This document shows positions 1 to 64,000 of a DNA stretch of 64,000 nucleotides, one piece after another. A program made the translations under genes and the position numbers. The stretch's first letter is position 1, and each line of letters starts with the position of its first letter. Origin of the DNA: Rhizobium sp. PP-CC-3A-592. GTDB taxonomy: Bacteria > Pseudomonadota > Alphaproteobacteria > Rhizobiales > Rhizobiaceae. The stretch spans positions 1 through 64,000 of the forward strand of contig NZ_QJSR01000007.1 in NCBI RefSeq assembly GCF_003217095.1. The letters run 5' to 3'. The notes beneath the pieces are model-generated. The model ran no database searches and had not been told where the DNA came from. It saw only the letters and a program-made list of their open reading frames with translations.

Positions 1-557
1 TGATCGATGAGCGGACCCTGTTTGTCGATCGCTGCCTTTTCCACCTGGGCAATGAGCTCGAAGCTGCGAGGTGTCAGCCCGGGCACCTCGACACCATCGC
101 GTTTCTCGCGCTGCCAGGTTTCCTATGCCCGCTCCGCATCCAGGCGCCGGTCCCAGGCTTTCGAGACGTGGCCGATATGGGCGGCCACCGTCTTTGCGAT
201 GTCTCTCGCTTGTCTGCGCTCCTTGTTGTCGCCAAGCAGCCCCGACTTGCCACGCAGCTCCCCGAACCGCTCGGGCTGTCTGGCCATGAGGGTTGCGAGC
301 TCCGCCCCCCTCCCTGTCTTCTCGGTGATGCCCATTCGCAGATGTCGTGTGACAGTTCCCGGATCCTGGAACACCTGCTGCACGAGCAATTAGATGGTCC
401 CGAACTTCTGCTCGACCATAGCTGCGATTACACACTCCGATTTTGCAAGAAGCGTAGCGCCATCAGCCATAAATCAAACAGATCGCCGAAGCTTTACGAA
501 ATCATGGTTTACGGCGGCCTTGGATTGCAGCCGGTTGGCTAGCTCGGCAAATTCACG
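1..557 (-). pseudogene. traA: Decayed Ti-type conjugative relaxase (TraA) C-terminal remnant
   Basis: Read on the minus strand from 557 to the window edge, one continuous frame is interrupted by stop codons at 474-476, 390-392 and 123-125. The residues between the stops stay protein-like and resemble the C-terminal region of rhizobial TraA relaxase/helicases, with segments such as MADGATLLAKSE, ERFGELRGKSGLLG and VEVPGLTPRSFELI. Nothing N-terminal to these (nuclease or helicase motifs) is visible, and the relic runs off the left edge. No other tra or mob gene lies in the window. The family call is from remembered similarity; the in-frame stops are seen directly. It suggests the replicon is, or has recombined with, a conjugative rhizobial plasmid. 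Confidence 0.6.
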
Positions 558-691
558 ATGCTACCCGACAGCAAGACTTGCGCACTGATGAAAATTGTTG
601 CGATTTTTCAATAGGCCTCCGGCAGGGTGTGGGTGCGTATAACAGCAACAACCTCGTCTCTCGACGCATTGGTCAAAGGCACCCCTGCCAC

Positions 692-1462
692 CTAATGCCC
701 GCCCTCACGGGCCTTGCGCGCAAAGTCGTTCAGCGCAGTCAAAGTCTCATCGAACCGCTTTTCCGCCTCGGCAAACCGCAGGAAGCCGACGTTCTTGACA
801 AGGATTTCCGGGGGTGTTGGCTGCTTCGAGAAGAGCGACATCACCTCATCCATGAAGTCGTTCAGCGGCATGTAGCCCGACCGCGTGGACTGTCCTGGCG
901 TCAGCTCCGTCTGCACGGCGGGCGGTGCAAGCTCGATGACCTCGACCTTGCCTTTCAACGCATCCCGCAGGCTGATCGTGTAGGAATGGATTGCCGCCTT
1001 CGTTGCCGAGTAGGTGGGCGTGGAGACGAGCGGCACGAAGGCGAGGCCGGAGGAGACGTTGATGATGGCGGCATCCGGCCGTGTCGTCAGGTGATCGATC
1101 AGTGCATTGGTCAGCCGGATCGGTCCAAGAAGATTGGTCGCGACGGTCGATTCCGTATCCGTCAGATCGCGCGACCGCGCCAGGTTCTCGAACATCATGA
1201 CACCGGCATTGTTGATGAGGACGTTCAAGTCCGGGTGGTTGCGGATGACGTCGGCCGCGAAGGCCGCGATGCTCTCGGGGCTCGCAATATCCAAAGCATA
1301 GCCCACGATGCCGTCATGGCCTGCGGCGACCTCGTCCAGTCGGTCCTGCCGGCGGCCGGCGATGATGACGGTGTTGCCCTGCGCGTGGAAGCGCTCCGCC
1401 AGTTCGCGTCCGATGCCGGAAGCGCCGCCGGTGATGAGAATGGTGTTTCCGCTGGTTTTCAT
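692..1462 (-). CDS. SDR family NAD(P)-dependent oxidoreductase (DltE-like)
   Basis: A 256-residue classical short-chain dehydrogenase. The cofactor motif TGGASGIG lies at residues 11-18, NNAG at 84-87, and the catalytic Ser 137/138, Tyr151 and Lys155 (YSATK) are present. Its C-terminal part resembles the DltE-like subfamily, which is often encoded beside HxlR regulators. Start: the ATG at 1462 follows an AGGCAGGGC purine stretch; an upstream GTG at 1492 would add ten residues of no recognisable fold. It is divergent from the HxlR gene at 1581, a common pairing in which the regulator responds to a reactive or aromatic compound. The substrate cannot be read from the sequence. Confidence 0.88.
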   Translation of the reverse strand: MKTSGNTILITGGASGIGRELAERFHAQGNTVIIAGRRQDRLDEVAAGHDGIVGYALDIASPESIAAFAADVIRNHPDLNVLINNAGVMMFENLARSRDLTDTESTVATNLLGPIRLTNALIDHLTTRPDAAIINVSSGLAFVPLVSTPTYSATKAAIHSYTISLRDALKGKVEVIELAPPAVQTELTPGQSTRSGYMPLNDFMDEVMSLFSKQPTPPEILVKNVGFLRFAEAEKRFDETLTALNDFARKAREGGH

Positions 1463-1580
1463 GCCCTGCCTCACGACGTTCGATGGGTTCACGTTGATTG
1501 TCCACCAGAGCTAACGCTGTTACTCTCCACCGAACAGAAGGCACCGAAAAGATTTATACGCACCGAAAGGAGAGTGTCGG

Positions 1581-2006
1581 ATGCAGAGCTTACACCGCCG
1601 CCCTGCCGAGACTCTAGCAGAGACAATCCAACGAGAGATCCCTGACGTCGTGGACCCGCGCGTCGAGGCGCTCGTGCACGAGTTGATCGGGCGTGTAGCG
1701 GACAAGTGGACGATGCTGATTCTGGAAACACTGGAGGAAAAGGGCGAGCTTCGGTTTACCCAACTCAGCCGCGAAATCGGCACCATCAGCCAGAAGATGC
1801 TGACGCAGACGCTCCGGCAGATGGAACGCGACGGTCTGATCAAGCGCACCATCCATGCCGTCGTTCCGCCCAAGGTGGAATATCGGCTGACCGGACTCGG
1901 CAAAAGCCTCGGCGCGGCCTTTTGTGGCGTGTGGATCTGGGCGGAAGAGAACCTTGCTGCCGTTCATCAGGCACGGGATGCTTTCGAGCAAGCTGCTAAG
2001 GCGTAG
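1581..2006 (+). CDS. HxlR family winged-helix transcriptional regulator
   Basis: A 141-residue protein with the compact HxlR winged helix at about residues 35-125. The opening helix contains DKWTMLIL, the turn and recognition helix read ISQKMLTQTLRQMERDGLI, and the wing is VPPKVEYRLT. It lies divergent from the SDR gene at 692-1462 with about 120 bp between starts, so autoregulation and control of the SDR gene are likely; this is inference. A GGAGAG ribosome-binding site precedes the ATG. The gene ends three bases before a strong hairpin shared with the convergent gene downstream. Confidence 0.9.
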   Translation: MQSLHRRPAETLAETIQREIPDVVDPRVEALVHELIGRVADKWTMLILETLEEKGELRFTQLSREIGTISQKMLTQTLRQMERDGLIKRTIHAVVPPKVEYRLTGLGKSLGAAFCGVWIWAEENLAAVHQARDAFEQAAKA

Positions 2007-2008
2007 TA

Positions 2009-2041
2009 TTCCCCAGCCGGGCGCGAGGCCGGGCTGGGGAA
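2009..2041. terminator. Bidirectional hairpin between convergent genes
   Basis: A ten-base-pair stem (TTCCCCAGCC with GGCTGGGGAA) and a G+C-rich loop lie directly after the HxlR stop and before the end of the minus-strand DUF4142 gene. A T-rich stretch follows on the plus strand. Placement between two convergent stops supports a shared terminator. Confidence 0.7.
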
Positions 2042-2051
2042 ATCTTTCAGA

Positions 2052-2591
2052 TCAATGCGCAGCGACGAGCTTCATTACGTGCGCCTTGTGCATTTCGAGC
2101 TTTGGCAGCGTTTCCACCGCAAAGGTCTTCACCGCCGCGTCATCGCCGCCCTTGGCATAGGTGGCAAACAGGGTCACGGCTTCCATATGTGCAACCGTCT
2201 GCATCTCGATGTAGAGCGGCTGGAAGTCCTGTTCCGATGCACCTTTCAGGGTTTCGATCATTGCTGCATGCTTCGGCGATAGCGAGGGTGCGGCGTCATC
2301 GAGCTTGGCTGCCGTCTTCAGGCCCTCGCCGGCCTTGGTATGATCCGCGATCATCTGGCGGGCAAATTCCTTCACATCGGCATCGCGGGCTTTCTCCTCG
2401 GCCAGTTTGCTGGACTCGATCTCGAACTGGTTGGAACTTGTCACCTGCTTGACGAAGGAGGCCTTGTCTACATTGAAAGCGGCGGCCGCCGTGTCTGCGC
2501 CCGCGGGCATGGCCGCGAAGGTCGGCGAGAGCGGTACCGCGAGGAGCGCGAGTGCCAGCGAGGCAGCGGTAAATGTGTTTTTCATCATCAT
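2052..2591 (-). CDS. DUF4142 domain-containing exported protein
   Basis: A 179-residue protein with a Sec signal peptide (MMMKNTFTAASLALALLAVP, cleavage around the AFA/MPAG region) followed by a ferritin-like four-helix DUF4142 domain at about residues 40-175. Typical elements include SNQFEIESSKLA and FARQMIADHTKA. Members are periplasmic, of unknown biochemical role, and often stress-linked. Three consecutive ATG codons at the start leave a six-base ambiguity. It lies six bases behind the esterase gene at 2598 and is probably co-transcribed with it, with termination at the hairpin at 2009-2041. Confidence 0.85.
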   Translation of the reverse strand: MMMKNTFTAASLALALLAVPLSPTFAAMPAGADTAAAAFNVDKASFVKQVTSSNQFEIESSKLAEEKARDADVKEFARQMIADHTKAGEGLKTAAKLDDAAPSLSPKHAAMIETLKGASEQDFQPLYIEMQTVAHMEAVTLFATYAKGGDDAAVKTFAVETLPKLEMHKAHVMKLVAAH

Positions 2592-2597
2592 TCTTCC

Positions 2598-3644
2598 TTA
2601 TTTGGCAAAGGCGGCGGCGAGGTCGGCGATCGCCATGTCCATCGCCTGTTTCGCTTCGGGAACGACCTTCGCCATGCCGAAGAACTCATGCGTCACGCCG
2701 GGGTAGGTTTTTGTCTCGACCTTCACACCGGCATCTTTCAGCTTCGCGGCATAGGCTTCGCCCTCCGAGCGCAGAGGATCGATCTGCGCCATGATAAGGG
2801 TTGCAGGCGCAACGCCGGCGAGATCCGTGCGGCCGACCAGATTGAGGCGCTGGTCTGAGGTTTCATCCATGGAAGCGAACGCGTTCTTCACGAACCACTC
2901 CATATCGGCCTTACCGAGCGGCTTGGCGTTGGCATTCTCTGTATAGGACGGCGTGTTCATATCGTTGCCGGCCACGGGATAAACGAGAAGCTGGTGCACT
3001 GGCTGCTTCGTCTTCATGGCCTTCGCCATCAACGCGACATTGGCCGCAAGATTGCCACCAGCGCTCTCGCCAGCGACCGCGATCTTGTCTGCATTTCCGT
3101 TCAGCTCGTGGATGTTCTCGACGATCCACTGATAGGCCGTCCAGGCATCCTCGTGGGCTGCGGGAAACTTGTGTTCGGGTGCATGCCGATACTCGACGGA
3201 TACGACGATGGCGTTCGCTCCGAGTGCCAGGGCGCGTGGCGCACCATCATAGACATTGATGTCGGCCACGACCCAGCCGCCGCCATGATAGTAGACGACG
3301 ACGGGGAACGGGCCCTTGCCGCCGGGGATGTAGACCCGCGCGGCAAGTCCGCCGGCCTTTGAGGGGATGGCGATGTCACGCGTGGTGACCTGGGCTTCAG
3401 GGTTGGTCGAGAGGCGCTTGTCCCACTGGATGGCACGGGCCGCATCCGCAGGCGTTGCCTGTGAGCGGGCTTCGGGAACCGAAAGCGTCGAGAACGGCTT
3501 TGCGTCCAGCGCCGCCAGTTTGTCGAGAACGGCTTGCATCTCCGTTGTGGGTTTCGCCATGTCCTGCGCCAGAGAGGAGGTCGCAAAGCTGAGCGGAACC
3601 AAAAGGGCCACGGCAGTCGAAAGGGTTAGGCTTCGTAAAGTCAT
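2598..3644 (-). CDS. Exported alpha/beta hydrolase, hormone-sensitive-lipase family
   Basis: A 348-residue protein with a signal peptide over residues 1-28. The HSL-family oxyanion motif HGGG is at 120-123, the nucleophile elbow GESAG at 192-196 (Ser194), with acid Asp289 (IDPLRSEG) and His319 (GVTHEFFG). All catalytic residues are present, so an active periplasmic or secreted esterase acting on small acyl esters is likely. Start: ATG 3644 lies eight bases after a GGAG site; GTG and TTG codons just upstream are less likely. The DUF4142 gene follows six bases downstream. The substrate is unknown. Confidence 0.87.
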   Translation of the reverse strand: MTLRSLTLSTAVALLVPLSFATSSLAQDMAKPTTEMQAVLDKLAALDAKPFSTLSVPEARSQATPADAARAIQWDKRLSTNPEAQVTTRDIAIPSKAGGLAARVYIPGGKGPFPVVVYYHGGGWVVADINVYDGAPRALALGANAIVVSVEYRHAPEHKFPAAHEDAWTAYQWIVENIHELNGNADKIAVAGESAGGNLAANVALMAKAMKTKQPVHQLLVYPVAGNDMNTPSYTENANAKPLGKADMEWFVKNAFASMDETSDQRLNLVGRTDLAGVAPATLIMAQIDPLRSEGEAYAAKLKDAGVKVETKTYPGVTHEFFGMAKVVPEAKQAMDMAIADLAAAFAK

Positions 3645-3768
3645 CAACACATCTCCAAGGTTGGTGGCCTGTCAAACTGAGCCTTCATCGGTTTGTTCCC
3701 GACGAGAAAATTCCTAAATTTTACAGACTTAAGTGAAACTTTCGCGGTAGGATTCTCGTCTATAAGCC

Positions 3769-3784
3769 TTCGCAAAAATGCGAA
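3769..3784. promoter_or_regulatory. Inverted repeat TTCGCA-AAAA-TGCGAA in divergent spacer
   Basis: A perfect six-base inverted repeat with an AAAA spacer lies in the 289-bp region between the esterase start (3644, minus) and the histidine kinase start (3934, plus). It is a candidate operator for one or both genes. I see no regulator next to it and no clear sigma-70 pair. Apart from this repeat I see nothing in the spacer. Confidence 0.3.
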
Positions 3785-3933
3785 ATTTGTCTCGCGATGA
3801 CGAAATCGCCCCATCAACGGCCAGCGGGCAGTGGCAGTGGCAGTCGGAAACACCCTGCCTATTTGTCTTGTGCCTTGTTAGCGCTGCACAGGTCCTTGGC
3901 CGGACGCAGGTTTGACAAACGCACGGAAAGGGC

Positions 3934-6063
3934 ATGAATTTGAACAGAGAGACGACATCCCTGACGCGTGAAGACCTCGAGAAGGAAGTCGTGCTCCTGA
4001 GATCACAGATGTCCGGCGACGACGCGCTGCAGAGTGCGGCACGGCGGCGGGCGCTGTTCGAGGCCATCGACGATGGCTTCTGCATCATTGAGTTCATCGA
4101 CGGTCCGAACGGTCCGCTGAGCGACTATCTTCACGTGGAGGCAAACTCCGGCTACGAGCGCCAGACCGGCATCGCGGATATCGTGGGCAAGCGCCTGCGC
4201 GAGATCGAGCCCGCGAATGCGGATGTGTGGCTGAAGCTCTATGGCGGCGTGCTGAATAGCGGCCAGACGGTACGGTTCGAGCAGGAGTTCGCGGCGATCG
4301 GCCGCCATATCGAGGTGTCCGCCTCGCGCGTCGAGCCGGAAAGTCTCCGCCAGGTCTCCGTTCTTTTCCGCGACGTCACCGCCCGCAAGCAGGCGGAACA
4401 GGCCCTGCGCGAAAGCGAGGCGATTGCGCGCGAGAACATCCAACGCGTCCAGCTGGCCCTCGCCGCAGGCGCGATCATCGGAACATGGTCCTGGCACCTG
4501 CCGACGGACCGCTTCACGGTCGACGAAGGCTTTGCAACCGCTTTTGGTTTTGATCCGTCGCTCGGGCGATCCGGGCTCAGTCTCGCGCAGGTGGTGGAGA
4601 CCGTGCATCCGGACGATCAGGCGGGACTTGCGGCAGCGATTGCAGAAGCCCTGTCGCGCGGCGGATCCTATGCGCATCAGTACCGGACGCGACGCACGGA
4701 CGGGAAATACTATTGGCTGGAAGCGAACGGTCGGGTCGATCTAGCCCCCGACGGCACGCCTATCACATTCCCCGGCGTTCTCGTCGATATCGAAGGCCGC
4801 CGCGCCGTAGAGGCTGAACGCGACCGCGCCATCACCGCGCTCCGCGCATTGACCGATACGCTGGAACAGCGCGTCGAGCAGCGAACGGCCGCTCTCCTGC
4901 AGGCCGAGGAAGCGCTCCGCCAGGCTCAGAAGATGGAGGCCGTCGGCCAGCTCACCGGCGGTCTGGCGCATGATTTCAACAATATCCTCGCCGGCATCGG
5001 CGGTAGCCTCGACCTGATGCGGACCCGCCTCGCCCAAGGCCGGATCGGCGATATCGACCGCTACGTCACCGGCGCCCAGTCGGCGGTGAAGCGCGCCGCT
5101 GGCCTGACCCAACGCCTCCTCGCCTTCTCGCGGCGTCAGACGCTCGATCCGAAACCGTCCGACATCAACCGGATCGTTGCAGACATGCAGGATCTGATCA
5201 GCCGCAGCGTCGGCCCGGCGATCGCCATCGAGGCGGTGGCCGCAGGCGGCCTGTGGAAGGCGTTCGTGGATGTGGGGCAGCTCGAAAATGCGCTCCTCAA
5301 CCTCTGCATCAACGCGCGCGACGCGATGCCCGACGGCGGCAAGCTGACGATCGAGAGCGGCAATCGCTGGCTGGACGAGCGCACAGCCAAGGAGCGCGGC
5401 CTTGAGCCCGGGCAGTATGTGTCGCTTTGCGTCAGCGATACCGGAACAGGCATGTCGCCGGACGTCATTGCCCGCGCGTTCGATCCCTTCTTTACGACGA
5501 AGCCGATCGGCCAGGGAACGGGGCTCGGACTGTCGATGGTCTATGGCTTTGCCGGCCAATCGGGTGGCGCCGTCCGCATCTATTCCGAAGTCGGCAGGGG
5601 CACGATGATTTGCATCTACCTGCCGCGCTATTTCGGCGACGACGAAAGCGACGAGGCGCCGGTCGAAGCGATCCGCTCCGTCTCCGCGACCGACCGCAAC
5701 ACGATCCTCGTGGTCGATGACGAGCCGCTGGTTCGCATGGTCGCCGTCGAGATGCTGGAAGAACTCGGCCATGCCGTGCTGGAGGCGGAGGACGGCCCGT
5801 CGGCGCTGAAGATCCTGACCAGCCGCTCGGACGTCGAGCTGCTGATCACCGATGTCGGCCTGCCCAATGGTATGAACGGGCGGCAGCTGGCGGATGCCAT
5901 TCGCGCACAGCGCCCTGAACTCAATGTTCTATTCATCACCGGCTATGCAGAGAATGCCGTACTCAACCACGGCCATCTGGAACAGGGCATGCAGGTCATC
6001 ACCAAGCCCTTCGAGGCAGACGCCTTCGCCCGGCGGGTGAGCGAGTTGATCTCCGCGAGCTGA
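3934..6063 (+). CDS. PAS-containing hybrid sensor histidine kinase with receiver domain
   Basis: A 709-residue protein without transmembrane segments, so a soluble sensor. A first PAS domain spans about residues 35-150, and a second PAS_3-type domain with WSWHLPTDRFTVDEG spans about 165-290. A short coiled linker precedes the phosphoacceptor motif GLAHDFNN (His346), the HATPase region (NLCINARDAM, then GTGLGLSMVYG), and a C-terminal receiver from about 590 with phospho-Asp640 (LLITDVGLP). The kinase class is that of rhizobial PAS hybrid kinases that receive soluble signals. No cognate regulator gene is adjacent; the receiver may be self-contained or feed a distant phosphotransfer protein. The signal is unknown. 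Confidence 0.92.
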   Translation: MNLNRETTSLTREDLEKEVVLLRSQMSGDDALQSAARRRALFEAIDDGFCIIEFIDGPNGPLSDYLHVEANSGYERQTGIADIVGKRLREIEPANADVWLKLYGGVLNSGQTVRFEQEFAAIGRHIEVSASRVEPESLRQVSVLFRDVTARKQAEQALRESEAIARENIQRVQLALAAGAIIGTWSWHLPTDRFTVDEGFATAFGFDPSLGRSGLSLAQVVETVHPDDQAGLAAAIAEALSRGGSYAHQYRTRRTDGKYYWLEANGRVDLAPDGTPITFPGVLVDIEGRRAVEAERDRAITALRALTDTLEQRVEQRTAALLQAEEALRQAQKMEAVGQLTGGLAHDFNNILAGIGGSLDLMRTRLAQGRIGDIDRYVTGAQSAVKRAAGLTQRLLAFSRRQTLDPKPSDINRIVADMQDLISRSVGPAIAIEAVAAGGLWKAFVDVGQLENALLNLCINARDAMPDGGKLTIESGNRWLDERTAKERGLEPGQYVSLCVSDTGTGMSPDVIARAFDPFFTTKPIGQGTGLGLSMVYGFAGQSGGAVRIYSEVGRGTMICIYLPRYFGDDESDEAPVEAIRSVSATDRNTILVVDDEPLVRMVAVEMLEELGHAVLEAEDGPSALKILTSRSDVELLITDVGLPNGMNGRQLADAIRAQRPELNVLFITGYAENAVLNHGHLEQGMQVITKPFEADAFARRVSELISAS

Positions 6064-6088
6064 GATTAAGGTGGGAGCCGGGTCGCCC

Positions 6089-6850
6089 TCAGTTGAGGAT
6101 CCGGGAAAGCTCCTTGCGCACATGCAGAAGCGGCTGCAGAAAGGCTTGCGCAACGGTTTCCATCGTTTCCGACGACGCGGGAAAGCCGGTGTTCAACGCC
6201 GCGACCACCTGCCCGCGGGCGTTGACGATGGGAACGGCGATCGATCGTAGGCCGAGCTCCACCTCTTCGCTGACAGCGGCATATCCTTGGGCTCGAACCG
6301 TTTCCAGTTCCGTCATCAACCTCTCGACAGCCGTCATGGTGTGCGGCGTTCGCTGAGCAAGCTGCGCAGCGCCGAGAAGGCTTCGTGCGATATCTTCCGG
6401 AAGAGCCGCCAGCAGCACGCGCCCCATGGAGGTGCAATAGGCCGGCAGGCGCGAGCCGGGCATGAGAGCGATCGACATCACCTTCCGCTGCGCGGCCCGT
6501 GCGACATAGACGATCTCGCTCTCATCGAGGATGGCAACCGACGTGCTCTGGCCGATCTTTTCGGAAAGGTCATCCAGCCAGGGCTGGACGATGCGGGGCA
6601 GCGGCATGGTCGCGAGACAGCCGGTCCCGAGCCTCAAGACGCGCGGCGTCACCGTGAAGAACTTGCCGTCATAAGCGCAGTAGCCGTGTTCGGCGAGCGT
6701 CAGCAGACAGCGCCGCGTCGTCGCCCGGTCGAGCCCGGCAATCGCGGCAGCTTCGGAAATGCTCAGGCGTGGCGTATCCACCGTGAAGGCCTCGATCACC
6801 CGAAGCCCTTTGGCGAGCCCGCCCATCATGTCGCTCTGCTTCGTTTCCAT
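6089..6850 (-). CDS. pcaR: IclR family regulator of beta-ketoadipate genes (PcaR-like)
   Basis: A 253-residue IclR protein: N-terminal winged helix at about residues 12-75 (LSISEAAAIAGLDRATTRRC) and an effector-binding domain at about 80-250. Divergent adjacency to pcaIJF and similarity to PcaR/PobR-type IclR proteins make PcaR the best call. Members of this group respond to beta-ketoadipate or related aromatics. Start: ATG 6850 is preferred over a TTG at 6862, because the TTG would overlap the left arm of the operator at 6861-6901. That operator separates this gene from pcaI, so repression of both directions can be inferred. It ends 25 bases from the convergent kinase gene. Confidence 0.88.
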   Translation of the reverse strand: METKQSDMMGGLAKGLRVIEAFTVDTPRLSISEAAAIAGLDRATTRRCLLTLAEHGYCAYDGKFFTVTPRVLRLGTGCLATMPLPRIVQPWLDDLSEKIGQSTSVAILDESEIVYVARAAQRKVMSIALMPGSRLPAYCTSMGRVLLAALPEDIARSLLGAAQLAQRTPHTMTAVERLMTELETVRAQGYAAVSEEVELGLRSIAVPIVNARGQVVAALNTGFPASSETMETVAQAFLQPLLHVRKELSRILN

Positions 6851-6860
6851 TGCCGGCCTC

Positions 6861-6901
6861 AAATGTGCGATATCGCAACAAATGCACCATATCGCACATT
6901 T
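6861..6901. promoter_or_regulatory. Candidate PcaR operator: 13-bp perfect inverted repeat
   Basis: AAATGTGCGATAT at 6861-6873 is repeated in perfect inversion as ATATCGCACATTT at 6889-6901, with a 15-base spacer. It lies between the divergent pcaR and pcaI starts. Length, perfection and position fit an operator bound by an IclR-family dimer pair. Assignment to PcaR is inference from location. Confidence 0.75.
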
Positions 6902-6980
6902 GCATTGCCGTCGATGGTCCGTCGCGTTACCGTTTTCGTGTGGCCCGCCTTTCGAAGGCTGGTTTTAGGCGGAGGATACA

Positions 6981-7688
6981 GTGGACAAGACGGTCAGCAG
7001 CACGGCGGACGCCGTGAAGGACATCGGCGACGGTGCCACCATCATGATTGGCGGCTTCGGCGGGTCCGGCGCGCCGATCGAACTCATTCATGCCCTGATC
7101 GACAAGCGCCCGACCGGGCTGACGGTGATCAACAACAATGCCGGCAACGGCCGCATCGGCATCGCCGCCATGATCGACGCCGGCATGCTGCGCAAGATGA
7201 TCTGCTCGTTTCCCCGTTCGTCCGATCCGCGCGCTTTTACCGACCGCTACCTCGCTGGCGAGATCGAACTGGAGCTTGTTCCGCAAGGCACGCTTGCCGA
7301 ACGCATTCGTGCCGGAGGCGCTGGTATCCCCGCCTTCTACACGCCGACCGCCTATGGCACCGACCTTGCCGAGGGCAAGCCGATCGCCGAATTCGACGGC
7401 CGCCATTATGTGCAGGAGCGCTGGCTGAAGGCAGACTTCGCCATCGTCAAGGCGCATCTGGGAGACCGCCACGGCAACCTCACCTTCAACAAGGCCGGTC
7501 GCAACTTCAATCCGCTGATGTGCATGGCGGCGGCGACCACGATCGCCCAGGTTTCCCGGATCGTTTCGCCGGGCGAGATCGACCCGGAGCATGTGATCAC
7601 GCCGGGCATCTTCGTGAACCGCGTCGTCGAAGTCGCACAGCCACAACAGGAAGAAGAGCTCATCCGAGCCGGAGTATCCTACGCATGA
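6981..7688 (+). CDS. pcaI: 3-oxoadipate CoA-transferase subunit A
   Basis: A 235-residue alpha subunit of the family I CoA-transferase that moves CoA from succinyl-CoA to 3-oxoadipate, the penultimate step of the beta-ketoadipate pathway. The glycine-rich segment GGFGGSGAP near residue 30 and the region GDRHGNLTFNKAGRNFNPLM are typical of the subunit. It starts with GTG, five bases after a GGAGG site. Its stop overlaps the ATG of pcaJ by four bases (ATGA), indicating translational coupling of the two subunits. The operator at 6861-6901 lies upstream. Confidence 0.95.
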   Translation: MDKTVSSTADAVKDIGDGATIMIGGFGGSGAPIELIHALIDKRPTGLTVINNNAGNGRIGIAAMIDAGMLRKMICSFPRSSDPRAFTDRYLAGEIELELVPQGTLAERIRAGGAGIPAFYTPTAYGTDLAEGKPIAEFDGRHYVQERWLKADFAIVKAHLGDRHGNLTFNKAGRNFNPLMCMAAATTIAQVSRIVSPGEIDPEHVITPGIFVNRVVEVAQPQQEEELIRAGVSYA

Positions 7689-8374
7689 GCACCGGCGATA
7701 TCGACGACATCAAGCTTTCCAACGCCCAGATCGCATGGCGCGCCGCGCAGGACATCGAGGACGGCGCCTATGTCAATCTCGGCATCGGCTTCCCGGAAAT
7801 GGTGGCGCGCTACCAGCCGCCCGGCCGCCGGGCGATCTTCCACACCGAAAACGGCATTCTCGATTTCGGCGAGCCCCCGGCACCTGGCGAGGAAGACTGG
7901 GACCTGATCAATGCCGGCAAGCGCGCGGTCACCCTGAACCCCGGCGCTGCCTTTTTCCACCATGCCGATAGCTTCGCCATGGTGCGCGGCGGACATCTCG
8001 ACGTCGCCATTCTCGGCGCCTATCAGGTGGCCCAGACGGGGGATCTCGCCAATTGGCGGGTCGGATCGAAGGGTGTTCCCGCCGTCGGCGGCGCAATGGA
8101 TCTGGTGCACGGCGCAAAGCAGGTTTTCGTCATCACCGAGCATGTGACGAAGGACGGCAAGCCGAAACTGGTCGAGGCCTGCACCTTCCCACTGACCGGC
8201 GTCGCCTGCATCACACGGGTCTATACCAGCCACGCCGTCATCGACATTTCCAACGGTCGCTTCGTGGTTCGCGAGAAGCTTGCGGCTCTGTCGATGAAGG
8301 ATCTCCAGGCCATGACGGGCGCGCCGCTTCATGTCGGAGCGCCGGTCGTCGATCTCATCGTGCCCGAACTCTGA
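7685..8374 (+). CDS. pcaJ: 3-oxoadipate CoA-transferase subunit B
   Basis: A 229-residue beta subunit carrying the catalytic glutamate in the TENGILDFG motif (Glu55), the residue that forms the glutamyl-CoA thioester in this enzyme family. NLGIGFPEMV and KGVPAVGGAMDLVHGAKQ are further family signatures. It overlaps pcaI by four bases, and pcaF starts 12 bases after its stop behind a GAAGGAG ribosome-binding site. Together with pcaI it converts 3-oxoadipate to 3-oxoadipyl-CoA. Confidence 0.95.
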   Translation: MSTGDIDDIKLSNAQIAWRAAQDIEDGAYVNLGIGFPEMVARYQPPGRRAIFHTENGILDFGEPPAPGEEDWDLINAGKRAVTLNPGAAFFHHADSFAMVRGGHLDVAILGAYQVAQTGDLANWRVGSKGVPAVGGAMDLVHGAKQVFVITEHVTKDGKPKLVEACTFPLTGVACITRVYTSHAVIDISNGRFVVREKLAALSMKDLQAMTGAPLHVGAPVVDLIVPEL

Positions 8375-8386
8375 AGGAGCTGAGCC

Positions 8387-9592
8387 ATGCCAGACGCTTT
8401 CATCTGTGATTATATCCGCACACCCATCGGCCGCTTCGGCGGAGCGCTGGCCTCCGTCCGCCCGGATGATCTCGGCGCCGTGCCGCTCAAGGCGTTGATG
8501 GCGCGCAACACTGGCGTCGATTGGGAAGCGGTTGATGATGTCATCTTCGGATGCGCCAACCAGGCCGGAGAGGACAACCGTAACGTCGCCCGCATGTCGC
8601 TTCTGCTCGCCGGCCTGCCGGTCTCCGTCAGTGGCACGACGCTCAACCGCCTCTGCGGCTCCGGCATGGATGCGGTCATGACGGCTGCGCGGGCGATCAG
8701 CGCCGGCGAGGCCGACCTGATGATTGCTGGCGGCGTGGAGAGCATGAGCCGGGCACCCTTCGTTATGCCGAAGGCCGAAACCGCCTATTCCCGGCAGGCC
8801 GAGATCTACGACACCACGATCGGCTGGCGCTTCGTCAATCCGCAGATGAAGGCTCTGTACGGTGTCGATTCCATGCCAGAGACCGGAGATAACGTCGCCA
8901 ACGACTTCCACGTGTCCCGCGAAGACCAGGACGCCTTTTCGGTCCGCTCGCAGGAAAAGGCCGCGGCCGCCCAGGCGAATGGCCGTCTCGACCGGGAAAT
9001 CACACCCGTCAGCGTTGCCCAGCGCAAGGGCGATGCCCTTGTCGTCGCAAAGGACGAGCATCCCCGCGCGACCAGCATCGCTGCGCTCGCCGGCCTCAGG
9101 CCGGTCAACAAGGCGGGCAACGGTACCGTGACGGCGGGCAATGCGTCCGGCGTGAATGATGGCGCTGCGGCCCTGATCATCGCATCCGAAGCTGGCGCGA
9201 AGCGTCATGGTTTGACCCCGATCGCGCGCATCGTCGGGGGCGCCGCTGCCGGCGTGCCGCCACGGGTCATGGGCATCGGGCCAGTGCCGGCGACGCAGAA
9301 GCTTGCCAAGCGCCTCGGCCTGTCGCCGACGCAGTTCGACGTTCTGGAAATCAATGAAGCCTTCGCCTCCCAGGCCATCGCCGTGCTGCGGCAACTCGGT
9401 ATTCCCGAGGATGCCGGGCACGTGAACCGGAACGGCGGTGCTATCGCGCTCGGCCACCCGCTCGGAATGTCCGGCGCCCGCATTGCCGGAACGGCGGCAC
9501 TCGAACTGTCCCTTGGGACCGGACGACATGCTCTGGCGGCCATGTGCATCGGCGTCGGCCAAGGCATCGCGATGGCGTTCGCGCGCGTATAA
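8387..9592 (+). CDS. pcaF: 3-oxoadipyl-CoA thiolase
   Basis: A 401-residue thiolase that cleaves 3-oxoadipyl-CoA to succinyl-CoA and acetyl-CoA, the last step of the pathway. Catalytic residues are visible: acylated Cys90 in LNRLCGSGMDA, the histidine of GGAIALGHPLG, and the C-terminal cysteine in AAMCIGVGQG. Full family length. It is third in the pcaIJF operon, and a hairpin follows immediately. A long frame antisense to this gene has no recognisable domain and is ignored. Confidence 0.95.
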   Translation: MPDAFICDYIRTPIGRFGGALASVRPDDLGAVPLKALMARNTGVDWEAVDDVIFGCANQAGEDNRNVARMSLLLAGLPVSVSGTTLNRLCGSGMDAVMTAARAISAGEADLMIAGGVESMSRAPFVMPKAETAYSRQAEIYDTTIGWRFVNPQMKALYGVDSMPETGDNVANDFHVSREDQDAFSVRSQEKAAAAQANGRLDREITPVSVAQRKGDALVVAKDEHPRATSIAALAGLRPVNKAGNGTVTAGNASGVNDGAAALIIASEAGAKRHGLTPIARIVGGAAAGVPPRVMGIGPVPATQKLAKRLGLSPTQFDVLEINEAFASQAIAVLRQLGIPEDAGHVNRNGGAIALGHPLGMSGARIAGTAALELSLGTGRHALAAMCIGVGQGIAMAFARV

Positions 9593-9596
9593 GAGC

Positions 9597-9615
9597 CGGA
9601 GGTCTTCGACCTCCG
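9597..9615 (+). terminator. Hairpin after pcaF
   Basis: An eight-base-pair stem (CGGAGGTC, loop TTC, GACCTCCG) starts four bases after the pcaF stop. No T-run follows, so it may act as an mRNA 3'-end stabiliser or a weak terminator. Confidence 0.45.
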
Positions 9616-9723
9616 CGCCACGCTGCACGACATGACCCCCCGTATTCATCGCTTGTCGATGATCCATCGGCTCTTCAAAACGCGCTATCGAGGACTATCT
9701 TCGCCAGCGATCGTTGATGGAGA

Positions 9724-10329
9724 GTGACGGATGGCGGGGAGTTCAGGCGGCGCCTCGGTGTTCGGATCGGATGTCTGTTGGAAGCGCTGATCTCAGACTA
9801 CGGCATCTGGGCCGTTCTCGTTGGGGCCGGCGTCGAGGGAGAAGCAGTCGCCTTTCTCGGCGGCGTGCTCGCGCATCGCGGTCTTCTCATCTATTGGCAG
9901 GTGGCCGCCGCTGCCGCGTTCGGCTCCTTCATTGCCGACCAGCTCTTCTTCTTCATCGGCCGGCATGCCGGACACTTTCGCTTCGTGGAGCGGCTTGAGG
10001 CGACGACGGCCATGCGCCGCGCGACCGGCCTGCTGGAGCGCTATCCCATCGGCTTCATCCTCGCCATTCGCTTCATCTATGGCGTGCGCATCATCAGCCC
10101 CCTGCTGATCAGCCGGACCAGCATTTCCGCTTTTCGCTTCCTTGTGCTGAACGGTGTTGCCGCCTGCCTCTGGGGAACGGCGATCACTGCCATCGGGTTT
10201 CTTTTCGGCAATGCCGTGGAGATGCTGTTTGGACATCTGCACCTGCACATCCATCTTCTCATCGCGCTCGCAGCGCTGGTGGCTGGCGTTGCCGGGACCG
10301 CGATGTTCGTGCGCCATCGATACCGATAA
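9724..10329 (+). CDS. DedA/SNARE-associated (VTT-domain) membrane protein
   Basis: A 201-residue integral membrane protein of the DedA family. The hallmark N-terminal re-entrant region is GAGVEGEAVAFLGGVLAHRG at about residues 35-55. The arginine-rich motif RFIYGVRIISPLLIS lies at about 117-132, and two C-terminal membrane helices end at VRHRYR. DedA proteins are inner-membrane proteins linked to lipid carrier flipping and proton-motive-force homeostasis. The start is uncertain: GTG 9724 sits too close to its GGAGA, and a TTG at 9778 would remove 18 poorly conserved residues. The next gene starts about 60 bases downstream. Confidence 0.85.
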   Translation: MTDGGEFRRRLGVRIGCLLEALISDYGIWAVLVGAGVEGEAVAFLGGVLAHRGLLIYWQVAAAAAFGSFIADQLFFFIGRHAGHFRFVERLEATTAMRRATGLLERYPIGFILAIRFIYGVRIISPLLISRTSISAFRFLVLNGVAACLWGTAITAIGFLFGNAVEMLFGHLHLHIHLLIALAALVAGVAGTAMFVRHRYR

Positions 10330-10392
10330 CCTCTCCTGCCTTGATTTTTCGCACGACCGACCAACCCCCAGCGCGCCGACCGGAAACAGATC

Positions 10393-11901
10393 ATGCCCGA
10401 ACGCCTCAAAGCGCCTTCCCTCGACCGCGACACCCTTCAGGCGCTTCTCGGCGGCCTCAGCGAGGGGGTGATCTTCCTCGATGGCAAAGGGCGCATCACC
10501 TGGGCGAACCCAGCCGCTCTGGCGATGCACCGCGTCGAGGCCATCCACGATCTCGGCGGCGACGCGAAGGGGTACCGACGGACCTTCACCCTGCGCTATC
10601 GCAACAACCATCCGCTGGAAGAGGGCCAGTATCCGATCGAGCGTCTGCTGGCCGGTGAAACGGTCGAGGACGTCACGGTGGAGATCTCGCCGGCAACGGA
10701 CCTCGACACGGCTTGGGTTCACACGAGCCGGAGCATGGCGATCTCTGGCAAGAGCGATGGCGATGCGGTTCTAGCGCTGGTCATCCGCGACGAGACGCCA
10801 CGCTTTGAGGCCGAGGAGCGGTTTGAGCGCTCCTTCAACGCCAACCCTGCCCCCGGCCTCATCTGTCGGCTGGATGACCACCGGTTCATCCGCGTCAATC
10901 AGGGGTTCCTCGAGATGACCGGCTTCATTAAGGAAGACATCATCGGGCGAACGGTGGAGGCCATCGGGCTGTTTTCAAATTGCGAGAGCGGCGAAGATGC
11001 ACTGGCGAAGCTTGTCGAGGGCCGCGTCATCCGGCATCGCGAGGCGCTGGTTCCTTTGCCGGCCGGCGGCGACCGTCTGGTGATCGTGGCGGGAGAGCCG
11101 ATCGCGGTCGTGGAGGAGCCCTGCATGCTCTTCACCTTCGCCGATCTGGATGCGCGTCGAAAAGCGCAGAATGCACTGCGGCAGAGCGAGGAACGATTCT
11201 CGAAATCCTTCCGGCTTTCGCCGGCACCCGCAGCCATCTCGCGGCTGGACGATTTCGTTTTCACCGAGGCGAACGACGCCTTCCTGCAGATCTCCGGCTA
11301 CGGCCTGACGGACGTCGTCGGCCGGACGGCGGGCGAGTTGCGCCTATGGGACGACATCGCCGCGCGTAAAGACATCGAGCAGAAGCTGCGCGACAACACC
11401 TTCGTGCGCGACGAGCCGATGCGCATGAAGCAGAAGGATGGTGCCTTTGCCGAATGCCTTGTCTCGGCGGAGCGCGTCGAGATCAACGACGAACAATGTA
11501 TCATCTGGGCCTTGCAGGACGTGACCGAGCGTCGGCGGAGCGAGGCGCAACTGGTGGAGGCGATCGAAAGCGTGATGGCCGACACGTCCTGGCTCAGTCG
11601 CTCGATCGTCGATCGCCTTGCGACGCTGAAACAGACTTCGAGTGCGGCTCCGACGGCGCAGCTTGTCGCCTTGAGCGACCGGGAACGCGAAATCCTCGGC
11701 CTGATCTGCAGCGGGCAGAGCGATGCCGAGATGAGCGACACCCTGCATCTCTCCAAAAACACGATCCGCAACCACATCGCATCGCTCTATGGGAAGATCG
11801 GCGTCAACCGCCGCGCGGCCGCAGTCATCTGGGCACGAGAGCGCGGCTTCACGGGACTGCCGGATGCCAAGCTCAGCAAGCGGCCGGGACGGCAAAAATA
11901 G
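10393..11901 (+). CDS. PAS-domain LuxR-type transcriptional regulator
   Basis: A 502-residue soluble protein with three consecutive PAS domains (about residues 10-135, 145-260 and 270-385) and a C-terminal LuxR/FixJ-type helix-turn-helix at about 425-490 (LSDREREILGLICSGQSDAE, then LSKNTIRNHIASLYGKIGV). There is no kinase or receiver, so it appears to be a one-component sensor that binds its signal in a PAS pocket. It precedes small stress-type genes (CsbD, BON-like, DUF992) and may control them; that is inference from order. Ligand unknown. Confidence 0.88.
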   Translation: MPERLKAPSLDRDTLQALLGGLSEGVIFLDGKGRITWANPAALAMHRVEAIHDLGGDAKGYRRTFTLRYRNNHPLEEGQYPIERLLAGETVEDVTVEISPATDLDTAWVHTSRSMAISGKSDGDAVLALVIRDETPRFEAEERFERSFNANPAPGLICRLDDHRFIRVNQGFLEMTGFIKEDIIGRTVEAIGLFSNCESGEDALAKLVEGRVIRHREALVPLPAGGDRLVIVAGEPIAVVEEPCMLFTFADLDARRKAQNALRQSEERFSKSFRLSPAPAAISRLDDFVFTEANDAFLQISGYGLTDVVGRTAGELRLWDDIAARKDIEQKLRDNTFVRDEPMRMKQKDGAFAECLVSAERVEINDEQCIIWALQDVTERRRSEAQLVEAIESVMADTSWLSRSIVDRLATLKQTSSAAPTAQLVALSDREREILGLICSGQSDAEMSDTLHLSKNTIRNHIASLYGKIGVNRRAAAVIWARERGFTGLPDAKLSKRPGRQK

Positions 11902-11938
11902 CAGAAACCCATCTGCGACCTGAAAAAAGGTCATTTAC

Positions 11939-11958
11939 TACCAGGCCGACTGGTATTT
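11939..11958 (+). terminator. Weak hairpin after the PAS-LuxR gene
   Basis: TACCAG and CTGGTA form a six-base-pair stem with a five-base loop, followed by TTTCCC, 38 bases after the stop. A shorter GACCT/AGGTC hairpin precedes it. This is modest evidence for termination before the csbD-like gene. Confidence 0.4.
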
Positions 11959-12063
11959 CCCAATCTGAAATCATCCATCCAAACCACCTATCTCCCGTTT
12001 CATGACAGCGAGATCATATCGCTGCCATCTGAACCTAAACGTCTGTTTTCAAGGAGAACCAAG

Positions 12064-12243
12064 ATGGACAAGAACCGTATCGAAGGCGGAGCCAAGGAAG
12101 CGAAGGGTACCGTCAAGGAGGTTGTCGGCAAGCTGGTCGGCAACGAGCGCCTCGAAGCCGAAGGCAAGATCGACAAGGCGGACGGCAAGGCTCAAAGCAC
12201 GCTCGGCAAGGCCAAGGACGCCATCAAGGGCGCCCTCAAATAG
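12064..12243 (+). CDS. CsbD family small stress protein
   Basis: A 59-residue protein that starts MDKNRIEGGAKEAKGTVKE and continues with the Lys/Gly/Ala-rich repeats typical of CsbD (KLVGNERLEAEGKIDKADGK). A CAAGGAGA ribosome-binding site lies just before the ATG. CsbD proteins are small, hydrophilic general-stress proteins whose molecular role is unknown; in alphaproteobacteria they are commonly under general-stress control. I looked for a GGAAC/CGTT promoter upstream and did not find one. The protein is complete. Confidence 0.85.
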   Translation: MDKNRIEGGAKEAKGTVKEVVGKLVGNERLEAEGKIDKADGKAQSTLGKAKDAIKGALK

Positions 12244-12333
12244 GCTGCTGCGGCTGCCGGCTTTCCGACATTGGAGAGCCGGGGCGCAGGCGAGATGATC
12301 CCCTTGAGAGCCCGACTGAGAGGCAGAGCCATC

Positions 12334-12594
12334 ATGTTGTTTCCCGTTCTTTCGAACACCGCCCTCACCCCCGACCAGGGATCGACCCAGGCGACGATCG
12401 CTTGCGTTCTTGCCTATACCTATGGGCTGGAAGACTGCCGGATCGCGGTTGCAGTGACCGAGGAGCACGTCCTGCTCTCCGGCACGGCCCCGAGCCGCGA
12501 GGCGATCGACATGGCCATCGGCATTGCCGCCGACCTCTCGTCGCGCCGCGTCGTCAGCGACGTCGAAATCGTTTCGCCCGCGGCGCCGTGCTGA
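12334..12594 (+). CDS. Small BON-domain-like protein
   Basis: A protein of about 86 residues. The segment from about residue 25 (RIAVAVTEEHVLLSGTAPSR) followed by AIDMAIGIAADLSSRRVVSD looks like a single BON-type alpha/beta repeat: a strand ending LSGTAPS, then a helix with regularly spaced alanines, then a final strand. There is no signal peptide from this start. The start is uncertain, since an in-frame ATG at 12295 would add 13 residues. BON proteins often bind membranes and accompany osmotic or envelope-stress genes, in keeping with its neighbours. Confidence 0.55.
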   Translation: MLFPVLSNTALTPDQGSTQATIACVLAYTYGLEDCRIAVAVTEEHVLLSGTAPSREAIDMAIGIAADLSSRRVVSDVEIVSPAAPC

Positions 12595-12655
12595 ACCGGT
12601 GCATTTCACGCCCGAACATCGAACTGAACATCACAATCACTCTCGGAGTTATTTC

Positions 12656-13174
12656 ATGAAGAAGACCCTCATCCTCGCCCTCGCCGCAACCCTGGCCATC
12701 GGCACCACCGCATCGGCGGCCGACATGACACCGTCGAAGAAGCACCATGGCAGGCAGGTCGCTGACGAGCCTCGCGAACGTCTGGGCACGCTGTCCTGCG
12801 AGGTTGCCGGCGGAATCGGCCTGCTCATCGGGTCGAGCAAGGCTGTGGATTGCACCTTCAGGCAGCGCGGCGGAAAGACCGAGCGCTACACCGGCACCAT
12901 CGGTAAGCTCGGCATCGACGTCGGCGTGACGGGCAAGTCCTATCTCAGCTGGATCGTCGTCAACACGGTCCCGACCACCATCGGCCAGGGCAGCCTTGCC
13001 GGCACCTATGTCGGCGCATCGGCGAGCGCCGCCGTCGGCCTCGGCCTTGGCGCAAACGCCCTTGTCGGCGGCAATTCAAAGAACTTCGGCCTCCAGCCGC
13101 TGAGCACGCAGGCCGGCACCGGCCTCAACGTCGCCGCCGGCGTCTCGCGCCTGCAGCTGAACGCCGCAAACTGA
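12656..13174 (+). CDS. DUF992 domain-containing exported protein
   Basis: A 172-residue secreted protein with a clean signal peptide (MKKTLILALAATLAIGTTAS, AXA site before ADMTPS). The DUF992 domain spans about residues 40-168: GTLSCEVAGGIGLLIGSSKA, then CTFRQRGGKTERYTG and a glycine/alanine-rich C-terminal half. The cysteine pair in LSCEV and DCTF is typical and may form a disulphide. The function of the family is unknown; it is confined mostly to alphaproteobacteria. A strong terminator follows. Confidence 0.82.
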   Translation: MKKTLILALAATLAIGTTASAADMTPSKKHHGRQVADEPRERLGTLSCEVAGGIGLLIGSSKAVDCTFRQRGGKTERYTGTIGKLGIDVGVTGKSYLSWIVVNTVPTTIGQGSLAGTYVGASASAAVGLGLGANALVGGNSKNFGLQPLSTQAGTGLNVAAGVSRLQLNAAN

Positions 13175-13211
13175 CCAAGGCGAAACGCGACGCCTTGCCA
13201 TTGGACTGATA

Positions 13212-13239
13212 GGGGCGGGACCGAAAGGTCCCGCCCCTT
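13212..13239 (+). terminator. Strong hairpin terminator after DUF992 gene
   Basis: A perfect 11-base-pair stem (GGGGCGGGACC, loop GAAA, GGTCCCGCCCC) followed by TT. The GNRA-type tetraloop makes it very stable. It separates the stress block from the inositol-type transporter. Confidence 0.75.
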
Positions 13240-13308
13240 CGCGCGTTTACAAACAGAAGCCCTTCCGACCTCCTCTACAACCGTCCAGCAGACATCGCGA
13301 AGATTCAA

Positions 13309-13345
13309 TTTGACGACGGATACAAACAATGGAATAAACATTCCA
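13309..13345 (+). promoter_or_regulatory. Putative promoter with IolR-type dyad upstream of inositol-type SBP
   Basis: TTGACG at 13309-13314 is followed after about 17-18 bases by an AT-rich -10-like element (AATAAA, about 13333-13338). Overlapping it is TGGAAT-AAAC-ATTCCA at 13330-13345, which fits GGAA-N6-TTCC, the motif reported for the RpiR-type inositol repressor IolR of Sinorhizobium. No iolR gene is in the window, so a trans-acting regulator is inferred. Confidence 0.5.
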
Positions 13346-13463
13346 CGAGGATTTATTTTGTTAGTTTTGTACCGTTTCGGCGTACCGCCAGCGGACATCG
13401 AGGGACCCGTTTTGGGAGATCCGGATAACGGGGTGCGACCGGACACCCGCCTGAGGAGGAAAC

Positions 13464-14393
13464 ATGAAGAAGATCATTTTCAGCGCGGCGCTTGCCGTGA
13501 TGCTCTCGACGGCAGCACATGCCGAGACGATCGGCGTGTCGATCGCCAAGTTCGACGACAACTTCCTGACCGTTCTGCGCAATGGCATGAGCGACTACGC
13601 GCAGACGCTGAACGGCGTTTCGCTGCAGATCGAGGACGCCCAAAACGACGTCGCTAAGCAGCAGAGCCAGATTCAGAACTTCATCGCAGCCGGCGTCGAT
13701 GCAATCATCGTCAACCCGGTCGATACCGACGCGACCGCCGCCATGTCGAAGATCGCCTCCGACGCCAACATTCCGCTCGTCTACGTCAACCGCCAGCCGG
13801 CGAATCTCGATGCGCTGCCGGACAAGCAGGCCTTCGTCGCCTCCGAGGAAACGGTCGCCGGCACGCTCGAAGCGCAGGAAGTCTGCCGTCTTCTCGGCGG
13901 CAAGGGCAAGGCCGTCGTCATGATGGGCGAGCTTTCCAACCAGGGCGCGCGCATGCGCACCGCCGCCGTGCATGACGTTCTGGCGACGGATGCCTGCAAG
14001 GGCATCTCCATCGTCGAGGAGCAGACCGCAAACTGGCAGCGCACCGAAGGTGCCGACCTGATTACCAACTGGCTGTCGGCCGGAACCGAGTTCGATGCCG
14101 TGATCGCCAACAATGACGAAATGGCGATCGGCGCGATGCAGGCCCTGAAGGCCGCCGGCCGTCCGATGGACAAGGTCGTGATTGCGGGCGTCGATGCGAC
14201 GCAGGACGCGCTCGCCGCGATGGCCGCCGGCGACCTTGACGTCACCGTCTTCCAGAACGCTGCCGGCCAGGGCAAGGGCGCCGTGGATGCCGCGCTGAAG
14301 CTGGTCAAGGGCGAGACCGTGGAAAAGAAGGTCTACATTCCCTTCGAACTCGTCACGCCCGCCAACCTCAAGGACTACCAGGCCAAGAACTAA
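13464..14393 (+). CDS. Sugar/inositol ABC transporter substrate-binding protein (CUT2)
   Basis: A 309-residue periplasmic type I binding protein. The signal peptide ([20 protein letters not shown]) is followed by [20 protein letters not shown], typical of the ribose/inositol CUT2 family, and the motif [15 protein letters not shown] near residue 80. The GGAA-N6-TTCC dyad upstream and the adjoining CUT2 ATPase, permease and dehydrogenase make myo-inositol or a related cyclitol the best ligand guess; this is inference, and another pentose or hexose is possible. A GAGGA ribosome-binding site precedes the ATG. A strong stem-loop follows its stop, probably setting SBP mRNA excess over the membrane parts. 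Confidence 0.85.
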
Positions 14394-14403
14394 GGCCTGA
14401 CGA

Positions 14404-14430
14404 CGGACTGCGGGCACCACCCGCAGTCCG
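14404..14430 (+). promoter_or_regulatory. Intercistronic stem-loop after SBP gene
   Basis: A perfect 11-base-pair stem (CGGACTGCGGG and CCCGCAGTCCG, loop CACCA) starts 11 bases after the SBP stop and precedes the ATPase gene by about 145 bases. There is no T-run. It is likely an attenuator or RNA 3'-end protector within the operon rather than a full terminator. Confidence 0.6.
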
Positions 14431-14575
14431 ATCTGCGCAGGTCCGGGCAAAGCGGCGACACCTTGCCCTCGGGGCGACACCTCGCCCCCGGACACTGCCG
14501 CAACAACCCGGAGAGAATGCCCGCCCGGTACCTTCGGTTACCGGACGGGTGGAAAGTCTTTCGAGGAGGATAACG

Positions 14576-16114
14576 ATGGTCAGCCCGTCGACGATGGCCG
14601 CTGTGCGCAAGAGCGGCGCCATTCCCAATGCCGAATTTCTGCTGACCGCCGAGGGCGTCCGCAAGGAGTTTCCCGGCGTCGTCGCCCTCGATGACGTCAC
14701 CTTCCGGCTGAAGCGTGGCACGGTCCATGCGCTCATGGGCGAGAACGGCGCGGGGAAATCGACGCTGATGAAGATCCTCGCCGGTATCTATCGGCCGGAT
14801 CGCGGGCAGGTTCGCCTGAAGGGTGTCGATATCGAGCTTGCCTCGCCGCTGGACGCCCTGGAAAACGGCATTGCGATGATCCATCAGGAGCTGAACCTGA
14901 TGCCGTTCATGACGGTGGCGGAAAACATCTGGATCCGCCGCGAGCCCAAGGGCCGTTTCGGACTGATCGACCACGGCGCCATGAACCGCCAGACCGCCGA
15001 CCTCTTCAAACGCCTGAACATCGCGCTCGATCCGCAGTCCCTGGTCGGCGATCTCTCGGTGGCGAACCGGCAGATGGTGGAGATCGCAAAGGCCGTCTCC
15101 TACGAATCCGACGTCCTCATCATGGACGAACCGACCTCGGCGCTGACCGAGCGCGAGGTGGAGCACCTCTTTGCCATCATCCGCAGCCTGCGCGAACAGG
15201 GCATCGGCATCGTCTACATCACGCACAAGATGAACGAGCTGTTCGAGATCGCGGACGAGTTTTCGGTGTTTCGCGACGGCAAATATATCGGCACGCACGC
15301 GTCCACGGACGTCACGCGCGACGACATCATCCGCATGATGGTCGGGCGCGAAATCACCCAGATGTTTCCAAAGGAAGATGTTCCGATCGGCGAGACCGTT
15401 CTTGCGGTCAAGAATCTGTCGCTGCGTGGCGTCTTCACGGATATCTCCTTCGAGGTGCGCGCGGGCGAGATCCTCGGCATCGCCGGCCTCGTCGGCTCCG
15501 GCCGGTCGAATGTCGCCGAAGCCCTTTTCGGCGTGACCCCGGCAACCTCCGGCACGATCGCCATCAACGGCCGCGACATCGTCATCGACACGCCGACCAA
15601 GGCCATCGCCAATCGCATGGCGTTCCTCACCGAAGACCGCAAGGACACGGGCTGCCTGCTGATCCTCAACGTGCTGGAGAACATGCAGATCGCCGTGCTG
15701 CAGGACAAGTTCGTCAAGTACGGCTTCGTGCAACAGACGGCGCTTGCCGAGAAATGCGGGGACATGGCGCGCAAGCTGCGCGTCAAGACGCCCAATCTGG
15801 ACGAGCGGATCGAAAATCTTTCGGGCGGCAACCAGCAGAAAGCGCTCATCGGGCGGTGGATGCTCACCGATCCCCGTATTCTCATTCTCGACGAGCCGAC
15901 CCGCGGCATCGATGTCGGCGCCAAGGCCGAGATCCACCGCCTGGTCAGCGAGATGGCGCGCAACGGCGTCGCCATCATTATGATCTCGTCGGAAATGCCC
16001 GAAGTTCTCGGCATGAGCGATCGCATCATGGTGATGCACGAAGGCCGCGTCACCGGCTTTCTCGATCGTGCCGAAGCCACGCAAATCAAGGTGATGGAGC
16101 TGGCGGCGCGCTGA
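14576..16114 (+). CDS. Sugar/inositol ABC transporter ATP-binding protein (tandem CUT2 ATPase)
   Basis: A 512-residue duplicated ATPase. The N-terminal half has a full Walker A (GENGAGKS, 55-62), an ABC signature ([14 protein letters not shown]) and Walker B ([11 protein letters not shown]). The C-terminal half has the degenerate P-loop GLVGSGRS and signature LSGGNQQK, the usual asymmetry of RbsA/MglA-type proteins. Start: ATG 14576 follows a GAGGAGG site; a GTG at 14549 in frame is not supported. It energises uptake with the SBP at 13464 and the permease at 16161. Confidence 0.92.
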
Positions 16115-16160
16115 GCGCGCCATTCACGCCGCTTATCCATCGCGTCAGGGAGGACTATCA

Positions 16161-17186
16161 ATGGCCAACAATGAAGCCGTGCACGGCACCTCGCCCGTCT
16201 CGCCACACTCGCGGCGAAAACTGCCGTCCGAGTTCAACATCTTCCTCGTGCTGATCGCCATCGCGCTCGTCTACGAACTGCTCGGCTGGATCTTCATCGG
16301 CCAGAGCTTCCTGATGAACACGCAGCGCCTGACGATCATGATCCTGCAGGTCTCCGTGATCGGCATCATCGCCGTCGGCGTCACGCAGGTCATCATCACC
16401 GGCGGCATCGACCTTTCCTCCGGATCCGTCGTCGGCATGACGGCGATGATCTCGGCCAGCGTCGCGCAGGCTTCCACCTGGCCCCGCGCGGTCTATCCCT
16501 CCCTGACCGACATGCCCTTCATCGTGCCGATCGCGCTCGGCATCGGCATCGGCCTGCTTGCCGGCTTCGTCAATGGGCAGCTGATCGCCCGCACGAAGAT
16601 CCCGCCCTTCATCGCCACGCTCGGCATGATGGTCTCGGCCCGCGGCATTTCCAAATGGTACACGAAGGGCCAGCCGGTCTCGGGGCTCACCGACCAGTTC
16701 AATTTCATCGGCACGGGCATCTGGCCGGTCATCGTCTTCCTCGTCGTCGCGCTCATCTTCCACATCGCGCTTCGCTACACCCGCTATGGCAAGTTCACCT
16801 ATGCGATCGGCGCCAATATGCAGGCCGCGCGCGTTTCCGGCATCAATGTCGAAGGCCACCTGATCAAGGTCTATGCCATTGCCGGCATGCTGGCCGGTCT
16901 CGCCGGCGTGGTCACCGCCGCACGGGCCCAGACCGCACAGTCCGGCATGGGCGTGATGTACGAGCTCGACGCCATCGCCGCGACTGTCATTGGCGGCACA
17001 TCGCTGAATGGCGGCGTCGGCCGCATCACCGGCACGGTCATCGGCACGGTCATCCTCGGCGTCATGACCTCGGGTTTCACCTTCCTCCGGGTGGACGCCT
17101 ACTACCAGGAAATCGTCAAGGGCCTCATCATCGTCACGGCCGTCGTGGTCGACGTCTATCGCCAGAAGAAACGTTCCAAGGGCTGA
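16161..17186 (+). CDS. Sugar/inositol ABC transporter permease (CUT2)
   Basis: A 341-residue inner-membrane permease of the RbsC/IatP type with about eight to ten hydrophobic segments. The family signature [17 protein letters not shown] occurs at about residue 77, and [15 protein letters not shown] and [16 protein letters not shown] further on are typical. It begins behind an AGGGAGGA site 46 bases after the ATPase gene. It completes the three-part transporter of this operon. Confidence 0.92.
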
Positions 17187-17308
17187 CGCGCAGGTATCAC
17201 ACGTTCCTTAAAGGCCGGCACTGTCGCTGCCGCGCCTTTGCGAAAGCCTTTCCCCAGCATTTCAGCAGTCACCTCCAGAGCTGCGACCAAACCCATCGGG
17301 AGACAAAC

Positions 17309-18421
17309 ATGAAAGCTCTAGGCGTCGGCCTGATCGGAACCGGATACATGGGAAAGTGCCATGCGCTCGCCTGGAACGGCGTCCGCCAGATCTTCGGAGA
17401 CGTTCCCGCTCCGCAGCTCGTCTACCTCGCAGAGGCCAATGCCGACATGGCGGCAAGTCGCGCCAGCGCCTTCGGCTTCCGCAAATCGACCGGCAACTGG
17501 CGTGACCTTCTCGCCGACCCAGAGGTCGATGTCATCTCGATCACCACGCCGAACGCTTTCCATCCGGAGATGGCGATTGCCGCGCTCGAAGCCGGCAAGC
17601 ATGTCTGGTGCGAAAAACCGATGGCGCCGGCTCTTGCCGACGCCGAAGCCATGCTGGCGGCCGCGCGCAAGACGGGCAAGACCGCCATTCTCGGCTACAA
17701 CTACATCCAGAATCCAGCCATCGCCCAGATCCGCCGCCTGATCGAGGATGGCACGATCGGCACGGTCAACCATGTGCGCGTTGAGATGGACGAGGACTTC
17801 ATGGCCGATCCGGAAGCCCTCTTCTACTGGAAGAGCGAGGCGGCCTCCGGCTATGGCGCACTCGACGATTTCGCCGTCCATCCGCTGTCGCTCCTCTGGC
17901 ATCTCTTCGGCCATGTACAGGAGGTCATCGCCGATCTCGGCAAGCCCTATGCCGATCGTCCTATGAAAGACGGCACGCGACGGGAGGTCGAGAACCACGA
18001 CGTCGCCAGCGTCCTCCTGAAACTGGACGGCAATATTTCCGCCGTGCTGATGGCCAACCGTTCCGCCTGGGGCCGCAAGGGCCGCATCGCGCTGCAGATC
18101 TTCGGCTCGAAGGGGTCGATCCTCTACGATCAGGAGCGCATGAACGAGTTCGAACTCTACACGACCGATGGCCCCGAAGCGACGCGCGGCTTCGCCCGTG
18201 TCCTCACGGCCCCGATCCACCCGCCCTACGACCGCTTCATCCCCGCCCCCGGCCACGGCCTCGGCTTCAACGACCTGAAGATCATCGAGTGCCACCAGCT
18301 CATCAACGCCATCGCGGGCAACGCCTCCACCACAGTCACCTTCGAGGACGGCCTGCAAATAGAGCGCAGCGTTCACGCAATGGCACAGTCCTATCGGGAG
18401 CGGCGTTGGGTGGCGGTCTGA
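17309..18421 (+). CDS. Gfo/Idh/MocA family oxidoreductase (inositol/sugar dehydrogenase-like)
   Basis: A 370-residue NAD(P)-dependent dehydrogenase. An N-terminal Rossmann motif GLIGTGYMGKCHA lies at residues 7-19, the conserved EKP motif in HVWCEKPMAPALADAE near residue 97-112, and a C-terminal Gfo/Idh alpha/beta domain. Position directly behind the inositol-type transporter suggests it oxidises the imported polyol or sugar at a ring hydroxyl. Start: ATG 17309, after a GGGAGACAA site. It ends about 85 bases from the convergent LacI gene. Confidence 0.87.
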   Translation: MKALGVGLIGTGYMGKCHALAWNGVRQIFGDVPAPQLVYLAEANADMAASRASAFGFRKSTGNWRDLLADPEVDVISITTPNAFHPEMAIAALEAGKHVWCEKPMAPALADAEAMLAAARKTGKTAILGYNYIQNPAIAQIRRLIEDGTIGTVNHVRVEMDEDFMADPEALFYWKSEAASGYGALDDFAVHPLSLLWHLFGHVQEVIADLGKPYADRPMKDGTRREVENHDVASVLLKLDGNISAVLMANRSAWGRKGRIALQIFGSKGSILYDQERMNEFELYTTDGPEATRGFARVLTAPIHPPYDRFIPAPGHGLGFNDLKIIECHQLINAIAGNASTTVTFEDGLQIERSVHAMAQSYRERRWVAV

Positions 18422-18505
18422 AGCCGTTCATCTGAACCTTAAAGGCGAAACGGCCCGACGAGGCGCTTGATTCAGCCCTCAGGCTTTGGAGAAGGCGCTC
18501 ATCTT

Positions 18506-19528
18506 CTACCCGCTATCGCCGTCGATCAGTGTCATCGGCCAGAGCTGGCGATGCGCGGCATCTGGGTAAAGCGCGGCATAGGCCGGCATGCTGGCGAGGA
18601 GGGTTTCGGCGAGTGAGATGCCGAGGTCTCGCAGCGACAGATCAAAACAGGTCAGTCGCGGCGAGAGATATCGGGCCTGCGGGCTGTGGAGGCCGATGAC
18701 GGCGATGTCCTTGCCGGGCGTAAGGCCGGCGGCTTCCAGACCATGAAACAGGCCGGTGACGCTGCCGTCGTTGAGCACCACGATAGCCGATGGGCGGTTG
18801 GGATGGCGGGCGAGTTCCTGCCCGATGCGATAGCCGCCCGCCTCGTTCGGCGAGGCGTTGAAGATCAGGTCGTCCTCCAGCACCAGCCCGTGCCCTGCCA
18901 ACACCTCCCGGCAACGCTCCACGAAGACATGGCCAAGATTGAGATCGTCATGAGGGCGCAGCACCGCGATGCGGCGATGGCCGCGTGTCGCCAGCCGCGT
19001 CATCACGGTCGTCGCCATACCCTCGAAGTCGAGGTCGATGAAGGGCTGCCCGACATCCGTCAGACTGCGGCCGAGGGAGACGAATGGGATCTTGCGCCGG
19101 TCGAGCAGGGCGAAGCGATGGTCGATCCGCCGCGTGGCCGACAGCATGATGCCATCGGCAAATCCGCGCGCGACGACACGCTCCAGGTAGGCGTCCGGAT
19201 CCTCTTCGGAGGAGCAGAGGAGCGCGACGAGGTCCAGCCCGTGTCGGGCAAACACAGTCTGCACGCCGTCGAAGACGCTCATGAAGAACGTATCGCCCTG
19301 CCCCGTGATCTCGTGGCCGGTCTGCATCATGAAGCCGATCACACCCGTGGAACCCTTGCGCAGCGCCCGGCCGGACTGGTTGGCGACGTAACCGAGGCGC
19401 TCGGCCGCCTCCAGAACCCGCCGTCGCGTCTCCTCGTTGACGTCCTTCTTCCCGTTCAGCGCGCGTGAAACCGTGCCGATCGAAATATCCAGATGATCGG
19501 CCAGCTGCCGTATGCCCTTCACCACCAC
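18506..19528 (-). CDS. LacI family transcriptional repressor
   Basis: About 340 residues. An N-terminal LacI helix-turn-helix (VKGIRQLADHLDISIGTVSR, then ALNGKKDVNEETRRRVLEAA) is followed by a periplasmic-binding-like effector domain to the C-terminus. Start: three consecutive GTG codons at 19522-19528 follow an AAGGGTGG site; a TTG at 19555 would add nine residues but has no spaced ribosome-binding site. It is divergent from the operon starting at 19648, and a perfect LacI-type palindrome lies between. It probably represses that operon and itself, with a sugar-derived inducer. Confidence 0.9.
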   Translation of the reverse strand: MVVKGIRQLADHLDISIGTVSRALNGKKDVNEETRRRVLEAAERLGYVANQSGRALRKGSTGVIGFMMQTGHEITGQGDTFFMSVFDGVQTVFARHGLDLVALLCSSEEDPDAYLERVVARGFADGIMLSATRRIDHRFALLDRRKIPFVSLGRSLTDVGQPFIDLDFEGMATTVMTRLATRGHRRIAVLRPHDDLNLGHVFVERCREVLAGHGLVLEDDLIFNASPNEAGGYRIGQELARHPNRPSAIVVLNDGSVTGLFHGLEAAGLTPGKDIAVIGLHSPQARYLSPRLTCFDLSLRDLGISLAETLLASMPAYAALYPDAAHRQLWPMTLIDGDSG

Positions 19529-19561
19529 AGATGTCCCACCCTTCTCGTCCGACAAATCCTA

Positions 19562-19605
19562 TTGACACGAACCATCGTCTGTCCATAGTATCGTAAACGT
19601 TTACG
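19562..19605 (+). promoter_or_regulatory. Sigma-70 promoter overlapped by LacI operator
   Basis: TTGACA at 19562-19567, an 18-base spacer and TAGTAT at 19586-19591 form a near-consensus promoter. A perfect 14-base palindrome, CGTAAACGTTTACG, occupies 19592-19605, directly on the expected transcription start. It has the CG centre and AAACGTTT core typical of LacI-family operators. It reads toward the dehydrogenase gene at 19648. Confidence 0.8.
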
Positions 19606-19647
19606 GAGATCGAAAGAGGAGTTTCGGTCCCGTTCGGGAGGACTTCA

Positions 19648-20700
19648 GTGACAGCATACAAAGCCGTTTTATGCGGGTGCGGAGCTATGGCCAAAGGCTG
19701 GCTCCGGGCACTGGCCGGAGACCCGCTCTTGAAGAGCCGCGTCGAGATCGTGGGCCTCGTCGATCTTGATCGCGCCACCGCGGAAGCGCTTGCGCAAGAA
19801 TTCGGACTGACCGATGCCGCGATCGGTACGGACCTTCCCGCAATGCTGGAGGCAACGCGGCCGCAGCTCGTCTTCGACGTCGTCATCCCCGCTGCCCGCC
19901 GCGCGGTCGTCTCCGCAGCTTTGGCGCACGGGTGCCATGTCGTCAGCGAGAAACCGATGGCCACCTCGCTCGATGAGGCGCGGGACCTTCTGGATCTGGC
20001 CAGAAAAGCCGGTCGCATCCATGCCGTCGTCCAGAACCGGCGCTTCATTTCCGGCGTGCGCCGCATGAAGCGGCTGGTCGAGAGCGGCGCGATCGGCGAC
20101 CTCACCGCGGTCCACTGCGACTTCTTTCTCGCACCGCATTTCGGCGGCTTCCGCGATGAGATGCAGAACGTGCTGCTGCTCGATATGGCGATTCACACCT
20201 TCGACGCTGCCCGTTTCGTGTCCGGCAAGGTACCGCTGTCGGTCTACTGCGTGGAAACCAACCCGGCCGGGTCCTGGTACGCACACGGCGCCGCGGCAAA
20301 CGCGATCTTCAAGCTGTCCGACGATGCCGTCTTCACCTATCGCGGCTCGTGGTGCGCGGAAGGTCGGCGCACGAGTTGGGAGAGCGAATGGCGGCTGGTC
20401 GGCGCAAACGGCATGCTGACCTGGGATGGCGAGGACCGGTTCGAGGTCACCGTCTCCGGCGACGAGCCGGGCCTTCTCCACGGCGCGCGGTCACTGTCGA
20501 TGCCGGAGGCGGCCGACGAGGCGGAAACGCAAGGGCACACCAGTGTCCTCCTCGACTTCATCCGCGCCATCGACACCGGGAGCGAGCCCGAGACGATCGG
20601 TCACGACAACATCAAGAGCCTTTCCATGGTCTTCGGCGCCATAGAAAGCGCCCGGACCGGCCTTGCCGTCGATCTTTCAGCACAAGGACAGAACCCGTGA
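19648..20700 (+). CDS. Gfo/Idh/MocA family oxidoreductase
   Basis: A 350-residue dehydrogenase: Rossmann start KAVLCGCGAMAKGWLRALAG, EKP motif SEKPMATSLDEARDLL near residue 95-110, and a substrate domain with MAIHTFDAARFVSG around residue 180. The dinucleotide motif reads GCGAMA rather than the usual GxGxxG, a small deviation seen in the family. It starts with GTG behind a GGGAGGAC site. It is the first gene of a LacI-controlled operon followed, with a four-base overlap, by a TIM-barrel isomerase. This pair is typical of pathways that oxidise a sugar to a keto form and then isomerise or dehydrate it. Confidence 0.88.
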   Translation: MTAYKAVLCGCGAMAKGWLRALAGDPLLKSRVEIVGLVDLDRATAEALAQEFGLTDAAIGTDLPAMLEATRPQLVFDVVIPAARRAVVSAALAHGCHVVSEKPMATSLDEARDLLDLARKAGRIHAVVQNRRFISGVRRMKRLVESGAIGDLTAVHCDFFLAPHFGGFRDEMQNVLLLDMAIHTFDAARFVSGKVPLSVYCVETNPAGSWYAHGAAANAIFKLSDDAVFTYRGSWCAEGRRTSWESEWRLVGANGMLTWDGEDRFEVTVSGDEPGLLHGARSLSMPEAADEAETQGHTSVLLDFIRAIDTGSEPETIGHDNIKSLSMVFGAIESARTGLAVDLSAQGQNP

Positions 20701-21599
20701 GCAACCCCGCAAACTCCATCCGCGTCGGCACCATGATCAGCGCGAGCACCGGCCAGGCGGCCACCCGCATCGGGCAGATCGCCGATCTCGGTTTCGAAAG
20801 CTTCGAACCGTTTTTCTGGCAAACCACCAACGGGCAGAATCTTGCTGAACTTGGCAAGCGCTGCCGGGAGGCGATCGGTGATCGCGATATCACGATCTCC
20901 ACCATCGGCATGTTCGGCAACCCGCTGGAGGAGGAGGACCTCGACCTGCAGACGCTGCAGGGCTGGAAGGACTGCATCGACAACGCGCATCACTTCGGCG
21001 CCACCTGCGTTGCCGGCTTCACCGGCCGGGTTCGCGGCAAGCCGCTGCCCGAGAGCCTGCCCCGCTACAAGCAAATCTGGAGCGACCTTGGCCGGCGCGC
21101 TGCCGACAAGGGCGTGAAGATCGCCTTCGAGAACTGCGCCATGGACGGCAACTGGCAGACCGGCGACTGGAACATCGCCCACAATCCGGACGCCTGGGAG
21201 CTGATGTTCAACGCGACGCCGGAGGACCATATCGGGCTCGAATGGGAGCCCTGCCACCAGATGGTCTACCTGATCGACCCGCTGCCGCAGATCCGCAAAT
21301 GGGCACCCAAGATCTTCCACGTCCACGGCAAGGACGCGACGATCCGCTGGGACGTCATCCGCGAACACGGCATCTTCGGCAAGGAGAAATTCGTGTTCAT
21401 GCGCACACCCGGCTTCGGTGACAGCAACTGGACCGACATCATCTCGGAGCTGCGTCTCGCCGGTTGGTCCGGCTCGATCGACATCGAAGGCTGGCACGAT
21501 CCCGTCTACCGCGATGCGCTGGAAATGACCGGCCAGGTGCATGGGCTGAACTATCTCAAGAGGTGCCGGGGCGGAACGTTCGTCACCGACCCGCAGTAA
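20697..21599 (+). CDS. Sugar phosphate isomerase/epimerase family (AP-endonuclease-2 TIM barrel)
   Basis: A 300-residue xylose-isomerase-like TIM barrel. The barrel starts with IRVGTMISASTGQAA; metal-binding type positions are visible in KIAFENCAMDG, GLEWEPCHQM, FHVHGKDA and GSIDIEGWHDP. It begins with GTG whose last bases overlap the stop of the preceding dehydrogenase (GTGA), so the two are translationally coupled. It probably epimerises, isomerises or dehydrates the keto-sugar made by that dehydrogenase. The precise substrate is not readable. Confidence 0.82.
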   Translation: MSNPANSIRVGTMISASTGQAATRIGQIADLGFESFEPFFWQTTNGQNLAELGKRCREAIGDRDITISTIGMFGNPLEEEDLDLQTLQGWKDCIDNAHHFGATCVAGFTGRVRGKPLPESLPRYKQIWSDLGRRAADKGVKIAFENCAMDGNWQTGDWNIAHNPDAWELMFNATPEDHIGLEWEPCHQMVYLIDPLPQIRKWAPKIFHVHGKDATIRWDVIREHGIFGKEKFVFMRTPGFGDSNWTDIISELRLAGWSGSIDIEGWHDPVYRDALEMTGQVHGLNYLKRCRGGTFVTDPQ

Positions 21600-21659
21600 G
21601 ACGGCCGGGCGCCATGGAGGTTGGCGCACGGAGGAAGACCCGTAACCAAGGAGGAGAAC

Positions 21660-22892
21660 ATGACCATGAAAATCTGGCTTGCCGCCGGTGCTCTCGCACT
21701 GGCCACCGCTTCCATGCTCGTTCCGGCAGCACATGCCGAAGACGTGAAGATCACCGTCTGGTCGCTCGACCGCGACATCCAGCCGGCGCCGAACCTGATC
21801 AAGGATTTCAATGCGCTGAAGAACGGCATCACGGTGGAGTACCGCCAGATCCAGTTCGACGACGTCGTCAGCGAGGCCATGCGCGCCTATTCGACCGGCC
21901 AGGCGCCCGATATCATCGCCATCGACAATCCGGAGCACGCCCTCTTCTCGTCACGCGGGGCTTTCCTCGATCTCAGCGACAAGATCGCGGCCTCGGGTGT
22001 GGTGAAGACGGAGAACTACTTCCCCGGCCCCCTCGCCTCCGTCATGTGGGACGGCAAGTATTTCGGCATCCCGAAGGCCACCAACACGATCGCGCTCTAC
22101 TACAACAAGGACATGTTCAAGGCGAAGGGGCTCGACCCCGACAAGCCGCCACAGACATGGGCGGAGCTTTTGGACGCTGCACGCAAGCTGAACGACCCGG
22201 CCAAGAACGTCTACGGCCTCGCATTCTCGGCCAAGGCCAGCGAGGAAGGCACCTTCCAGTTTCTGCCCTGGGCGCAGATGGGCGGCGCATCCTATGAGGC
22301 GATCAACGCTCCGGGCGCCGTGAAAGCGCTCGACACATGGAAGACCATCATGGACGAGAAGCTCGCCTCGCCCGACACGCTGACCCGAGGCCAGTGGGAT
22401 TCCACCGGCACGTTCAACTCCGGCAACGCCGCCATGGTCATATCCGGCCCGTGGGAACTCGACCGGATGAGCACGGAGGCAAAGTTCGACTGGGCCGTAA
22501 CGCTGCTGCCCGTGCCGGAAGCGGGCGCCGAGCGCTCGTCCGCCATGGGCGACTTCAACTGGGCAATCTTCTCGACCACGCAGCACCCCGACGAAGCCTT
22601 CAAGGTGCTCGAATATTTCGCCTCGCAGGACGACCGGATGTTCAAGGACTTCGGCCAGCTTCCCGCCCGCTCCGACATCGCCATTCCCCCGACCGGCAAC
22701 GAGAAGAAGGATGCGGCGCTGAAGGTGTTCGTCGAGCAGCTGAAGTATGCGAAGCCCCGCGGCCCCCATCCGGCATGGCCGAAGATCTCCAAAGCCATCC
22801 AGGACGCTATCCAGGGCGCCCTGACCGGCCAGATGAGTGCGCAGGATGCGCTCGACCAGGCAGCCGCGAAGATCAAGTCGGTTCTCGGCTAA
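21660..22892 (+). CDS. Sugar ABC transporter substrate-binding protein (CUT1)
   Basis: A 410-residue periplasmic family 1 solute-binding protein. The signal peptide [20 protein letters not shown] ends near [12 protein letters not shown]. The family signature [20 protein letters not shown] lies at about residue 138, and a ligand-pocket segment follows at SGPWELDRM. Start: ATG 21660 after AAGGAGGAGAAC. It belongs to the LacI-controlled operon and is followed by a stem-loop before the permease genes. It probably binds a disaccharide or sugar alcohol, unspecified. Confidence 0.9.
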
Positions 22893-22919
22893 CAGACTTC
22901 CTCCCGGAGAGCATGGTGT

Positions 22920-22954
22920 CCGGAGGAGGACCAAGGTCCGCTTGCCTCCTCCGG
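22920..22954 (+). promoter_or_regulatory. Intercistronic stem-loop after SBP gene
   Basis: A perfect 10-base-pair stem (CCGGAGGAGG and CCTCCTCCGG) with a 15-base loop lies 28 bases after the SBP stop and about 120 bases before the first permease. There is no T-run. It resembles the malE-malF type element that keeps SBP transcript in excess. Confidence 0.6.
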
Positions 22955-23075
22955 TGCCGTGTTCACGCGCAGGGTCCAGCCGCCTCTATTCCCGACTTGA
23001 ACCCTCGTTTCGACGCATGATCACCGCAGGGCCGCTCGCGCGCCGATGCCCGGAAAAGCTCTGATGGGAGCGACG

Positions 23076-23978
23076 ATGAAACGCATCTTCTCCAGCCTGG
23101 CGGACGGAAAAGGCTTCGATATCGCCTTGATCGTCTTCCCCCTCGCCTTCCTGTTCGTGATGGCCGGCCTGCCACTGGTCTACAACGTCGTGATGAGTTT
23201 CCAGGAAGTGGACATGTTCAGCCTCGGCACGTTCGCGCGGCCGTTCGTGGGCTTCAAGAACTATGTGACACTCTTCTCCCAGCCGGAGACCTGGCCGATC
23301 CTGAAGAACACCGCAATCTTCGTCGTCGCGTCGATCGCCGGGCAGTTCATCGTCGGCTTCGCGCTGGCCCTGTTCTTCTGGACCAATTTTCCCGGCGCAT
23401 CGTGGCTGCGCGGCCTGTTCCTCGTGTCCTGGGTCATGCCCGGCCTCGTGGTCGGCGCCATCTGGAACTGGATCCTCTCGGGCGACTTCGGCGTGCTCAA
23501 TTACCTGCTGAACGCGCTCGGCATCATCGACAGCAACATCTTCTGGCGCTCCGACCCGAACTATTCGCTCTGGGCCGTTATCATCGCCAATATCTGGCTC
23601 GGCACCTCCTTCAACATGATCCTCCTGTCCGTCGGCCTGTCCGCCATTCCCAAGGACCTGTTCGAGGCGGCGGAACTCGACGGCGCCAATGCCTTCCAGC
23701 GGTTCACGACGATCACGCTGCCGATGATGCGCTCGACCATCGGCGCCATTATCTCGCTCGGGCTGATCTTCACGCTGCAGCAGTTCGACCTGTTTGCGGC
23801 CATTACCTCCGGCGGGCCGAACAATTCCTCCAACGTCACCCAGTACTGGGCGTGGGACCTGTCGTTCCGCCAGTATGATTTTGCGCAGGGCGCGACCATT
23901 TCGGTCGTCATGATCGTGTTCGTGATGATCGCCGCCATCGTCTATGTGCGTTCGACACGACATGAGGTGCGCGGATGA
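23076..23978 (+). CDS. Sugar ABC transporter permease (MalF type)
   Basis: A 300-residue inner-membrane protein with six transmembrane segments and the binding-protein-dependent EAA loop (EAAELDGANAFQRFTTITLP) at about residue 205. Start: ATG 23076 follows GGGAG; two other in-frame ATG codons upstream (23046, 23064) are less well placed. It overlaps the next permease by four bases. It forms a heterodimer with the MalG-type partner. Confidence 0.92.
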   Translation: MKRIFSSLADGKGFDIALIVFPLAFLFVMAGLPLVYNVVMSFQEVDMFSLGTFARPFVGFKNYVTLFSQPETWPILKNTAIFVVASIAGQFIVGFALALFFWTNFPGASWLRGLFLVSWVMPGLVVGAIWNWILSGDFGVLNYLLNALGIIDSNIFWRSDPNYSLWAVIIANIWLGTSFNMILLSVGLSAIPKDLFEAAELDGANAFQRFTTITLPMMRSTIGAIISLGLIFTLQQFDLFAAITSGGPNNSSNVTQYWAWDLSFRQYDFAQGATISVVMIVFVMIAAIVYVRSTRHEVRG

Positions 23979-24802
23979 GCGAAGCGTCGAAACACCGCCT
24001 GATGCTGGCGATCGCCTGCATCCTCGCTGCGATCTATCTCTTTCCGCTCTACTGGATGTACGTCACCTCGCTGAAAAGCGGGTCCGCCATGTTCGCGACC
24101 CCACCCGGTCTCTTTCCCAGTGATCCGCAATGGAGCGTCTATACCTATGTCTGGGAAACCCGCGACATGGGCCGCTACATGTGGAACTCGCTGGTGATCG
24201 CGGCAGGGTCCGTCGCTCTCATCGTCCTTCTGGGCACCGGCTGCGCCTATGTGCTTGCACGCTATCGCAACCGCTGGGTCGATGTCGGCCTGTTTCTCAT
24301 TCTCATGCTGCAGGTCCTTCCGGCATCGCTGCTGATCACGCCGATCTTCGTCGGTTTCTCGCAGCTCGGCCTTCTCTCAACGCCGCGCACGGCGGTCATC
24401 ATCGCGATTGCCGCAAAAAGCATGCCCTTTTACGTCGTGCTCGTCCGCTCCACCTTCATGAGCGTGCCGATGGAGCTGGAAGAAGCTGCGCTCGTCGACG
24501 GCAACTCGCGCATCGGTGCTTTCTTCAACATCGTGCTGCCGCTCGCCCGCAACGGCATTCTCGTCAGCGGCATCCTCATCTTCATGCAGGCCTTCGGCGA
24601 GTTCGTTTATTCCAAGTCCATGATCCAAAGCATTGAGCTGCAACCGGCCAGCGTCGGGCTCAATTCCTTCATGGGGCCGAACACCAATGAGTGGAACAAC
24701 ATCCTGGCCTATGCCTCGATGTATGTGACGCCGATCCTCGCCATCTTCGTCCTGCTTCAGCGCCGCATCGTCTCCGGCCTCACCTCGGGAGCCCTCAAAT
24801 GA
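23975..24802 (+). CDS. Sugar ABC transporter permease (MalG type)
   Basis: A 275-residue six-helix permease. The EAA loop reads EEAALVDGNSRIGAFFNIVL at about residue 168, and the C-terminus ends QRRIVSGLTSGALK, typical of MalG proteins. Its ATG overlaps the preceding stop (ATGA), and its own stop overlaps the ATPase start the same way, so the three membrane and ATPase genes are coupled. Confidence 0.93.
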   Translation: MSEASKHRLMLAIACILAAIYLFPLYWMYVTSLKSGSAMFATPPGLFPSDPQWSVYTYVWETRDMGRYMWNSLVIAAGSVALIVLLGTGCAYVLARYRNRWVDVGLFLILMLQVLPASLLITPIFVGFSQLGLLSTPRTAVIIAIAAKSMPFYVVLVRSTFMSVPMELEEAALVDGNSRIGAFFNIVLPLARNGILVSGILIFMQAFGEFVYSKSMIQSIELQPASVGLNSFMGPNTNEWNNILAYASMYVTPILAIFVLLQRRIVSGLTSGALK

Positions 24803-25890
24803 GCAACCAGACCGAACTGCAGATCGAGTTGACAGGCGTCAACAAGCATTACGGCGCCTATCATGCCCTGAAGAATATCGACCTGCGCATCGCCAAGGGG
24901 TCGTTCGTCGCGCTCGTCGGGCCTTCCGGCTGCGGCAAGTCCACCCTGCTGCGCTCGATGGCCGGGCTGGAGACGATCACCAGCGGCGACCTCGTCATCG
25001 CCGGCGAGCGGATGAATGCCGTGCCGCCGCGCAAGCGGGATCTGGCCATGGTGTTTCAGTCCTATGCGCTCTATCCGCACATGACGGTGGAAGAGAACCT
25101 GACCTACAGCCTGCGCATCCGCGGCGTGAAAAAGGCCGAGGCCAAGAAGGCAGCCGAAGAGGTGGCGGCGACGACTGGCCTCTCCGGCCTGATGGGGCGC
25201 TACCCGCGCGAGCTTTCCGGCGGCCAGCGCCAGCGCGTCGCCATGAGCCGCGCCATCATTCGGCATCCCAAGGCGTTTCTGTTCGATGAGCCGCTGTCCA
25301 ATCTAGATGCCGCGCTGCGCGTCCATATGCGCAAGGAAATCCGCGCGCTGCACGACCGGCTGGGTGCCACCTCCGTCTACGTCACGCACGACCAGATCGA
25401 GGCGATGACCATGGCCGACCACGTCGTCGTCATGCGCCAAGGCATCATCGAACAGCAGGGCGCGCCGCTCGATCTCTACGATCGTCCGGTCAACCGTTTC
25501 GTCGCCGGCTTCATCGGCTCGCCCGCCATGAACTTCGTACCGGCGGTTGCCGCTGACGATGGGCGTTCGATCATTCTTCCGTTCGGGGAAGGACAGCACC
25601 TTCCGGTCAACCGCCCGGTGCCCCGTGGGCGCTCGCTGATCGCGGGTCTGAGACCCGAGCATCTCGTCATCGATACCACCGGCGCCGGACCGATCCACCT
25701 TGATGTCGCGACGGTCGAGAGTACAGGATCGAACAGCTATATCGCCACCAACAGCAAGCCGGAAATCGTTCTGGTCACCAACGGGCGCAGTCCCGTGGGT
25801 GTCGGAAGCAGGATCTCGATCGGTATTGCCCCCGAACATATCCACCTTTTCGATGCGGAGACCGCGGCGAGGATAGCGACGGATTGTTGA
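24799..25890 (+). CDS. Sugar ABC transporter ATP-binding protein (MalK/UgpC type)
   Basis: A 363-residue ATPase: Walker A GPSGCGKS at about residues 37-44, Q-loop MVFQSYALYPHMTV, signature ELSGGQRQRVAMSRA, Walker B AFLFDEPLSNLDA, H-loop VYVTHDQIEAMT, and a C-terminal TOBE/regulatory domain from about 240. It is last in the LacI-controlled operon. I see no obvious terminator in the 131 bases after it. Confidence 0.93.
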   Translation: MSNQTELQIELTGVNKHYGAYHALKNIDLRIAKGSFVALVGPSGCGKSTLLRSMAGLETITSGDLVIAGERMNAVPPRKRDLAMVFQSYALYPHMTVEENLTYSLRIRGVKKAEAKKAAEEVAATTGLSGLMGRYPRELSGGQRQRVAMSRAIIRHPKAFLFDEPLSNLDAALRVHMRKEIRALHDRLGATSVYVTHDQIEAMTMADHVVVMRQGIIEQQGAPLDLYDRPVNRFVAGFIGSPAMNFVPAVAADDGRSIILPFGEGQHLPVNRPVPRGRSLIAGLRPEHLVIDTTGAGPIHLDVATVESTGSNSYIATNSKPEIVLVTNGRSPVGVGSRISIGIAPEHIHLFDAETAARIATDC

Positions 25891-26021
25891 TGTCCCCCGG
25901 GGAGGGCGCAGCGTTCGGGGAGACCGTGATGTGGAGAAGCGGCACATTGGTATCGACACGATCGTCAGAAAAGGCCGAGGCGCGAAGATGATCTCACGGG
26001 ATCACGATCTTCCGCTCATCT

Positions 26022-26696
26022 TCAACCCTTTAGCATTCCCCGGTCTTCCCTAGTCCGCATGTCCCACTCCTCCGGCGTCTGGGTCTTGACGTCGAACTGA
26101 TCCCGGGTCCGCGTATAGGTATGGCCGCCCATGCGGCCGACGGCATCCATCATTTGCTGGTCGATATGGAGGTTGGCCGGGTTGACCGCGTCGCTGCGGA
26201 CATAGACGCCGACGACTTCGCCGAGGATGATCTCGCGGGCCGGGCCGACCTGGAGGGTCGTGTGGCGGCGGCACTCCAGCGCTGCGGGTGCTGCGAGGAT
26301 GCGTGGGCTGCGGACCATTTTGCCGGGCACGGTGTCGAGCCCGGCTTCGTCCAGTTCATCGACTTCGGGACCGAACTTGATGGCACAGATTTCCATCTGG
26401 GCAACGAGCGCATCATCGCAGATATGGACCGTGAATTCGCCTGTCTCGCGGATGTTGCGGGCGGTATCCTTGAAGCGCATGTCGGAATAGTTCTCGACGC
26501 CGATGGCGACGATGGCCGGATCATGGGTCAGAACGTTGAAGAAGCTGAACGGACCGGCATTCGGCCGGCCCGCCTTGTTCACCGTCGTCACCAGCGCGAT
26601 TGGCCGCGGGATGACCGTCCCGATGAGGATTTTGTAGCGCTCGCGCTCGGTGAGTTTGGCGAAATCGAAATGCGTGTGTTCTTTGTTGTTGGTCAT
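26022..26696 (-). CDS. Flavin reductase-like (FMN-binding split-barrel) protein
   Basis: A 224-residue protein of the flavin-reductase domain superfamily. The split-barrel FMN site appears in RYKILIGTVIPRPIALVTTV and AGPFSFFNVLTHDPAIVAIG at about residues 17-65, then DTARNIRETGEFTVHI. Members are either flavin reductases for monooxygenases or plain FMN-binding proteins of unknown reaction. It ends an operon that runs from 32002 to 26022: its ATG lies one base beyond the stop of the pita-bread protein upstream. No partner monooxygenase is nearby, so its role in this operon is open. Confidence 0.83.
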   Translation of the reverse strand: MTNNKEHTHFDFAKLTERERYKILIGTVIPRPIALVTTVNKAGRPNAGPFSFFNVLTHDPAIVAIGVENYSDMRFKDTARNIRETGEFTVHICDDALVAQMEICAIKFGPEVDELDEAGLDTVPGKMVRSPRILAAPAALECRRHTTLQVGPAREIILGEVVGVYVRSDAVNPANLHIDQQMMDAVGRMGGHTYTRTRDQFDVKTQTPEEWDMRTREDRGMLKG

Positions 26697-26697
26697 G

Positions 26698-28122
26698 TCA
26701 GGCGCCATTGGCAATGCGATGGGTTTCGAGCGGCGTGTGGCGGCTGAGGTTCTCGAAGCCGTCTTTCGTGACGACATACATGTCGCCGATATTGCAGCCA
26801 GCGGACAACGGCTCCAGCCATTGCGTATGCATCACGAACACCATCCCCTCCTCCAGCCTGTCGTAATTGTGCGAGGAGATGTTGAAGCTGTTCTGCCCGC
26901 CGGCCATGCCGACGGAGTGGCCCAGATTCGGGTTGTGCGGCCCCTCCGTCGCCGGGTAGAGGTGCATGAGCGTCCGGCCCTGCGCCTCCCAGTCGATATT
27001 CTTCACATATTGCCGGGGAACGAGGCGGGCGCTGCCATCCTCCATCGGCGCCCAGTTATAGGGCATACCGCGGGCCTCGGGTGAGGACAGCATACCGCGC
27101 GCGATCATCGGCGCGAAGGCGGCATTGTTGACGTCGCGCATCAGGGCGCCCGGCCGAATGAGCTTTTCCGCGCGCTTGACGCCCTCTGTGCAGGCGGCAA
27201 GCACCTCCTCCTGGCGGCTGGTGATGTCGCCGACCGCGATCATCCGCGCCGTCTGGGCGGTGTAGCCGCGATAGGTGACGTTGGAGATGTAGAGGTTGAT
27301 GAGATCGCCGGGGCGGACGATGTGGCCGTAGGGCTTGCCGCAATGGGTGCCGAATTCGTTGATGCCGATCTGGTAGCCGTCACCCGTTTCGCCCCCGAGC
27401 GACATCTGCGCGACGCTGAAGGCCGCGTAGATGTCGTGATCGGTCACACCGGGTCTCGCGACATGATAGGCGGCCTGGGTGCCGATGCTGGCCAGTTGCG
27501 CTGCGGCGCGAAACATCTCGATTTCGCGCGGCGAGCGGACTTTCTGCAGGCGGTCGAGGATGGGGTTGTCGGCAAGGAACTTCGCCTTGGGCAGAAGCTC
27601 CTCGAGCCCGGCCCAGAAGGTGAGCGAGGTCCGGTCGCCGATGCGGCCGATCTGGCCCTTGGCGAGGCCGAGAGCGCCCAGCAGTTCCGCGCATTTCTCC
27701 GCGGTCTTGATGACGCTGTCGCCCGGACGATCGGCATATTCCCGGCCGATGGGGCCGATCTGCCAGATGTCCTCGACGAGCACGGGTTCGCCGCCCGGCG
27801 GCAGGAGAACGGACTGGGTGAAGAAGGACAGAAGCGTCAGCGGCTTGTCTTCATCCGTCGGAATGATCAGCACGCCTTCGCGCATCCAGTCGCAGATATA
27901 GCGGAGATAGGCATTCGACGTGTGAAACCAGCCGACGCCGCCGGTGTGGACGATGAGGGCGTCGTGCCCGGCTTCCACCGCCTGCCGGCGGATTCGGCGC
28001 AGGCGCTCCTCGAACTCCTCGACGGGCAGCGGAAGGGGTGCGGAGAAATCGAAGTCGGGCGCGAAATCCGCAAGCAGCGATCCGATGCGGTAGGCGCCTG
28101 TCTGGGTCGGACGCATGTTCAT
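26698..28122 (-). CDS. Creatinase/M24-fold (pita-bread) protein lacking the metal ligands
   Basis: A 474-residue protein: an N-terminal creatinase/prolidase-type domain (about 30-185) and a C-terminal pita-bread domain (about 200-460, from LQKVRSPREIEMFRAAAQLA). Aligned by motif to metallo-aminopeptidases, the first Asp is Tyr278 (LINLYIS), the second Asp is Gln290 (RGYTAQTARM), the His is kept (His402, LGHSVGM), and the two Glu positions are His432 (VMHTQW) and Gly446 (CNIGDM). It therefore cannot hold the dimetal centre and should act, if at all, without metal, as creatinase and ectoine hydrolase do. A polyamine-type ABC transporter precedes it. Likely substrate: a creatine-, ectoine- or amidine-like solute (inference). 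Start ATG 28122 follows AAGGAAA. Confidence 0.83.
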   Translation of the reverse strand: MNMRPTQTGAYRIGSLLADFAPDFDFSAPLPLPVEEFEERLRRIRRQAVEAGHDALIVHTGGVGWFHTSNAYLRYICDWMREGVLIIPTDEDKPLTLLSFFTQSVLLPPGGEPVLVEDIWQIGPIGREYADRPGDSVIKTAEKCAELLGALGLAKGQIGRIGDRTSLTFWAGLEELLPKAKFLADNPILDRLQKVRSPREIEMFRAAAQLASIGTQAAYHVARPGVTDHDIYAAFSVAQMSLGGETGDGYQIGINEFGTHCGKPYGHIVRPGDLINLYISNVTYRGYTAQTARMIAVGDITSRQEEVLAACTEGVKRAEKLIRPGALMRDVNNAAFAPMIARGMLSSPEARGMPYNWAPMEDGSARLVPRQYVKNIDWEAQGRTLMHLYPATEGPHNPNLGHSVGMAGGQNSFNISSHNYDRLEEGMVFVMHTQWLEPLSAGCNIGDMYVVTKDGFENLSRHTPLETHRIANGA

Positions 28123-28164
28123 GAGCAATTTCCTTGGACGTTTGGCAAAGTTTGAAAGAGTGGA

Positions 28165-28986
28165 TCAAGCCTGTTTCGCCGGCGCGAGCACGCGCCGTGC
28201 GACGAGCATCACCACGAGGGTCAGGCCAATGAGGATGCCGGAGATGGCGGCGACGCGGACATCCAGCGATTCCTCGATCAGAGCGAACATGCGCAGCGGC
28301 AGCACCGTCGTCTGCGCATCGGCAAGGAAGAGCGAGACCGAGACATTGTCGAGCGACTGTATGAAGACGAGGAAGGCGCCGGCGAGAATGCCCGGCATCA
28401 GAAGCGGGATCGTCACGCGGCGCAGTGTCGTGAACCAGGACGCGCCCATGACGGTCGATGCCTCCGCCAGCGACGGGTTGAGCCCCTGCGCCACGACGGA
28501 TGCGGCGCGGTACATCAGGGGGCCGAACACCACGATATGGCCGGTGACCGTCAACCAGAGCGATGGCTGGAGACCGACGAAGTTCGCGACGATGAGGGCG
28601 GCGAGGCCATAGACGAGGCTCGGGAGAACGAGCGGCGCCAGAAGCAGAGGCTCGATGGTACCGACGGTGCTGCGCCGCATCCGCGTCATGCCGATGGTGG
28701 CGGGTACGGCGAAGAGGAGCGCGCCGAGCACGGCAAGGCCGGCGATCTTCAGCGAGTTCCAGGCGGCGGCATGTTCGGTCGCCGAGCGGACGGGATCGAG
28801 CAGGGCCTCGTACCAGCGGAACGAAAAACCTTCCGGCGGGTATTTGAGCGTCTGTCCCGAGGTGAACGACATCGTCAGCGCGATGACGATGGGGGCGACG
28901 AGATAGCCGACGCAGAGGCTGCCGAAGCCGAAGACGAAGGCCTTGTAGAGCAGAGCTGGAACCGGATTTTCCTTCATGTCACGCAT
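28165..28986 (-). CDS. Polyamine-type ABC transporter permease (PotC type)
   Basis: A 273-residue six-helix permease of the spermidine/putrescine (POPT) class. The cytoplasmic EAA loop reads LAEASTVMGASWFTTLRRVT near residue 170, and the final helix ends in VLAPAKQA. The ATG at 28986 overlaps the end of the upstream permease gene by eight bases. It forms the permease heterodimer with the 28979-29806 product. The M24-fold gene follows 42 bases downstream. Confidence 0.9.
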   Translation of the reverse strand: MRDMKENPVPALLYKAFVFGFGSLCVGYLVAPIVIALTMSFTSGQTLKYPPEGFSFRWYEALLDPVRSATEHAAAWNSLKIAGLAVLGALLFAVPATIGMTRMRRSTVGTIEPLLLAPLVLPSLVYGLAALIVANFVGLQPSLWLTVTGHIVVFGPLMYRAASVVAQGLNPSLAEASTVMGASWFTTLRRVTIPLLMPGILAGAFLVFIQSLDNVSVSLFLADAQTTVLPLRMFALIEESLDVRVAAISGILIGLTLVVMLVARRVLAPAKQA

Positions 28987-29806
28987 GGCCGACCAGCCTC
29001 CTGTGGCGGGAAATCATCGTCATGGCGACCAGAAGGCAGCCGGTGGAAATAAGCAGGACGACCGCGATGGCAGAGGCGAGCGGCCAGTCGAACAAGGTGC
29101 CGACCTCGCGGTAGATGAGCTGCGGCACGTAGACATTGCGCGCACCGCCGATGACGGCTTGCGTGACGAAGGAGCTGCTGGTGCTGGCAAAGACCAGGAT
29201 CCACCCGGCGAGCAGCCCCGGCAGCATCAGGGGCAGAAGCACGGTGACGAGAATGCGCCACGGGCCGGCGCCGGAAACCTGCGCGGCTTCGGTGAACTGC
29301 ACGGGCGTGCACGAGAGGATGGCGATCAGCGGCAGGATGATCAGCGGCAGGTCGATCTGGCACATGGCCATCAGCAGCCCGAACTCCGTGAACATCAGGC
29401 TGATCGGACTACCGGTCAGCCCCAGCGCCATCAAGGTTTCACTGATCGGCCCCTGCCGGCCGAGAATGACGATCCAGGCGAAGGTGCGCACGACATTGCT
29501 GGTGAGCATGGGGATGAGCGTGAGGAAGATGATGACCTGGCGGGCGGTGCGGCCGCTGTGCCAGTAGAGCAGCGCGATGGGCACGCCGAGCAAGGTCGTG
29601 CCCACCACCGTTTCCAGCCCGAGCCTCGCCGTGGAGACGAGCACCCGGAAATTGAACGCATCGCCGAAGAAGCGACCGTAATGTTCGACGGTCGCCCCGC
29701 CAGGCCCGGAGAAACTGAAGCCCACGAGGACGGCGAGCGGCGTCGCGAAGAACGCCACCGATAGCAGGAGCATCGGCACGACATAGGGGAAACCGCTCGC
29801 CTTCAT
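28979..29806 (-). CDS. Polyamine-type ABC transporter permease (PotB type)
   Basis: A 275-residue membrane protein. The EAA loop reads FTEAAQVSGAGPWRILVTVL near residue 170, and six hydrophobic segments are present. It lies 12 bases after the solute-binding protein gene and overlaps the partner permease. Class assignment to the POPT/spermidine family rests on the gene set (PotD-like SBP, PotA-like ATPase); the actual cargo may be an opine, betaine or amidino compound. Confidence 0.9.
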   Translation of the reverse strand: MKASGFPYVVPMLLLSVAFFATPLAVLVGFSFSGPGGATVEHYGRFFGDAFNFRVLVSTARLGLETVVGTTLLGVPIALLYWHSGRTARQVIIFLTLIPMLTSNVVRTFAWIVILGRQGPISETLMALGLTGSPISLMFTEFGLLMAMCQIDLPLIILPLIAILSCTPVQFTEAAQVSGAGPWRILVTVLLPLMLPGLLAGWILVFASTSSSFVTQAVIGGARNVYVPQLIYREVGTLFDWPLASAIAVVLLISTGCLLVAMTMISRHRRLVGHA

Positions 29807-29818
29807 AATCTCTGCTCC

Positions 29819-30859
29819 TCAGCCGGCGACCAAGGCGTCGAAGGTGCGGATCCACGCCGCACGGTTCTTGTTGATCGCCGCCCAGTCCGGGTAGACCATC
29901 TTGGAGAGCTGATCGCGGGTAACGTAGGCTTCGATGCCCGGTGTCAGCGCGACCTCCTTGTTGGTCGGGAACATCTCGGTCGGCGGCATCTTCAGGATGT
30001 CCTGCGCGGCCTTCGAGATCGCGGCGTCCATGTAGGCATAAGCCGCGTCGAGGTTTTTGGCGCCCTTGGTCAAGTGGATGTTGACGGGGGCGGCCGGCGA
30101 GCCGGTCTCCGGCTGCACGAATTCCGCATTCATGCCGAGCGACTTCAGCCGCGCGACGTTGCCGGTCGAGCACATGAACACGGCGATCTCGCCCTGCTGG
30201 AACAGCGTCATCTGGTGGTTGGTGCTGTCGACCACTCCCTGCAACTGCTCCGGATGATCCTTGAAGAGCTTGAACACAGCATCCATGTCGTTCGGGCCGG
30301 TGCCGAAGATTTTCGCCATCTCGGTATAGGCCATGACGGCGGTGTTGGAGGCAAAGCCGGTCCAGGAGACCTTGCCCTGGTAGGCCGGGTTCTCGAACAG
30401 GTCGCGATAACCCTTGGGCTTCGGCACCATGTCCGGATTGTAGGCGATACCGTTGACCTCGATGGTGACGGTCGGGCCGTATTCGCCCTGGAAGGCGGGG
30501 TCGAGCATGGCCCAGTTCTTCAGCCGACTGGGATCGATCTTCTGGATCAGGTCGTTCTCGATGGCTGTGGCCATCTGGCCGGGCGACATCAGGAGCGTGT
30601 CGTAGGGCGGATTGCCGGGGCTCGCCATGACCTTGGCGAGCTGGTCCTGCGCCATGGCCGGGGCAACCGTCAGCCCGAAGCCCTCCGCCTCGAGAATGGG
30701 GGTCAGCGCCTTGCGGTAGCCGTCCTCCCAGTTGCCCGGGAAGGTCGCGGCGATCGCCGTGCCGCCGGCGGCGCGGACGGAAAATGGCAATGCTGCCGAT
30801 GCGGCAACGCCGGCGGCAAGCATGCCGAAATGGCGGCGGCTGAGTTTGAAGTCATGCAT
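29819..30859 (-). CDS. Extracellular solute-binding protein (PotD type) with Tat-like signal
   Basis: A 346-residue binding protein. The N-terminus LSRRHFGMLAAGVAASAALP carries a twin-arginine motif and hydrophobic stretch, so Tat export is likely. The mature part begins at AGGTAIAATFPGNWED and has the family 1/POPT features WTGFASNTAVMAYTEM and AAYAYMDAAISKAAQD. Start: ATG 30859 is nine bases after AGAGG; a GTG at 30868 is too close to it. It lies between the ATPase gene and the permease genes, all co-directional. Confidence 0.88.
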   Translation of the reverse strand: MHDFKLSRRHFGMLAAGVAASAALPFSVRAAGGTAIAATFPGNWEDGYRKALTPILEAEGFGLTVAPAMAQDQLAKVMASPGNPPYDTLLMSPGQMATAIENDLIQKIDPSRLKNWAMLDPAFQGEYGPTVTIEVNGIAYNPDMVPKPKGYRDLFENPAYQGKVSWTGFASNTAVMAYTEMAKIFGTGPNDMDAVFKLFKDHPEQLQGVVDSTNHQMTLFQQGEIAVFMCSTGNVARLKSLGMNAEFVQPETGSPAAPVNIHLTKGAKNLDAAYAYMDAAISKAAQDILKMPPTEMFPTNKEVALTPGIEAYVTRDQLSKMVYPDWAAINKNRAAWIRTFDALVAG

Positions 30860-30877
30860 GATGTTCACCTCTGTTGA

Positions 30878-32002
30878 TTAGTGTTCTGACGACGGCATGG
30901 TTTCCGGCACGGCCGGAAAGACGTGACACCTCGCAGTGTCGATCTTGGCAAAGACCGTCATCCCCGGCTCGGGGATGACGGTGGCGGGACCGCGCACTTC
31001 GGCGGCGCGAAGACCGGAGCCGTCAGTGAGCACCATGTCGTGTACCAGCGACGGCCCGAGCGGCACGGAAACCGTGACGGTTGCCGGAAGCGTGTTCTCG
31101 CCCGGCTGCGACGACAGACGTACCTCTTCCGGACGGACGGTGACCGTGACTTTGGAGCCGACGGTGAAGTTCAGACGGCGCGGCAGGCGGATGGATGCCC
31201 CATTATTGAGAGCGATCCCGGTGCTTTCACCGTCCAGCCCGGCGACCGTGCCATGCAGCATGTTGGCCTGCCCGATGAAGGTGTTGACAAACAGGGTTTT
31301 TGGCCGGTCGTAGACGGCCATCGGCGTGTCGATCTGCTCGACATTGCCCTTGTTCATCAGCACCAGACGGTTGGCGAGGCTTTGCGCCTCCTCCTGGTCA
31401 TGGGTGACGATGAGCGTGGTAATGCCGAGCGTCTTCTGCAGATGGAGAAGCTCGACCTGCAGGTCGAAGCGCAGCGCCCGGTCGAGCGCGCCGAAGGGCT
31501 CATCGAGCAGCAGCAGAGAGGGTCTTGCCGCAATGGCGCGCGCCACGGCCACACGTTGTTGCTGCCCGCCCGAAAGTTCGCGCGGCAACCGGTTGCCGTA
31601 GCCATCGAGGCGAACAAGTGCCAGCATCTCCTCGACGCGCGCCTTGCGCTCGACGCGCGGCACCTTCTGGCAGGCCAGGGGATAGGCAATGTTTTCCGCA
31701 ACGGTCAGATGCGGGAAGAGCGCATAGTTCTGGAAGACCATGCCGATGCCGCGCGACCGCGCCGAGATATGGGCGAGATCGTCATCGCCGAGAATAATCT
31801 TGCCGGTTTTCGGCTGGATGAGCCCGGCAATGGCGCGCAACACCGTCGACTTGCCGCAGCCGCTCGGACCCAGCAGCGCGACGATCTCGCCCGCCTCGAC
31901 GTCGAAGGAGATGTCGCTCACGGCGTTCTGGCCGCCATAGCTGTGGGTGACCCCGCGAACGCTGAGCCGCTTGCGATCTGCCATTGTTGCGATGTCCGGC
32001 AT
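30878..32002 (-). CDS. Polyamine-type ABC transporter ATP-binding protein (PotA type)
   Basis: A 374-residue ATPase. Walker A GPSGCGKS at 45-52, Q-loop GMVFQNYALFPHLTV, signature [15 protein letters not shown], Walker B LLLLDEPFGALD, H-loop THDQEEAQSLA, and a C-terminal TOBE domain from about 280. Start: ATG 32002 is preceded by CAGGGAAG; an upstream ATG at 32104 would add 34 residues of low-complexity sequence and has no ribosome-binding site. First gene of the operon 32002 to 26022; its promoter must lie in the AT-rich spacer to 32611. Confidence 0.9.
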   Translation of the reverse strand: MPDIATMADRKRLSVRGVTHSYGGQNAVSDISFDVEAGEIVALLGPSGCGKSTVLRAIAGLIQPKTGKIILGDDDLAHISARSRGIGMVFQNYALFPHLTVAENIAYPLACQKVPRVERKARVEEMLALVRLDGYGNRLPRELSGGQQQRVAVARAIAARPSLLLLDEPFGALDRALRFDLQVELLHLQKTLGITTLIVTHDQEEAQSLANRLVLMNKGNVEQIDTPMAVYDRPKTLFVNTFIGQANMLHGTVAGLDGESTGIALNNGASIRLPRRLNFTVGSKVTVTVRPEEVRLSSQPGENTLPATVTVSVPLGPSLVHDMVLTDGSGLRAAEVRGPATVIPEPGMTVFAKIDTARCHVFPAVPETMPSSEH

Positions 32003-32610
32003 CGGGCTTCCCTGTTCTGGCGTTGCGACGATCGACAGCCCGTTCCACGTCCCGGTAGGGCGTGAAGGCGTTTGCGACGGGCGTGTTGCTTCGATCGTGT
32101 TCATGCAAAGGCAGCTGCAAGGGGTGTGCCAAACGCGTCAGACGCCGGAAAAAATCTCCCATCAACCTAATTTTAATACGATATTTATGATTCGCATACT
32201 TTCGCATATTTGTTCGTAATTAAAATATCAAAGATTATTTTAAATGCATATGGGCATCATTTGATCATTATTGTGTATTTTATAAGCATTTCGACACCTG
32301 CCCGAACCGGGCGCAATCATCCGTCGTCCCTCTGAAACCCCTCGTGAACGTCACATGGCAGATGCGCCAGTTCCCTGCATGAATGAACATTGCCCGGCAT
32401 CCTGCCTTCAAAAACGCGCTAACGATCAAAAAACAAGCAATATCTGTGCGAATTTTTATTCGCATATATTTCCGTAACTTCTATCGTTTGCGCGACGGAT
32501 TAAAATAATCGATTTAATTTCAGACCCTTACCGGCCCATATGAAAAGCTGGCATGGCATTTGCTTTGATACATTCGAGACTTAACAATCGGAATCGTCAA
32601 AGGGCATCCC
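32003..32610. promoter_or_regulatory. AT-rich divergent regulatory spacer with repeated TTCGCATA motif
   Basis: This 608-base stretch has no convincing gene and is far more AT-rich than its surroundings. It separates two divergent transport operons. The octamer TTCGCATA occurs at 32191-32198 and 32201-32208, one helical turn apart, and again at 32459-32466, where it is the right half of an inverted repeat TGCGAAT-TTTT-ATTCGCA (32447-32464). These are candidate sites for one regulator controlling both sides; the GntR/FCD protein at 35791 is the nearest unassigned regulator. The binding protein is a guess. Confidence 0.55.
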
Positions 32611-33543
32611 ATGAAAAACGTGCAGACACTTATGAAGGCAGGCCTGGCATGCGTGGTGATGTCGCTTTCGGCAGCATCCGCGCTGGCTGCGGAAGGCGCG
32701 GCCGTGAAGATGGTACCGGAGACGGACATCGCGAAACTGCCGGGCGTCGCTCTTACGCAGACGCTGGCGGATGCCCTGCCAGCAGACATCAAGAAGGCCG
32801 GCGTTCTTAAGGTCGCGACCGACCTGACCCCGCCGATCAGCTTCCACAGCGACGAGGGCAAGCTGGTGGGCATCGATGCCGACCTCGCGGCGGCCCTCGG
32901 TGTCATCCTCGGCGTCGAGATCCGGATGACCGATGTCGGGGCGGGTGCGGCGATCGTGCCCTCGATCCTGTCGAAGCGCTTCGACATCTCGATTTCCGGC
33001 ATCAATGACGATCCGGAACTGCAGAAGCAGGTCGATGTCATCGACTATATGTTCGACGCAACGACGATCATGACGATCAAGGACAACCCGCTCGGTATTA
33101 AGGACATGGGCGATCTCTGCGGCAAGAAGGTCGCGGTTCCCGTCGGCACCTTCCAGGGCAAGCTGGTCGAGGCTGCCTCTGCGAAATGCGCGACGCCGAT
33201 CGATATCATGTCCATACCGAAAATGCCGGACGTTCTGCAGGCCGTGCGCACCGGCCGGGCGGATGCGACCGTGAACGGCTATGCCACGAGCGTCTATACG
33301 ACAGCAAACCAGACCGGCAAAGGCAAGGGCCTGCAGGCGCTGCCGGATGTGCGGCTCGCCGTCGGCTATCTCGGCATGCTGACCTCCAAGGACAATCCGG
33401 AGCTGCGCGACACGGTCGTCGCGGCCCTGCAGCAGATGGTCGACAGCGGCGCTTACCAGACCATCATGACGAAGTGGGGCCTCGGCCCGCTCGCGGTGAA
33501 GACCATCAAGGTCAACGACGCCGCCAACATGCCGGTGGAATGA
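32611..33543 (+). CDS. Polar amino acid-type ABC transporter substrate-binding protein
   Basis: A 310-residue family 3 solute-binding protein. A signal peptide (AGLACVVMSLSAASALAA) precedes the mature region, which begins near AEGAAVKMV. Typical segments are GVLKVATDLTPPISFHSDEG, KLVGIDADLAAALGVILGVE and LCGKKVAVPVGTFQGKLVEA. It is followed after four bases by a single permease gene, with no ATPase gene in the module. The ligand is likely a charged or polar amino acid or a related solute. Confidence 0.88.
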   Translation: MKNVQTLMKAGLACVVMSLSAASALAAEGAAVKMVPETDIAKLPGVALTQTLADALPADIKKAGVLKVATDLTPPISFHSDEGKLVGIDADLAAALGVILGVEIRMTDVGAGAAIVPSILSKRFDISISGINDDPELQKQVDVIDYMFDATTIMTIKDNPLGIKDMGDLCGKKVAVPVGTFQGKLVEAASAKCATPIDIMSIPKMPDVLQAVRTGRADATVNGYATSVYTTANQTGKGKGLQALPDVRLAVGYLGMLTSKDNPELRDTVVAALQQMVDSGAYQTIMTKWGLGPLAVKTIKVNDAANMPVE

Positions 33544-33547
33544 GCCC

Positions 33548-34414
33548 ATGTCCCTGTTTGCGGCTCCCCCCATCTCCCTTCACCTCGCACCCCCCGCCGT
33601 CAGGTCGATCCGGTGGGGGCAGCTTCTGACAGGGACCGGCGCGATCCTCGTGCTGGCGGTCTTCGCGATGATCGTGGCGCAGAGCCAGAGCATCCAGTGG
33701 GCTGAAATCCCGCGCTATCTCGTTCACCCCTCGATTTTGCGGGGGGTGGTGCTGACTCTGCAGCTGACGGCGGGCGCAATGATCTTCGGCATCGCGCTCG
33801 GCTGCATCCTCGCGCTGATGGCAACTTCCAAAAATCTCGTTCTGAAGGTCATCGCCGCGGCATTCGTCTGGTGGTTCCGGGGCGTGCCGCTGATCGTGCA
33901 GATCTTCTTCTGGTTCAATATCGCCCTCTTCATCCCGCAGGTCGGGATCGGCGATTACAGCATCTCGATCAACGATCTGGTCACTCCGACCTTCGCCGGC
34001 TTCCTTGCGCTCGGTCTGCATGAAGCCGCGAACATGTCGGAGATCATCCGCGCAGGGTTGGTCGCCGTCGACAAAGGCCAGCGCGAGGCGGCAACCGCCC
34101 TTGGGCTGAAGCCGCGGCAGACGTTCCAGACCGTCATTCTGCCGCAGGCGGCGCGCCTCATCGTGCCACCGACCGGCAATCAGGCCATCGGCATGCTGAA
34201 GGCAAGCGCCATCGTCTCCGTCATCGGCATGCAGGACCTGCTGACGCAGGCACAGGCGATCTACGCCCGCAACTTCCTCGTCATCGAACTCCTGTTCGTC
34301 GCCTCCATCTGGTACCTCGCCATCACCACCGTCGCCTCGGTCGGCCAGCATTATCTCGAAAAAAGCCTTCAGCCGAAGAACCGCAGCGCGACGACCGCGC
34401 CGGCACGGGCGTGA
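33548..34414 (+). CDS. Polar amino acid-type ABC transporter permease (HisM/GlnP type)
   Basis: A 288-residue permease. After a proline-rich N-terminal tail and first helix it has the HisMQ-type region ILRGVVLTLQLTAGAMIFGI, WWFRGVPLIVQIFFWF, the EAA loop KGQREAATALGLKPRQTFQT and NQAIGMLKASAIVSVIGMQD. Only one permease gene is present, so it may work as a homodimer. The ATPase must come from elsewhere; the ATPase at 37498-38277 is the nearest candidate (inference). Confidence 0.9.
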   Translation: MSLFAAPPISLHLAPPAVRSIRWGQLLTGTGAILVLAVFAMIVAQSQSIQWAEIPRYLVHPSILRGVVLTLQLTAGAMIFGIALGCILALMATSKNLVLKVIAAAFVWWFRGVPLIVQIFFWFNIALFIPQVGIGDYSISINDLVTPTFAGFLALGLHEAANMSEIIRAGLVAVDKGQREAATALGLKPRQTFQTVILPQAARLIVPPTGNQAIGMLKASAIVSVIGMQDLLTQAQAIYARNFLVIELLFVASIWYLAITTVASVGQHYLEKSLQPKNRSATTAPARA

Positions 34415-34488
34415 TCCCCCTCACCCACGACACCCATAAGACGCCACCGAAGTGCGTGGCATCCGGAAACACAAAAAGGACGTTCGAC

Positions 34489-35619
34489 ATGAAACTCGGA
34501 ATCGACAGCATCAAGCTGCCCCAATCGAAGATGCGCGGACCGCTTGCCAGCCTCGACCACGTGAAGAAGCTGGGGCTAGCCGGCATCTTCTTCAGCACCG
34601 CGCTGGACATGAGCGCGACGCTCGACCCCGGCGCCCTGCGCGACATCCGCGCCAAGGCCGACGATCTCGACCTTTACCTTGAAAGCGGCATCGGCAAGAT
34701 CAATCCCTATTGCAGCGCCGAGGAACCGGCGCTGCGGGCGGCGGGCGGCGGCGATATCATCGCCGGCTTCACCCGCATGATCGAGGCGAGTGCGGCGATC
34801 GGTTGCTTCGAGCTTTGGGTCGCGCCGGGCAATTTTAAATCCGAATATCGCGGCCGGCTGGCGAACGACCGGTTTCGCACGGATGTAAGCTGGCAGGACC
34901 AACTGGACGGGATGGAGAAGGTGCTGCGGAAGCTGGCGCCGGTCGCCCGTGCCCATGGCGCGCACATGAACATCGAGACCCATGACGAGATCACGTCATT
35001 TGAAATCCTGCGGCTGATCGAGAAGGTCGGTGAGGACTGCGTCGGCGTGGTCTTCGATACGGCGAACGGCCTGCAACGCGGCGAGCATCCGGTCTTCGCT
35101 GCCCGCCGCCTCGCCCCGTATATCCGCCAGACGCATATCAAGGATGCCTATGTCGGGCGGGCGCCCGGCGGCCTCGATTTCCAGACCCGCCCCTGCGGCG
35201 GCGGCATCGTCGATTTCGCCACCATCCTGCCGATCCTCGCCGACGCCAACCCGGCCCTCAACCTCTCGCTCGAAGTCGCCCAGTCCGTCGAGGACAAGCC
35301 GCGCCGCGCCAATCCGCGTCAGTGCATCGAGATCGACGACCCGACCTGGCGCGCAGGCCATCCCGATCTGACAGAGGACGAGCTCGCCGCCTACATGGCG
35401 ATGGTGGATACCTACGAGGCGCGGGTAAAGTCGGGCGCGATGCGGGACTGGGAGGCCTATGAAGCCAGCCAATACGGCTATCCGACCTATGAGAACCAGT
35501 CCTATGGGTTCAATGCCGCCATCGGCTTCATCCAGCAGTCGGCCGACCACATCCGCTCGATCTGCCGGGACAAGAGCATCGCCCTCGCCTCCCCCGAGGC
35601 AAAGCAACAAGCGGCCTGA
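34489..35619 (+). CDS. Sugar phosphate isomerase/epimerase family TIM-barrel protein
   Basis: A 376-residue xylose-isomerase-like TIM barrel. Family features include MNIETHDEITSFEILRLIEK, VGVVFDTANGLQRGEHP, IRQTHIKDAYVGRAPGG and LSLEVAQSVEDKP, where the Glu, Asp, His and Glu residues fit metal-site positions. It is longer than the usual 280-residue members, with an extra C-terminal 80 residues (YEASQYGYPTYENQSYGFNA). Start: ATG 34489 after AAAAGGACG; an earlier in-frame ATG at 34411 lacks support. It follows the amino-acid-type transporter genes and probably acts on their cargo; the reaction is unknown. Confidence 0.75.
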   Translation: MKLGIDSIKLPQSKMRGPLASLDHVKKLGLAGIFFSTALDMSATLDPGALRDIRAKADDLDLYLESGIGKINPYCSAEEPALRAAGGGDIIAGFTRMIEASAAIGCFELWVAPGNFKSEYRGRLANDRFRTDVSWQDQLDGMEKVLRKLAPVARAHGAHMNIETHDEITSFEILRLIEKVGEDCVGVVFDTANGLQRGEHPVFAARRLAPYIRQTHIKDAYVGRAPGGLDFQTRPCGGGIVDFATILPILADANPALNLSLEVAQSVEDKPRRANPRQCIEIDDPTWRAGHPDLTEDELAAYMAMVDTYEARVKSGAMRDWEAYEASQYGYPTYENQSYGFNAAIGFIQQSADHIRSICRDKSIALASPEAKQQAA

Positions 35620-35790
35620 TTGTCGCTCCGGATGTCGGGCGCGCAAACGGCGTCCGACATCCGGAGCGTTCCTTTGGATTGTGCGATATGCGCAGGAACA
35701 TTCTTATGGAAAATATAACGACATAGGGATATCTGGAACGAAGGGCTACCATCGTTCGGCAAGCCATACAGACGTGATGTGGAGACCCCC

Positions 35791-36540
35791 ATGAGAAAGC
35801 CGCGCCGGCAAAACACGAAAGCCCCGTCGGGCACCAGCGGCGCTGTGGAAACGGCGGATACCGGCAATGACGACGTCTCGGAGCGCATCCGCAACACGCT
35901 GGCCGCCGCCATCGGCGAAGGCGCGCTGAAGCCCGGAACCAAGATCCTCGAGGAAGCGATCGCCGAGCATTTCGGCGTCAGCCGCACCGTCGTGCGCGGA
36001 GCGCTCGGCGTGCTCGAAAGCGATCATCTGCTGGAGCGCAAGCGCAACCGCGGCACCTTCGTCGCCGAGCCGAGCATCGAACAGGCGAAGAGCCTCTTTG
36101 AAGCCCGCCGCAAGCTGGAGCACCTTCTCCTCGACCTCGTCATCGCGCGCGCGACGACGGAGGAACTGGATGCCCTGCAGACGCTGACGGACGAGGAAGA
36201 ACACATCCATCATCACGGCGACGAGAAGTCGAAGACCGTTCTCTCCGGCAAATTCCACATCGTGCTGGCGGAGCTTGCCGGCAACCCGGTCCTGACCGAA
36301 ATGCTCGCCAAGATCGTCGCCCGCCTCTCCCTTGTCATGTCGCTCTACGAGGAAGAGCGCAAGGACGACTGCGGCGCCGACCACCACCGCCTGATCGTCG
36401 CCGCCCTCAAGGCCAAGAACCTGCGCAAAGCCCAGGACCTCATGGACCACCACCTCGCCGACATCGAAGCGCGCGTGCGACTGACCGAGGGACAGGGCGA
36501 CCGGCATACGTTTCTGGCTGTGCTGGAAAGTTTTTCGTAA
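35791..36540 (+). CDS. GntR family regulator with FCD effector domain
   Basis: A 249-residue protein. After a basic N-terminal tail, a GntR winged helix lies at about residues 30-100 (LKPGTKILEEAIAEHFGVSR, then RTVVRGALGVLESDHLLE), followed by an all-helical FCD domain with metal-site type residues (LSGKFHIVLAELAGNPVL, DHHRLIVAAL, DLMDHHLADIEARV). Start: ATG 35791 follows GGAGA; GTG at 35779 is possible. It lies downstream of the 32611-35619 genes and probably regulates them or the divergent operon at 32002; no operator has been matched with certainty. Confidence 0.88.
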   Translation: MRKPRRQNTKAPSGTSGAVETADTGNDDVSERIRNTLAAAIGEGALKPGTKILEEAIAEHFGVSRTVVRGALGVLESDHLLERKRNRGTFVAEPSIEQAKSLFEARRKLEHLLLDLVIARATTEELDALQTLTDEEEHIHHHGDEKSKTVLSGKFHIVLAELAGNPVLTEMLAKIVARLSLVMSLYEEERKDDCGADHHRLIVAALKAKNLRKAQDLMDHHLADIEARVRLTEGQGDRHTFLAVLESFS

Positions 36541-36570
36541 GCGCTCAAGCGCTCCGGTCAAATAGAAAAC

Positions 36571-36600
36571 ACGGGGCGCATTGGCTGCGCCCCGTATTTT
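36571..36600. terminator. Bidirectional terminator between convergent genes
   Basis: A perfect ten-base-pair stem (ACGGGGCGCA and TGCGCCCCGT) with loop TTGGC is followed by ATTTTAA on the plus strand and preceded by GAAAAC, which gives a T-run on the minus strand. It lies between the GntR stop and the end of the minus-strand SBP gene. Confidence 0.85.
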
Positions 36601-36619
36601 AAGCTTATCGGCTTTTAGT

Positions 36620-37456
36620 TCAGGGAATGGGCTCGAACTTCAGTTCGCTAAGGGGCACGACCTTGTCGTTGCGGACGATCTTGTACTCCGTGTTCGGGCC
36701 GAGCCACTTGTCCCAGATCTTGCCGAGTTCGCCCGACGTGTCGAGCTTGCGCAGCACCTCGTTGATCTTGGCGGTCAGCGCGGGCTGGTCCTTCTGCATG
36801 CCGACGCCGATGGGCTGGAAGATCATCGGATCGGGGATCATGCGCATCTTCTTGCCCTGGGTCTGGGACTGGTTGACGAACTTCGTCGTCGTCATGGTGT
36901 TGGCGACCATGCCGCGCGCCTTGCCCTGCTGAACGGCGAGGTAGGCCGATGCCGTATCCTGGAAGGTCAGAGGCGTGGACTTGTTGAGCTTGATCGACAT
37001 TTCCGAGGTCGAGCCCTTGGTCGAGGCGATACGCTGGCCTTCGAAGTCGGCCTTCGTCTTGCCCGGATCTTCATCGGGAACGATCAGCATTTCCTTGGCG
37101 AGGTAGTAGGGGTCGCTGAACTGAATCTGCTCGGCACGGCTAAGCGTGTAGGCAAGGTTCGCGACGGTGATGTCGACGCGGCCGAGCTTGACTTCCGGCA
37201 CGCGCGCTTCGACGGACACGGGCTTCACTTCGGCCTTGACGCCGAGTTCCGTGGCGATGGCGTTGCAGAGGTCGACGTCGAAGCCGGCCATTTCGCGGGT
37301 CTTCGGATCGGGCGACGCGAAAGGCGGAACGTCGGCAAAGGTCGCGCAACGCAGGGTCTTGGCAGACAGGATATCGGCGAGCTGATCGGCCTTCGCAGGT
37401 GCTGCAAGAGCCGTCGCTGCCAAAGCGAGTCCGAGTGTGATGCGTGTCAGGGTCAT
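36620..37456 (-). CDS. Amino acid ABC transporter substrate-binding protein
   Basis: A 278-residue family 3 binding protein. Signal peptide over residues 1-23 (ALAATALAAPAKA), then ADQLADILSAKTLRCATFAD. Typical segments are EMAGFDVDLCNAIATELGVK, GRVDITVANLAYTLSRAEQI and KGSTSEMSIKLNKSTPLTFQ. It is the last gene of a minus-strand operon (SDR, two permeases, ATPase, SBP). Its own ribosome-binding site (AGGAGAACAGC) precedes the ATG. The ligand is probably a polar amino acid or derivative. Confidence 0.9.
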   Translation of the reverse strand: MTLTRITLGLALAATALAAPAKADQLADILSAKTLRCATFADVPPFASPDPKTREMAGFDVDLCNAIATELGVKAEVKPVSVEARVPEVKLGRVDITVANLAYTLSRAEQIQFSDPYYLAKEMLIVPDEDPGKTKADFEGQRIASTKGSTSEMSIKLNKSTPLTFQDTASAYLAVQQGKARGMVANTMTTTKFVNQSQTQGKKMRMIPDPMIFQPIGVGMQKDQPALTAKINEVLRKLDTSGELGKIWDKWLGPNTEYKIVRNDKVVPLSELKFEPIP

Positions 37457-37497
37457 GCTGTTCTCCTTTGATTATTATAGTTAGAAAGTGACGTCCG

Positions 37498-38277
37498 TCA
37501 GTGCCGCAGGTCGGCAAGGAAGCGCTGGGCGCGCGGATGGCGGGGATGGGTGAAGAATTCTTCGGGCGTCGCCTTTTCGATGATCCCGCCGGCATCGATG
37601 AACCAGATCCGGTCGGCGACATCACGCGCAAAGCCCATCTCGTGCGTGACGCACAGCATGGTCATGCCGTCCTTGGCGAGGCTCTTCATGACGGCGAGCA
37701 CTTCGCCGACCATCTCGGGATCGAGCGCACTGGTCGGCTCGTCGAACAGCATCACCGGGGGCTCCATCGCCAGGGCACGGGCAATGGCGACGCGTTGCTG
37801 CTGTCCGCCGGAAAGCTGGCCCGGATAGGCCGTCGCCTTGTCGGCAAGGCCGACGCGGTCGAGCAGCAGCAAGGCCTTATCGTGGGCGACATCGCGGGAG
37901 ACGCCCTTCACCCGGATCGGCGACATCGAGACATTGTCGACCACGGAGAGGTGCGGAAAGAGGTTGAAGCTCTGGAAGACGAAGCCGATGCGGCTGCGCA
38001 GACGGTTGAGGTCCCGCGTTTTCATCGGCGCGTGGATGTTCTGACCGTCGAAGGTGATGGCGCCGCTGTTGATCTCCTCCAGCCGGTTGATCGTGCGGAT
38101 CAGCGTCGACTTGCCGGAGCCGGAGGGGCCGCAGATGACGACGACTTCACCGCGTGCCACTTCGGCGTCGATGCTCTTGAGCACCTCGTAGGTGCCGTAT
38201 GTCTTGGAGACTCCGGCGATCCGGATGGCCGTCGGATCCTGTCCATTTTGCGGGCCTGTTCGATCGAGGCTTTTCAT
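37498..38277 (-). CDS. Amino acid ABC transporter ATP-binding protein (GlnQ/HisP type)
   Basis: A 259-residue ATPase: Walker A GPSGSGKS at about residues 50-57, Q-loop [15 protein letters not shown], signature [17 protein letters not shown], Walker [19 protein letters not shown] and H-loop [16 protein letters not shown]. It overlaps the upstream permease gene by four bases. It may also energise the ATPase-less module at 32611-34414, which is inference. Confidence 0.94.
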
Positions 38278-39035
38278 GGCTGCTCCGTTGCGATTTTGAC
38301 CGGCGGCGCAACCACGTGCGCGGTGCGGCCTGCAGACAGGCCGGCGCGCCTGCGGGTGATGCGGCGTTCGAGACGATGGGTGGCGTGGGTCAGGCTCCAG
38401 CAGATCACGTAGTAGATCACGGCCAGAATGAGGAAGACCTGGAAGGGCTGCGTCAGAAGCTGGTTGTTCACCTGGCTCGCCGCAAAGGTGAGGTCAGGAA
38501 CGTTGATGACATAGCCGAGCGTCGTATCCTTGATGGTGGACACGAAGGTGGAGAGGATGCTCGGAATCATATTGTAGAGCGCCTGCGGCAGAATGACGAA
38601 GCGCATGGCCCCGAGGTAGCTGTGACCGAGCGCCTTCGCCGCGTCCATCTGCCCGTGGCTGAGAGCGACGATGCCGCCGCGAACGACCTCGCTGAGGAAG
38701 GCGCCTTGATAGATGACGAGCGTGGTCAGCATGGTGACGAAGCTCGGCACATCCGCGCCGGTCATCAGCGGCACCAGGAAGTAGCTCCACAGGATCAGCA
38801 TCAGCAGCGGTACGCCGCGCGTGACATAGACCAGCACGGTGACCGGCCAGCGGAGCAGCCGCCATTTGGAAAGCCGGGCGAGCGCCATGAGAATGCTGAC
38901 GGGAAAGGCGAGCGCGATACTGAGCGTCGACAGGATCAGCGTGTTTGCAAGACCGCCGAGCGGGCCGTTCGGGTACTGCCCGATAAGCAGCAGCAGCCAG
39001 TAGTCCTGAAAGATCGTGACGATATCGGTGATCAT
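38274..39035 (-). CDS. Amino acid ABC transporter permease (HisM type)
   Basis: A 253-residue permease with HisMQ-type features: [36 protein letters not shown], the EAA loop [20 protein letters not shown] and a C-terminal amphipathic tail. It overlaps both neighbours by four bases (ATGA), so the two permeases and the ATPase are coupled. Forms a heterodimer with the 39032-39739 product. Confidence 0.93.
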
Positions 39036-39739
39036 GCGCGCGCCCTCCGTGAGACGTCGGTGCGCATGGTCACCACGGCGCCGGCCGCCATGATCAGCAG
39101 GGTGAAGGCCAGGTAGAGCACGGTTCCGATCACGTAGATCTCAAAGGTGCGGAAGCTCAGGTTCTCGACCTCTTTCACCGCATGCGTCAGTTCGGACGCG
39201 CCGATGACGATGCCGAGGCTGCTGTTCTTGAACAGGGAAACACTGTGGTTGATCAGCGGCGGCAGGGCGTTGCGAACCCCCTGCGGCATCAGCACGTAGC
39301 GCATGGCCGAGAGATAGCCATGGCCGAGCGCACGCGCAGCCTCCATCTGCCCCACGCTAACGGAGCGAAGCCCGGAGCGCAGATCCTCGCTGAAATACGC
39401 CGCCTGGCAGAGGCCGAGCCCCACCACAGCGAAGATCGCCTCGGCATTGTGGTTCGACAGCCAGAAGGTCAGCCAGTCCGGCAGCAGCGTGAAGATGCCG
39501 AAATACCAGAGCATCAGCTGCACCAGCGTCGGCACGTTGCGGTGATAGGAGACATAGGCCGAAACGAAGGCATTGCCGAAACGGCCGGGCGAGAAGCGCA
39601 GCGCCAGCAGCAGAACGGCGAGCGTCATTGCCAGCACCCACGAGCCGATGGCGATCACGAAGGTCATCTTGATGCCTTCGATCAGCATCGCGACATAGTC
39701 CGGATTGGACAGGATCGCCGTGATGTCGAACCCGCTCAC
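39032..39739 (-). CDS. Amino acid ABC transporter permease (HisQ type)
   Basis: A 235-residue permease: MLIEGIKMTFVIAIGSWVLA, YHRNVPTLVQLMLWYFGIF, LRSGLRSVSVGQMEAARALG and a final helix before [11 protein letters not shown]. It starts with GTG at 39739, whose last two bases overlap the stop of the SDR gene (GTGA). A longer frame that continues upstream merely reads through the SDR gene out of frame and is not a fusion. Confidence 0.9.
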   Translation of the reverse strand: MSGFDITAILSNPDYVAMLIEGIKMTFVIAIGSWVLAMTLAVLLLALRFSPGRFGNAFVSAYVSYHRNVPTLVQLMLWYFGIFTLLPDWLTFWLSNHNAEAIFAVVGLGLCQAAYFSEDLRSGLRSVSVGQMEAARALGHGYLSAMRYVLMPQGVRNALPPLINHSVSLFKNSSLGIVIGASELTHAVKEVENLSFRTFEIYVIGTVLYLAFTLLIMAAGAVVTMRTDVSRRARA

Positions 39740-40515
39740 GGCTTCTGGTCCGGCGCAGGCGCTTTGGGACGCACTGTTTCCGGGCGCGCGGTCTGCAGGC
39801 CACCCATGACCTGAAGCGTCGGCGTGATTTCCATATGGCCGATATTGACCGCGATGGGGGCAGCGATGGCAAAGGCGATGGCGTCGGCGATATCGGAGGC
39901 TTCCGGCAGTTCGAAGCCATCGATGAAGCGTTCGCGGATGGACGGATCGTCGCCGTGCACATGGGCGAAGATATCGGTCGCCACCCGTCCGGGGCAGATC
40001 TCGGTGACCCTGACGCGCTTGCCGAACGCATCGATGCGCAGCTGGTTGGACAGCATGCTCACCCCGGCCTTCGTCGCGTGATAGGAGGAGTTTCCGCCAA
40101 AATTGTAGGCGCCCGCGATGGACGAGATGTTGATCACATGGCCATTGTCCCGCGCGACCATGCCCGGCACGACCATGCGGCAGAGATGCAGGACGGCGCG
40201 AAGATTGACGTCGACCAGAAGATCGATGTCGGCTTCGTCCGCCTCCAGAAACTTCTTTGGCCTGTCGACGCCGGCATTGTTGACGAGAATATCGAATTCC
40301 GTTTCGGCGGTCAGCCGGGCAAGCGCCGCGCGGTCCGTGACGTCGATGACGTGCGGGATGCAACCCGTCTTCGCGGCAAGCGCCTTCAGCGGCTCGGCGC
40401 TGCGCGCCAGCGCATGCACCTCGATGTTCTCGCGGCACAGGCGCTCCACGACGGCGGCGCCGATGCCGGACGACGCGCCGGTAACAAGGGCTGTCCTGTA
40501 GTCGGAAAATGACAT
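39736..40515 (-). CDS. SDR family NADP-dependent oxidoreductase
   Basis: A 259-residue classical SDR. Cofactor motif TGASSGIG at residues 12-19, NNAG near 80, ISS with the catalytic Ser near 133, and Tyr/Lys in SSYHATKAG near 146-150. The C-terminal tail is proline-rich. The basic residues after the first strand (ARSAEP) suit NADP. First gene of the amino acid transporter operon, so it probably oxidises or reduces the imported compound, for instance a hydroxy amino acid; no finer call is possible. A LysR gene is divergent 256 bases away. Confidence 0.88.
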   Translation of the reverse strand: MSFSDYRTALVTGASSGIGAAVVERLCRENIEVHALARSAEPLKALAAKTGCIPHVIDVTDRAALARLTAETEFDILVNNAGVDRPKKFLEADEADIDLLVDVNLRAVLHLCRMVVPGMVARDNGHVINISSIAGAYNFGGNSSYHATKAGVSMLSNQLRIDAFGKRVRVTEICPGRVATDIFAHVHGDDPSIRERFIDGFELPEASDIADAIAFAIAAPIAVNIGHMEITPTLQVMGGLQTARPETVRPKAPAPDQKP

Positions 40516-40605
40516 TCGTATTCCCTTCCCCGTCCGTTTTTTTCACAGTAACGAAACTGTCCGATGCTGAATAAGACCGATTATCTCTGGAGCAATAAGC
40601 AAGCC

Positions 40606-40620
40606 TTATGGTGATCATAA
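40606..40620. promoter_or_regulatory. Candidate LysR-type operator (T-N11-A dyad)
   Basis: TTATG-GTGAT-CATAA is a perfect five-base dyad that contains a T-N11-A core (40607-40619), the LysR-family consensus. It lies in the 256-base spacer between the SDR operon and the divergent LysR gene. Binding by that regulator is inferred from position. Confidence 0.5.
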
Positions 40621-40771
40621 AATAAGCAGAGCGCTCCGGCATGCGCTTGCAAATGCAGCAGACTGTGCGTGCAATGCACAATGCGACGATCTGCTAAGTG
40701 ATGGATTTGGCTTTGAAATATCAGGGTCGGATTGTAGAGTGCCGACAAGTGGGGCGATCTATAGGCAGAAC

Positions 40772-41686
40772 GTGGATATCAGGCGTTTAAAATCTTTCAT
40801 CGTCATCGTGGACACCGGCAGCATCACGCGGGCGGCCGATATCCTTCACGTTGCGCAGCCGGCCCTCAGCCAGCAGCTGGCCTCGCTCGAGGAGCACTTT
40901 GGCCAGAAGCTGTTGCTGCGCAGCCAGCAGGGCGTGAGCATGACGGATGCGGGCCATGCCGTGTATCGCCATGCGCAAATTATCCTGCGGCAGATGGACC
41001 AGGCGCAGGCCGATGCCTCGGCCGCCGGAAATTCGCTTGCGGGGCGCGTATCCGTCGGCCTCGTGCCCTTCAGCAGTGCGGCGACGCTGTCGGTCGATCT
41101 GCTGGCGGAAACACGCAAGCGGCATCCCGGCATTCTCCTGCATCTGACGGAGAGCGTCGGGCAGACCTACAGCCAGATGATCATGACCGGCCGCCTGGAG
41201 ATGGCGCTGATCCATGGCGTCGGGCCACTAAAGGGCGTGAAATTCGAGCCGATCCTCAGCGAGGAATTCTTCCTCGTCGCGCATCCGAACTTCGCCATCG
41301 AGGCGGATGAGAAGCCCATTGCGGTCGCGGCGCTGGACGGCCTGCCGTTGCTCATGCCGCCGGCCTACAACTTCGTGCGTCGGGCAGTCGATACCGCCTT
41401 CACCCGCAGCCGGGTCAACCTGAAGGTCGTGGGCGAAGTGGAGATCGTGCGGACTCTTACCCGCGCCGTCAGCGCCGGTCTTGGCGCGACGATCATGCCG
41501 AAGGCGATTGCGGACCGGATCGTAACCGAGTCCGGCGAGCCGCTGGTCTGCCGCATGGTGACGCCGCGCATCGAGGAAACGCTGTCGCTCTGCGTGGCGG
41601 ATGGGATGTCGCTGTCCGAGCCCGCAACGGCCGTGCGGGACATCCTGCTGGAACTCACCGCGCGGCTGAAACTGCCGCGCGGCTGA
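40772..41686 (+). CDS. LysR family transcriptional regulator
   Basis: A 304-residue LysR protein: N-terminal helix-turn-helix VDIRRLKSFIVIVDTGSITR and ADILHVAQPALSQQLASLEE at residues 1-45, with the inducer-binding domain from about 90 to 295. The GTG at 40772 gives the canonical LysR beginning; a GTG at 40739 would add 11 residues. It is divergent from the SDR-transporter operon and probably activates it. It is in the group of Nac/Cbl-like regulators by general look, which is a weak impression. Confidence 0.9.
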   Translation: MDIRRLKSFIVIVDTGSITRAADILHVAQPALSQQLASLEEHFGQKLLLRSQQGVSMTDAGHAVYRHAQIILRQMDQAQADASAAGNSLAGRVSVGLVPFSSAATLSVDLLAETRKRHPGILLHLTESVGQTYSQMIMTGRLEMALIHGVGPLKGVKFEPILSEEFFLVAHPNFAIEADEKPIAVAALDGLPLLMPPAYNFVRRAVDTAFTRSRVNLKVVGEVEIVRTLTRAVSAGLGATIMPKAIADRIVTESGEPLVCRMVTPRIEETLSLCVADGMSLSEPATAVRDILLELTARLKLPRG

Positions 41687-41710
41687 CCTTCGGCCTCAGC
41701 AAAGACCGTT

Positions 41711-42913
41711 TTAGCGAAGATCGGCGCAGAACTGCGCAAGCCGGGCGCAGGCTTCGTCCAGCTTCTCTATGCTGGTGGCATAGGAGATGCGAAAAAACGG
41801 GCTCATGCCGTAGGCCGCACCCTGAACGGTCGCGACGTGATGTTCCTCGACCAGTGCCATGACGAAGTCGGTGTCCGTCTCGATTTTGCGGCCTCCCTTC
41901 GATGTCTTGCCGAGCAGGCCGGAGATGTTGGGGAAGATATAGAACGCGCCTTCCGGCTTGTGGCACCGGATACCGTCGATCTCCGCCAGTCTGCCGAGCA
42001 CGAAATCGCGCCGCTGCGTGTAGATGGCGGCCCGCTCTTTCAGAAGGTCCTGCGGTCCGTCGAGCACGGCAACGGCTGCGGCCTGCACGACGGTCGCTGT
42101 GCCGCCGCCGTTCTGGCCGTTGACGTTGCTGATCGCCTTGATCAGATCCTTCGGACCACCGCAAAAGCCGAGCCGCCAGCCGGTCATGGCATAGGCCTTC
42201 GAGGCGCCGTTCATGGTCAGCACGCGATCGTAGAGACGGGGTTCGACCTCGGCGATGGTGCAGAATTCGAAACCGTCATAGATCAGATGTTCGTAGATAT
42301 CGTCGGTCATGATCCAGATATCGGGATGGCGCAGCATCACCTCGGCGATCGCCTTCATTTCCTCCCGCGAGCAGGCAGCGCCCGTCGGGTTGTTGGGAAA
42401 GTTGAGAAAGAGCCACTTGGTGCGGGGCGTGATCGCCGCTTCCAGATCTTCCGGCCGGATCTTGAAACCGGCCTGCTGCGGGCAGGCGACGGGCACCGGC
42501 ACGGCGCCGGCAAAGCGGACGATATCGGCGTAGCTGATCCAGGACGGCATGGGAATAACCACTTCGTCGCCGGGATTGCAGGTGGCGAGAATGGCGTTGA
42601 AGATCACCTGCTTTCCGCCGCCGCAGACGACGATCTGGCTGGCATCGTAGTCGAGATTGTTGTCGCGCTTGAATTTTCGCGAGATCGCGGCCTTCAGCGC
42701 CGGCGTCCCATCCATCGACGGGTACTTCGTGTCGCCCGCGAGCGCTGCGGCATGAGCCGCTTCGGTCGCATGGGCGGGCGTTGCGAAATCCGGCTCGCCG
42801 GCCGACAGGCTGATGACGCCGATCCCCTGCGCGGCGAGATCGCGTGCGCGCTGGGTCATGGCGGCGGACGCGGAGATGGAGACGTGTTTCAGGCGGTCGG
42901 CAATGGCGGGCAT
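41711..42913 (-). CDS. Aminotransferase class I/II (aspartate aminotransferase-like, AspC family)
   Basis: A 400-residue PLP enzyme of the rhizobial AspC (subgroup 1-gamma) type. Visible motifs: AGEPDFATPAHATEAAHAAA, CGGGKQVIFNAILAT, LNFPNNPTGAACSREEM, the PLP lysine in NGASKAYAMTGWRLGF (about residue 236), and substrate carboxylate arginine in FFRISYATS. Substrate range of this group includes aspartate, aromatic amino acids and other 2-oxo acids. It stands between the LysR gene and the carboxylase/oxoprolinase operon, about 140 bases from the latter's end, and may form part of the same unit. Confidence 0.9.
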   Translation of the reverse strand: MPAIADRLKHVSISASAAMTQRARDLAAQGIGVISLSAGEPDFATPAHATEAAHAAALAGDTKYPSMDGTPALKAAISRKFKRDNNLDYDASQIVVCGGGKQVIFNAILATCNPGDEVVIPMPSWISYADIVRFAGAVPVPVACPQQAGFKIRPEDLEAAITPRTKWLFLNFPNNPTGAACSREEMKAIAEVMLRHPDIWIMTDDIYEHLIYDGFEFCTIAEVEPRLYDRVLTMNGASKAYAMTGWRLGFCGGPKDLIKAISNVNGQNGGGTATVVQAAAVAVLDGPQDLLKERAAIYTQRRDFVLGRLAEIDGIRCHKPEGAFYIFPNISGLLGKTSKGGRKIETDTDFVMALVEEHHVATVQGAAYGMSPFFRISYATSIEKLDEACARLAQFCADLR

Positions 42914-43052
42914 CGGGGTTGCGCTTTCGGTCTTGAGAGTTTGTCAGGGATAAGGGGAATCCGGTTATCCCGAGAGACAAACGACGACAAAGGAATCCAG
43001 AGTCTGGCTGGTTCAGAAGGAACCGGACAGACTTTGGGGAGGACGTTCTGGA

Positions 43053-43817
43053 TCAGGCGATGTCAGACGCCGGGGCGATGGTCGCGCCGCTGGCCTCGAT
43101 CTCGCTGCGGACGATCCGCGCGAGGTCGAGAGACCCGGGCGTATCGCTGTGGACGAGGATGGAACGTGCCGGCATGGCCAGCGTCGCGCCGTCGATGGTG
43201 GTCACGGTACCGTGCCGGAGGAATTGGCGAACGCGGGCGCGCAGCGCGTCCTCCTGCTTGATAACGGCGCCCGGCAGGCCGCGTGCAACCAGCTTGCCGT
43301 CCACATCGTAGGCCCGGTCGGCAAGGAACAGCAGCAGCGTCTTCAGCCCGGCGCGGGCGGCAGCTGTCGCAATGACGCTGTCGGGCATGGCAAAGACGAT
43401 GAGGTTCGGATCGACGGTGTGGACGGCGTCCATCATCAGGTCGGCGAGCACGGGATCGCGATTGACCATATTGCCCATGGCAGCGTGGAAGCTGATATGC
43501 GCGACGGGCACACCCTCGCCTTTCGCGACCGCCGTCAATGCGCCGAGCTGATAGAGCATTTGCTGGCGCAATTGGTCATGCGAGGAGGGAATCTCGCGGC
43601 GGCCGAAGCCGAGCCTGTCCGGTAGGCCCGGATGCGCACCGACGCCGACCCCGTTCGCCTTGGCGAGACGCACCATCCGCGCCATCGTTTCGGGGTCGCC
43701 GGCATGGAAACCGCAGGCAATATTGGCGGAGGAGACGACCGTCATCAGGGCTTCGTCATCGCATAGGCTGTAAGGACCGAAGCCCTCGCCCATATCGGAA
43801 TTTATGTCGATTTTCAC
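43053..43817 (-). CDS. pxpA: LamB/YcsF family 5-oxoprolinase subunit A
   Basis: A 254-residue LamB/YcsF protein with the family start VKIDINSDMGEGFG and the motifs SSANIACGFHAGDPETMARM, GVGAHPGLPDRLGFGRRE and ILVHSDTPGSLDLARIV. PxpA is the hydrolytic partner of PxpBC in ATP-dependent opening of 5-oxoproline. Start: GTG 43817 stands after AGGAGGTGAGTTC, an almost perfect ribosome-binding site; an ATG at 43835 would overlap the preceding stop and bypass it. It is the last gene of an operon whose other members include biotin carboxylase and its carrier. Confidence 0.92.
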   Translation of the reverse strand: MKIDINSDMGEGFGPYSLCDDEALMTVVSSANIACGFHAGDPETMARMVRLAKANGVGVGAHPGLPDRLGFGRREIPSSHDQLRQQMLYQLGALTAVAKGEGVPVAHISFHAAMGNMVNRDPVLADLMMDAVHTVDPNLIVFAMPDSVIATAAARAGLKTLLLFLADRAYDVDGKLVARGLPGAVIKQEDALRARVRQFLRHGTVTTIDGATLAMPARSILVHSDTPGSLDLARIVRSEIEASGATIAPASDIA

Positions 43818-43831
43818 GAACTCACCTCCTG

Positions 43832-44827
43832 TCATCGGCCTGCCATCGCCTTCAGCGCCCGCCCGACTTGTCTCGCGGTGATTTCGACGTCGCCGATATA
43901 GGCGGCAATCGCCTGGTCAAGCATCCGCGCCTCTGCATGCGACGCCCGTACGAAGCGCAGACGCGTGCCGATGCGCGCCTGACCCAGCCGCCAGAGGTCG
44001 GCCTCGATGATGCCTGCGATCTTCGGATATCCGCCCGCCGTATTGGCATCGCTCATCTGCACGATGGGCTCGCCGCCCGGCGGCACCTGAACGACACCTG
44101 CGACGATGCCGTGGGAGCGCATTTCGACCGGTTCCGTCAGACGGATGGGATTGCCCGAAAGGCGGTAGCCGGTCCGGTCGCTCTGCGCGGAGATTTTCCA
44201 GTCCTCGGCCCAGAATCGCTCGGCATCCGCCCCGAACAGATCGTGTTCGCCGGCCGGCAGCGCCCGGATCAGCAAGGCGCCGTTTTCGGCTTTAGGGAAG
44301 AGCGATGCCATCTCGCGCAGGGGAGGCACCACGCCGAAGCCGCCCGCGGGGAAGACACCGGACGCCGGAGACCCCAGCTGAAGCACGTCGCCTTTGCGTA
44401 GCGCGCTACCGTCATTGCCGCCGAACGCACCGCGCAACGAGGTGCTGCGCGAGCCCATGACCGGCGCGACATCGACGCCACCCTCGAAGGCCACATAGGC
44501 GCGGGCCGACGTTTTCGACGGCAGGATTTCAAGGATCTGGCCGGCGGCTGCAATCTGCATCCACCAGGGCGGAAGGGTTTCCCCGTCAAGCATCGCGGAG
44601 CCGCCGCCCGTGACGGCGAACGCGGTTCTCTGCTGGAAACGGATACGCACGGGAAATGTCTGGAGTTCGACCGCCGCGGCTCCCGCATCGTTGCCAACCA
44701 GCAGATTGGCGATCGTCAATGCCAGCGGGTCCATCGCTCCGCTCACCGTCACGCCGATGTCGCGGTAGCCCGGTCGCCCGAGGTCCTGGATCGTGTTCAG
44801 CGGCCCGGTGTCGACGATCTCGATCAC
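43832..44827 (-). CDS. pxpC: Biotin-dependent carboxyltransferase family / 5-oxoprolinase subunit C (AHS2 domain)
   Basis: A 331-residue AHS2/KipA-type protein: IEIVDTGPLNTIQDLGRPGY at the start, GVTVSGAMDPLALTIANLLV, then AYVAFEGGVDVAPVMGSRST and VRASHAEARMLDQAIAAYIG near the end. The same domain forms half of the carboxyltransferase of urea carboxylase. It starts with GTG at 44827, overlapping the pxpB stop (GTGA). The nearby accB/accC genes raise the possibility that it works as a real biotin-dependent carboxyltransferase here. Confidence 0.9.
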   Translation of the reverse strand: MIEIVDTGPLNTIQDLGRPGYRDIGVTVSGAMDPLALTIANLLVGNDAGAAAVELQTFPVRIRFQQRTAFAVTGGGSAMLDGETLPPWWMQIAAAGQILEILPSKTSARAYVAFEGGVDVAPVMGSRSTSLRGAFGGNDGSALRKGDVLQLGSPASGVFPAGGFGVVPPLREMASLFPKAENGALLIRALPAGEHDLFGADAERFWAEDWKISAQSDRTGYRLSGNPIRLTEPVEMRSHGIVAGVVQVPPGGEPIVQMSDANTAGGYPKIAGIIEADLWRLGQARIGTRLRFVRASHAEARMLDQAIAAYIGDVEITARQVGRALKAMAGR

Positions 44828-45519
44828 AGCTCGATCCTTTCGGGGAGAAAGCGCACGATATCGCCCGGCGCCATCAGGGCGGGCACCTCGGCTGCGGGGT
44901 CGAACATCGGCAGATCGGCAAAGCCAATGGAATTCCAGCCATTTGGCCCGGTCAGAACGGCAACGCCCGTCTGCATGCCGCCGATGGTGACGCAACCCTT
45001 TTCCATCCGCAAAGACGGCACGGTCTTGCGCGGCATGTGAAGGCGCGGATCGAGCCCATGCAGGTAGCCGAAGCCCGGCGCGCTGCCGAGCGCAAACACC
45101 GTATAGGTGCCCTGATGATGCAGCCGCACGACCTCTCTGTCGGAAAGGCTGCAAAGATCGCAGAGGGCTGCCAGATCGGTCGCATGCGCGCCGCCGTAAT
45201 GGACGGGAATGTCAATCGTCTTGCCTTTGATGTCGATACTTTCGGCGCGTTCCCAGGCGTCGAGCAGCCTAGATATCACGCTGTCGGGGTCTTCCGGCAC
45301 GGCCTTGAAAACGGCCAGCAGATTGGTCATACCCGGCACGGTCTCGATCACGTCAGGCCATTGCCGCACGGTCTGCGTCAGCGCCCAGATCCGTCGTTGC
45401 GCGGCAAGGTCGAACTCGCCCGGCGCGTCGAGCAGGAATGCCCGCGCGCCGATGGCAGAGATCTTGGGGCGCGACCGGATCAGCGGTCGGCTGGCAAGGG
45501 AACGGACTGCGTGGCTCAT
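44824..45519 (-). CDS. pxpB: 5-oxoprolinase subunit B family protein (AHS1 domain)
   Basis: A 231-residue AHS1/KipI-type protein: FLLDAPGEFDLAAQRRIWAL, ETVPGMTNLLAVFKA, the family motif IDIPVHYGGAHATDLAALCD, and APGFGYLHGLDPRLHMPRKT. AHS1 and AHS2 together form the carboxyltransferase domain in urea carboxylase and the PxpBC part of 5-oxoprolinase. The ATG at 45519 overlaps the stop of the upstream small gene by four bases, and its own stop overlaps pxpC. Confidence 0.9.
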   Translation of the reverse strand: MSHAVRSLASRPLIRSRPKISAIGARAFLLDAPGEFDLAAQRRIWALTQTVRQWPDVIETVPGMTNLLAVFKAVPEDPDSVISRLLDAWERAESIDIKGKTIDIPVHYGGAHATDLAALCDLCSLSDREVVRLHHQGTYTVFALGSAPGFGYLHGLDPRLHMPRKTVPSLRMEKGCVTIGGMQTGVAVLTGPNGWNSIGFADLPMFDPAAEVPALMAPGDIVRFLPERIEL

Positions 45520-45917
45520 GGGTGTGCCTCGATGTCGAACAGAGGATCGCCGAAGCCGACAAGGGCTTGCCGGTCTACAAGGCACCGCGTGACCATGCAG
45601 GCTCTTGAGGCCCTGACGGGTACCAGCACCGGCCCGACGCGCAGGCAGGCAAGAATGTCTCCGGCACGAACGGTTCGTGGCAGTTCGCTCGGGATCGTCT
45701 CGAGGTCGAAAATGCCGGCCATCAGCGCGGTGATGATATTGGCTGCGGATGCAGGGCCGGCCTCGAGGCGCATCGTCGCGCGCGTGCTCTTCCCCTCTAC
45801 GACCAGCCGCAGCCTGCGCGACGATTGCTCGATTTCGATGCCGTCCACGCCTGCGGCCGTCAGGGCGGCGGCAAGCGCGTCGAGGAGAGCGGGATCGGTG
45901 AAGTCCAGCTTGCTCAT
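45516..45917 (-). CDS. BCCP-like protein lacking the biotinyl lysine
   Basis: A 133-residue protein. From about residue 60 (SAANIITALMAGIFDLETIP, then RTVRAGDILACLRVGPVLVP, RASRACMVTRCLVDRQALVG, GDPLFDIEAHP) its pattern matches a biotinyl/lipoyl barrel. Where the carrier protein encoded at 47302-47703 has EAMKV, this one has RVGPVLVP with no lysine, so it cannot be biotinylated at that place. The N-terminal 50 residues resemble the leading segment of short AccB proteins. It overlaps accC and pxpB by four bases each, so its dosage is tied to theirs; a structural or adaptor role is inferred. Confidence 0.72.
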   Translation of the reverse strand: MSKLDFTDPALLDALAAALTAAGVDGIEIEQSSRRLRLVVEGKSTRATMRLEAGPASAANIITALMAGIFDLETIPSELPRTVRAGDILACLRVGPVLVPVRASRACMVTRCLVDRQALVGFGDPLFDIEAHP

Positions 45918-47302
45918 GCGGCGCTCCGCTGCTTCAGCCATGTCTCGAGATAGTGAATGTCCGTGCCACCGGCCGCAAAGGCCGCGTCGTCGAACAGCGC
46001 GCGCAGCAGCGGCAGATTGGTGGCGATGCCGTCGATGCGCGTCTGGGCAAGCGCGCTGCGCATGGCGGCAAAGGCCTCCGCCCGGCTCGGCGCATGCACG
46101 ATCAGCTTGCCAATCAGCGAGTCGTAATAGGCCGGCACCTTGTAGCCGGCATGGACATGCGTATCGACCCGGATACCGGGGCCGGATGGCAGGGCGATGC
46201 CGGTGATGGTGCCGGCTGCCGCCAGAAACGTTTCGGGGTCTTCCGCATTGATGCGGCATTCGAAGGCATGCCCTTCGGTCACCACATCCCCCTGCCCCAG
46301 CGCCAGCGGTTCGCCCTGCGCCACCTGGATCTGCGCCTGGACGATGTCGATATCCGCGGTCATTTCGGTCACGGGATGCTCGACCTGGAGCCGGGTGTTC
46401 ATCTCGATGAAGTAGAACTCACCGTCTTCATAGAGAAACTCGAAAGTGCCGACGCCACGATAGCCGATCAGCCGGCAGGCGGTGAGGCAGGCTTCGGCAA
46501 CGGGCGCGATGCGTTCCGGCGCGATACCTGGCGCGGGGGCCTCCTCCACCACTTTCTGATGGCGGCGCTGCATGGAGCAATCGCGATGCCCGAGCCAGAT
46601 AGCGTTGCCGTGCACGTCGCAAAGAACCTGTATTTCGATATGGCGCGGATGCTGGAGAAATTTCTCCATATAGAGCGCCGGGCTGCCGAAGGCTTGCCGG
46701 GCTTCCTCGCGGGTCAGCGATACCGCCTCCTGCAAATGTCCCGCCTCGTGCACCACGCGCATCCCACGCCCGCCACCGCCGCCGGCCGCCTTGACGATCA
46801 CGGGATAGCCGATCTCAGCGGCAATGGCCTGGACTGCAGCCGGATCGTCCGGAAGGGCCGTATCGGGGCCGGGAACGCAAGGAACGCCGGCCGCCATCAT
46901 CGCGGATTTCGCGGCAATCTTGTCGCCCATGGTCGAAATCGAGGCAGCAGTCGGCCCGATGAAAACCATCCCCGCCGTCTCGATGGCAGCGGAAAAGCCG
47001 GCATTCTCGGACAGGAAGCCGTAACCGGGGTGAATGGCGCCGGCACCCGTCATGCGCGCCGCCAGCAGGATCGCATCCTGATTGAGATAGCTCTTGCCGG
47101 CGCTTGCCGGGCCTATGCAAAGGAACCTGTCGGCCAGCGCACCATATTGCGCGTCCCGGTCGGCCTGCGAGCAGATCATGACCGTCTTCAGGCCCAGATC
47201 CTTGCAGGCCCGGAGCACCCGCAGCGCGATTTCGCCGCGATTGGCGATGAGGACCGTATCGAAGCTGCGTGCTTCCTGCGTGTTTGTGGCGTCCCCGGAC
47301 AT
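45914..47302 (-). CDS. accC: Biotin carboxylase (AccC-type)
   Basis: A 462-residue biotin carboxylase. N-terminal TVLIANRGEIALRVLRACKD, then ATP-grasp glycine loop KAAGGGGGRGMRVVHEAG, the biotin/bicarbonate segment LGHRDCSMQRRHQKVVEEAP, EFLYEDGEFYFIEMNTRLQV and the C-terminal domain AFECRINAEDPETF. All catalytic stretches are intact. Start: ATG 47302 overlaps the accB stop by one base; upstream frame residues are arginine-rich noise. The operon context indicates an accessory carboxylase, not the housekeeping acetyl-CoA carboxylase copy. Confidence 0.93.
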   Translation of the reverse strand: MSGDATNTQEARSFDTVLIANRGEIALRVLRACKDLGLKTVMICSQADRDAQYGALADRFLCIGPASAGKSYLNQDAILLAARMTGAGAIHPGYGFLSENAGFSAAIETAGMVFIGPTAASISTMGDKIAAKSAMMAAGVPCVPGPDTALPDDPAAVQAIAAEIGYPVIVKAAGGGGGRGMRVVHEAGHLQEAVSLTREEARQAFGSPALYMEKFLQHPRHIEIQVLCDVHGNAIWLGHRDCSMQRRHQKVVEEAPAPGIAPERIAPVAEACLTACRLIGYRGVGTFEFLYEDGEFYFIEMNTRLQVEHPVTEMTADIDIVQAQIQVAQGEPLALGQGDVVTEGHAFECRINAEDPETFLAAAGTITGIALPSGPGIRVDTHVHAGYKVPAYYDSLIGKLIVHAPSRAEAFAAMRSALAQTRIDGIATNLPLLRALFDDAAFAAGGTDIHYLETWLKQRSAA

Positions 47303-47703
47303 CAGGCGATCTCCGCCAGCAGGTCGCCCGCCTCGATCTCGGCGCCATCCACGCCCGCGAGCCTTACGATACGACCTGCGCACGGTGCAGAAATGCTATT
47401 GAAGACCTTCATGGCTTCGATGATGAACAGCGTCTGGCCGGCCTCGACGATATCGCCAAGGGCGACGAACGGCTTTTCGCCGGGTGCCGATGCCGCGTGC
47501 AGCACACCGAAGATCGGCGCGGTCACCTGCGTCGAACCGGCCTCTCCGGCAGCAGCGGCAGGTACGGCAACCGGGCCAGCGGTTTCGCCCGTCGTCTTCG
47601 TCCGGAAGATCCGGACCGTCGTATCCTTCTCGCTCACCGTGAGTTCGGTGATGTCGGATTGGCCGACGAAGTCGATCAGGGTTTTGATTTTCGAGAGGTC
47701 CAT
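47302..47703 (-). CDS. accB: Biotin carboxyl carrier protein (AccB-type)
   Basis: A 133-residue carrier. An N-terminal AccB segment (KIKTLIDFVGQSDITELTVS) is followed by an Ala/Pro-rich linker (about 45-58) and a biotinyl domain with EAMKV, whose lysine (Lys99) is the expected biotin site. It is first in a six-gene operon: accB, accC, BCCP-like, pxpB, pxpC, pxpA. All junctions but the last overlap or touch. Confidence 0.92.
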   Translation of the reverse strand: MDLSKIKTLIDFVGQSDITELTVSEKDTTVRIFRTKTTGETAGPVAVPAAAAGEAGSTQVTAPIFGVLHAASAPGEKPFVALGDIVEAGQTLFIIEAMKVFNSISAPCAGRIVRLAGVDGAEIEAGDLLAEIA

Positions 47704-47894
47704 TCGCCACCTGCTTGCAAGGTCCCGGTTCGCTGACAGACGCAGCGAAGGGCGCCATTCTTGCTACATCAGCGATGGGGCGATGGGGTCAGACGAAGTT
47801 TTGATGGAGCGCGTTTCTGGTTTCCGTCCGAGACGGTTCGTGGTGAATGGCGACAGGGAGGCCAATTCGGGAGGTTTGGCGACGGTGACTAGCA

Positions 47895-48821
47895 ATGAAC
47901 CCCGGAAAAGGCATTCTCCTCAAACTTCTAGCAGCCCTCTGCGCGACCTTGATGGCGGCGAGCGTGAAGGGGCTGAACGGTGAGATTCCGACAGGGGAAG
48001 TCGTGTTCTTCCGGTCTGTCGGCGCGCTCCTGCCCTTGGGCATCTGGCTCGGACTACAGGGAAACCTCGTTGCCCTCACCCGCACGAAGCATTTTGGCGG
48101 GCACCTCGTCCGCAGCATTTCCGGCACGGGCGGCATGTTCTTCGGCTATCTTGCGCTCGCCTATCTGCCGCTCGCAGACGCGACGGCACTGAGCTACGCC
48201 GCACCGCTCTTCACCGTCATCCTCGCAGCCTTGCTTCTGGGCGAGGTCGTCCGGGTCTACCGCTGGACGTCGGTCGCGGTCGGCTTTACCGGCGTGCTGG
48301 TGATGCTGGCGCCGCATCTCGATATTTTCAAAGCCGACGTCATCGGCGTGGGCATGCTGCTCGGCAGTGCGGCGGGGCTCGTGGCGGCGTTCTTCTCCGC
48401 CGTTTCCTCGGTGTAGATCCGTCACCTCGCAAAGACCGAACAGCCGAGCGCGATCGTGCTCTATTTTTCTCTCGTCACCACCATTATCGGCCTGGCGACC
48501 GCTGTCTTCGGCTGGACGATGCCGAGCGTGACGCAGCTCTGCCTTCTGCTCGCCGCCGGCATTTCCGGCGGCATGGCACAGATCTTGATCACGTTGAGCC
48601 TGCGCCATGCGCAAGCCTCGCTGCTTGCGCCGTTCGAATATTCGACGCTGATCTGGTCCGTGGTCATCGGCTATCTCGCCTTCGGCGAGTTACCCGTTAT
48701 CACCACGATCACGGGCGGCGTCATCGTTGCGGCAGCCGGCCTCTTTGCCGCGTGGCGGGAGAGCCGGCTGAAGCGGAGCTTGCAGATGACGGAGACGGCG
48801 CTGGCTGCCGCCGAGGCCTGA
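47895..48821 (+). pseudogene. DMT/EamA family transporter gene interrupted by an in-frame TAG
   Basis: Two stretches in the same frame together make a normal 300-residue, ten-helix EamA transporter. The first (47895-48416) ends FFSAVSSV followed by TAG at 48414-48416. The second continues without shift as IRHLAKTEQPSAIVLYFSLV to a TGA at 48819-48821. Intact relatives commonly have a Gln here (VQIR), so a single CAG to TAG change explains the break. No other defect is seen, which suggests recent inactivation or a sequencing error. A substrate cannot be given; EamA members export metabolites. Confidence 0.82.
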
Positions 48822-48874
48822 TACCAAGTGTCGTTGCTAGGAACCTATAGGTTTCTGTCATCGACACTTGGTAT
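48821..48874. repeat. 54-bp nested inverted repeat
   Basis: ATACCAAGTGTCG (48821-48833) and CGACACTTGGTAT (48862-48874) are perfect 13-base inverted arms. Inside them lies a separate 12-base palindrome AACCTATAGGTT (48842-48853). The element starts at the last base of the EamA stop codon and ends five bases before the minus-strand RraA-family gene. It could be a bidirectional terminator, or a small palindromic mobile repeat. No T-run follows either arm. Confidence 0.7.
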
Positions 48875-48878
48875 AAGA

Positions 48879-49553
48879 TCAGATATCCGACCGGAATCCC
48901 TTGGCTTTCAGCACTGGTTCCAGATTGCTGACCTCGATCACCGATTTGCCCGCCTTGTAGGCGGCGATATAGCCGGCTTCGGCGTCTTCCCGCTCCTGCG
49001 AAAGCTTCGCCACCGCCTGCGCCTCGCCACGACGGACGACCACGAGCCCGTCGGCATCGCCGACGATGATGTCGCCGGGATAGATCAGTTCGTCGCCGAC
49101 GATGATCGGATCGTTGACCGAGGTCAACGTTTCCTTGACCGTGCCCTTGATGCAGACGCTGAGCGAGAACACGGGAAAGCCGAGATCGCGGAGCTGCAGC
49201 GTGTCCCGCACGCCCGTATCGGTCACGAGGCCGCCGATGCCCTTGGCAAGGCAGGCATTGGCCAGTACGTCGCCGAAGGACCCGGCTTCCTCGTACGCGC
49301 CGCCGGAGACGACGATGATATCGCCCGGGCTCGCATAATTGATCGCCAGCTGCAACATGACATTGTCGCGCGGTGCGCTTTTCACGGTAAAGGCCGGGCC
49401 GCACAGCTTCATGCGGTAATCGACTGGCTTGATGCGCGACGAAAGGGCGCCACGACGCCCCTGAGCCTCATGGATGGTTGCCGGCGAGAAGGGTGAAAGC
49501 CCCTTGATGTCTTCCGCGCTCGGACGCTCCGGGATTTGCTTGATATGGATCAT
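48879..49553 (-). CDS. RraA family protein (HMG/CHA aldolase-like)
   Basis: A 224-residue RraA/HMG-aldolase-fold protein. Features: GRRGALSSRIKPVDYRMKLC, GDIIVVSGGAYEEAGSFGDV (residues typical of the active-site loop), GIGGLVTDTGVRDTLQLRDL containing the substrate-binding Arg-Asp, and VGDELIYPGDIIVGDADGLV. The family includes 4-hydroxy-4-methyl-2-oxoglutarate aldolases and RNase E inhibitors; conserved Asp and Arg positions favour an aldolase or decarboxylase of a 2-oxo acid. It is the last gene of a transporter operon, so it likely degrades the imported compound. Confidence 0.85.
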   Translation of the reverse strand: MIHIKQIPERPSAEDIKGLSPFSPATIHEAQGRRGALSSRIKPVDYRMKLCGPAFTVKSAPRDNVMLQLAINYASPGDIIVVSGGAYEEAGSFGDVLANACLAKGIGGLVTDTGVRDTLQLRDLGFPVFSLSVCIKGTVKETLTSVNDPIIVGDELIYPGDIIVGDADGLVVVRRGEAQAVAKLSQEREDAEAGYIAAYKAGKSVIEVSNLEPVLKAKGFRSDI

Positions 49554-49573
49554 GATCGGATCTCTCGATTGTT

Positions 49574-50305
49574 TCAGTGATTGCGGTGGATGGAGGAGAG
49601 GAAGCCCCGCACGTCGGGATGCGCCTCCTGGGAGAAGAACAGGTCGGGGCTGGCGTCGAACGTTAGTCGCCCGCCCTTGAGGAACCAGATGCGATCGGCC
49701 ACCTCGCGGGCGAAGCCCATTTCGTGGGTGACGCACATCAGCGTGATGCCGCCGCCGGAAAGCTCGCGCAGCAGCTTCAGCACCTCGCCGACCATTTCCG
49801 GATCGAGCGCGCTGGTCGGCTCGTCGAGGATCAGGATCTCGGGCTTGAGGATCAGCGAGCGGGCAATGGCCACCCTCTGCGCCTGCCCGCCCGAAATATC
49901 GGCCGGCAGAGACTGCGCCCGATCGGCAAGGCCGACGCGTTCCAGCATGAGCATGGCCGTCGGCAGTGCCTGTTTGCGCGACTGCCCGCGAAGGCGACGC
50001 AGCGGCAGCATTACGTTGTCGACGACCGTCAGGTGCGGAAACAAGTTGAAGTGCTGGAAGACGAAGCCGATGCCTGAGCGCAACGTATTCACATCGACGG
50101 ACTTTGCGTGGATATCGCGCCCGGCGACCGTGATCCGTCCCGACTGGATCGGCTCCAGCCGGTTGACCGTGCGCACCAGCGTGGACTTGCCCGAACCCGA
50201 GGGGCCACAGAGCACGATGGTCGTGCCTTTCTCGACCGTAGCCGAGATATCGTGGATGACCTGCAGCGCGCCGTAGCGCTTGGAGACGCTGTGAAATGCG
50301 ATCAT
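49574..50305 (-). CDS. Amino acid ABC transporter ATP-binding protein (GlnQ/HisP type)
   Basis: A 243-residue ATPase: Walker A GPSGSGKS at about residues 34-41, Q-loop GFVFQHFNLFPHLTV, signature ISGGQAQRVAIARSL, Walker [19 protein letters not shown] and H-loop [16 protein letters not shown]. It overlaps the upstream permease by four bases. It is clearly paralogous to the 37498-38277 ATPase. Confidence 0.94.
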   Translation of the reverse strand: MIAFHSVSKRYGALQVIHDISATVEKGTTIVLCGPSGSGKSTLVRTVNRLEPIQSGRITVAGRDIHAKSVDVNTLRSGIGFVFQHFNLFPHLTVVDNVMLPLRRLRGQSRKQALPTAMLMLERVGLADRAQSLPADISGGQAQRVAIARSLILKPEILILDEPTSALDPEMVGEVLKLLRELSGGGITLMCVTHEMGFAREVADRIWFLKGGRLTFDASPDLFFSQEAHPDVRGFLSSIHRNH

Positions 50306-51012
50306 GCCACCGCCTCCACGACGACCCGGCCGGTTCGCCGGTTGGAAATGCGCCGTTCCAGCACGCCCGTTGCTTGGCTGAGCGCAAAGCAGAGAACGAA
50401 ATAGGTGGCGGCGAGAATGCCGAAGATCTGCAAGGGCTTGGTGACCTCGTTCGAGTTCACTTGGAGCATGGCATAGGAGAGTTCCGGCACGGCGATGATC
50501 GAGCCGAGCGAGGATTCCTTGATGATCGTCGTCAACTGGTTGACGATGCCGGGGATGACGTTGAACAGCGCCTGCGGCAACAGGATGCGGAACGTCGTCG
50601 GGATGTAACCGAGACCGAGCGCTTCGGCCGCCTCCATCTGTCCCTTGGGAAGGCCCTCGATGCCGGAGGCGATGATCTCGCCGAGATAGGCCGTCTGGTA
50701 GATGACGATGGCGATGATCAGCGTATAGGTCGCATCGATCGGAATGCCGATGACGACGGGAAGCGCGAAATAGGCCCAGAAGATCAGCATCAGCAGCGGA
50801 ATGGCGCGCACGCAGTGCACGAAGCCGCTGGCAAGCCTTTTCAGTGGCTTGTTTTTTCCCGTCCGGGCGAGCGCGATGAGAATGGCACAGGGAAACGTCA
50901 CGATCAGGCTGACGAAGGAGATGATGAGCGTCATCGCCAGGCCGCCGAGTTTGCCGTGCGGATACTCGCCGATGAGAAGAAGGACGCCGTATTCCTGAAG
51001 GATGTCCAGCAT
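50302..51012 (-). CDS. Amino acid ABC transporter permease (HisM type)
   Basis: A 236-residue permease: LGGLAMTLIISFVSLIVTFP, CVRAIPLLMLIFWAYFALP, EAA loop KGQMEAAEALGLGYIPTTFR and TTIIKESSLGSIIAVPELSY. The ATG at 51012 shares a base with the stop of the upstream permease (TGATG). It pairs with the 51012-51710 product. Confidence 0.92.
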   Translation of the reverse strand: MLDILQEYGVLLLIGEYPHGKLGGLAMTLIISFVSLIVTFPCAILIALARTGKNKPLKRLASGFVHCVRAIPLLMLIFWAYFALPVVIGIPIDATYTLIIAIVIYQTAYLGEIIASGIEGLPKGQMEAAEALGLGYIPTTFRILLPQALFNVIPGIVNQLTTIIKESSLGSIIAVPELSYAMLQVNSNEVTKPLQIFGILAATYFVLCFALSQATGVLERRISNRRTGRVVVEAVA

Positions 51013-51710
51013 CACTTGACCCTCAGCCGGTAGCGTGTGGACAGAACCGACGAGGCCCACATGATCGCAAACGAAATCAGCATGTAGATTGCGGTGACGA
51101 CGCCATAGGCCTCGAAGATCCGGAAGGATTGCTCCTCGACATAGCGTGCCTGATAGCTGAGTTCCGCCACGCCGATACCGGCAGCAAGGCTGGTGCCCTT
51201 GAACAGGATCAGCGTCTGGCCGAGCAGGGCCGGCAGCGCCAGCCGCCATGCCTGCGGCAGGATCACCCATTTCATCGCGCCGAGATAGGTAAGACCGATG
51301 GCGCGGGCGGCTTCCATCTGCGCCGGGTGGATGGAGCGAAGCCCGCTGCGGAAATCCTCCGACATATAGGCCGCCTTGTTCAGCGCCAGCGCCACGATGG
51401 CGTAACCGATCTCGGCACCGATATCGTTGAGGTAGTCGTTGACGACATCCGGCAGCACCACGGCGAAGCCGAAGTACCAGACGAACAGCTGGATCAGGAT
51501 CGGTACGTTGCGGTGATACTCGACGAAGGCTGCGACCAGAAACTGTGTCGGCCGGAATTCGATGGCCCGCACGACCGTCAGGAAGATCGCGAGGATCAGC
51601 CCCAGAACCCAGGAGATGACGAAGAGAACCATCGTCGTCTGGAGCCCTTGCAGAATGAGATCGAAGTACTCGCCCTGCAGAACCTTGCTGAAATCAAGCT
51701 GATAGCCCAT
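51012..51710 (-). CDS. Amino acid ABC transporter permease (HisQ type)
   Basis: A 232-residue permease: LILQGLQTTMVLFVISWVLG, YHRNVPILIQLFVWYFGFAV, LRSGLRSIHPAQMEAARAIG and LILFKGTSLAAGIGVAELSY. Start: ATG 51710, which gives the usual short N-terminus before the first helix; an upstream GTG at 51755 would add 15 basic residues. A stem-loop separates it from the SBP gene upstream. Confidence 0.9.
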   Translation of the reverse strand: MGYQLDFSKVLQGEYFDLILQGLQTTMVLFVISWVLGLILAIFLTVVRAIEFRPTQFLVAAFVEYHRNVPILIQLFVWYFGFAVVLPDVVNDYLNDIGAEIGYAIVALALNKAAYMSEDFRSGLRSIHPAQMEAARAIGLTYLGAMKWVILPQAWRLALPALLGQTLILFKGTSLAAGIGVAELSYQARYVEEQSFRIFEAYGVVTAIYMLISFAIMWASSVLSTRYRLRVK

Positions 51711-51780
51711 GGGAAAAACGTCTCGCCTCTGACGGGACGCACGTTTCCACGCCAATCACCGTCGCCGTCCTGACCTGTGG

Positions 51781-51813
51781 GACGGTACCGCGCTGGAAAG
51801 CCGCGGAACCGTC
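51781..51813 (-). promoter_or_regulatory. Intercistronic stem-loop after SBP gene
   Basis: GACGGT-A-CCGCG pairs with CGCGG-A-ACCGTC around a nine-base loop: eleven pairs with one internal mismatch. It lies between the SBP stop (51829) and the first permease (51710), the same place as the stem-loops at 14404 and 22920 in the two sugar operons. Confidence 0.55.
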
Positions 51814-51828
51814 ACTGCCGGTGATCTC

Positions 51829-52668
51829 TCAGTTGGTGAACCAGGTTTCCTGCGGCTTGCCGAATTCGAATTTCCGGGTTGCCTTCAGCTCGCTGTCCTT
51901 ACCTAGCCACTTGTCGTAGAGGGCCTGCCCCTCGCCGGATGTTTCCAGCGATGCGAGAAAGGCATTCGTCGCCTTGACGAGTTCCGGCGATCCCTTGCGG
52001 AACGCGAAGCCGGACGGCATGGACAGGAGCGGCTCATCGAGGAATCGGAGCTTGTTGATATCGGCTCCGGCATTGCGCTCGACCGCCTTGCCTTCGGAAT
52101 AGCGGTAGACGGTCGCCTTTACCTTACCCTGCTGCAGGGCGAGGAACGAAGCGGCGCTCGTCTCGAAGGAGAGAACACGGGCGTCCGGAAGCCGCTTCTC
52201 TGTGATCGGGATCAGCACCGAGCCCTTCACGAGGCCGATGCGCTGACCTGCGAGATCGTCCACCGTCTTGATGTCCGATTTATCGAGGACGACGAAGTTG
52301 AAGTCTTCGGCGATGTAGGTACCGCTGAAATCGACCTGTTCGGCACGTTGCTTGCTGTAGCTGAGCAGCGATGCCAGGATATCGACGCGTCCTTGCGTCA
52401 ACTCCGCCATACGGGTCTGGGGAGAAACGGCGGTGAGCTTGGCCGTCACGCCGAGCGATTTTACAAGCTTCTGGCAGATCTCGATTTCGTAGCCGGCAGG
52501 CTCGCGTGTCTTCACATCCTGGAAACCGAGCGGCGGCGAATTGGTCAGCACGCCGCAGTTCAGGGTTCCCGCTGCTTTGATATCGTCAAGCAGTTCCGCC
52601 TTCGCTGTCGTGGATAGTGAGGCTGCGCCGATAAAGATGACGGCACCCAGAATTTTCTTCATGTTCAT
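51829..52668 (-). CDS. Amino acid ABC transporter substrate-binding protein
   Basis: A 279-residue family 3 binding protein. Signal peptide MNMKKILGAVIFIGAASLST with cleavage near AKA/ELLDD; mature segments LNCGVLTNSPPLGFQDVKTR, EPAGYEIEICQKLVKSLGVT, GRVDILASLLSYSKQRAEQV and AGQRIGLVKGSVLIPITEKR. Start: ATG 52668 follows GGGGAGGATCGAT. It is the first gene of the operon that ends with the RraA-family gene, and is divergent from a LysR gene. Confidence 0.9.
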   Translation of the reverse strand: MNMKKILGAVIFIGAASLSTTAKAELLDDIKAAGTLNCGVLTNSPPLGFQDVKTREPAGYEIEICQKLVKSLGVTAKLTAVSPQTRMAELTQGRVDILASLLSYSKQRAEQVDFSGTYIAEDFNFVVLDKSDIKTVDDLAGQRIGLVKGSVLIPITEKRLPDARVLSFETSAASFLALQQGKVKATVYRYSEGKAVERNAGADINKLRFLDEPLLSMPSGFAFRKGSPELVKATNAFLASLETSGEGQALYDKWLGKDSELKATRKFEFGKPQETWFTN

Positions 52669-52747
52669 ATCGATCCTCCCCAACAGCGCATCCTCTCGCT
52701 GGTAGAATAAGATTTACCGGTTGCCGGACATTCAAACAAATATATAT

Positions 52748-52768
52748 TGAGCATAATAGATATACTCA
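52748..52768. promoter_or_regulatory. Possible LysR-type dyad in divergent spacer
   Basis: TGAG-N13-CTCA sits in an AT-rich patch between the SBP (start 52668, minus) and LysR (start 52794, plus) genes. The arms are only four bases, so this is weak support for a LysR operator. Confidence 0.25.
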
Positions 52769-52793
52769 TTCGATATGGACTGGACGCGAGACC

Positions 52794-53732
52794 ATGACGC
52801 TCGACCTTTTGAAGATGCGGTATTTCAGCAAGATCGCGGAACTCGGCTCGTTCACCCGCGCAGCCGGTGAACTGGGCGTCGCGCAGCCGGCACTGAGTTC
52901 GCACATGCGGGCGCTGGAGGAGCAGCTCGGGGTTCTGCTGCTCAACAGGACACCGCGCGGCGTGACGGCGACGTCAGCCGGCCAGACGCTTTTGGCCCAC
53001 GCCCAGGCGATCCTCAGGGCCGTCGATCAGGCAGAGGTCGCGACGAAGGAACAGGCAAAATATCCAAGCGGCGACGTGTCGCTGGGCATTCTCGGCTCGA
53101 TCAGCCCGATCCTCGGTATTCCCGTCATCGAAGCGTGCGCGCAGCGCTTTCCCAAGGTGCGGCTGACGATCAGCGAGGGGGACAGCCAAGCGCTGCGCGT
53201 CGGGGTGGACACGAAGCTCCACGATCTGGCCATCACCCTCGAGGGTGTTGCCAAACCGGCCGCCATCCCTTTGTTCGATGAGGTGCTGTTTGCGGTCGGC
53301 GCAAACGGTCAGTTTGCACCCGGTGAAACGCTGACGATCGAAAAGGCACTCGGACTACCGCTGATCCTGCCCACGCGCAGACACGGGATTCGCATTCTTC
53401 TCGAACGACAGGCGCTGATGCTCGGTCGCGAGATCAATATCGTCAGGGAAATCGAAGGGGTGGCGAGCACGAAGGCCGCCATCCGTGCCGGACTGGGCGT
53501 CACGATCCTCGGGCGTGGTGCGATCTACGCCGATCACGAGAACGAACGCCTGTCCACCGCGACACTGGTGAAGCCCGGCCTCCAGCGCCGGCTCGTTCTC
53601 GATATGCCGGTCAACCATCCGCCCAGCCGTGCCGTCATCGAGGTCCGCAACATTGTTCTCTCGGTCGTGGAGAGGCTGGGGGCCGAGGGTCACTGGAGTT
53701 GCACGGGCGTTACATCAGGGAAAAGCCGGTAA
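52794..53732 (+). CDS. LysR family transcriptional regulator
   Basis: A 312-residue LysR protein: helix-turn-helix DLLKMRYFSKIAELGSFTRA and LGVAQPALSSHMRALEEQLG at residues 4-50, inducer domain from about 92. It is divergent from the amino acid transporter operon, which it probably controls. Its stop codon lies within the stem of the terminator at 53719-53750. It resembles the LysR at 40772 in architecture and in having the same kind of target. Confidence 0.9.
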   Translation: MTLDLLKMRYFSKIAELGSFTRAAGELGVAQPALSSHMRALEEQLGVLLLNRTPRGVTATSAGQTLLAHAQAILRAVDQAEVATKEQAKYPSGDVSLGILGSISPILGIPVIEACAQRFPKVRLTISEGDSQALRVGVDTKLHDLAITLEGVAKPAAIPLFDEVLFAVGANGQFAPGETLTIEKALGLPLILPTRRHGIRILLERQALMLGREINIVREIEGVASTKAAIRAGLGVTILGRGAIYADHENERLSTATLVKPGLQRRLVLDMPVNHPPSRAVIEVRNIVLSVVERLGAEGHWSCTGVTSGKSR

Positions 53733-53750
53733 CGAGGGCCGGCCTTTTCC
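53719..53750. terminator. Bidirectional terminator overlapping the LysR stop
   Basis: GGAAAAGCCGG pairs with CCGGCCTTTTCC (one bulged C) around a nine-base loop. The A/T-rich outer stem gives TTTTCC on both strands. It lies between the convergent LysR and idnD-like genes, and the LysR TAA (53730-53732) lies at the loop edge. Confidence 0.65.
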
Positions 53751-53774
53751 TTGGCCCCTCCTTGGCCCTATTTG

Positions 53775-54806
53775 TCAGGAAAACACGATCTGCGCCTTCA
53801 TCGTCCGACTGCGGTCGGAGGCGATGTCGAAGGCGGAGAGAGCATCGTCGAGCGGCACGGTGTGCGTGATCAGCGGCTTGACGTCGATCAAGCCCTTGCG
53901 CATCAGGGCGACGCCCGTGGCAAACTCCTCGTGAAAGCGGAACGAGCCACGCAGGTCCAGTTCCTTGGCGGTGATCACCGTCATTGGTAGGGTCATATCT
54001 CCACCGAGGCCAAGCTGAACGATGATGCCGCGCGGCCGCAGGGCGGGAATGGCGCCGAGCAACGCCGGTGCAGCCCCCGAGCATTCGTAGAGAACATCGA
54101 ACGTGCCCTTGTCCGCCGCGTAAGGCGCCAGCGCATCGGGTTCGCTTGCCGTATTGATCGTACGATCGGCACCAGCGGCTTTTGCCATCGCGAGCGTAAA
54201 GTCGGAAAGGTCGGTCGCCACGATCTCCGCGGCACCGGCACGGCGTGCAGCCAGGATCGACAACACGCCGATCGGTCCGCAGCCGGTGACGAGCACCCGC
54301 TTGCCGAGCAGGTCTCCCGCCCGGCGCGTCGCATGCAAGACCACCGCCAGCGGCTCTGCCATGGCCGCTTCGCCGGGCGACAGATCGCCGGCGGGAACGC
54401 ACTGGTAGGCGTCCGCAACGAGGGTCTCGCGGAAGGCGCCCTGAATATGCGGAAACGGCATGGCGCTGCCGTAGAAACGCATGTTCAGGCACTGATTGTG
54501 CAGGCCTTGCTGACAATATTTGCACGTACGGCACGGCCTGGATGGCGACACGGCGACGAGGTCTCCGACCTTCAGCCCGTCAACGCCTTCGCCCAGAGCC
54601 TCGACATAGGCGGAAACCTCGTGGCCGAGGATCATCGGCTGCTTCAAACGCACCGCGCCGAAGCCGCCGTGATGATAGTAGTGCAGGTCGCTGCCGCAGA
54701 TGCCGCCGGTGGCAAGCCGCAGCCGGACCTCGCCGGGACCGGCCTGCTCGTCCGCCGTCTCCTCGATGCGGAGATCCTTTGCGGCATGGGCGATGATGGC
54801 TTTCAT
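53775..54806 (-). CDS. idnD: Zinc-dependent L-idonate 5-dehydrogenase-like alcohol dehydrogenase
   Basis: A 343-residue medium-chain dehydrogenase, the same length as E. coli IdnD. Catalytic zinc residues appear in GGICGSDLHYYHHGG and GHEVSAYVEALGEGV; structural zinc cysteines in SRPCRTCKYCQQGLHNQCLN; the Rossmann motif is GCGPIGVLSILAARRAG. The neighbours (gluconate 5-dehydrogenase-like SDR, 2-ketogluconate reductase-like protein, GntR-like repressor) match an idonate/gluconate pathway, so oxidation of L-idonate to 5-ketogluconate is the best guess. A related polyol such as sorbitol is possible. ATG 54806. Confidence 0.85.
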   Translation of the reverse strand: MKAIIAHAAKDLRIEETADEQAGPGEVRLRLATGGICGSDLHYYHHGGFGAVRLKQPMILGHEVSAYVEALGEGVDGLKVGDLVAVSPSRPCRTCKYCQQGLHNQCLNMRFYGSAMPFPHIQGAFRETLVADAYQCVPAGDLSPGEAAMAEPLAVVLHATRRAGDLLGKRVLVTGCGPIGVLSILAARRAGAAEIVATDLSDFTLAMAKAAGADRTINTASEPDALAPYAADKGTFDVLYECSGAAPALLGAIPALRPRGIIVQLGLGGDMTLPMTVITAKELDLRGSFRFHEEFATGVALMRKGLIDVKPLITHTVPLDDALSAFDIASDRSRTMKAQIVFS

Positions 54807-54816
54807 GATAACAACC

Positions 54817-55767
54817 TCACAGGACCGGGGTCGGAAGCGGCGCGCCGGCAAAATGCGCCTGCAGATTATCGCGAACCAACTGCCCCACCGCCTTGCGGGT
54901 CTCGATGGTGCCCGAAGCGTGATGCGGCTGGAGGAGGACGTTGTCGAGCGCGAGGAAGCGCGGGTTGAGCGCGGGCTCGCCCTCGAACACGTCAAGTGCC
55001 GCTGAGCCGAGCGTTCCCTGCTCCAAGGCGTCCAGCAGCGCATCCTCGTCGATGTTGGATGCACGGGAGATGTTGATCAGCATGCCGTCAGCCCCGAGCG
55101 CCGCGATGACCTCGCGGCCGACGATGTGGCGTGTTTCGGCGGACGCCGCCAGCGTGACGAACAGGAAATCCACGTCCCGCGCGAGCGCGACGGGATCGGC
55201 CACGAACGTCAGGCCATCGGCCTCAGGCTTGGGCCGGGTGCCGCTGTAGGAAATCTGCATATCGAAGCCCTTCAGCCGTTTCGCGACCTCCAGGCCGATG
55301 CGGCCGAGGCCAAGGATGCCGGCACGACGGCCCCAGACCCGGCGGCGCAGGGGATAGAGACCCCGCCCGGTCCAGCTTCCATCCCGCACCCAGGTTTCCG
55401 CACCTATGACGCCGCGCGACTGGCAGAGCATCATGGCGACGCCGAGATCCGCCACGTCTTTGGTCAGCACGTCCGGCGTGTTGGTCACGCGGATGCCGCG
55501 TTCCCGGCAAGCGGCGAGATCGACCGCATCGTAGCCGACCCCATAGACGGAGATGACCTCGAGGTTCGGACAGGCCTCGATCATGGCGCGGCTGGCGCCC
55601 AGTTCGCCACGCGTCGCGATGCCCCGGATGTCCGGCCCGATCTCGGCCAGAAAGGCCTGCTTATCCGCCGCCTCGAAATAGCGATGGACCGCAAACGCGG
55701 CGTTCAGGGGAGTCTCGTCCCATTCCGGATAGGGACCGACCTGAAGGATATGCGGCTTTGTCATCAT
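54817..55767 (-). CDS. D-2-hydroxyacid dehydrogenase (2-ketogluconate reductase/GhrB-like)
   Basis: A 316-residue NAD(P)-dependent 2-hydroxyacid dehydrogenase. Motifs: VYGVGYDAVDLAACRERGIR, the Rossmann loop GILGLGRIGLEVAKRLKGFD, NISRASNIDEDALLDAL with the catalytic arginine, LDVFEGEPALNPRF with the glutamate, and HHASGTIETRKAVGQL with the catalytic histidine. The histidine pair is HHASG where many relatives have PHIGS, a modest variant. It probably reduces 2-keto- or 2,5-diketogluconate. It lies ten bases before idnD, in the same operon. Two adjacent ATG codons serve as start. Confidence 0.85.
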   Translation of the reverse strand: MMTKPHILQVGPYPEWDETPLNAAFAVHRYFEAADKQAFLAEIGPDIRGIATRGELGASRAMIEACPNLEVISVYGVGYDAVDLAACRERGIRVTNTPDVLTKDVADLGVAMMLCQSRGVIGAETWVRDGSWTGRGLYPLRRRVWGRRAGILGLGRIGLEVAKRLKGFDMQISYSGTRPKPEADGLTFVADPVALARDVDFLFVTLAASAETRHIVGREVIAALGADGMLINISRASNIDEDALLDALEQGTLGSAALDVFEGEPALNPRFLALDNVLLQPHHASGTIETRKAVGQLVRDNLQAHFAGAPLPTPVL

Positions 55768-55804
55768 GGCTCTCGCGTTCGGGGCTCTCGTGTCAGGGAA
55801 TGGC

Positions 55805-55833
55805 TTGACAGGATATGTTATCGATAACATAAA
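55805..55833 (+). promoter_or_regulatory. Promoter with GntR/IdnR-type operator palindrome
   Basis: TTGACA (55805-55810) and CATAAA (55828-55833) are spaced by 17 bases. Between and overlapping them is the perfect 16-base palindrome ATGTTATCGATAACAT (55815-55830), which closely fits the E. coli GntR/IdnR operator pattern ATGTTACC-GATAACAT-like. It serves the SDR gene at 55875 and may also control the divergent idnD operon. Confidence 0.8.
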
Positions 55834-55874
55834 CGGAGCTAGAAGACTTTGTCGAGAGACATCAGGAGAAAAAC

Positions 55875-56633
55875 ATGTCGTTGCGGCTGTTCGACCTTTC
55901 CGGGAAACGGGCTCTGATCACCGGATCGTCGCAAGGGATCGGCCTTGCGCTTGCCCACGGCCTGCAGGCCGCTGGCGCACGCATCGTGCTGAACGGGCGC
56001 GATGCGGAGAAGCTTTCGGCAGCGGCAGCGCAATTCGAAACGCCAGTCGACCATCTCGCCTTCGACGCCACCGATCATCAGGCGGCGCGTATGGCGGTGG
56101 ACCGGTTCGAGGCGGATGTCGGCCCGATCGATATCCTCGTCAACAATGCCGGCATGCAGTATCGCACGCCGCTGGAAGAGTTCCCGGCCGACGCCTTCGA
56201 GAGGCTGCTGCGCACCAACGTATCGAGCGTCTTCAACGTCGGCCAGGCCGTTGCCCGCCACATGATCGCGCGGGGTGCCGGCAAGATCATCAACATCGCG
56301 AGCGTCCAGACGGCGCTCGCCCGCCCCGGCATCGCGCCCTACACCGCGACCAAGGGCGCCGTCGGCAATCTGACGAAGGGCATGGCGACAGACTGGGCGA
56401 AGTACGGCCTGCAGTGTAACGCCATCGCGCCCGGCTATTTCGACACGCCACTGAACGCCGCGCTCGTCGCGGACGAGACCTTTTCGACATGGCTGGAAAA
56501 GCGCACACCGGCCGGTCGCTGGGGCAAGGTCGAGGAACTAGTCGGCGCCTGCATCTTCCTTGCATCCGGCGCATCGTCCTTCGTCAACGGCCATATCCTC
56601 TATGTGGATGGTGGCATCACCGCTTCGCTGTGA
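55875..56633 (+). CDS. idnO: Gluconate 5-dehydrogenase-like SDR
   Basis: A 252-residue SDR with TGSSQGIG at residues 17-24, NNAGMQYR near 91, IASVQTALARPG with the catalytic Ser, and Tyr/Lys in APYTATKGAVGNL. The MQYR after NNAG and the C-terminal SSFVNGHILYVDGGITASL are characteristic of gluconate 5-dehydrogenases, which interconvert 5-ketogluconate and gluconate. It lies directly behind the GntR-type operator and 33 bases before its repressor gene. Confidence 0.85.
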   Translation: MSLRLFDLSGKRALITGSSQGIGLALAHGLQAAGARIVLNGRDAEKLSAAAAQFETPVDHLAFDATDHQAARMAVDRFEADVGPIDILVNNAGMQYRTPLEEFPADAFERLLRTNVSSVFNVGQAVARHMIARGAGKIINIASVQTALARPGIAPYTATKGAVGNLTKGMATDWAKYGLQCNAIAPGYFDTPLNAALVADETFSTWLEKRTPAGRWGKVEELVGACIFLASGASSFVNGHILYVDGGITASL

Positions 56634-56666
56634 CATGAGCCCGACCTTGAAGATAAGCCCTTTCCC

Positions 56667-57680
56667 ATGAGATCGGATCGGAAATCGCCGACGATGAGCG
56701 ACGTCGCTCGCAAGGCTGGCGTGTCCGCCATGACGGTTTCGCGCGCCCTGAAGGCCGATAGCGTCATCAGCCCGGAGACCCGCAACGCCATCTTAACGGC
56801 GGCCGAGGAACTCGGTTACATCTTCCATGCAACGGCCTCGAACCTTCGTTCGCAGAAGACGGATTTCGTCGCGGTCACGATCCCGTCGATCAACAACGCG
56901 AACTTTGCCGATACGGTCGCAGGCTTGTCGGAAATCCTGTCCGGCCGAAACATGCAGACACTGCTCGGCTATACGAATTACGACATGGACGTCGAGGAAC
57001 GACTGATCGAGCAGCTGCTGCGGCGCAATCCTCAGGCAATCGTAGTGACAGGCGGGCGACATACGCCCCGCGCGCGCCGGCTGCTGGAGAATGCGCGGAT
57101 CCCGGTGGTCGAGACCTGGGACGTACCGGACCAGCCAATCGGCCATTATGTCGGGTTCTCGAATGCCGATGCCGTGCGCGCCATGGTCGATCATTTCGTT
57201 TCGGTCGGCTACAAGCGGATCGCGTTTATCGGCGGCGACCAGGGGCGGGATACGCGCGGAAGCGACCGGCGGCGTGGCTTTGTCGCGGCCATGAAAGCGC
57301 ATGGGCACGACGACATTCGCCTGATAGCGGCCGGCGCCCCGCCGATTTCCATGCGGGAAGGTGCCGATGCCATGGCGCGGCTTCTGCAAGAGTACCCCGA
57401 TACGGAGGTCGTCATCTGCGTCTCGGACCTCTCGGCCTTCGGCGCCCTCACGGAGTGCCAGAGGCGCGGTATCGTCGTACCGGACCAGATTGCCATCGGT
57501 GGCTTCGGCAACTACGAAATTTCCGGTGTCTGCGTCCCATCGCTCACGACCATCGATGCGCATTCACGTGAGATAGGCCGGCGCACCGGCAGTCTTATTC
57601 TCGATCTCCTCAGTGGGGGCTCCGGCTCGATGCAGATCAATATCGCGCCTGGGCTGATCATCCGACAGAGCAGTCTTTGA
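56667..57680 (+). CDS. LacI family repressor (GntR/IdnR-like)
   Basis: A 337-residue LacI protein: helix-turn-helix TMSDVARKAGVSAMTVSRAL at residues 9-28, hinge about 55-68, effector domain to the end. The recognition residues AMTVSR are those of E. coli GntR-type repressors, and the operator at 55815-55830 has the matching half-sites. It is co-transcribed with the gluconate dehydrogenase gene and probably autoregulated. Inducer: gluconate or a ketogluconate (inference). The next gene, convergent, is a relic whose end lies only about 37 bases away. Confidence 0.9.
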   Translation: MRSDRKSPTMSDVARKAGVSAMTVSRALKADSVISPETRNAILTAAEELGYIFHATASNLRSQKTDFVAVTIPSINNANFADTVAGLSEILSGRNMQTLLGYTNYDMDVEERLIEQLLRRNPQAIVVTGGRHTPRARRLLENARIPVVETWDVPDQPIGHYVGFSNADAVRAMVDHFVSVGYKRIAFIGGDQGRDTRGSDRRRGFVAAMKAHGHDDIRLIAAGAPPISMREGADAMARLLQEYPDTEVVICVSDLSAFGALTECQRRGIVVPDQIAIGGFGNYEISGVCVPSLTTIDAHSREIGRRTGSLILDLLSGGSGSMQINIAPGLIIRQSSL

Positions 57681-57716
57681 GTATCCCGCGGCAGAGCCGA
57701 GGGTCTCCGGCTGACG

Positions 57717-58792
57717 TTAGCCCGCATCGCGGACAGAGGCCCGATCGAGCGGATCCTCGGCGCGCTTCAGCGTATCGAGCACGACCTCTCAGATGGCATG
57801 TGAGTCAGGGGATGGGTCCACTGCTTGCGGGTCTTCTCTTCCCAGGTGGCCGCCAATTGAGCGGAGCTTTCCCCTGTCAACGTGGAGGCATAAGGGAAGG
57901 CCGGTGTCCACCAGACTTCGGTCGACATGCCGTTGCCGAGGCTGCCCAGCGCCTCGACGGCGGAGGGGAACAGGAGGCCGGCGGCAATCGTGGCGATCTT
58001 CGGCTTGAAACCCTGCTTCGCGCACTGGATGGCCGCCGTACGCAAGTCGCCCGGAAAGACGAGCCCGCCGAGAATATCGCAGCCGGCACTCTTGAAGGCA
58101 GCGATCTGGGCGGAGAAGTCATTGGTGCGCGGCTCGAAGAGCGACGGCTTGACCACCTCGAAGCCCGCGGCGCGCAGGGCCGGCGGCAGACCGAACTCCT
58201 CGCTGCCCCAGACCTCGCCATCCGTGTTTCGCGGCAGTAGCAGACCGACCTTCTTGTTCGTCTCCGCGCTCGACCACATGTTGACGAACGACGCAATGAT
58301 GTCTTCGAGGCCCCAGAAGAAATGGTAGGTCCACTCGAAGGCATCGCCGCCGCGCGGCATGATGACGGCCTGCCAGGGGGCGGTGGAGGAGACGGAGGGA
58401 ACGCCGTTCAGTTCCGCCTGCTCCGAAACGGGCAATGTCACATCCGTCGTGGAGGCGGGAATGATGATCTGGACTTCTTCGTTGAGGATCAGCTCGCCGG
58501 CCACTTCCGCCGCCCGGTTGGCGTTGGACTGCGAGTCCCGCTCGATGATCTCGACGGCATAGGTCGTACCACGAATGTCCAGCCCGGCGCCGATATGCTT
58601 GCGGATGAAATCGAGCGCATAGGCATCCGTCTCGCCGAACGAGCCCATGGCGCCGGTCTGCGGACTGACGAAGCCGATGCGGATCGTCGGATTGGAGGCT
58701 GCTCGCAAATAGGATGGAGCAGAAAGAGCAAGCGCCCCGACGCCGAGCCCCTTGAGGGCTGTGCGACGCGTCAGTACCTTCGGTATCGTCAT
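57717..58792 (-). pseudogene. Frameshifted, 3'-truncated branched-chain-type ABC substrate-binding protein
   Basis: The frame from ATG 58792 (after GGGAGGAACC) gives a Tat-like signal (LTRRTALKGLGVGALALSAP) and a type I periplasmic binding fold (TIRIGFVSPQTGAMGSFGET). It stays coherent to TRKQWTHPLTH, then scrambles and stops at 57767. The family sequence resumes in another frame as EVVLDTLKRAEDPLDRASVR and ends at a TAA at 57717, well short of the usual length of about 420 residues. No permease or ATPase genes of this class are present. It is an orphan relic, probably of a system for an aromatic or amide compound. Confidence 0.75.
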
Positions 58793-59051
58793 GATGGTTC
58801 CTCCCTTCGGCGTTTCGCCCGGCGAGACGATGCGTTCCCGGTGGCCGGGCTCCTCCCGCATCCCCCTCGTCAGTGCGTGCCGATATCGGTGTTAGCGCCA
58901 GAAAATCGCCTTGTCGCGGCCCGGGAATGCAATGTTCCCGGAGAGCAAAAAGCTCTGTCCTTCTCAGCAAAGCCCGATCGATCAGGATCATTATTGTAAG
59001 CATGGCGGCAGTTTTGCTGCGCGTTCTTGAAGGCATCCAGGGAGGAACACC

Positions 59052-59584
59052 ATGCCCGAAGCAGCGACAAGCGAGTTTTGGCGCGACATCAAGCCCATCA
59101 CAAAGGTCTTTCAGCCGGACGCGAAACCGGAAGTCTATCTTCCGAATGCTCCGACCGAGGACGACAAATATTACGTCCCGTTCACGGAAACGGGTTCATC
59201 GAGGCCGCTCTGGATCTCTTCGAAGAAGAACATGTGGTGCGACGTGCTCATGGCGAAGAAGGCCGGGCTCGTGAGCCGCCACTACCACCCGCACGAGGTC
59301 TTCGCCTACACGATCTCGGGCAAGTGGGGTTACCTCGACACGACTGGATCGCGACGGCCGGCGACTTCGTCTACGAGACGCCCGGTGAAGGGCACACCCT
59401 GATCGCTTATGAGAGCGACGAGCCGATGCGGGTGCACTTCAAGGTCACCGGGCCGCTGGTCTGGCTGGACGAGGATGGCGGGCCGAACGGCAATTTCAAC
59501 GTGCACGACTACATCCGCATGGCACGCGAACATTACGAGAAGGTCGGCCTTGGCGCCGATTACATCAACGCCCTGATCCGCTGA
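59052..59584 (+). pseudogene. Frameshifted cupin (2,4'-dihydroxyacetophenone dioxygenase-like)
   Basis: The start is well formed (AGGGAGGAACACC before ATG 59052). The first frame codes VYLPNAPTEDDKYYVPFTET and the cupin metal motif SRHYHPHEVFAYTISGKWGY up to about 59338. Then the family sequence (HDWIATAGDFVYETPGEGHT, later DYIRMAREHYEKVGLGADYI) continues only in the next frame to the stop at 59584. Loss of a single base in CTCGA-CACGACTGG at about 59338/59339 explains it. An intact copy would have about 177 residues. The family cleaves aromatic acyl compounds; the name is from resemblance. Confidence 0.78.
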
Positions 59585-59626
59585 GGTCTCGGGAAAACGA
59601 CACCGGCTTTCTGGCTGCTGTCTGGC

Positions 59627-60193
59627 ATGGTGCTGCGAAGCGGCGAGGTCCGCCTCGCCGTGTCCTTTTGCGGCATATGCGGCAGCTGCGAAGCCTGCCG
59701 GCGCGGCGAACACAATCTCTGCATCGACATGGGATTTGCAGGCCTGATGGGTTCCGGCGGAATGTCCTAGGAAGCCATCGTCCCCGCCTATATGCTGCAT
59801 CCCCTGCCCGATGCCGTGACCGATCGTCAGGCAGCGGTGCTGGAGCCGGCGGCGGTTGCCCTTCATGGTTTGCGCAGTGGCCGCGTTCGCGCCGGCAACA
59901 CCGTGGCCGTGGCCGGCGCGGGTCCGATCGGGCTTCTGATCGCGCAACTCGCCCCTGTCGCGGGAGCAAGACGGGTCGTCGTCAGCGACGTTTCCGAAGT
60001 GCGCCTCGGCTATCGGGACATCCATCCCGACCTGATCGGCATGATCGCAAGCGGCCTCTTCGATCCGTCGCGGATCGTTACGCGGGACGTCCCGCTGACC
60101 GACGCGATGACGGACGGTCTCGAGCGCCTGCGCACGCACGGCGACGATGTGAAGATACTCATCCATCCTCAAGCAAAAGGAGAGCCGTCATGA
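59627..60193 (+). pseudogene. Degenerate zinc alcohol dehydrogenase (butanediol dehydrogenase-like)
   Basis: One frame holds pieces of a medium-chain dehydrogenase: EVRLAVSFCGICGS, then at once structural-zinc cysteines CEACRRGEHNLC (the whole catalytic region between them, including the GHE motif, is missing). A TAG stop lies at 59768-59770, then VLEPAAVALHGLRSGRVRAG, Rossmann GAGPIGLLIAQLAPVAG, and a second internal deletion between SEVRLG and YRDIHPDLIGMIASGLFDPS. About 190 codons remain of the usual 350. Three separate defects show an old pseudogene. Confidence 0.8.
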
Positions 60194-60264
60194 GCTTTGT
60201 GCCGGATCTGTTCAAGGAGAATCGTGATGCGATACGCGTGGCTTGGGAGGGCCATGTGAGGTGA
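60190..60264 (+). pseudogene. 24-codon stub of an SDR gene
   Basis: Starting in ATGA overlap with the dehydrogenase relic, MSFVPDLFKENRDAIRVAWE keeps the first nine residues typical of a group of SDR proteins (MSFVPDLFK) and then runs into unrelated sequence and a TGA. No cofactor motif follows. It looks like the 5' end of a third deleted gene of the decayed operon. The assignment depends on a short match. Confidence 0.4.
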
Positions 60265-60274
60265 GGAGGATGAA

Positions 60275-61259
60275 ATGCTCGAAGGTACTCATGTCGTGCC
60301 GCGTGGCGCCAAGGCGCGTCCGGGCATAGCGTTCGATACGCGTGACGTCGCCGTCAACGACCGGATCGACTACTGGGAGGACCGTTGCGCGGAGCGCGTG
60401 GTCGGCCTGCGCTGCACCAGCATGTCCGAGAGCGGCCTGGAAGCGCGGTTCGAATATTGCGACTTCGGCTCCATCAAGATGATCGACATCACCGGCAACC
60501 AGCATGTGATCGAGCGTTCGCCGTCCCTTCTGCGGCTTTTCGAAAAAGACAGCGTCTTCCTGACCTTCCTGCGCAAAGGCTCGGCATTCGTGAACCGGGC
60601 CGAATCCTGCAGCATGCTCGGCGAGGGCGACGTTGTTATCTACGACACCAACAAGCCCTATATGCATGGCTTCCCCGCTCAGATGCGCCATGTGATCTAT
60701 GAAATTCCCGGTGAGGATTTCTGCAAGAGATTTCCGCGCTGGGAACTGAACGAACCCGTCCGCTTCGATGCTCTCCTCAATCCCACGCGCATCATTTCGC
60801 GGGCGCTGCGGGAGGTCGTGGAGACCGATCTCAGTCTTGTCGAGACCACTGCCCAGCGGCAATCCCACGAGGAGCGTCTGTGGACCGTTCTCGAAACCGC
60901 CCATGCCTTTTCGAACGGGAAGGTGCGTTCGGCCTATCACACCGCCGTCCGCACGCGCGTCAGTCAACACATCGAAACCCACCTCCACGATACCGAGCTC
61001 TGTCCCACCGGCATATCGCGCGAAATGGGCATGAGCCTGCGGCAGCTCAATCGCCTGTTCGAAGGCGACGCGAGCACGCTTGCCTCGCTCATCCTCACGC
61101 GGCGCCTACAGAAATGTCGTGCCGACCTCGCGCGCCCGGACCCTTTCCCGAAAAGCGTGTCGGACATCGCGTTCAATTGGGGCTTCCGCAATCTGTCCCA
61201 CTTCTCGAAGCGGTTCCGGGACGAGTTCGGCATATCTCCTTCGGGCTTTGCCGAGATGG

Positions 61260-61279
<20 letters not shown>
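60275..61279 (+). CDS. AraC family transcriptional regulator
   Basis: A 334-residue protein. The N-terminal AraC-binding-like domain (about residues 25-200: RIDYWEDRCAERVVGLRCTS, then GSAFVNRAESCSMLGEGDVV) and the C-terminal double helix-turn-helix (about 225-330: CPTGISREMGMSLRQLNRLF, SVSDIAFNWGFRNLSHFSKR) are complete. ATG after GGAGGATGAA. It stands just after the decayed dehydrogenase operon and may have been its regulator, or it may be linked to pob genes. Its last 20 bases overlap the end of the convergent pobR-like gene. Confidence 0.88.
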
Positions 61280-63449
<2,170 letters not shown>

Positions 63450-63477
63450 GCGCGGCAGCGATGACGTGAGACCTTTT

Positions 63478-63507
63478 CCGGCAGGTGAAAACCATATCCC
63501 CTGCCGG
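63478..63507. terminator. Hairpin between convergent pobA and pcaB
   Basis: CCGGCAGG (63478-63485) and CCTGCCGG (63500-63507) form a perfect eight-base-pair stem with a 14-base loop between the two convergent stops. There is no T-run downstream on either strand, so termination strength is uncertain. Confidence 0.45.
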
Positions 63508-63555
63508 TGGGCTCGGTGAGAAACTCTCCGCCATTTGGGGCTGAAAAAGCCTCTC

Positions 63556-64000
63556 TCAGGCCTTTGCGCCAAGGCGCGCAATCGTATCGAGCATCTGAAG
63601 AGACAGACGGAGCGATGCGGCCGTGGCCATGACCATCTGTGGAAGGATCAGCCATTCCAGCGTCCAGGCGGCGCCGGAGCGCTCCTGCTCGTGCACCAGC
63701 GACTGGTGAAGGGCGGAAACCTGAACCGCATTGAACCGGGCGAGCGCCACGAGCGTTTCTGCCGCGACCGGGTTCTGCTTGTGCGGCATGGCAGACGACG
63801 CGCCGCCGCCGGAGAGAGCGATCTCGTCGCCACCTTGCGCAAGCAGGGCGATGTCCTGCCCCATCTTGCCGGCAGCCCCCGTGATCAGCGACAGGAGGTG
63901 ACCGATATCGGCGATAAACCCGCGCTGGCTCTGCCATTGCGGCGTATCCGCCAATCCCAAGTCCTGCGCAATCAGGGTGCGCACGGCGTCTGCCTCCGCA
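63556..64000 (-). CDS. pcaB: 3-carboxy-cis,cis-muconate cycloisomerase, C-terminal part (cut by window edge)
   Basis: The last 148 codons of a fumarase/aspartase-superfamily enzyme; the rest lies beyond the right edge. The superfamily signature is visible in GGGASSAMPHKQNPVAAETL, preceded by DTPQWQSQRGFIADIGHLLS and followed by LHQSLVHEQERSGAAWTLEW, which together are typical of PcaB. It acts after protocatechuate ring cleavage, so it belongs to the same pathway as pobA and pcaIJF in this window. Confidence 0.9.
   Translation of the reverse strand, partial: AEADAVRTLIAQDLGLADTPQWQSQRGFIADIGHLLSLITGAAGKMGQDIALLAQGGDEIALSGGGASSAMPHKQNPVAAETLVALARFNAVQVSALHQSLVHEQERSGAAWTLEWLILPQMVMATAASLRLSLQMLDTIARLGAKA

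Follow-up and report, generated by a model that had tools for sequence, protein, structure and literature searches.

A six-gene rhizobial operon combining PxpABC-type genes with a biotin carboxylase, a biotin carrier and a lysine-less carrier homologue may encode a biotin-assisted lactam hydrolase

The window we analyzed, a 64,000-nucleotide stretch of Rhizobium sp. PP-CC-3A-592 DNA, contains a confirmed operon of six genes, accB, accC, a BCCP-like gene, pxpB, pxpC and pxpA, on the minus strand at 43053-47703. With a probability that we put at just under one half (about 0.48), it may encode a biotin-assisted, ATP-driven lactam hydrolase, in which a PxpABC-type enzyme has its own biotin carboxylase (BC) and carrier. 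The accB gene (47302..47703) encodes a 133-aa biotin carboxyl carrier protein (BCCP) with the Pfam domain Biotin_lipoyl, the biotinyl motif EAMKVF (Lys99) and an AccB-like N-terminal part. The accC gene (45914..47302, with its ATG at 47302) encodes a 462-aa BC with Biotin_carb_N, CPSase_L_D2 and Biotin_carb_C. The third gene (45516..45917) encodes a 133-aa protein that profile comparison with an AccB alignment identified as a lysine-less BCCP homologue. Then come pxpB (AHS1; 44824..45519; CT_C_D), pxpC (AHS2; 43832..44827; GTG start; CT_A_B) and pxpA, for the LamB/YcsF hydrolase subunit (43053..43835; LamB_YcsF). Pfam domains back five of the six genes, the BCCP-like gene alone having no match. 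A first-pass annotation had placed six ORFs here with overlaps of one to four bases, and we found them at all five junctions; by ORF coordinates in the window they measure 1, 4, 4, 4 and 4 bases. The R. etli p42c operon keeps four of the five and has a 21-base gap ahead of pxpA.

The arrangement is not due to chance, since the same order recurs in 6/6 named relatives (L020-L025) and in 15/15 close Rhizobiaceae copies. The named relatives are a query-biased set found with the BCCP-like protein. The close copies, which include the window and have a PxpB of at least 65% identity, come from a survey of 247 Rhizobiaceae genomes with PxpB as the query, which gave 39 copies in 38 genomes, all 39 inspected. 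A biotinyl BCCP lies near PxpB in 38 of the 39, as does a lysine-less BCCP (also 38), and a BC in 29, "near" meaning inside stretches of about 11-15 kb, some ended by contig ends. For 10 copies no BC was found in the stretch read, and 9 of these 10 have both BCCPs. We took the conservation of the lysine-less BCCP from this survey only, because L125-L154, L163 and L164 had been chosen by their match to that protein; most loci outside the survey were found by queries favoring its gene. The profile search for the two BCCP types covered 5 kb around pxpB/pxpC. Wide stretches were left out for G269, G297 and G317 (3 of the 15 rows of one search) and for 9 of the 30 rows of another. In G181, from the order search, about 13 kb separate pxpB and pxpC from pxpA, the BC and the two BCCPs (L157, L234).

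The first-pass annotation had also expected all six genes to be conserved together. This holds for the close copies, but joint conservation is not a requirement. The three gammaproteobacterial pathway relatives all keep pxpABC, the lysine-less BCCP, the aminotransferase (70-72%), the SDR (69-71%) and the transporter, while the stretches of 20.7-27 kb read around them revealed neither a BC nor a biotinyl BCCP. By the annotation's own expectation, the pathway therefore does not strictly require an AccBC of its own. In a PxpB+PxpC tree, L139-L164, the window type and L192/L193 form a clade with a support of 100; L158 (74) and L017 (long branch) join outside it.

All ten catalytic residues of the window's AccC are intact, as are those of 51/51 BCs examined, and AccB retains its biotinyl motif in 7/7 proteins (window plus L020-L025). 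These features are common to the BC and BCCP of acetyl-CoA carboxylase, but the equivalog cut-offs are not reached: AccC scores 617.7 against 626.5 for TIGR00514, and AccB 90.8 against 115.2 for TIGR00531. AccC does exceed the subfamily model NF006367 (656.8 against 597). In the BC tree it is sister to the AccC at L010 of the same genome, and visibly different BC lineages adjoin PxpABC-type genes at three of this genome's four loci (window, L016 and L017). That BC lineages joined the PxpABC-type family more than once is suggestive only, since the tree has few outside references.

The BCCP-like gene cannot supply a further biotin carrier, because its product has no Lys at the biotin column: the biotin hairpin reads ACLRVGPVLVPV where FIIEAMKVFNSI is expected, and the protein ends in VGFGDPLFDIE. 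Homology to AccB is seen in the profile alignment (hhalign probability 92.7, E 4.2e-7, residues 21-134). We ruled out the carrier role on finding no Lys at this column in 36/36 rows of the lysine-less alignment, into which the L155 protein was entered twice. In L205 a Lys stands one position after the column, so the loss is less certain there. Among 13 relatives compared with Pfam, four passed the Biotin_lipoyl cut-off (L134, L149, L192 and L205), five matched weakly and four did not match. We likewise dismissed a decaying pseudogene, given open frames, a dN/dS of 0.18-0.55 in 11 of 12 chosen pairs (those computable), which indicates purifying selection, and the separation of biotinyl and lysine-less BCCPs into two profile families. 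An AlphaFold2 model, for which seven rows were used, reached a mean pLDDT of only 55.4 and was set aside as poor. The retention of a carrier free of a biotin site in almost every relative suggests an unrecognized working part, most likely a structural subunit that, as scaffold or docking piece, would keep the carrier or the carboxylase against PxpBC. The plastid acetyl-CoA carboxylase of plants has BADC proteins, which are homologous to BCCP but lack its biotin lysine. There too a lysine-less homologue stands beside a true BCCP and a BC, but the window has a bacterial locus of lactamase type, and its kind of protein is kept even where a BC or true BCCP was not found at the locus.

What, then, is the enzyme that this module adjoins? 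Urea carboxylase of the Oleomonas or K. lactis type combines a BC, an AHS2/AHS1 carboxyltransferase and a biotin carrier, and the first reading of the operon as a split version of it holds only in part. The same parts, identified by domains and biotinyl motif, are all present as separate coupled genes together with a LamB/YcsF protein. The carboxyltransferase subunit, however, is of the PxpB kind: it passes the PxpB equivalog TIGR00370 (180.9 over 145.55) and carries Arg at the position of Lys1605 (K. lactis numbering), the residue proposed as general base in urea carboxylase. Arg occupies this place in 76 of the 91 loci aligned, the window among them, and Lys in 3/3 fused urea carboxylases. 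We rejected membership in the urea carboxylases because of this Arg and retained the analogy. The separate genes, the AccC-type BC and the LamB/YcsF partner are further differences, and scores fall short of the urea carboxylase cut-off of TIGR02712, 1303.85 (AccC 475.2, PxpC 165.2 and AccB 34.1 bits). A strict relative that converts urea, guanidine or an amidine into a stable N-carboxylated compound would fit the identical domain set and the alignment of PxpC with Kluyveromyces lactis urea carboxylase (E 2e-33). It is nevertheless highly improbable given the Arg, the 5-oxoprolinase-type PxpB, the LamB/YcsF protein and a tree in which PxpB and PxpC fall outside the urea carboxylases. Lys does occur at the 1605 place in another split cluster, pxpA-BCCP-BC-CTcd-CTab, present at L016 in the same genome and in further Alphaproteobacteria. 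Like the window it has separate genes with a BC, a BCCP and PxpA; unlike the window it has a single short BCCP (80 aa, EVMK) and another BC lineage, and a lysine-less BCCP was not found in it.

A second comparison is PxpABC, which Niehaus reportedly identified in 2017 as the prokaryotic 5-oxoprolinase (as cited in PMC13274462). Besides the PxpB match and the Arg, PxpA passes the subfamily models NF003814 (329 over 226) and NF003816 (221.2 over 213), although none of three PxpA equivalog cut-offs was reached. PxpC is far below its equivalog NF045499 (268.2 under 500). The window set also differs in its linked BC, biotinyl BCCP and lysine-less BCCP and in having its own island with an aminotransferase, an SDR and RraA. 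The structure model of PxpB was poor (57.9), and its Foldseek search served only for titles of entries found by sequence.

Fungal LamA/LamB was considered as a precedent; the portions of the literature available to our search gave nothing usable and contained no gene of this kind. Association of accB and accC with pxp genes is already published: Staphylococcus aureus has a six-gene operon described as including pxpB, pxpC, pxpA, accB and accC (PMC11315280). We compared it by description only, and its authors give accBC a role in fatty-acid synthesis. A physical link of the carboxyltransferase family to a BC, as the first-pass annotation supposed in proposing one complex, is found in one solved entry, for M. 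smegmatis and not window proteins. By its title and chains, PDB 9yx5 is a mycobacterial long-chain acyl-CoA carboxylase with MSMEG_0435-MSMEG_0436 bound, which our sequence search matched as an Arg-type AHS2/AHS1 pair. The biotin subunit there is the BC-BCCP protein AccA3, used by several complexes (PMC11001197), and the pair might have been carried along by chance during purification. Bicarbonate-dependent lactam opening is described for the caprolactamase CapAB, of an unrelated family (PMC8453981).

The operon lies in a conserved island. A class I PLP aminotransferase (41711..42913, minus strand; synteny and profile match) is conserved beside pxpA, followed by a conserved LysR regulator of the NAC family (40739..41686, plus strand; over its NCBIfam cut-off) and an SDR oxidoreductase (39736..40515, minus strand; nearest NCBIfam model YdfG, under its cut-off). 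Also on the minus strand are an amino-acid ABC transporter, comprising permeases at 39032..39739 (annotated in syntenic R. etli and P. gei) and 38274..39035 (island synteny), an ATPase at 37498..38277 (island synteny) and a family 3 solute-binding protein at 36620..37456 (profile match), and an RraA-like aldolase (48879..49553) that exceeds the NCBIfam cut-off for 4-carboxy-4-hydroxy-2-oxoadipate aldolase/oxaloacetate decarboxylase. The transporter at 36620-39739, suggested earlier as possibly delivering the substrate, thus belongs to the conserved island. In L192 the RraA-family match is weak (33%). Judged by its gene content, the island is predicted to take up and degrade an amino-acid-like compound. 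Taken with the aminotransferase and the SDR, the RraA model suggests that transamination yields a 4-hydroxy-2-oxo acid, and our guess for a substrate that would fit all three is a 4-substituted (4-hydroxy type) 5-oxoproline. The parts of the literature on rhizobial phenotypes that our search returned held nothing on these genes.

In the biotin-assisted hydrolase that we favor, AccC would carboxylate the biotin on AccB at the expense of ATP and bicarbonate, and the carrier would swing over to the PxpB-PxpC pair with its carboxyltransferase fold. Transient carboxylation there would activate the amide of the lactam ring, PxpA would open the ring, and the carboxylated amine would then release CO2. 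Because of this loss, the net reaction would be lactam + ATP + water to amino acid + ADP + Pi. The aminotransferase, the SDR and the RraA-like aldolase would then process this amino acid. Loci missing accC or the biotinyl BCCP would borrow housekeeping AccC and AccB in trans.

We lean to this reading because of the fixed gene order (15/15), the BCCP pair (38/39) and the BC (29/39), the intact AccC residues and different BC lineages, the 9yx5 complex, the conserved island, the CapAB precedent and the purifying selection on the lysine-less protein. Against it stand the Arg at the general-base position, the gammaproteobacterial relatives (3/3) and Rhizobiaceae copies (10/39) without a BC in the stretch read, the chance that the 9yx5 pair is a passenger, and Corynebacterium: C. 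glutamicum PxpABC, described as having no linked acc genes, allows growth on 5-oxoproline (PMC13274462). The Arg, the gammaproteobacterial relatives and C. glutamicum also favor a different account, in which PxpABC is a complete biotin-free lactamase whose PxpBC phosphorylates the lactam. AccB and AccC would ride along, for example for malonyl-CoA supply or another substrate, and the lysine-less BCCP would regulate or plug acetyl-CoA carboxylase parts. The gammaproteobacterial versions, with aminotransferase, SDR and transporter kept, fit it. Such an enzyme has no obvious need for a lysine-less BCCP, yet these same versions all keep one; the BCCP pair, the 9yx5 complex and the apparently repeated joining of BC lineages also speak against it, and we consider it unlikely. 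Far less probable still is a regulatory system, with the lactamase only co-regulated, in which a BADC-like protein sequesters housekeeping AccC/AccB and couples fatty-acid synthesis to nitrogen supply. The lysine-less homologue, the sister relationship of AccC to that at L010 and the adjoining NAC regulator would suit it, but the lysine-less BCCP tracks PxpB across genomes, together with the aminotransferase and SDR in window-type loci, and its gene overlaps pxpB by 4 bases.

A bolder extension of the biotin-assisted reading, which we regard as doubtful, would make the lysine-less BCCP an obligatory subunit throughout one clade of PxpABC-type enzymes. It would outlast the biotin module of the locus and dock a BC, either dedicated or borrowed from acetyl-CoA carboxylase, onto PxpB-PxpC, and PxpABC enzymes, at present regarded as biotin-free, would be carboxylation-driven lactamases drawing carboxybiotin from the acyl-CoA carboxylase of the cell. 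If BCs feed PxpBC, the opening of lactams would draw on the same donor as the carboxylation of urea and of acyl-CoA, and the AHS1/AHS2 fold would serve generally as a carboxyltransferase. In bacteria, the lysine-less carrier would then exemplify a dead paralogue retained as an assembly part and, as one small protein, offers a clean experimental handle. In the literature that we found, the way in which PxpBC uses ATP is an assumption; substrate phosphorylation is presented as an assumption for C. glutamicum (PMC13274462). PxpB-like proteins are widespread, and the AHS1 domain family, urea carboxylases counted in, occurs in 25 of the 96 alphaproteobacterial genomes sampled.

The first-pass annotation had placed six genes at 43053-47703, and we found all six there on the minus strand: accB (47302-47703), accC (45914-47302), a gene for a BCCP-like protein (45516-45917), pxpB (44824-45519), pxpC (43832-44827) and pxpA (43053-43835). 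From accB to pxpA, successive genes overlap by 1, 4, 4, 4 and 4 bases. Pfam recognises five of the six products. AccB carries its biotinyl lysine within the motif EAMKVF, and all of the ten residues that we take to be catalytic in biotin carboxylase (BC), picked and numbered after the E. coli enzyme, are found in AccC and in 51 of 51 BC sequences compared. The BCCP-like protein is homologous to AccB by hhalign (probability 92.7, E 4.2e-7), with columns 21-134 matching 15-141, most of the length.

This protein lacks the residue to which biotin is attached. The lysine-bearing hairpin of AccB, FIIEAMKVFNSI, becomes ACLRVGPVLVPV in the window protein; many relatives have a hairpin resembling GFIRVGPLLLPV, and their C-terminal end is frequently VGYGDPLFEIE. 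Lysine is absent from the biotin-lysine column in all 36 aligned rows, the protein of locus L155 being entered twice. Thirteen relatives were submitted to Pfam: those of L134, L149, L192 and L205 score above the cut-off for Biotin_lipoyl, another five are weak matches, and the other four have no match. The lysine-less BCCP is faster-evolving than its neighbor genes, yet under purifying selection: dN/dS is 0.18-0.55 in 11 of 12 chosen pairs (the twelfth gave no value), and 0.05-0.36 for the other operon subunits. We built two profiles from L125-L164, one of lysine-less and one of biotinyl copies, and these separate the BCCP copies with one exception, a long L017 reading frame matched at 9 bits. 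Four copies left out of profile building, from three presumed gammaproteobacterial loci and from L205, fall on the lysine-less side (79 versus 41, 60 versus 26, 70 versus 36 and 65 versus 53 bits). A literature search limited to openly licensed papers found no description of such a protein; the plant BADC proteins are presumably its nearest known analogue. The single protein encoded at locus L160 (8674-9219, minus strand) combines the two kinds of BCCP domain: one half is biotinyl (EAMKML) and passes Pfam, and the other is recognizable as lysine-less from its sequence.

PxpB, as a query that gives the BCCP-like gene no advantage, was then searched against 247 Rhizobiaceae genomes; this gave 39 copies in 38 genomes, the window counted, and we inspected the neighborhood of every one. 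Co-occurrence of the six genes in related genomes, proposed as a check by the first-pass annotation, is borne out: all 15 copies with at least 65% PxpB identity have the full set in the order of the window. The other 24 copies are 37-48% identical and their gene orders vary; 23 have both a biotinyl and a lysine-less BCCP, and 14 have a BC within the stretch read. The exception (L231, genome G452) is of the plain PxpABC kind, with subunits 63% and 62% identical to those of the L018 locus. Altogether, a biotinyl BCCP is near 38 of 39 copies, a lysine-less BCCP near 38 and a BC near 29; nine copies have both BCCPs and no BC nearby. In an alphaproteobacterial sample, neither kind of BCCP was found within 5 kb of the plain PxpABC loci (L053-L064), some of which lie on short contigs. 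Genome G181 has accB-like, accC, lysine-less BCCP and pxpA genes clustered about 13 kb from pxpB-pxpC on one contig (C5; L234, L157).

The operon had also been proposed to be a split, urea-carboxylase-like machine, and this description suits another locus better. In PMC5770610, Lys1605 of the Kluyveromyces lactis enzyme is described as probably serving as general base in the carboxyltransferase site. We located its place by alignment to 5i8i; in 91 aligned loci it is held by Arg in 76, Lys in 14 and Leu in one (L072). The Lys group consists of three fused urea carboxylases, split clusters of the L016 type, and L066 and L074, these two with no BC in view. Whereas the fused urea carboxylases have Lys, the window PxpB has Arg, as does every BC-linked copy of its clade. 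The window PxpB also exceeds the NCBIfam TIGR00370 cut-off (180.9 over 145.55), and the window PxpC is far under the PxpC equivalog cut-off (268.2 versus 500). For the L016 PxpB, the urea-carboxylase model gives a higher score (112.8) than the PxpB model does (67.5), both below cut-off. From the Lys/Arg state and these scores, the L016 locus, and not the window operon, is therefore this genome's closer split urea-carboxylase relative.

The genome has four PxpB/PxpA loci: the window, L016, L017 and L018. L016 (G000:C3:412000-426000, 5212-9469) holds adjoining or overlapping genes for pxpA, an 80-aa BCCP (EVMK), accC, CT_C_D with the urea-carboxylase Lys, and CT_A_B. Of the 25 genomes of the alphaproteobacterial sample that carry CT_C_D, eight others have a similar cluster (L065, L067, L069, L070, L075-L078); in L065 the BCCP comes last, and no BC was seen on the 4.7-kb contig of L076. 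L017 (G000:C7:248000-264000, 5924-10909) combines pxpA, a D-glutamate cyclase family gene, carboxyltransferase genes and a BC-BCCP fusion (EAMKM; Pfam), possibly a route from D-glutamate through 5-oxoproline to glutamate with a fused biotin carboxylase. L018 has no BC. In a BC tree with few outside references, the sister of the window type is the L010 AccC (support 100), which we take as housekeeping because a BCCP-like stretch directly precedes it; the L016 type forms its own clade, fused urea carboxylases lie elsewhere and L017 stands apart. The tree suggests that BCs joined PxpBC-like genes more than once. A further BC gene (L208; G000:C6:18000-34000, 7468-10994) lies next to a BCCP-like stretch, and transcriptionally upstream is a frame identified by eye as HMGL-like; the arrangement looks like a two-part pyruvate/oxaloacetate-type carboxylase.

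We consider it about an even bet (probability roughly 0.48) that the operon encodes biotin-assisted lactam opening. AccC and AccB would form carboxybiotin, with which PxpBC would activate the lactam; PxpA would open the activated lactam, CO2 would then be released, and the lysine-less BCCP would keep the parts assembled. According to PMC8453981, caprolactamase, an unrelated ATP-dependent lactamase, requires bicarbonate, which by analogy makes carboxylation-type activation of lactams chemically plausible; its authors allow that bicarbonate is possibly a mere activator. The main alternative, which we regard as rather unlikely, is that PxpABC works on its own and that the acc genes serve another purpose. 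The association of acc with pxp genes is already published for Staphylococcus aureus, where a six-gene operon unites accB and accC with pxp genes and is read as serving fatty-acid synthesis (PMC11315280). Section 8 of PMC3199775 (2011) reports urea-carboxylase carboxyltransferase halves as separate neighboring genes, with no functional data. PDB 9yx5 (released 2025-11-26), 'Structure of the long chain acyl-CoA carboxylase complex from Mycobacterium smegmatis with MSMEG_0435-MSMEG_0436 bound', includes AccA3 and AHS1 and AHS2 proteins among its chains, the AHS1 having PRR, hence Arg, at the Lys1605 place by sequence alignment. Its title and chains show that a PxpBC-type pair can occupy a BC complex, an arrangement that would fit loci having no BC of their own.

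Such loci occur outside Rhizobiaceae. A phylum-wide search of 398 genomes gave two relatives with PxpB 62-63% identical (L192 and L193, genomes G914 and G768), and a third came separately from a plasmid collection (L236, Rahnella sikkimica plasmid NZ_CP019063.1). Only Rahnella is of known taxonomy, and we infer from kinship with it that G914 and G768 are gammaproteobacteria. L192, L193 and L236 all retain pxpB, pxpC, pxpA, the amino-acid ABC transporter, a DMT transporter, the aminotransferase (70, 72 and 72%), the SDR (69, 70 and 71%) and a NAC-type regulator (44-45%). Reading 27, 27 and 20.7 kb around them revealed neither a BC nor a biotinyl BCCP, and the lysine-less BCCP is present in all three. 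The Rahnella copy (BV494_RS22440, L236 14420-14860; hairpin LLGLLKVGVIYLPL) is labeled "acetyl-CoA carboxylase biotin carboxyl carrier protein subunit", probably a misannotation, as the biotin lysine is absent. In a PxpB+PxpC tree built without L236, the BC-linked clade includes L192 and L193, placed between the window type and L134, a locus with BC and both kinds of BCCP (support 97 and 100). Given this nesting, the simpler story is that the biotin module was lost or not transferred. A lysine-less BCCP retained where no local BC or biotinyl BCCP was found is compatible with two readings: housekeeping AccBC may be borrowed, or the protein may act structurally on PxpBC itself. In the 34 kb read at L155 (G178) we found the lysine-less BCCP only; L205, which belongs to a distant member of the phylum, carries BC together with a biotinyl BCCP and the lysine-less copy.

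The island offers a clue to the substrate. In Rhizobium etli p42c and Pararhizobium gei p2, annotation lists the six genes, an aminotransferase, NAC, an SDR, two permeases, an ATPase and a solute-binding protein, together with a 4-carboxy-4-hydroxy-2-oxoadipate aldolase family gene; Phyllobacterium zundukense has the same set. In R. etli CFN 42 the counterparts of the six genes are RHE_RS23810-RHE_RS23785. All 22 window-type loci in the tree have the aminotransferase and SDR, and 21 of them have the aldolase; the exception, L024, is truncated by its contig and flank. The window RraA exceeds the NCBIfam cut-off for this aldolase (213.9 over 179). Among gammaproteobacterial loci, the sole RraA-family match is in L192 (33% identity), with none in L193, L212, L213 or L236. 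Together these observations suggest that the substrate resembles an amino acid and contains nitrogen, and that after opening it would be transaminated and, in rhizobia, cleaved by the aldolase. A 4-hydroxylated 5-oxoproline is a speculative candidate that would fit.

Two further transporters lie near the operon. At 47895-48821, a DMT/EamA transporter gene is divided by one in-frame stop into two pieces in one frame, and it has relatives close to the cluster in L020, L025, L125, L126, L207 and the gammaproteobacterial L192, L193 and L236. A second amino-acid-type ABC transporter (49574-51270) adjoins the RraA-like aldolase; the layout is similar in L020, L021, L025, L125, L126, L207 and L217, and in R. 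etli p42c the aldolase is placed after the first transporter instead.
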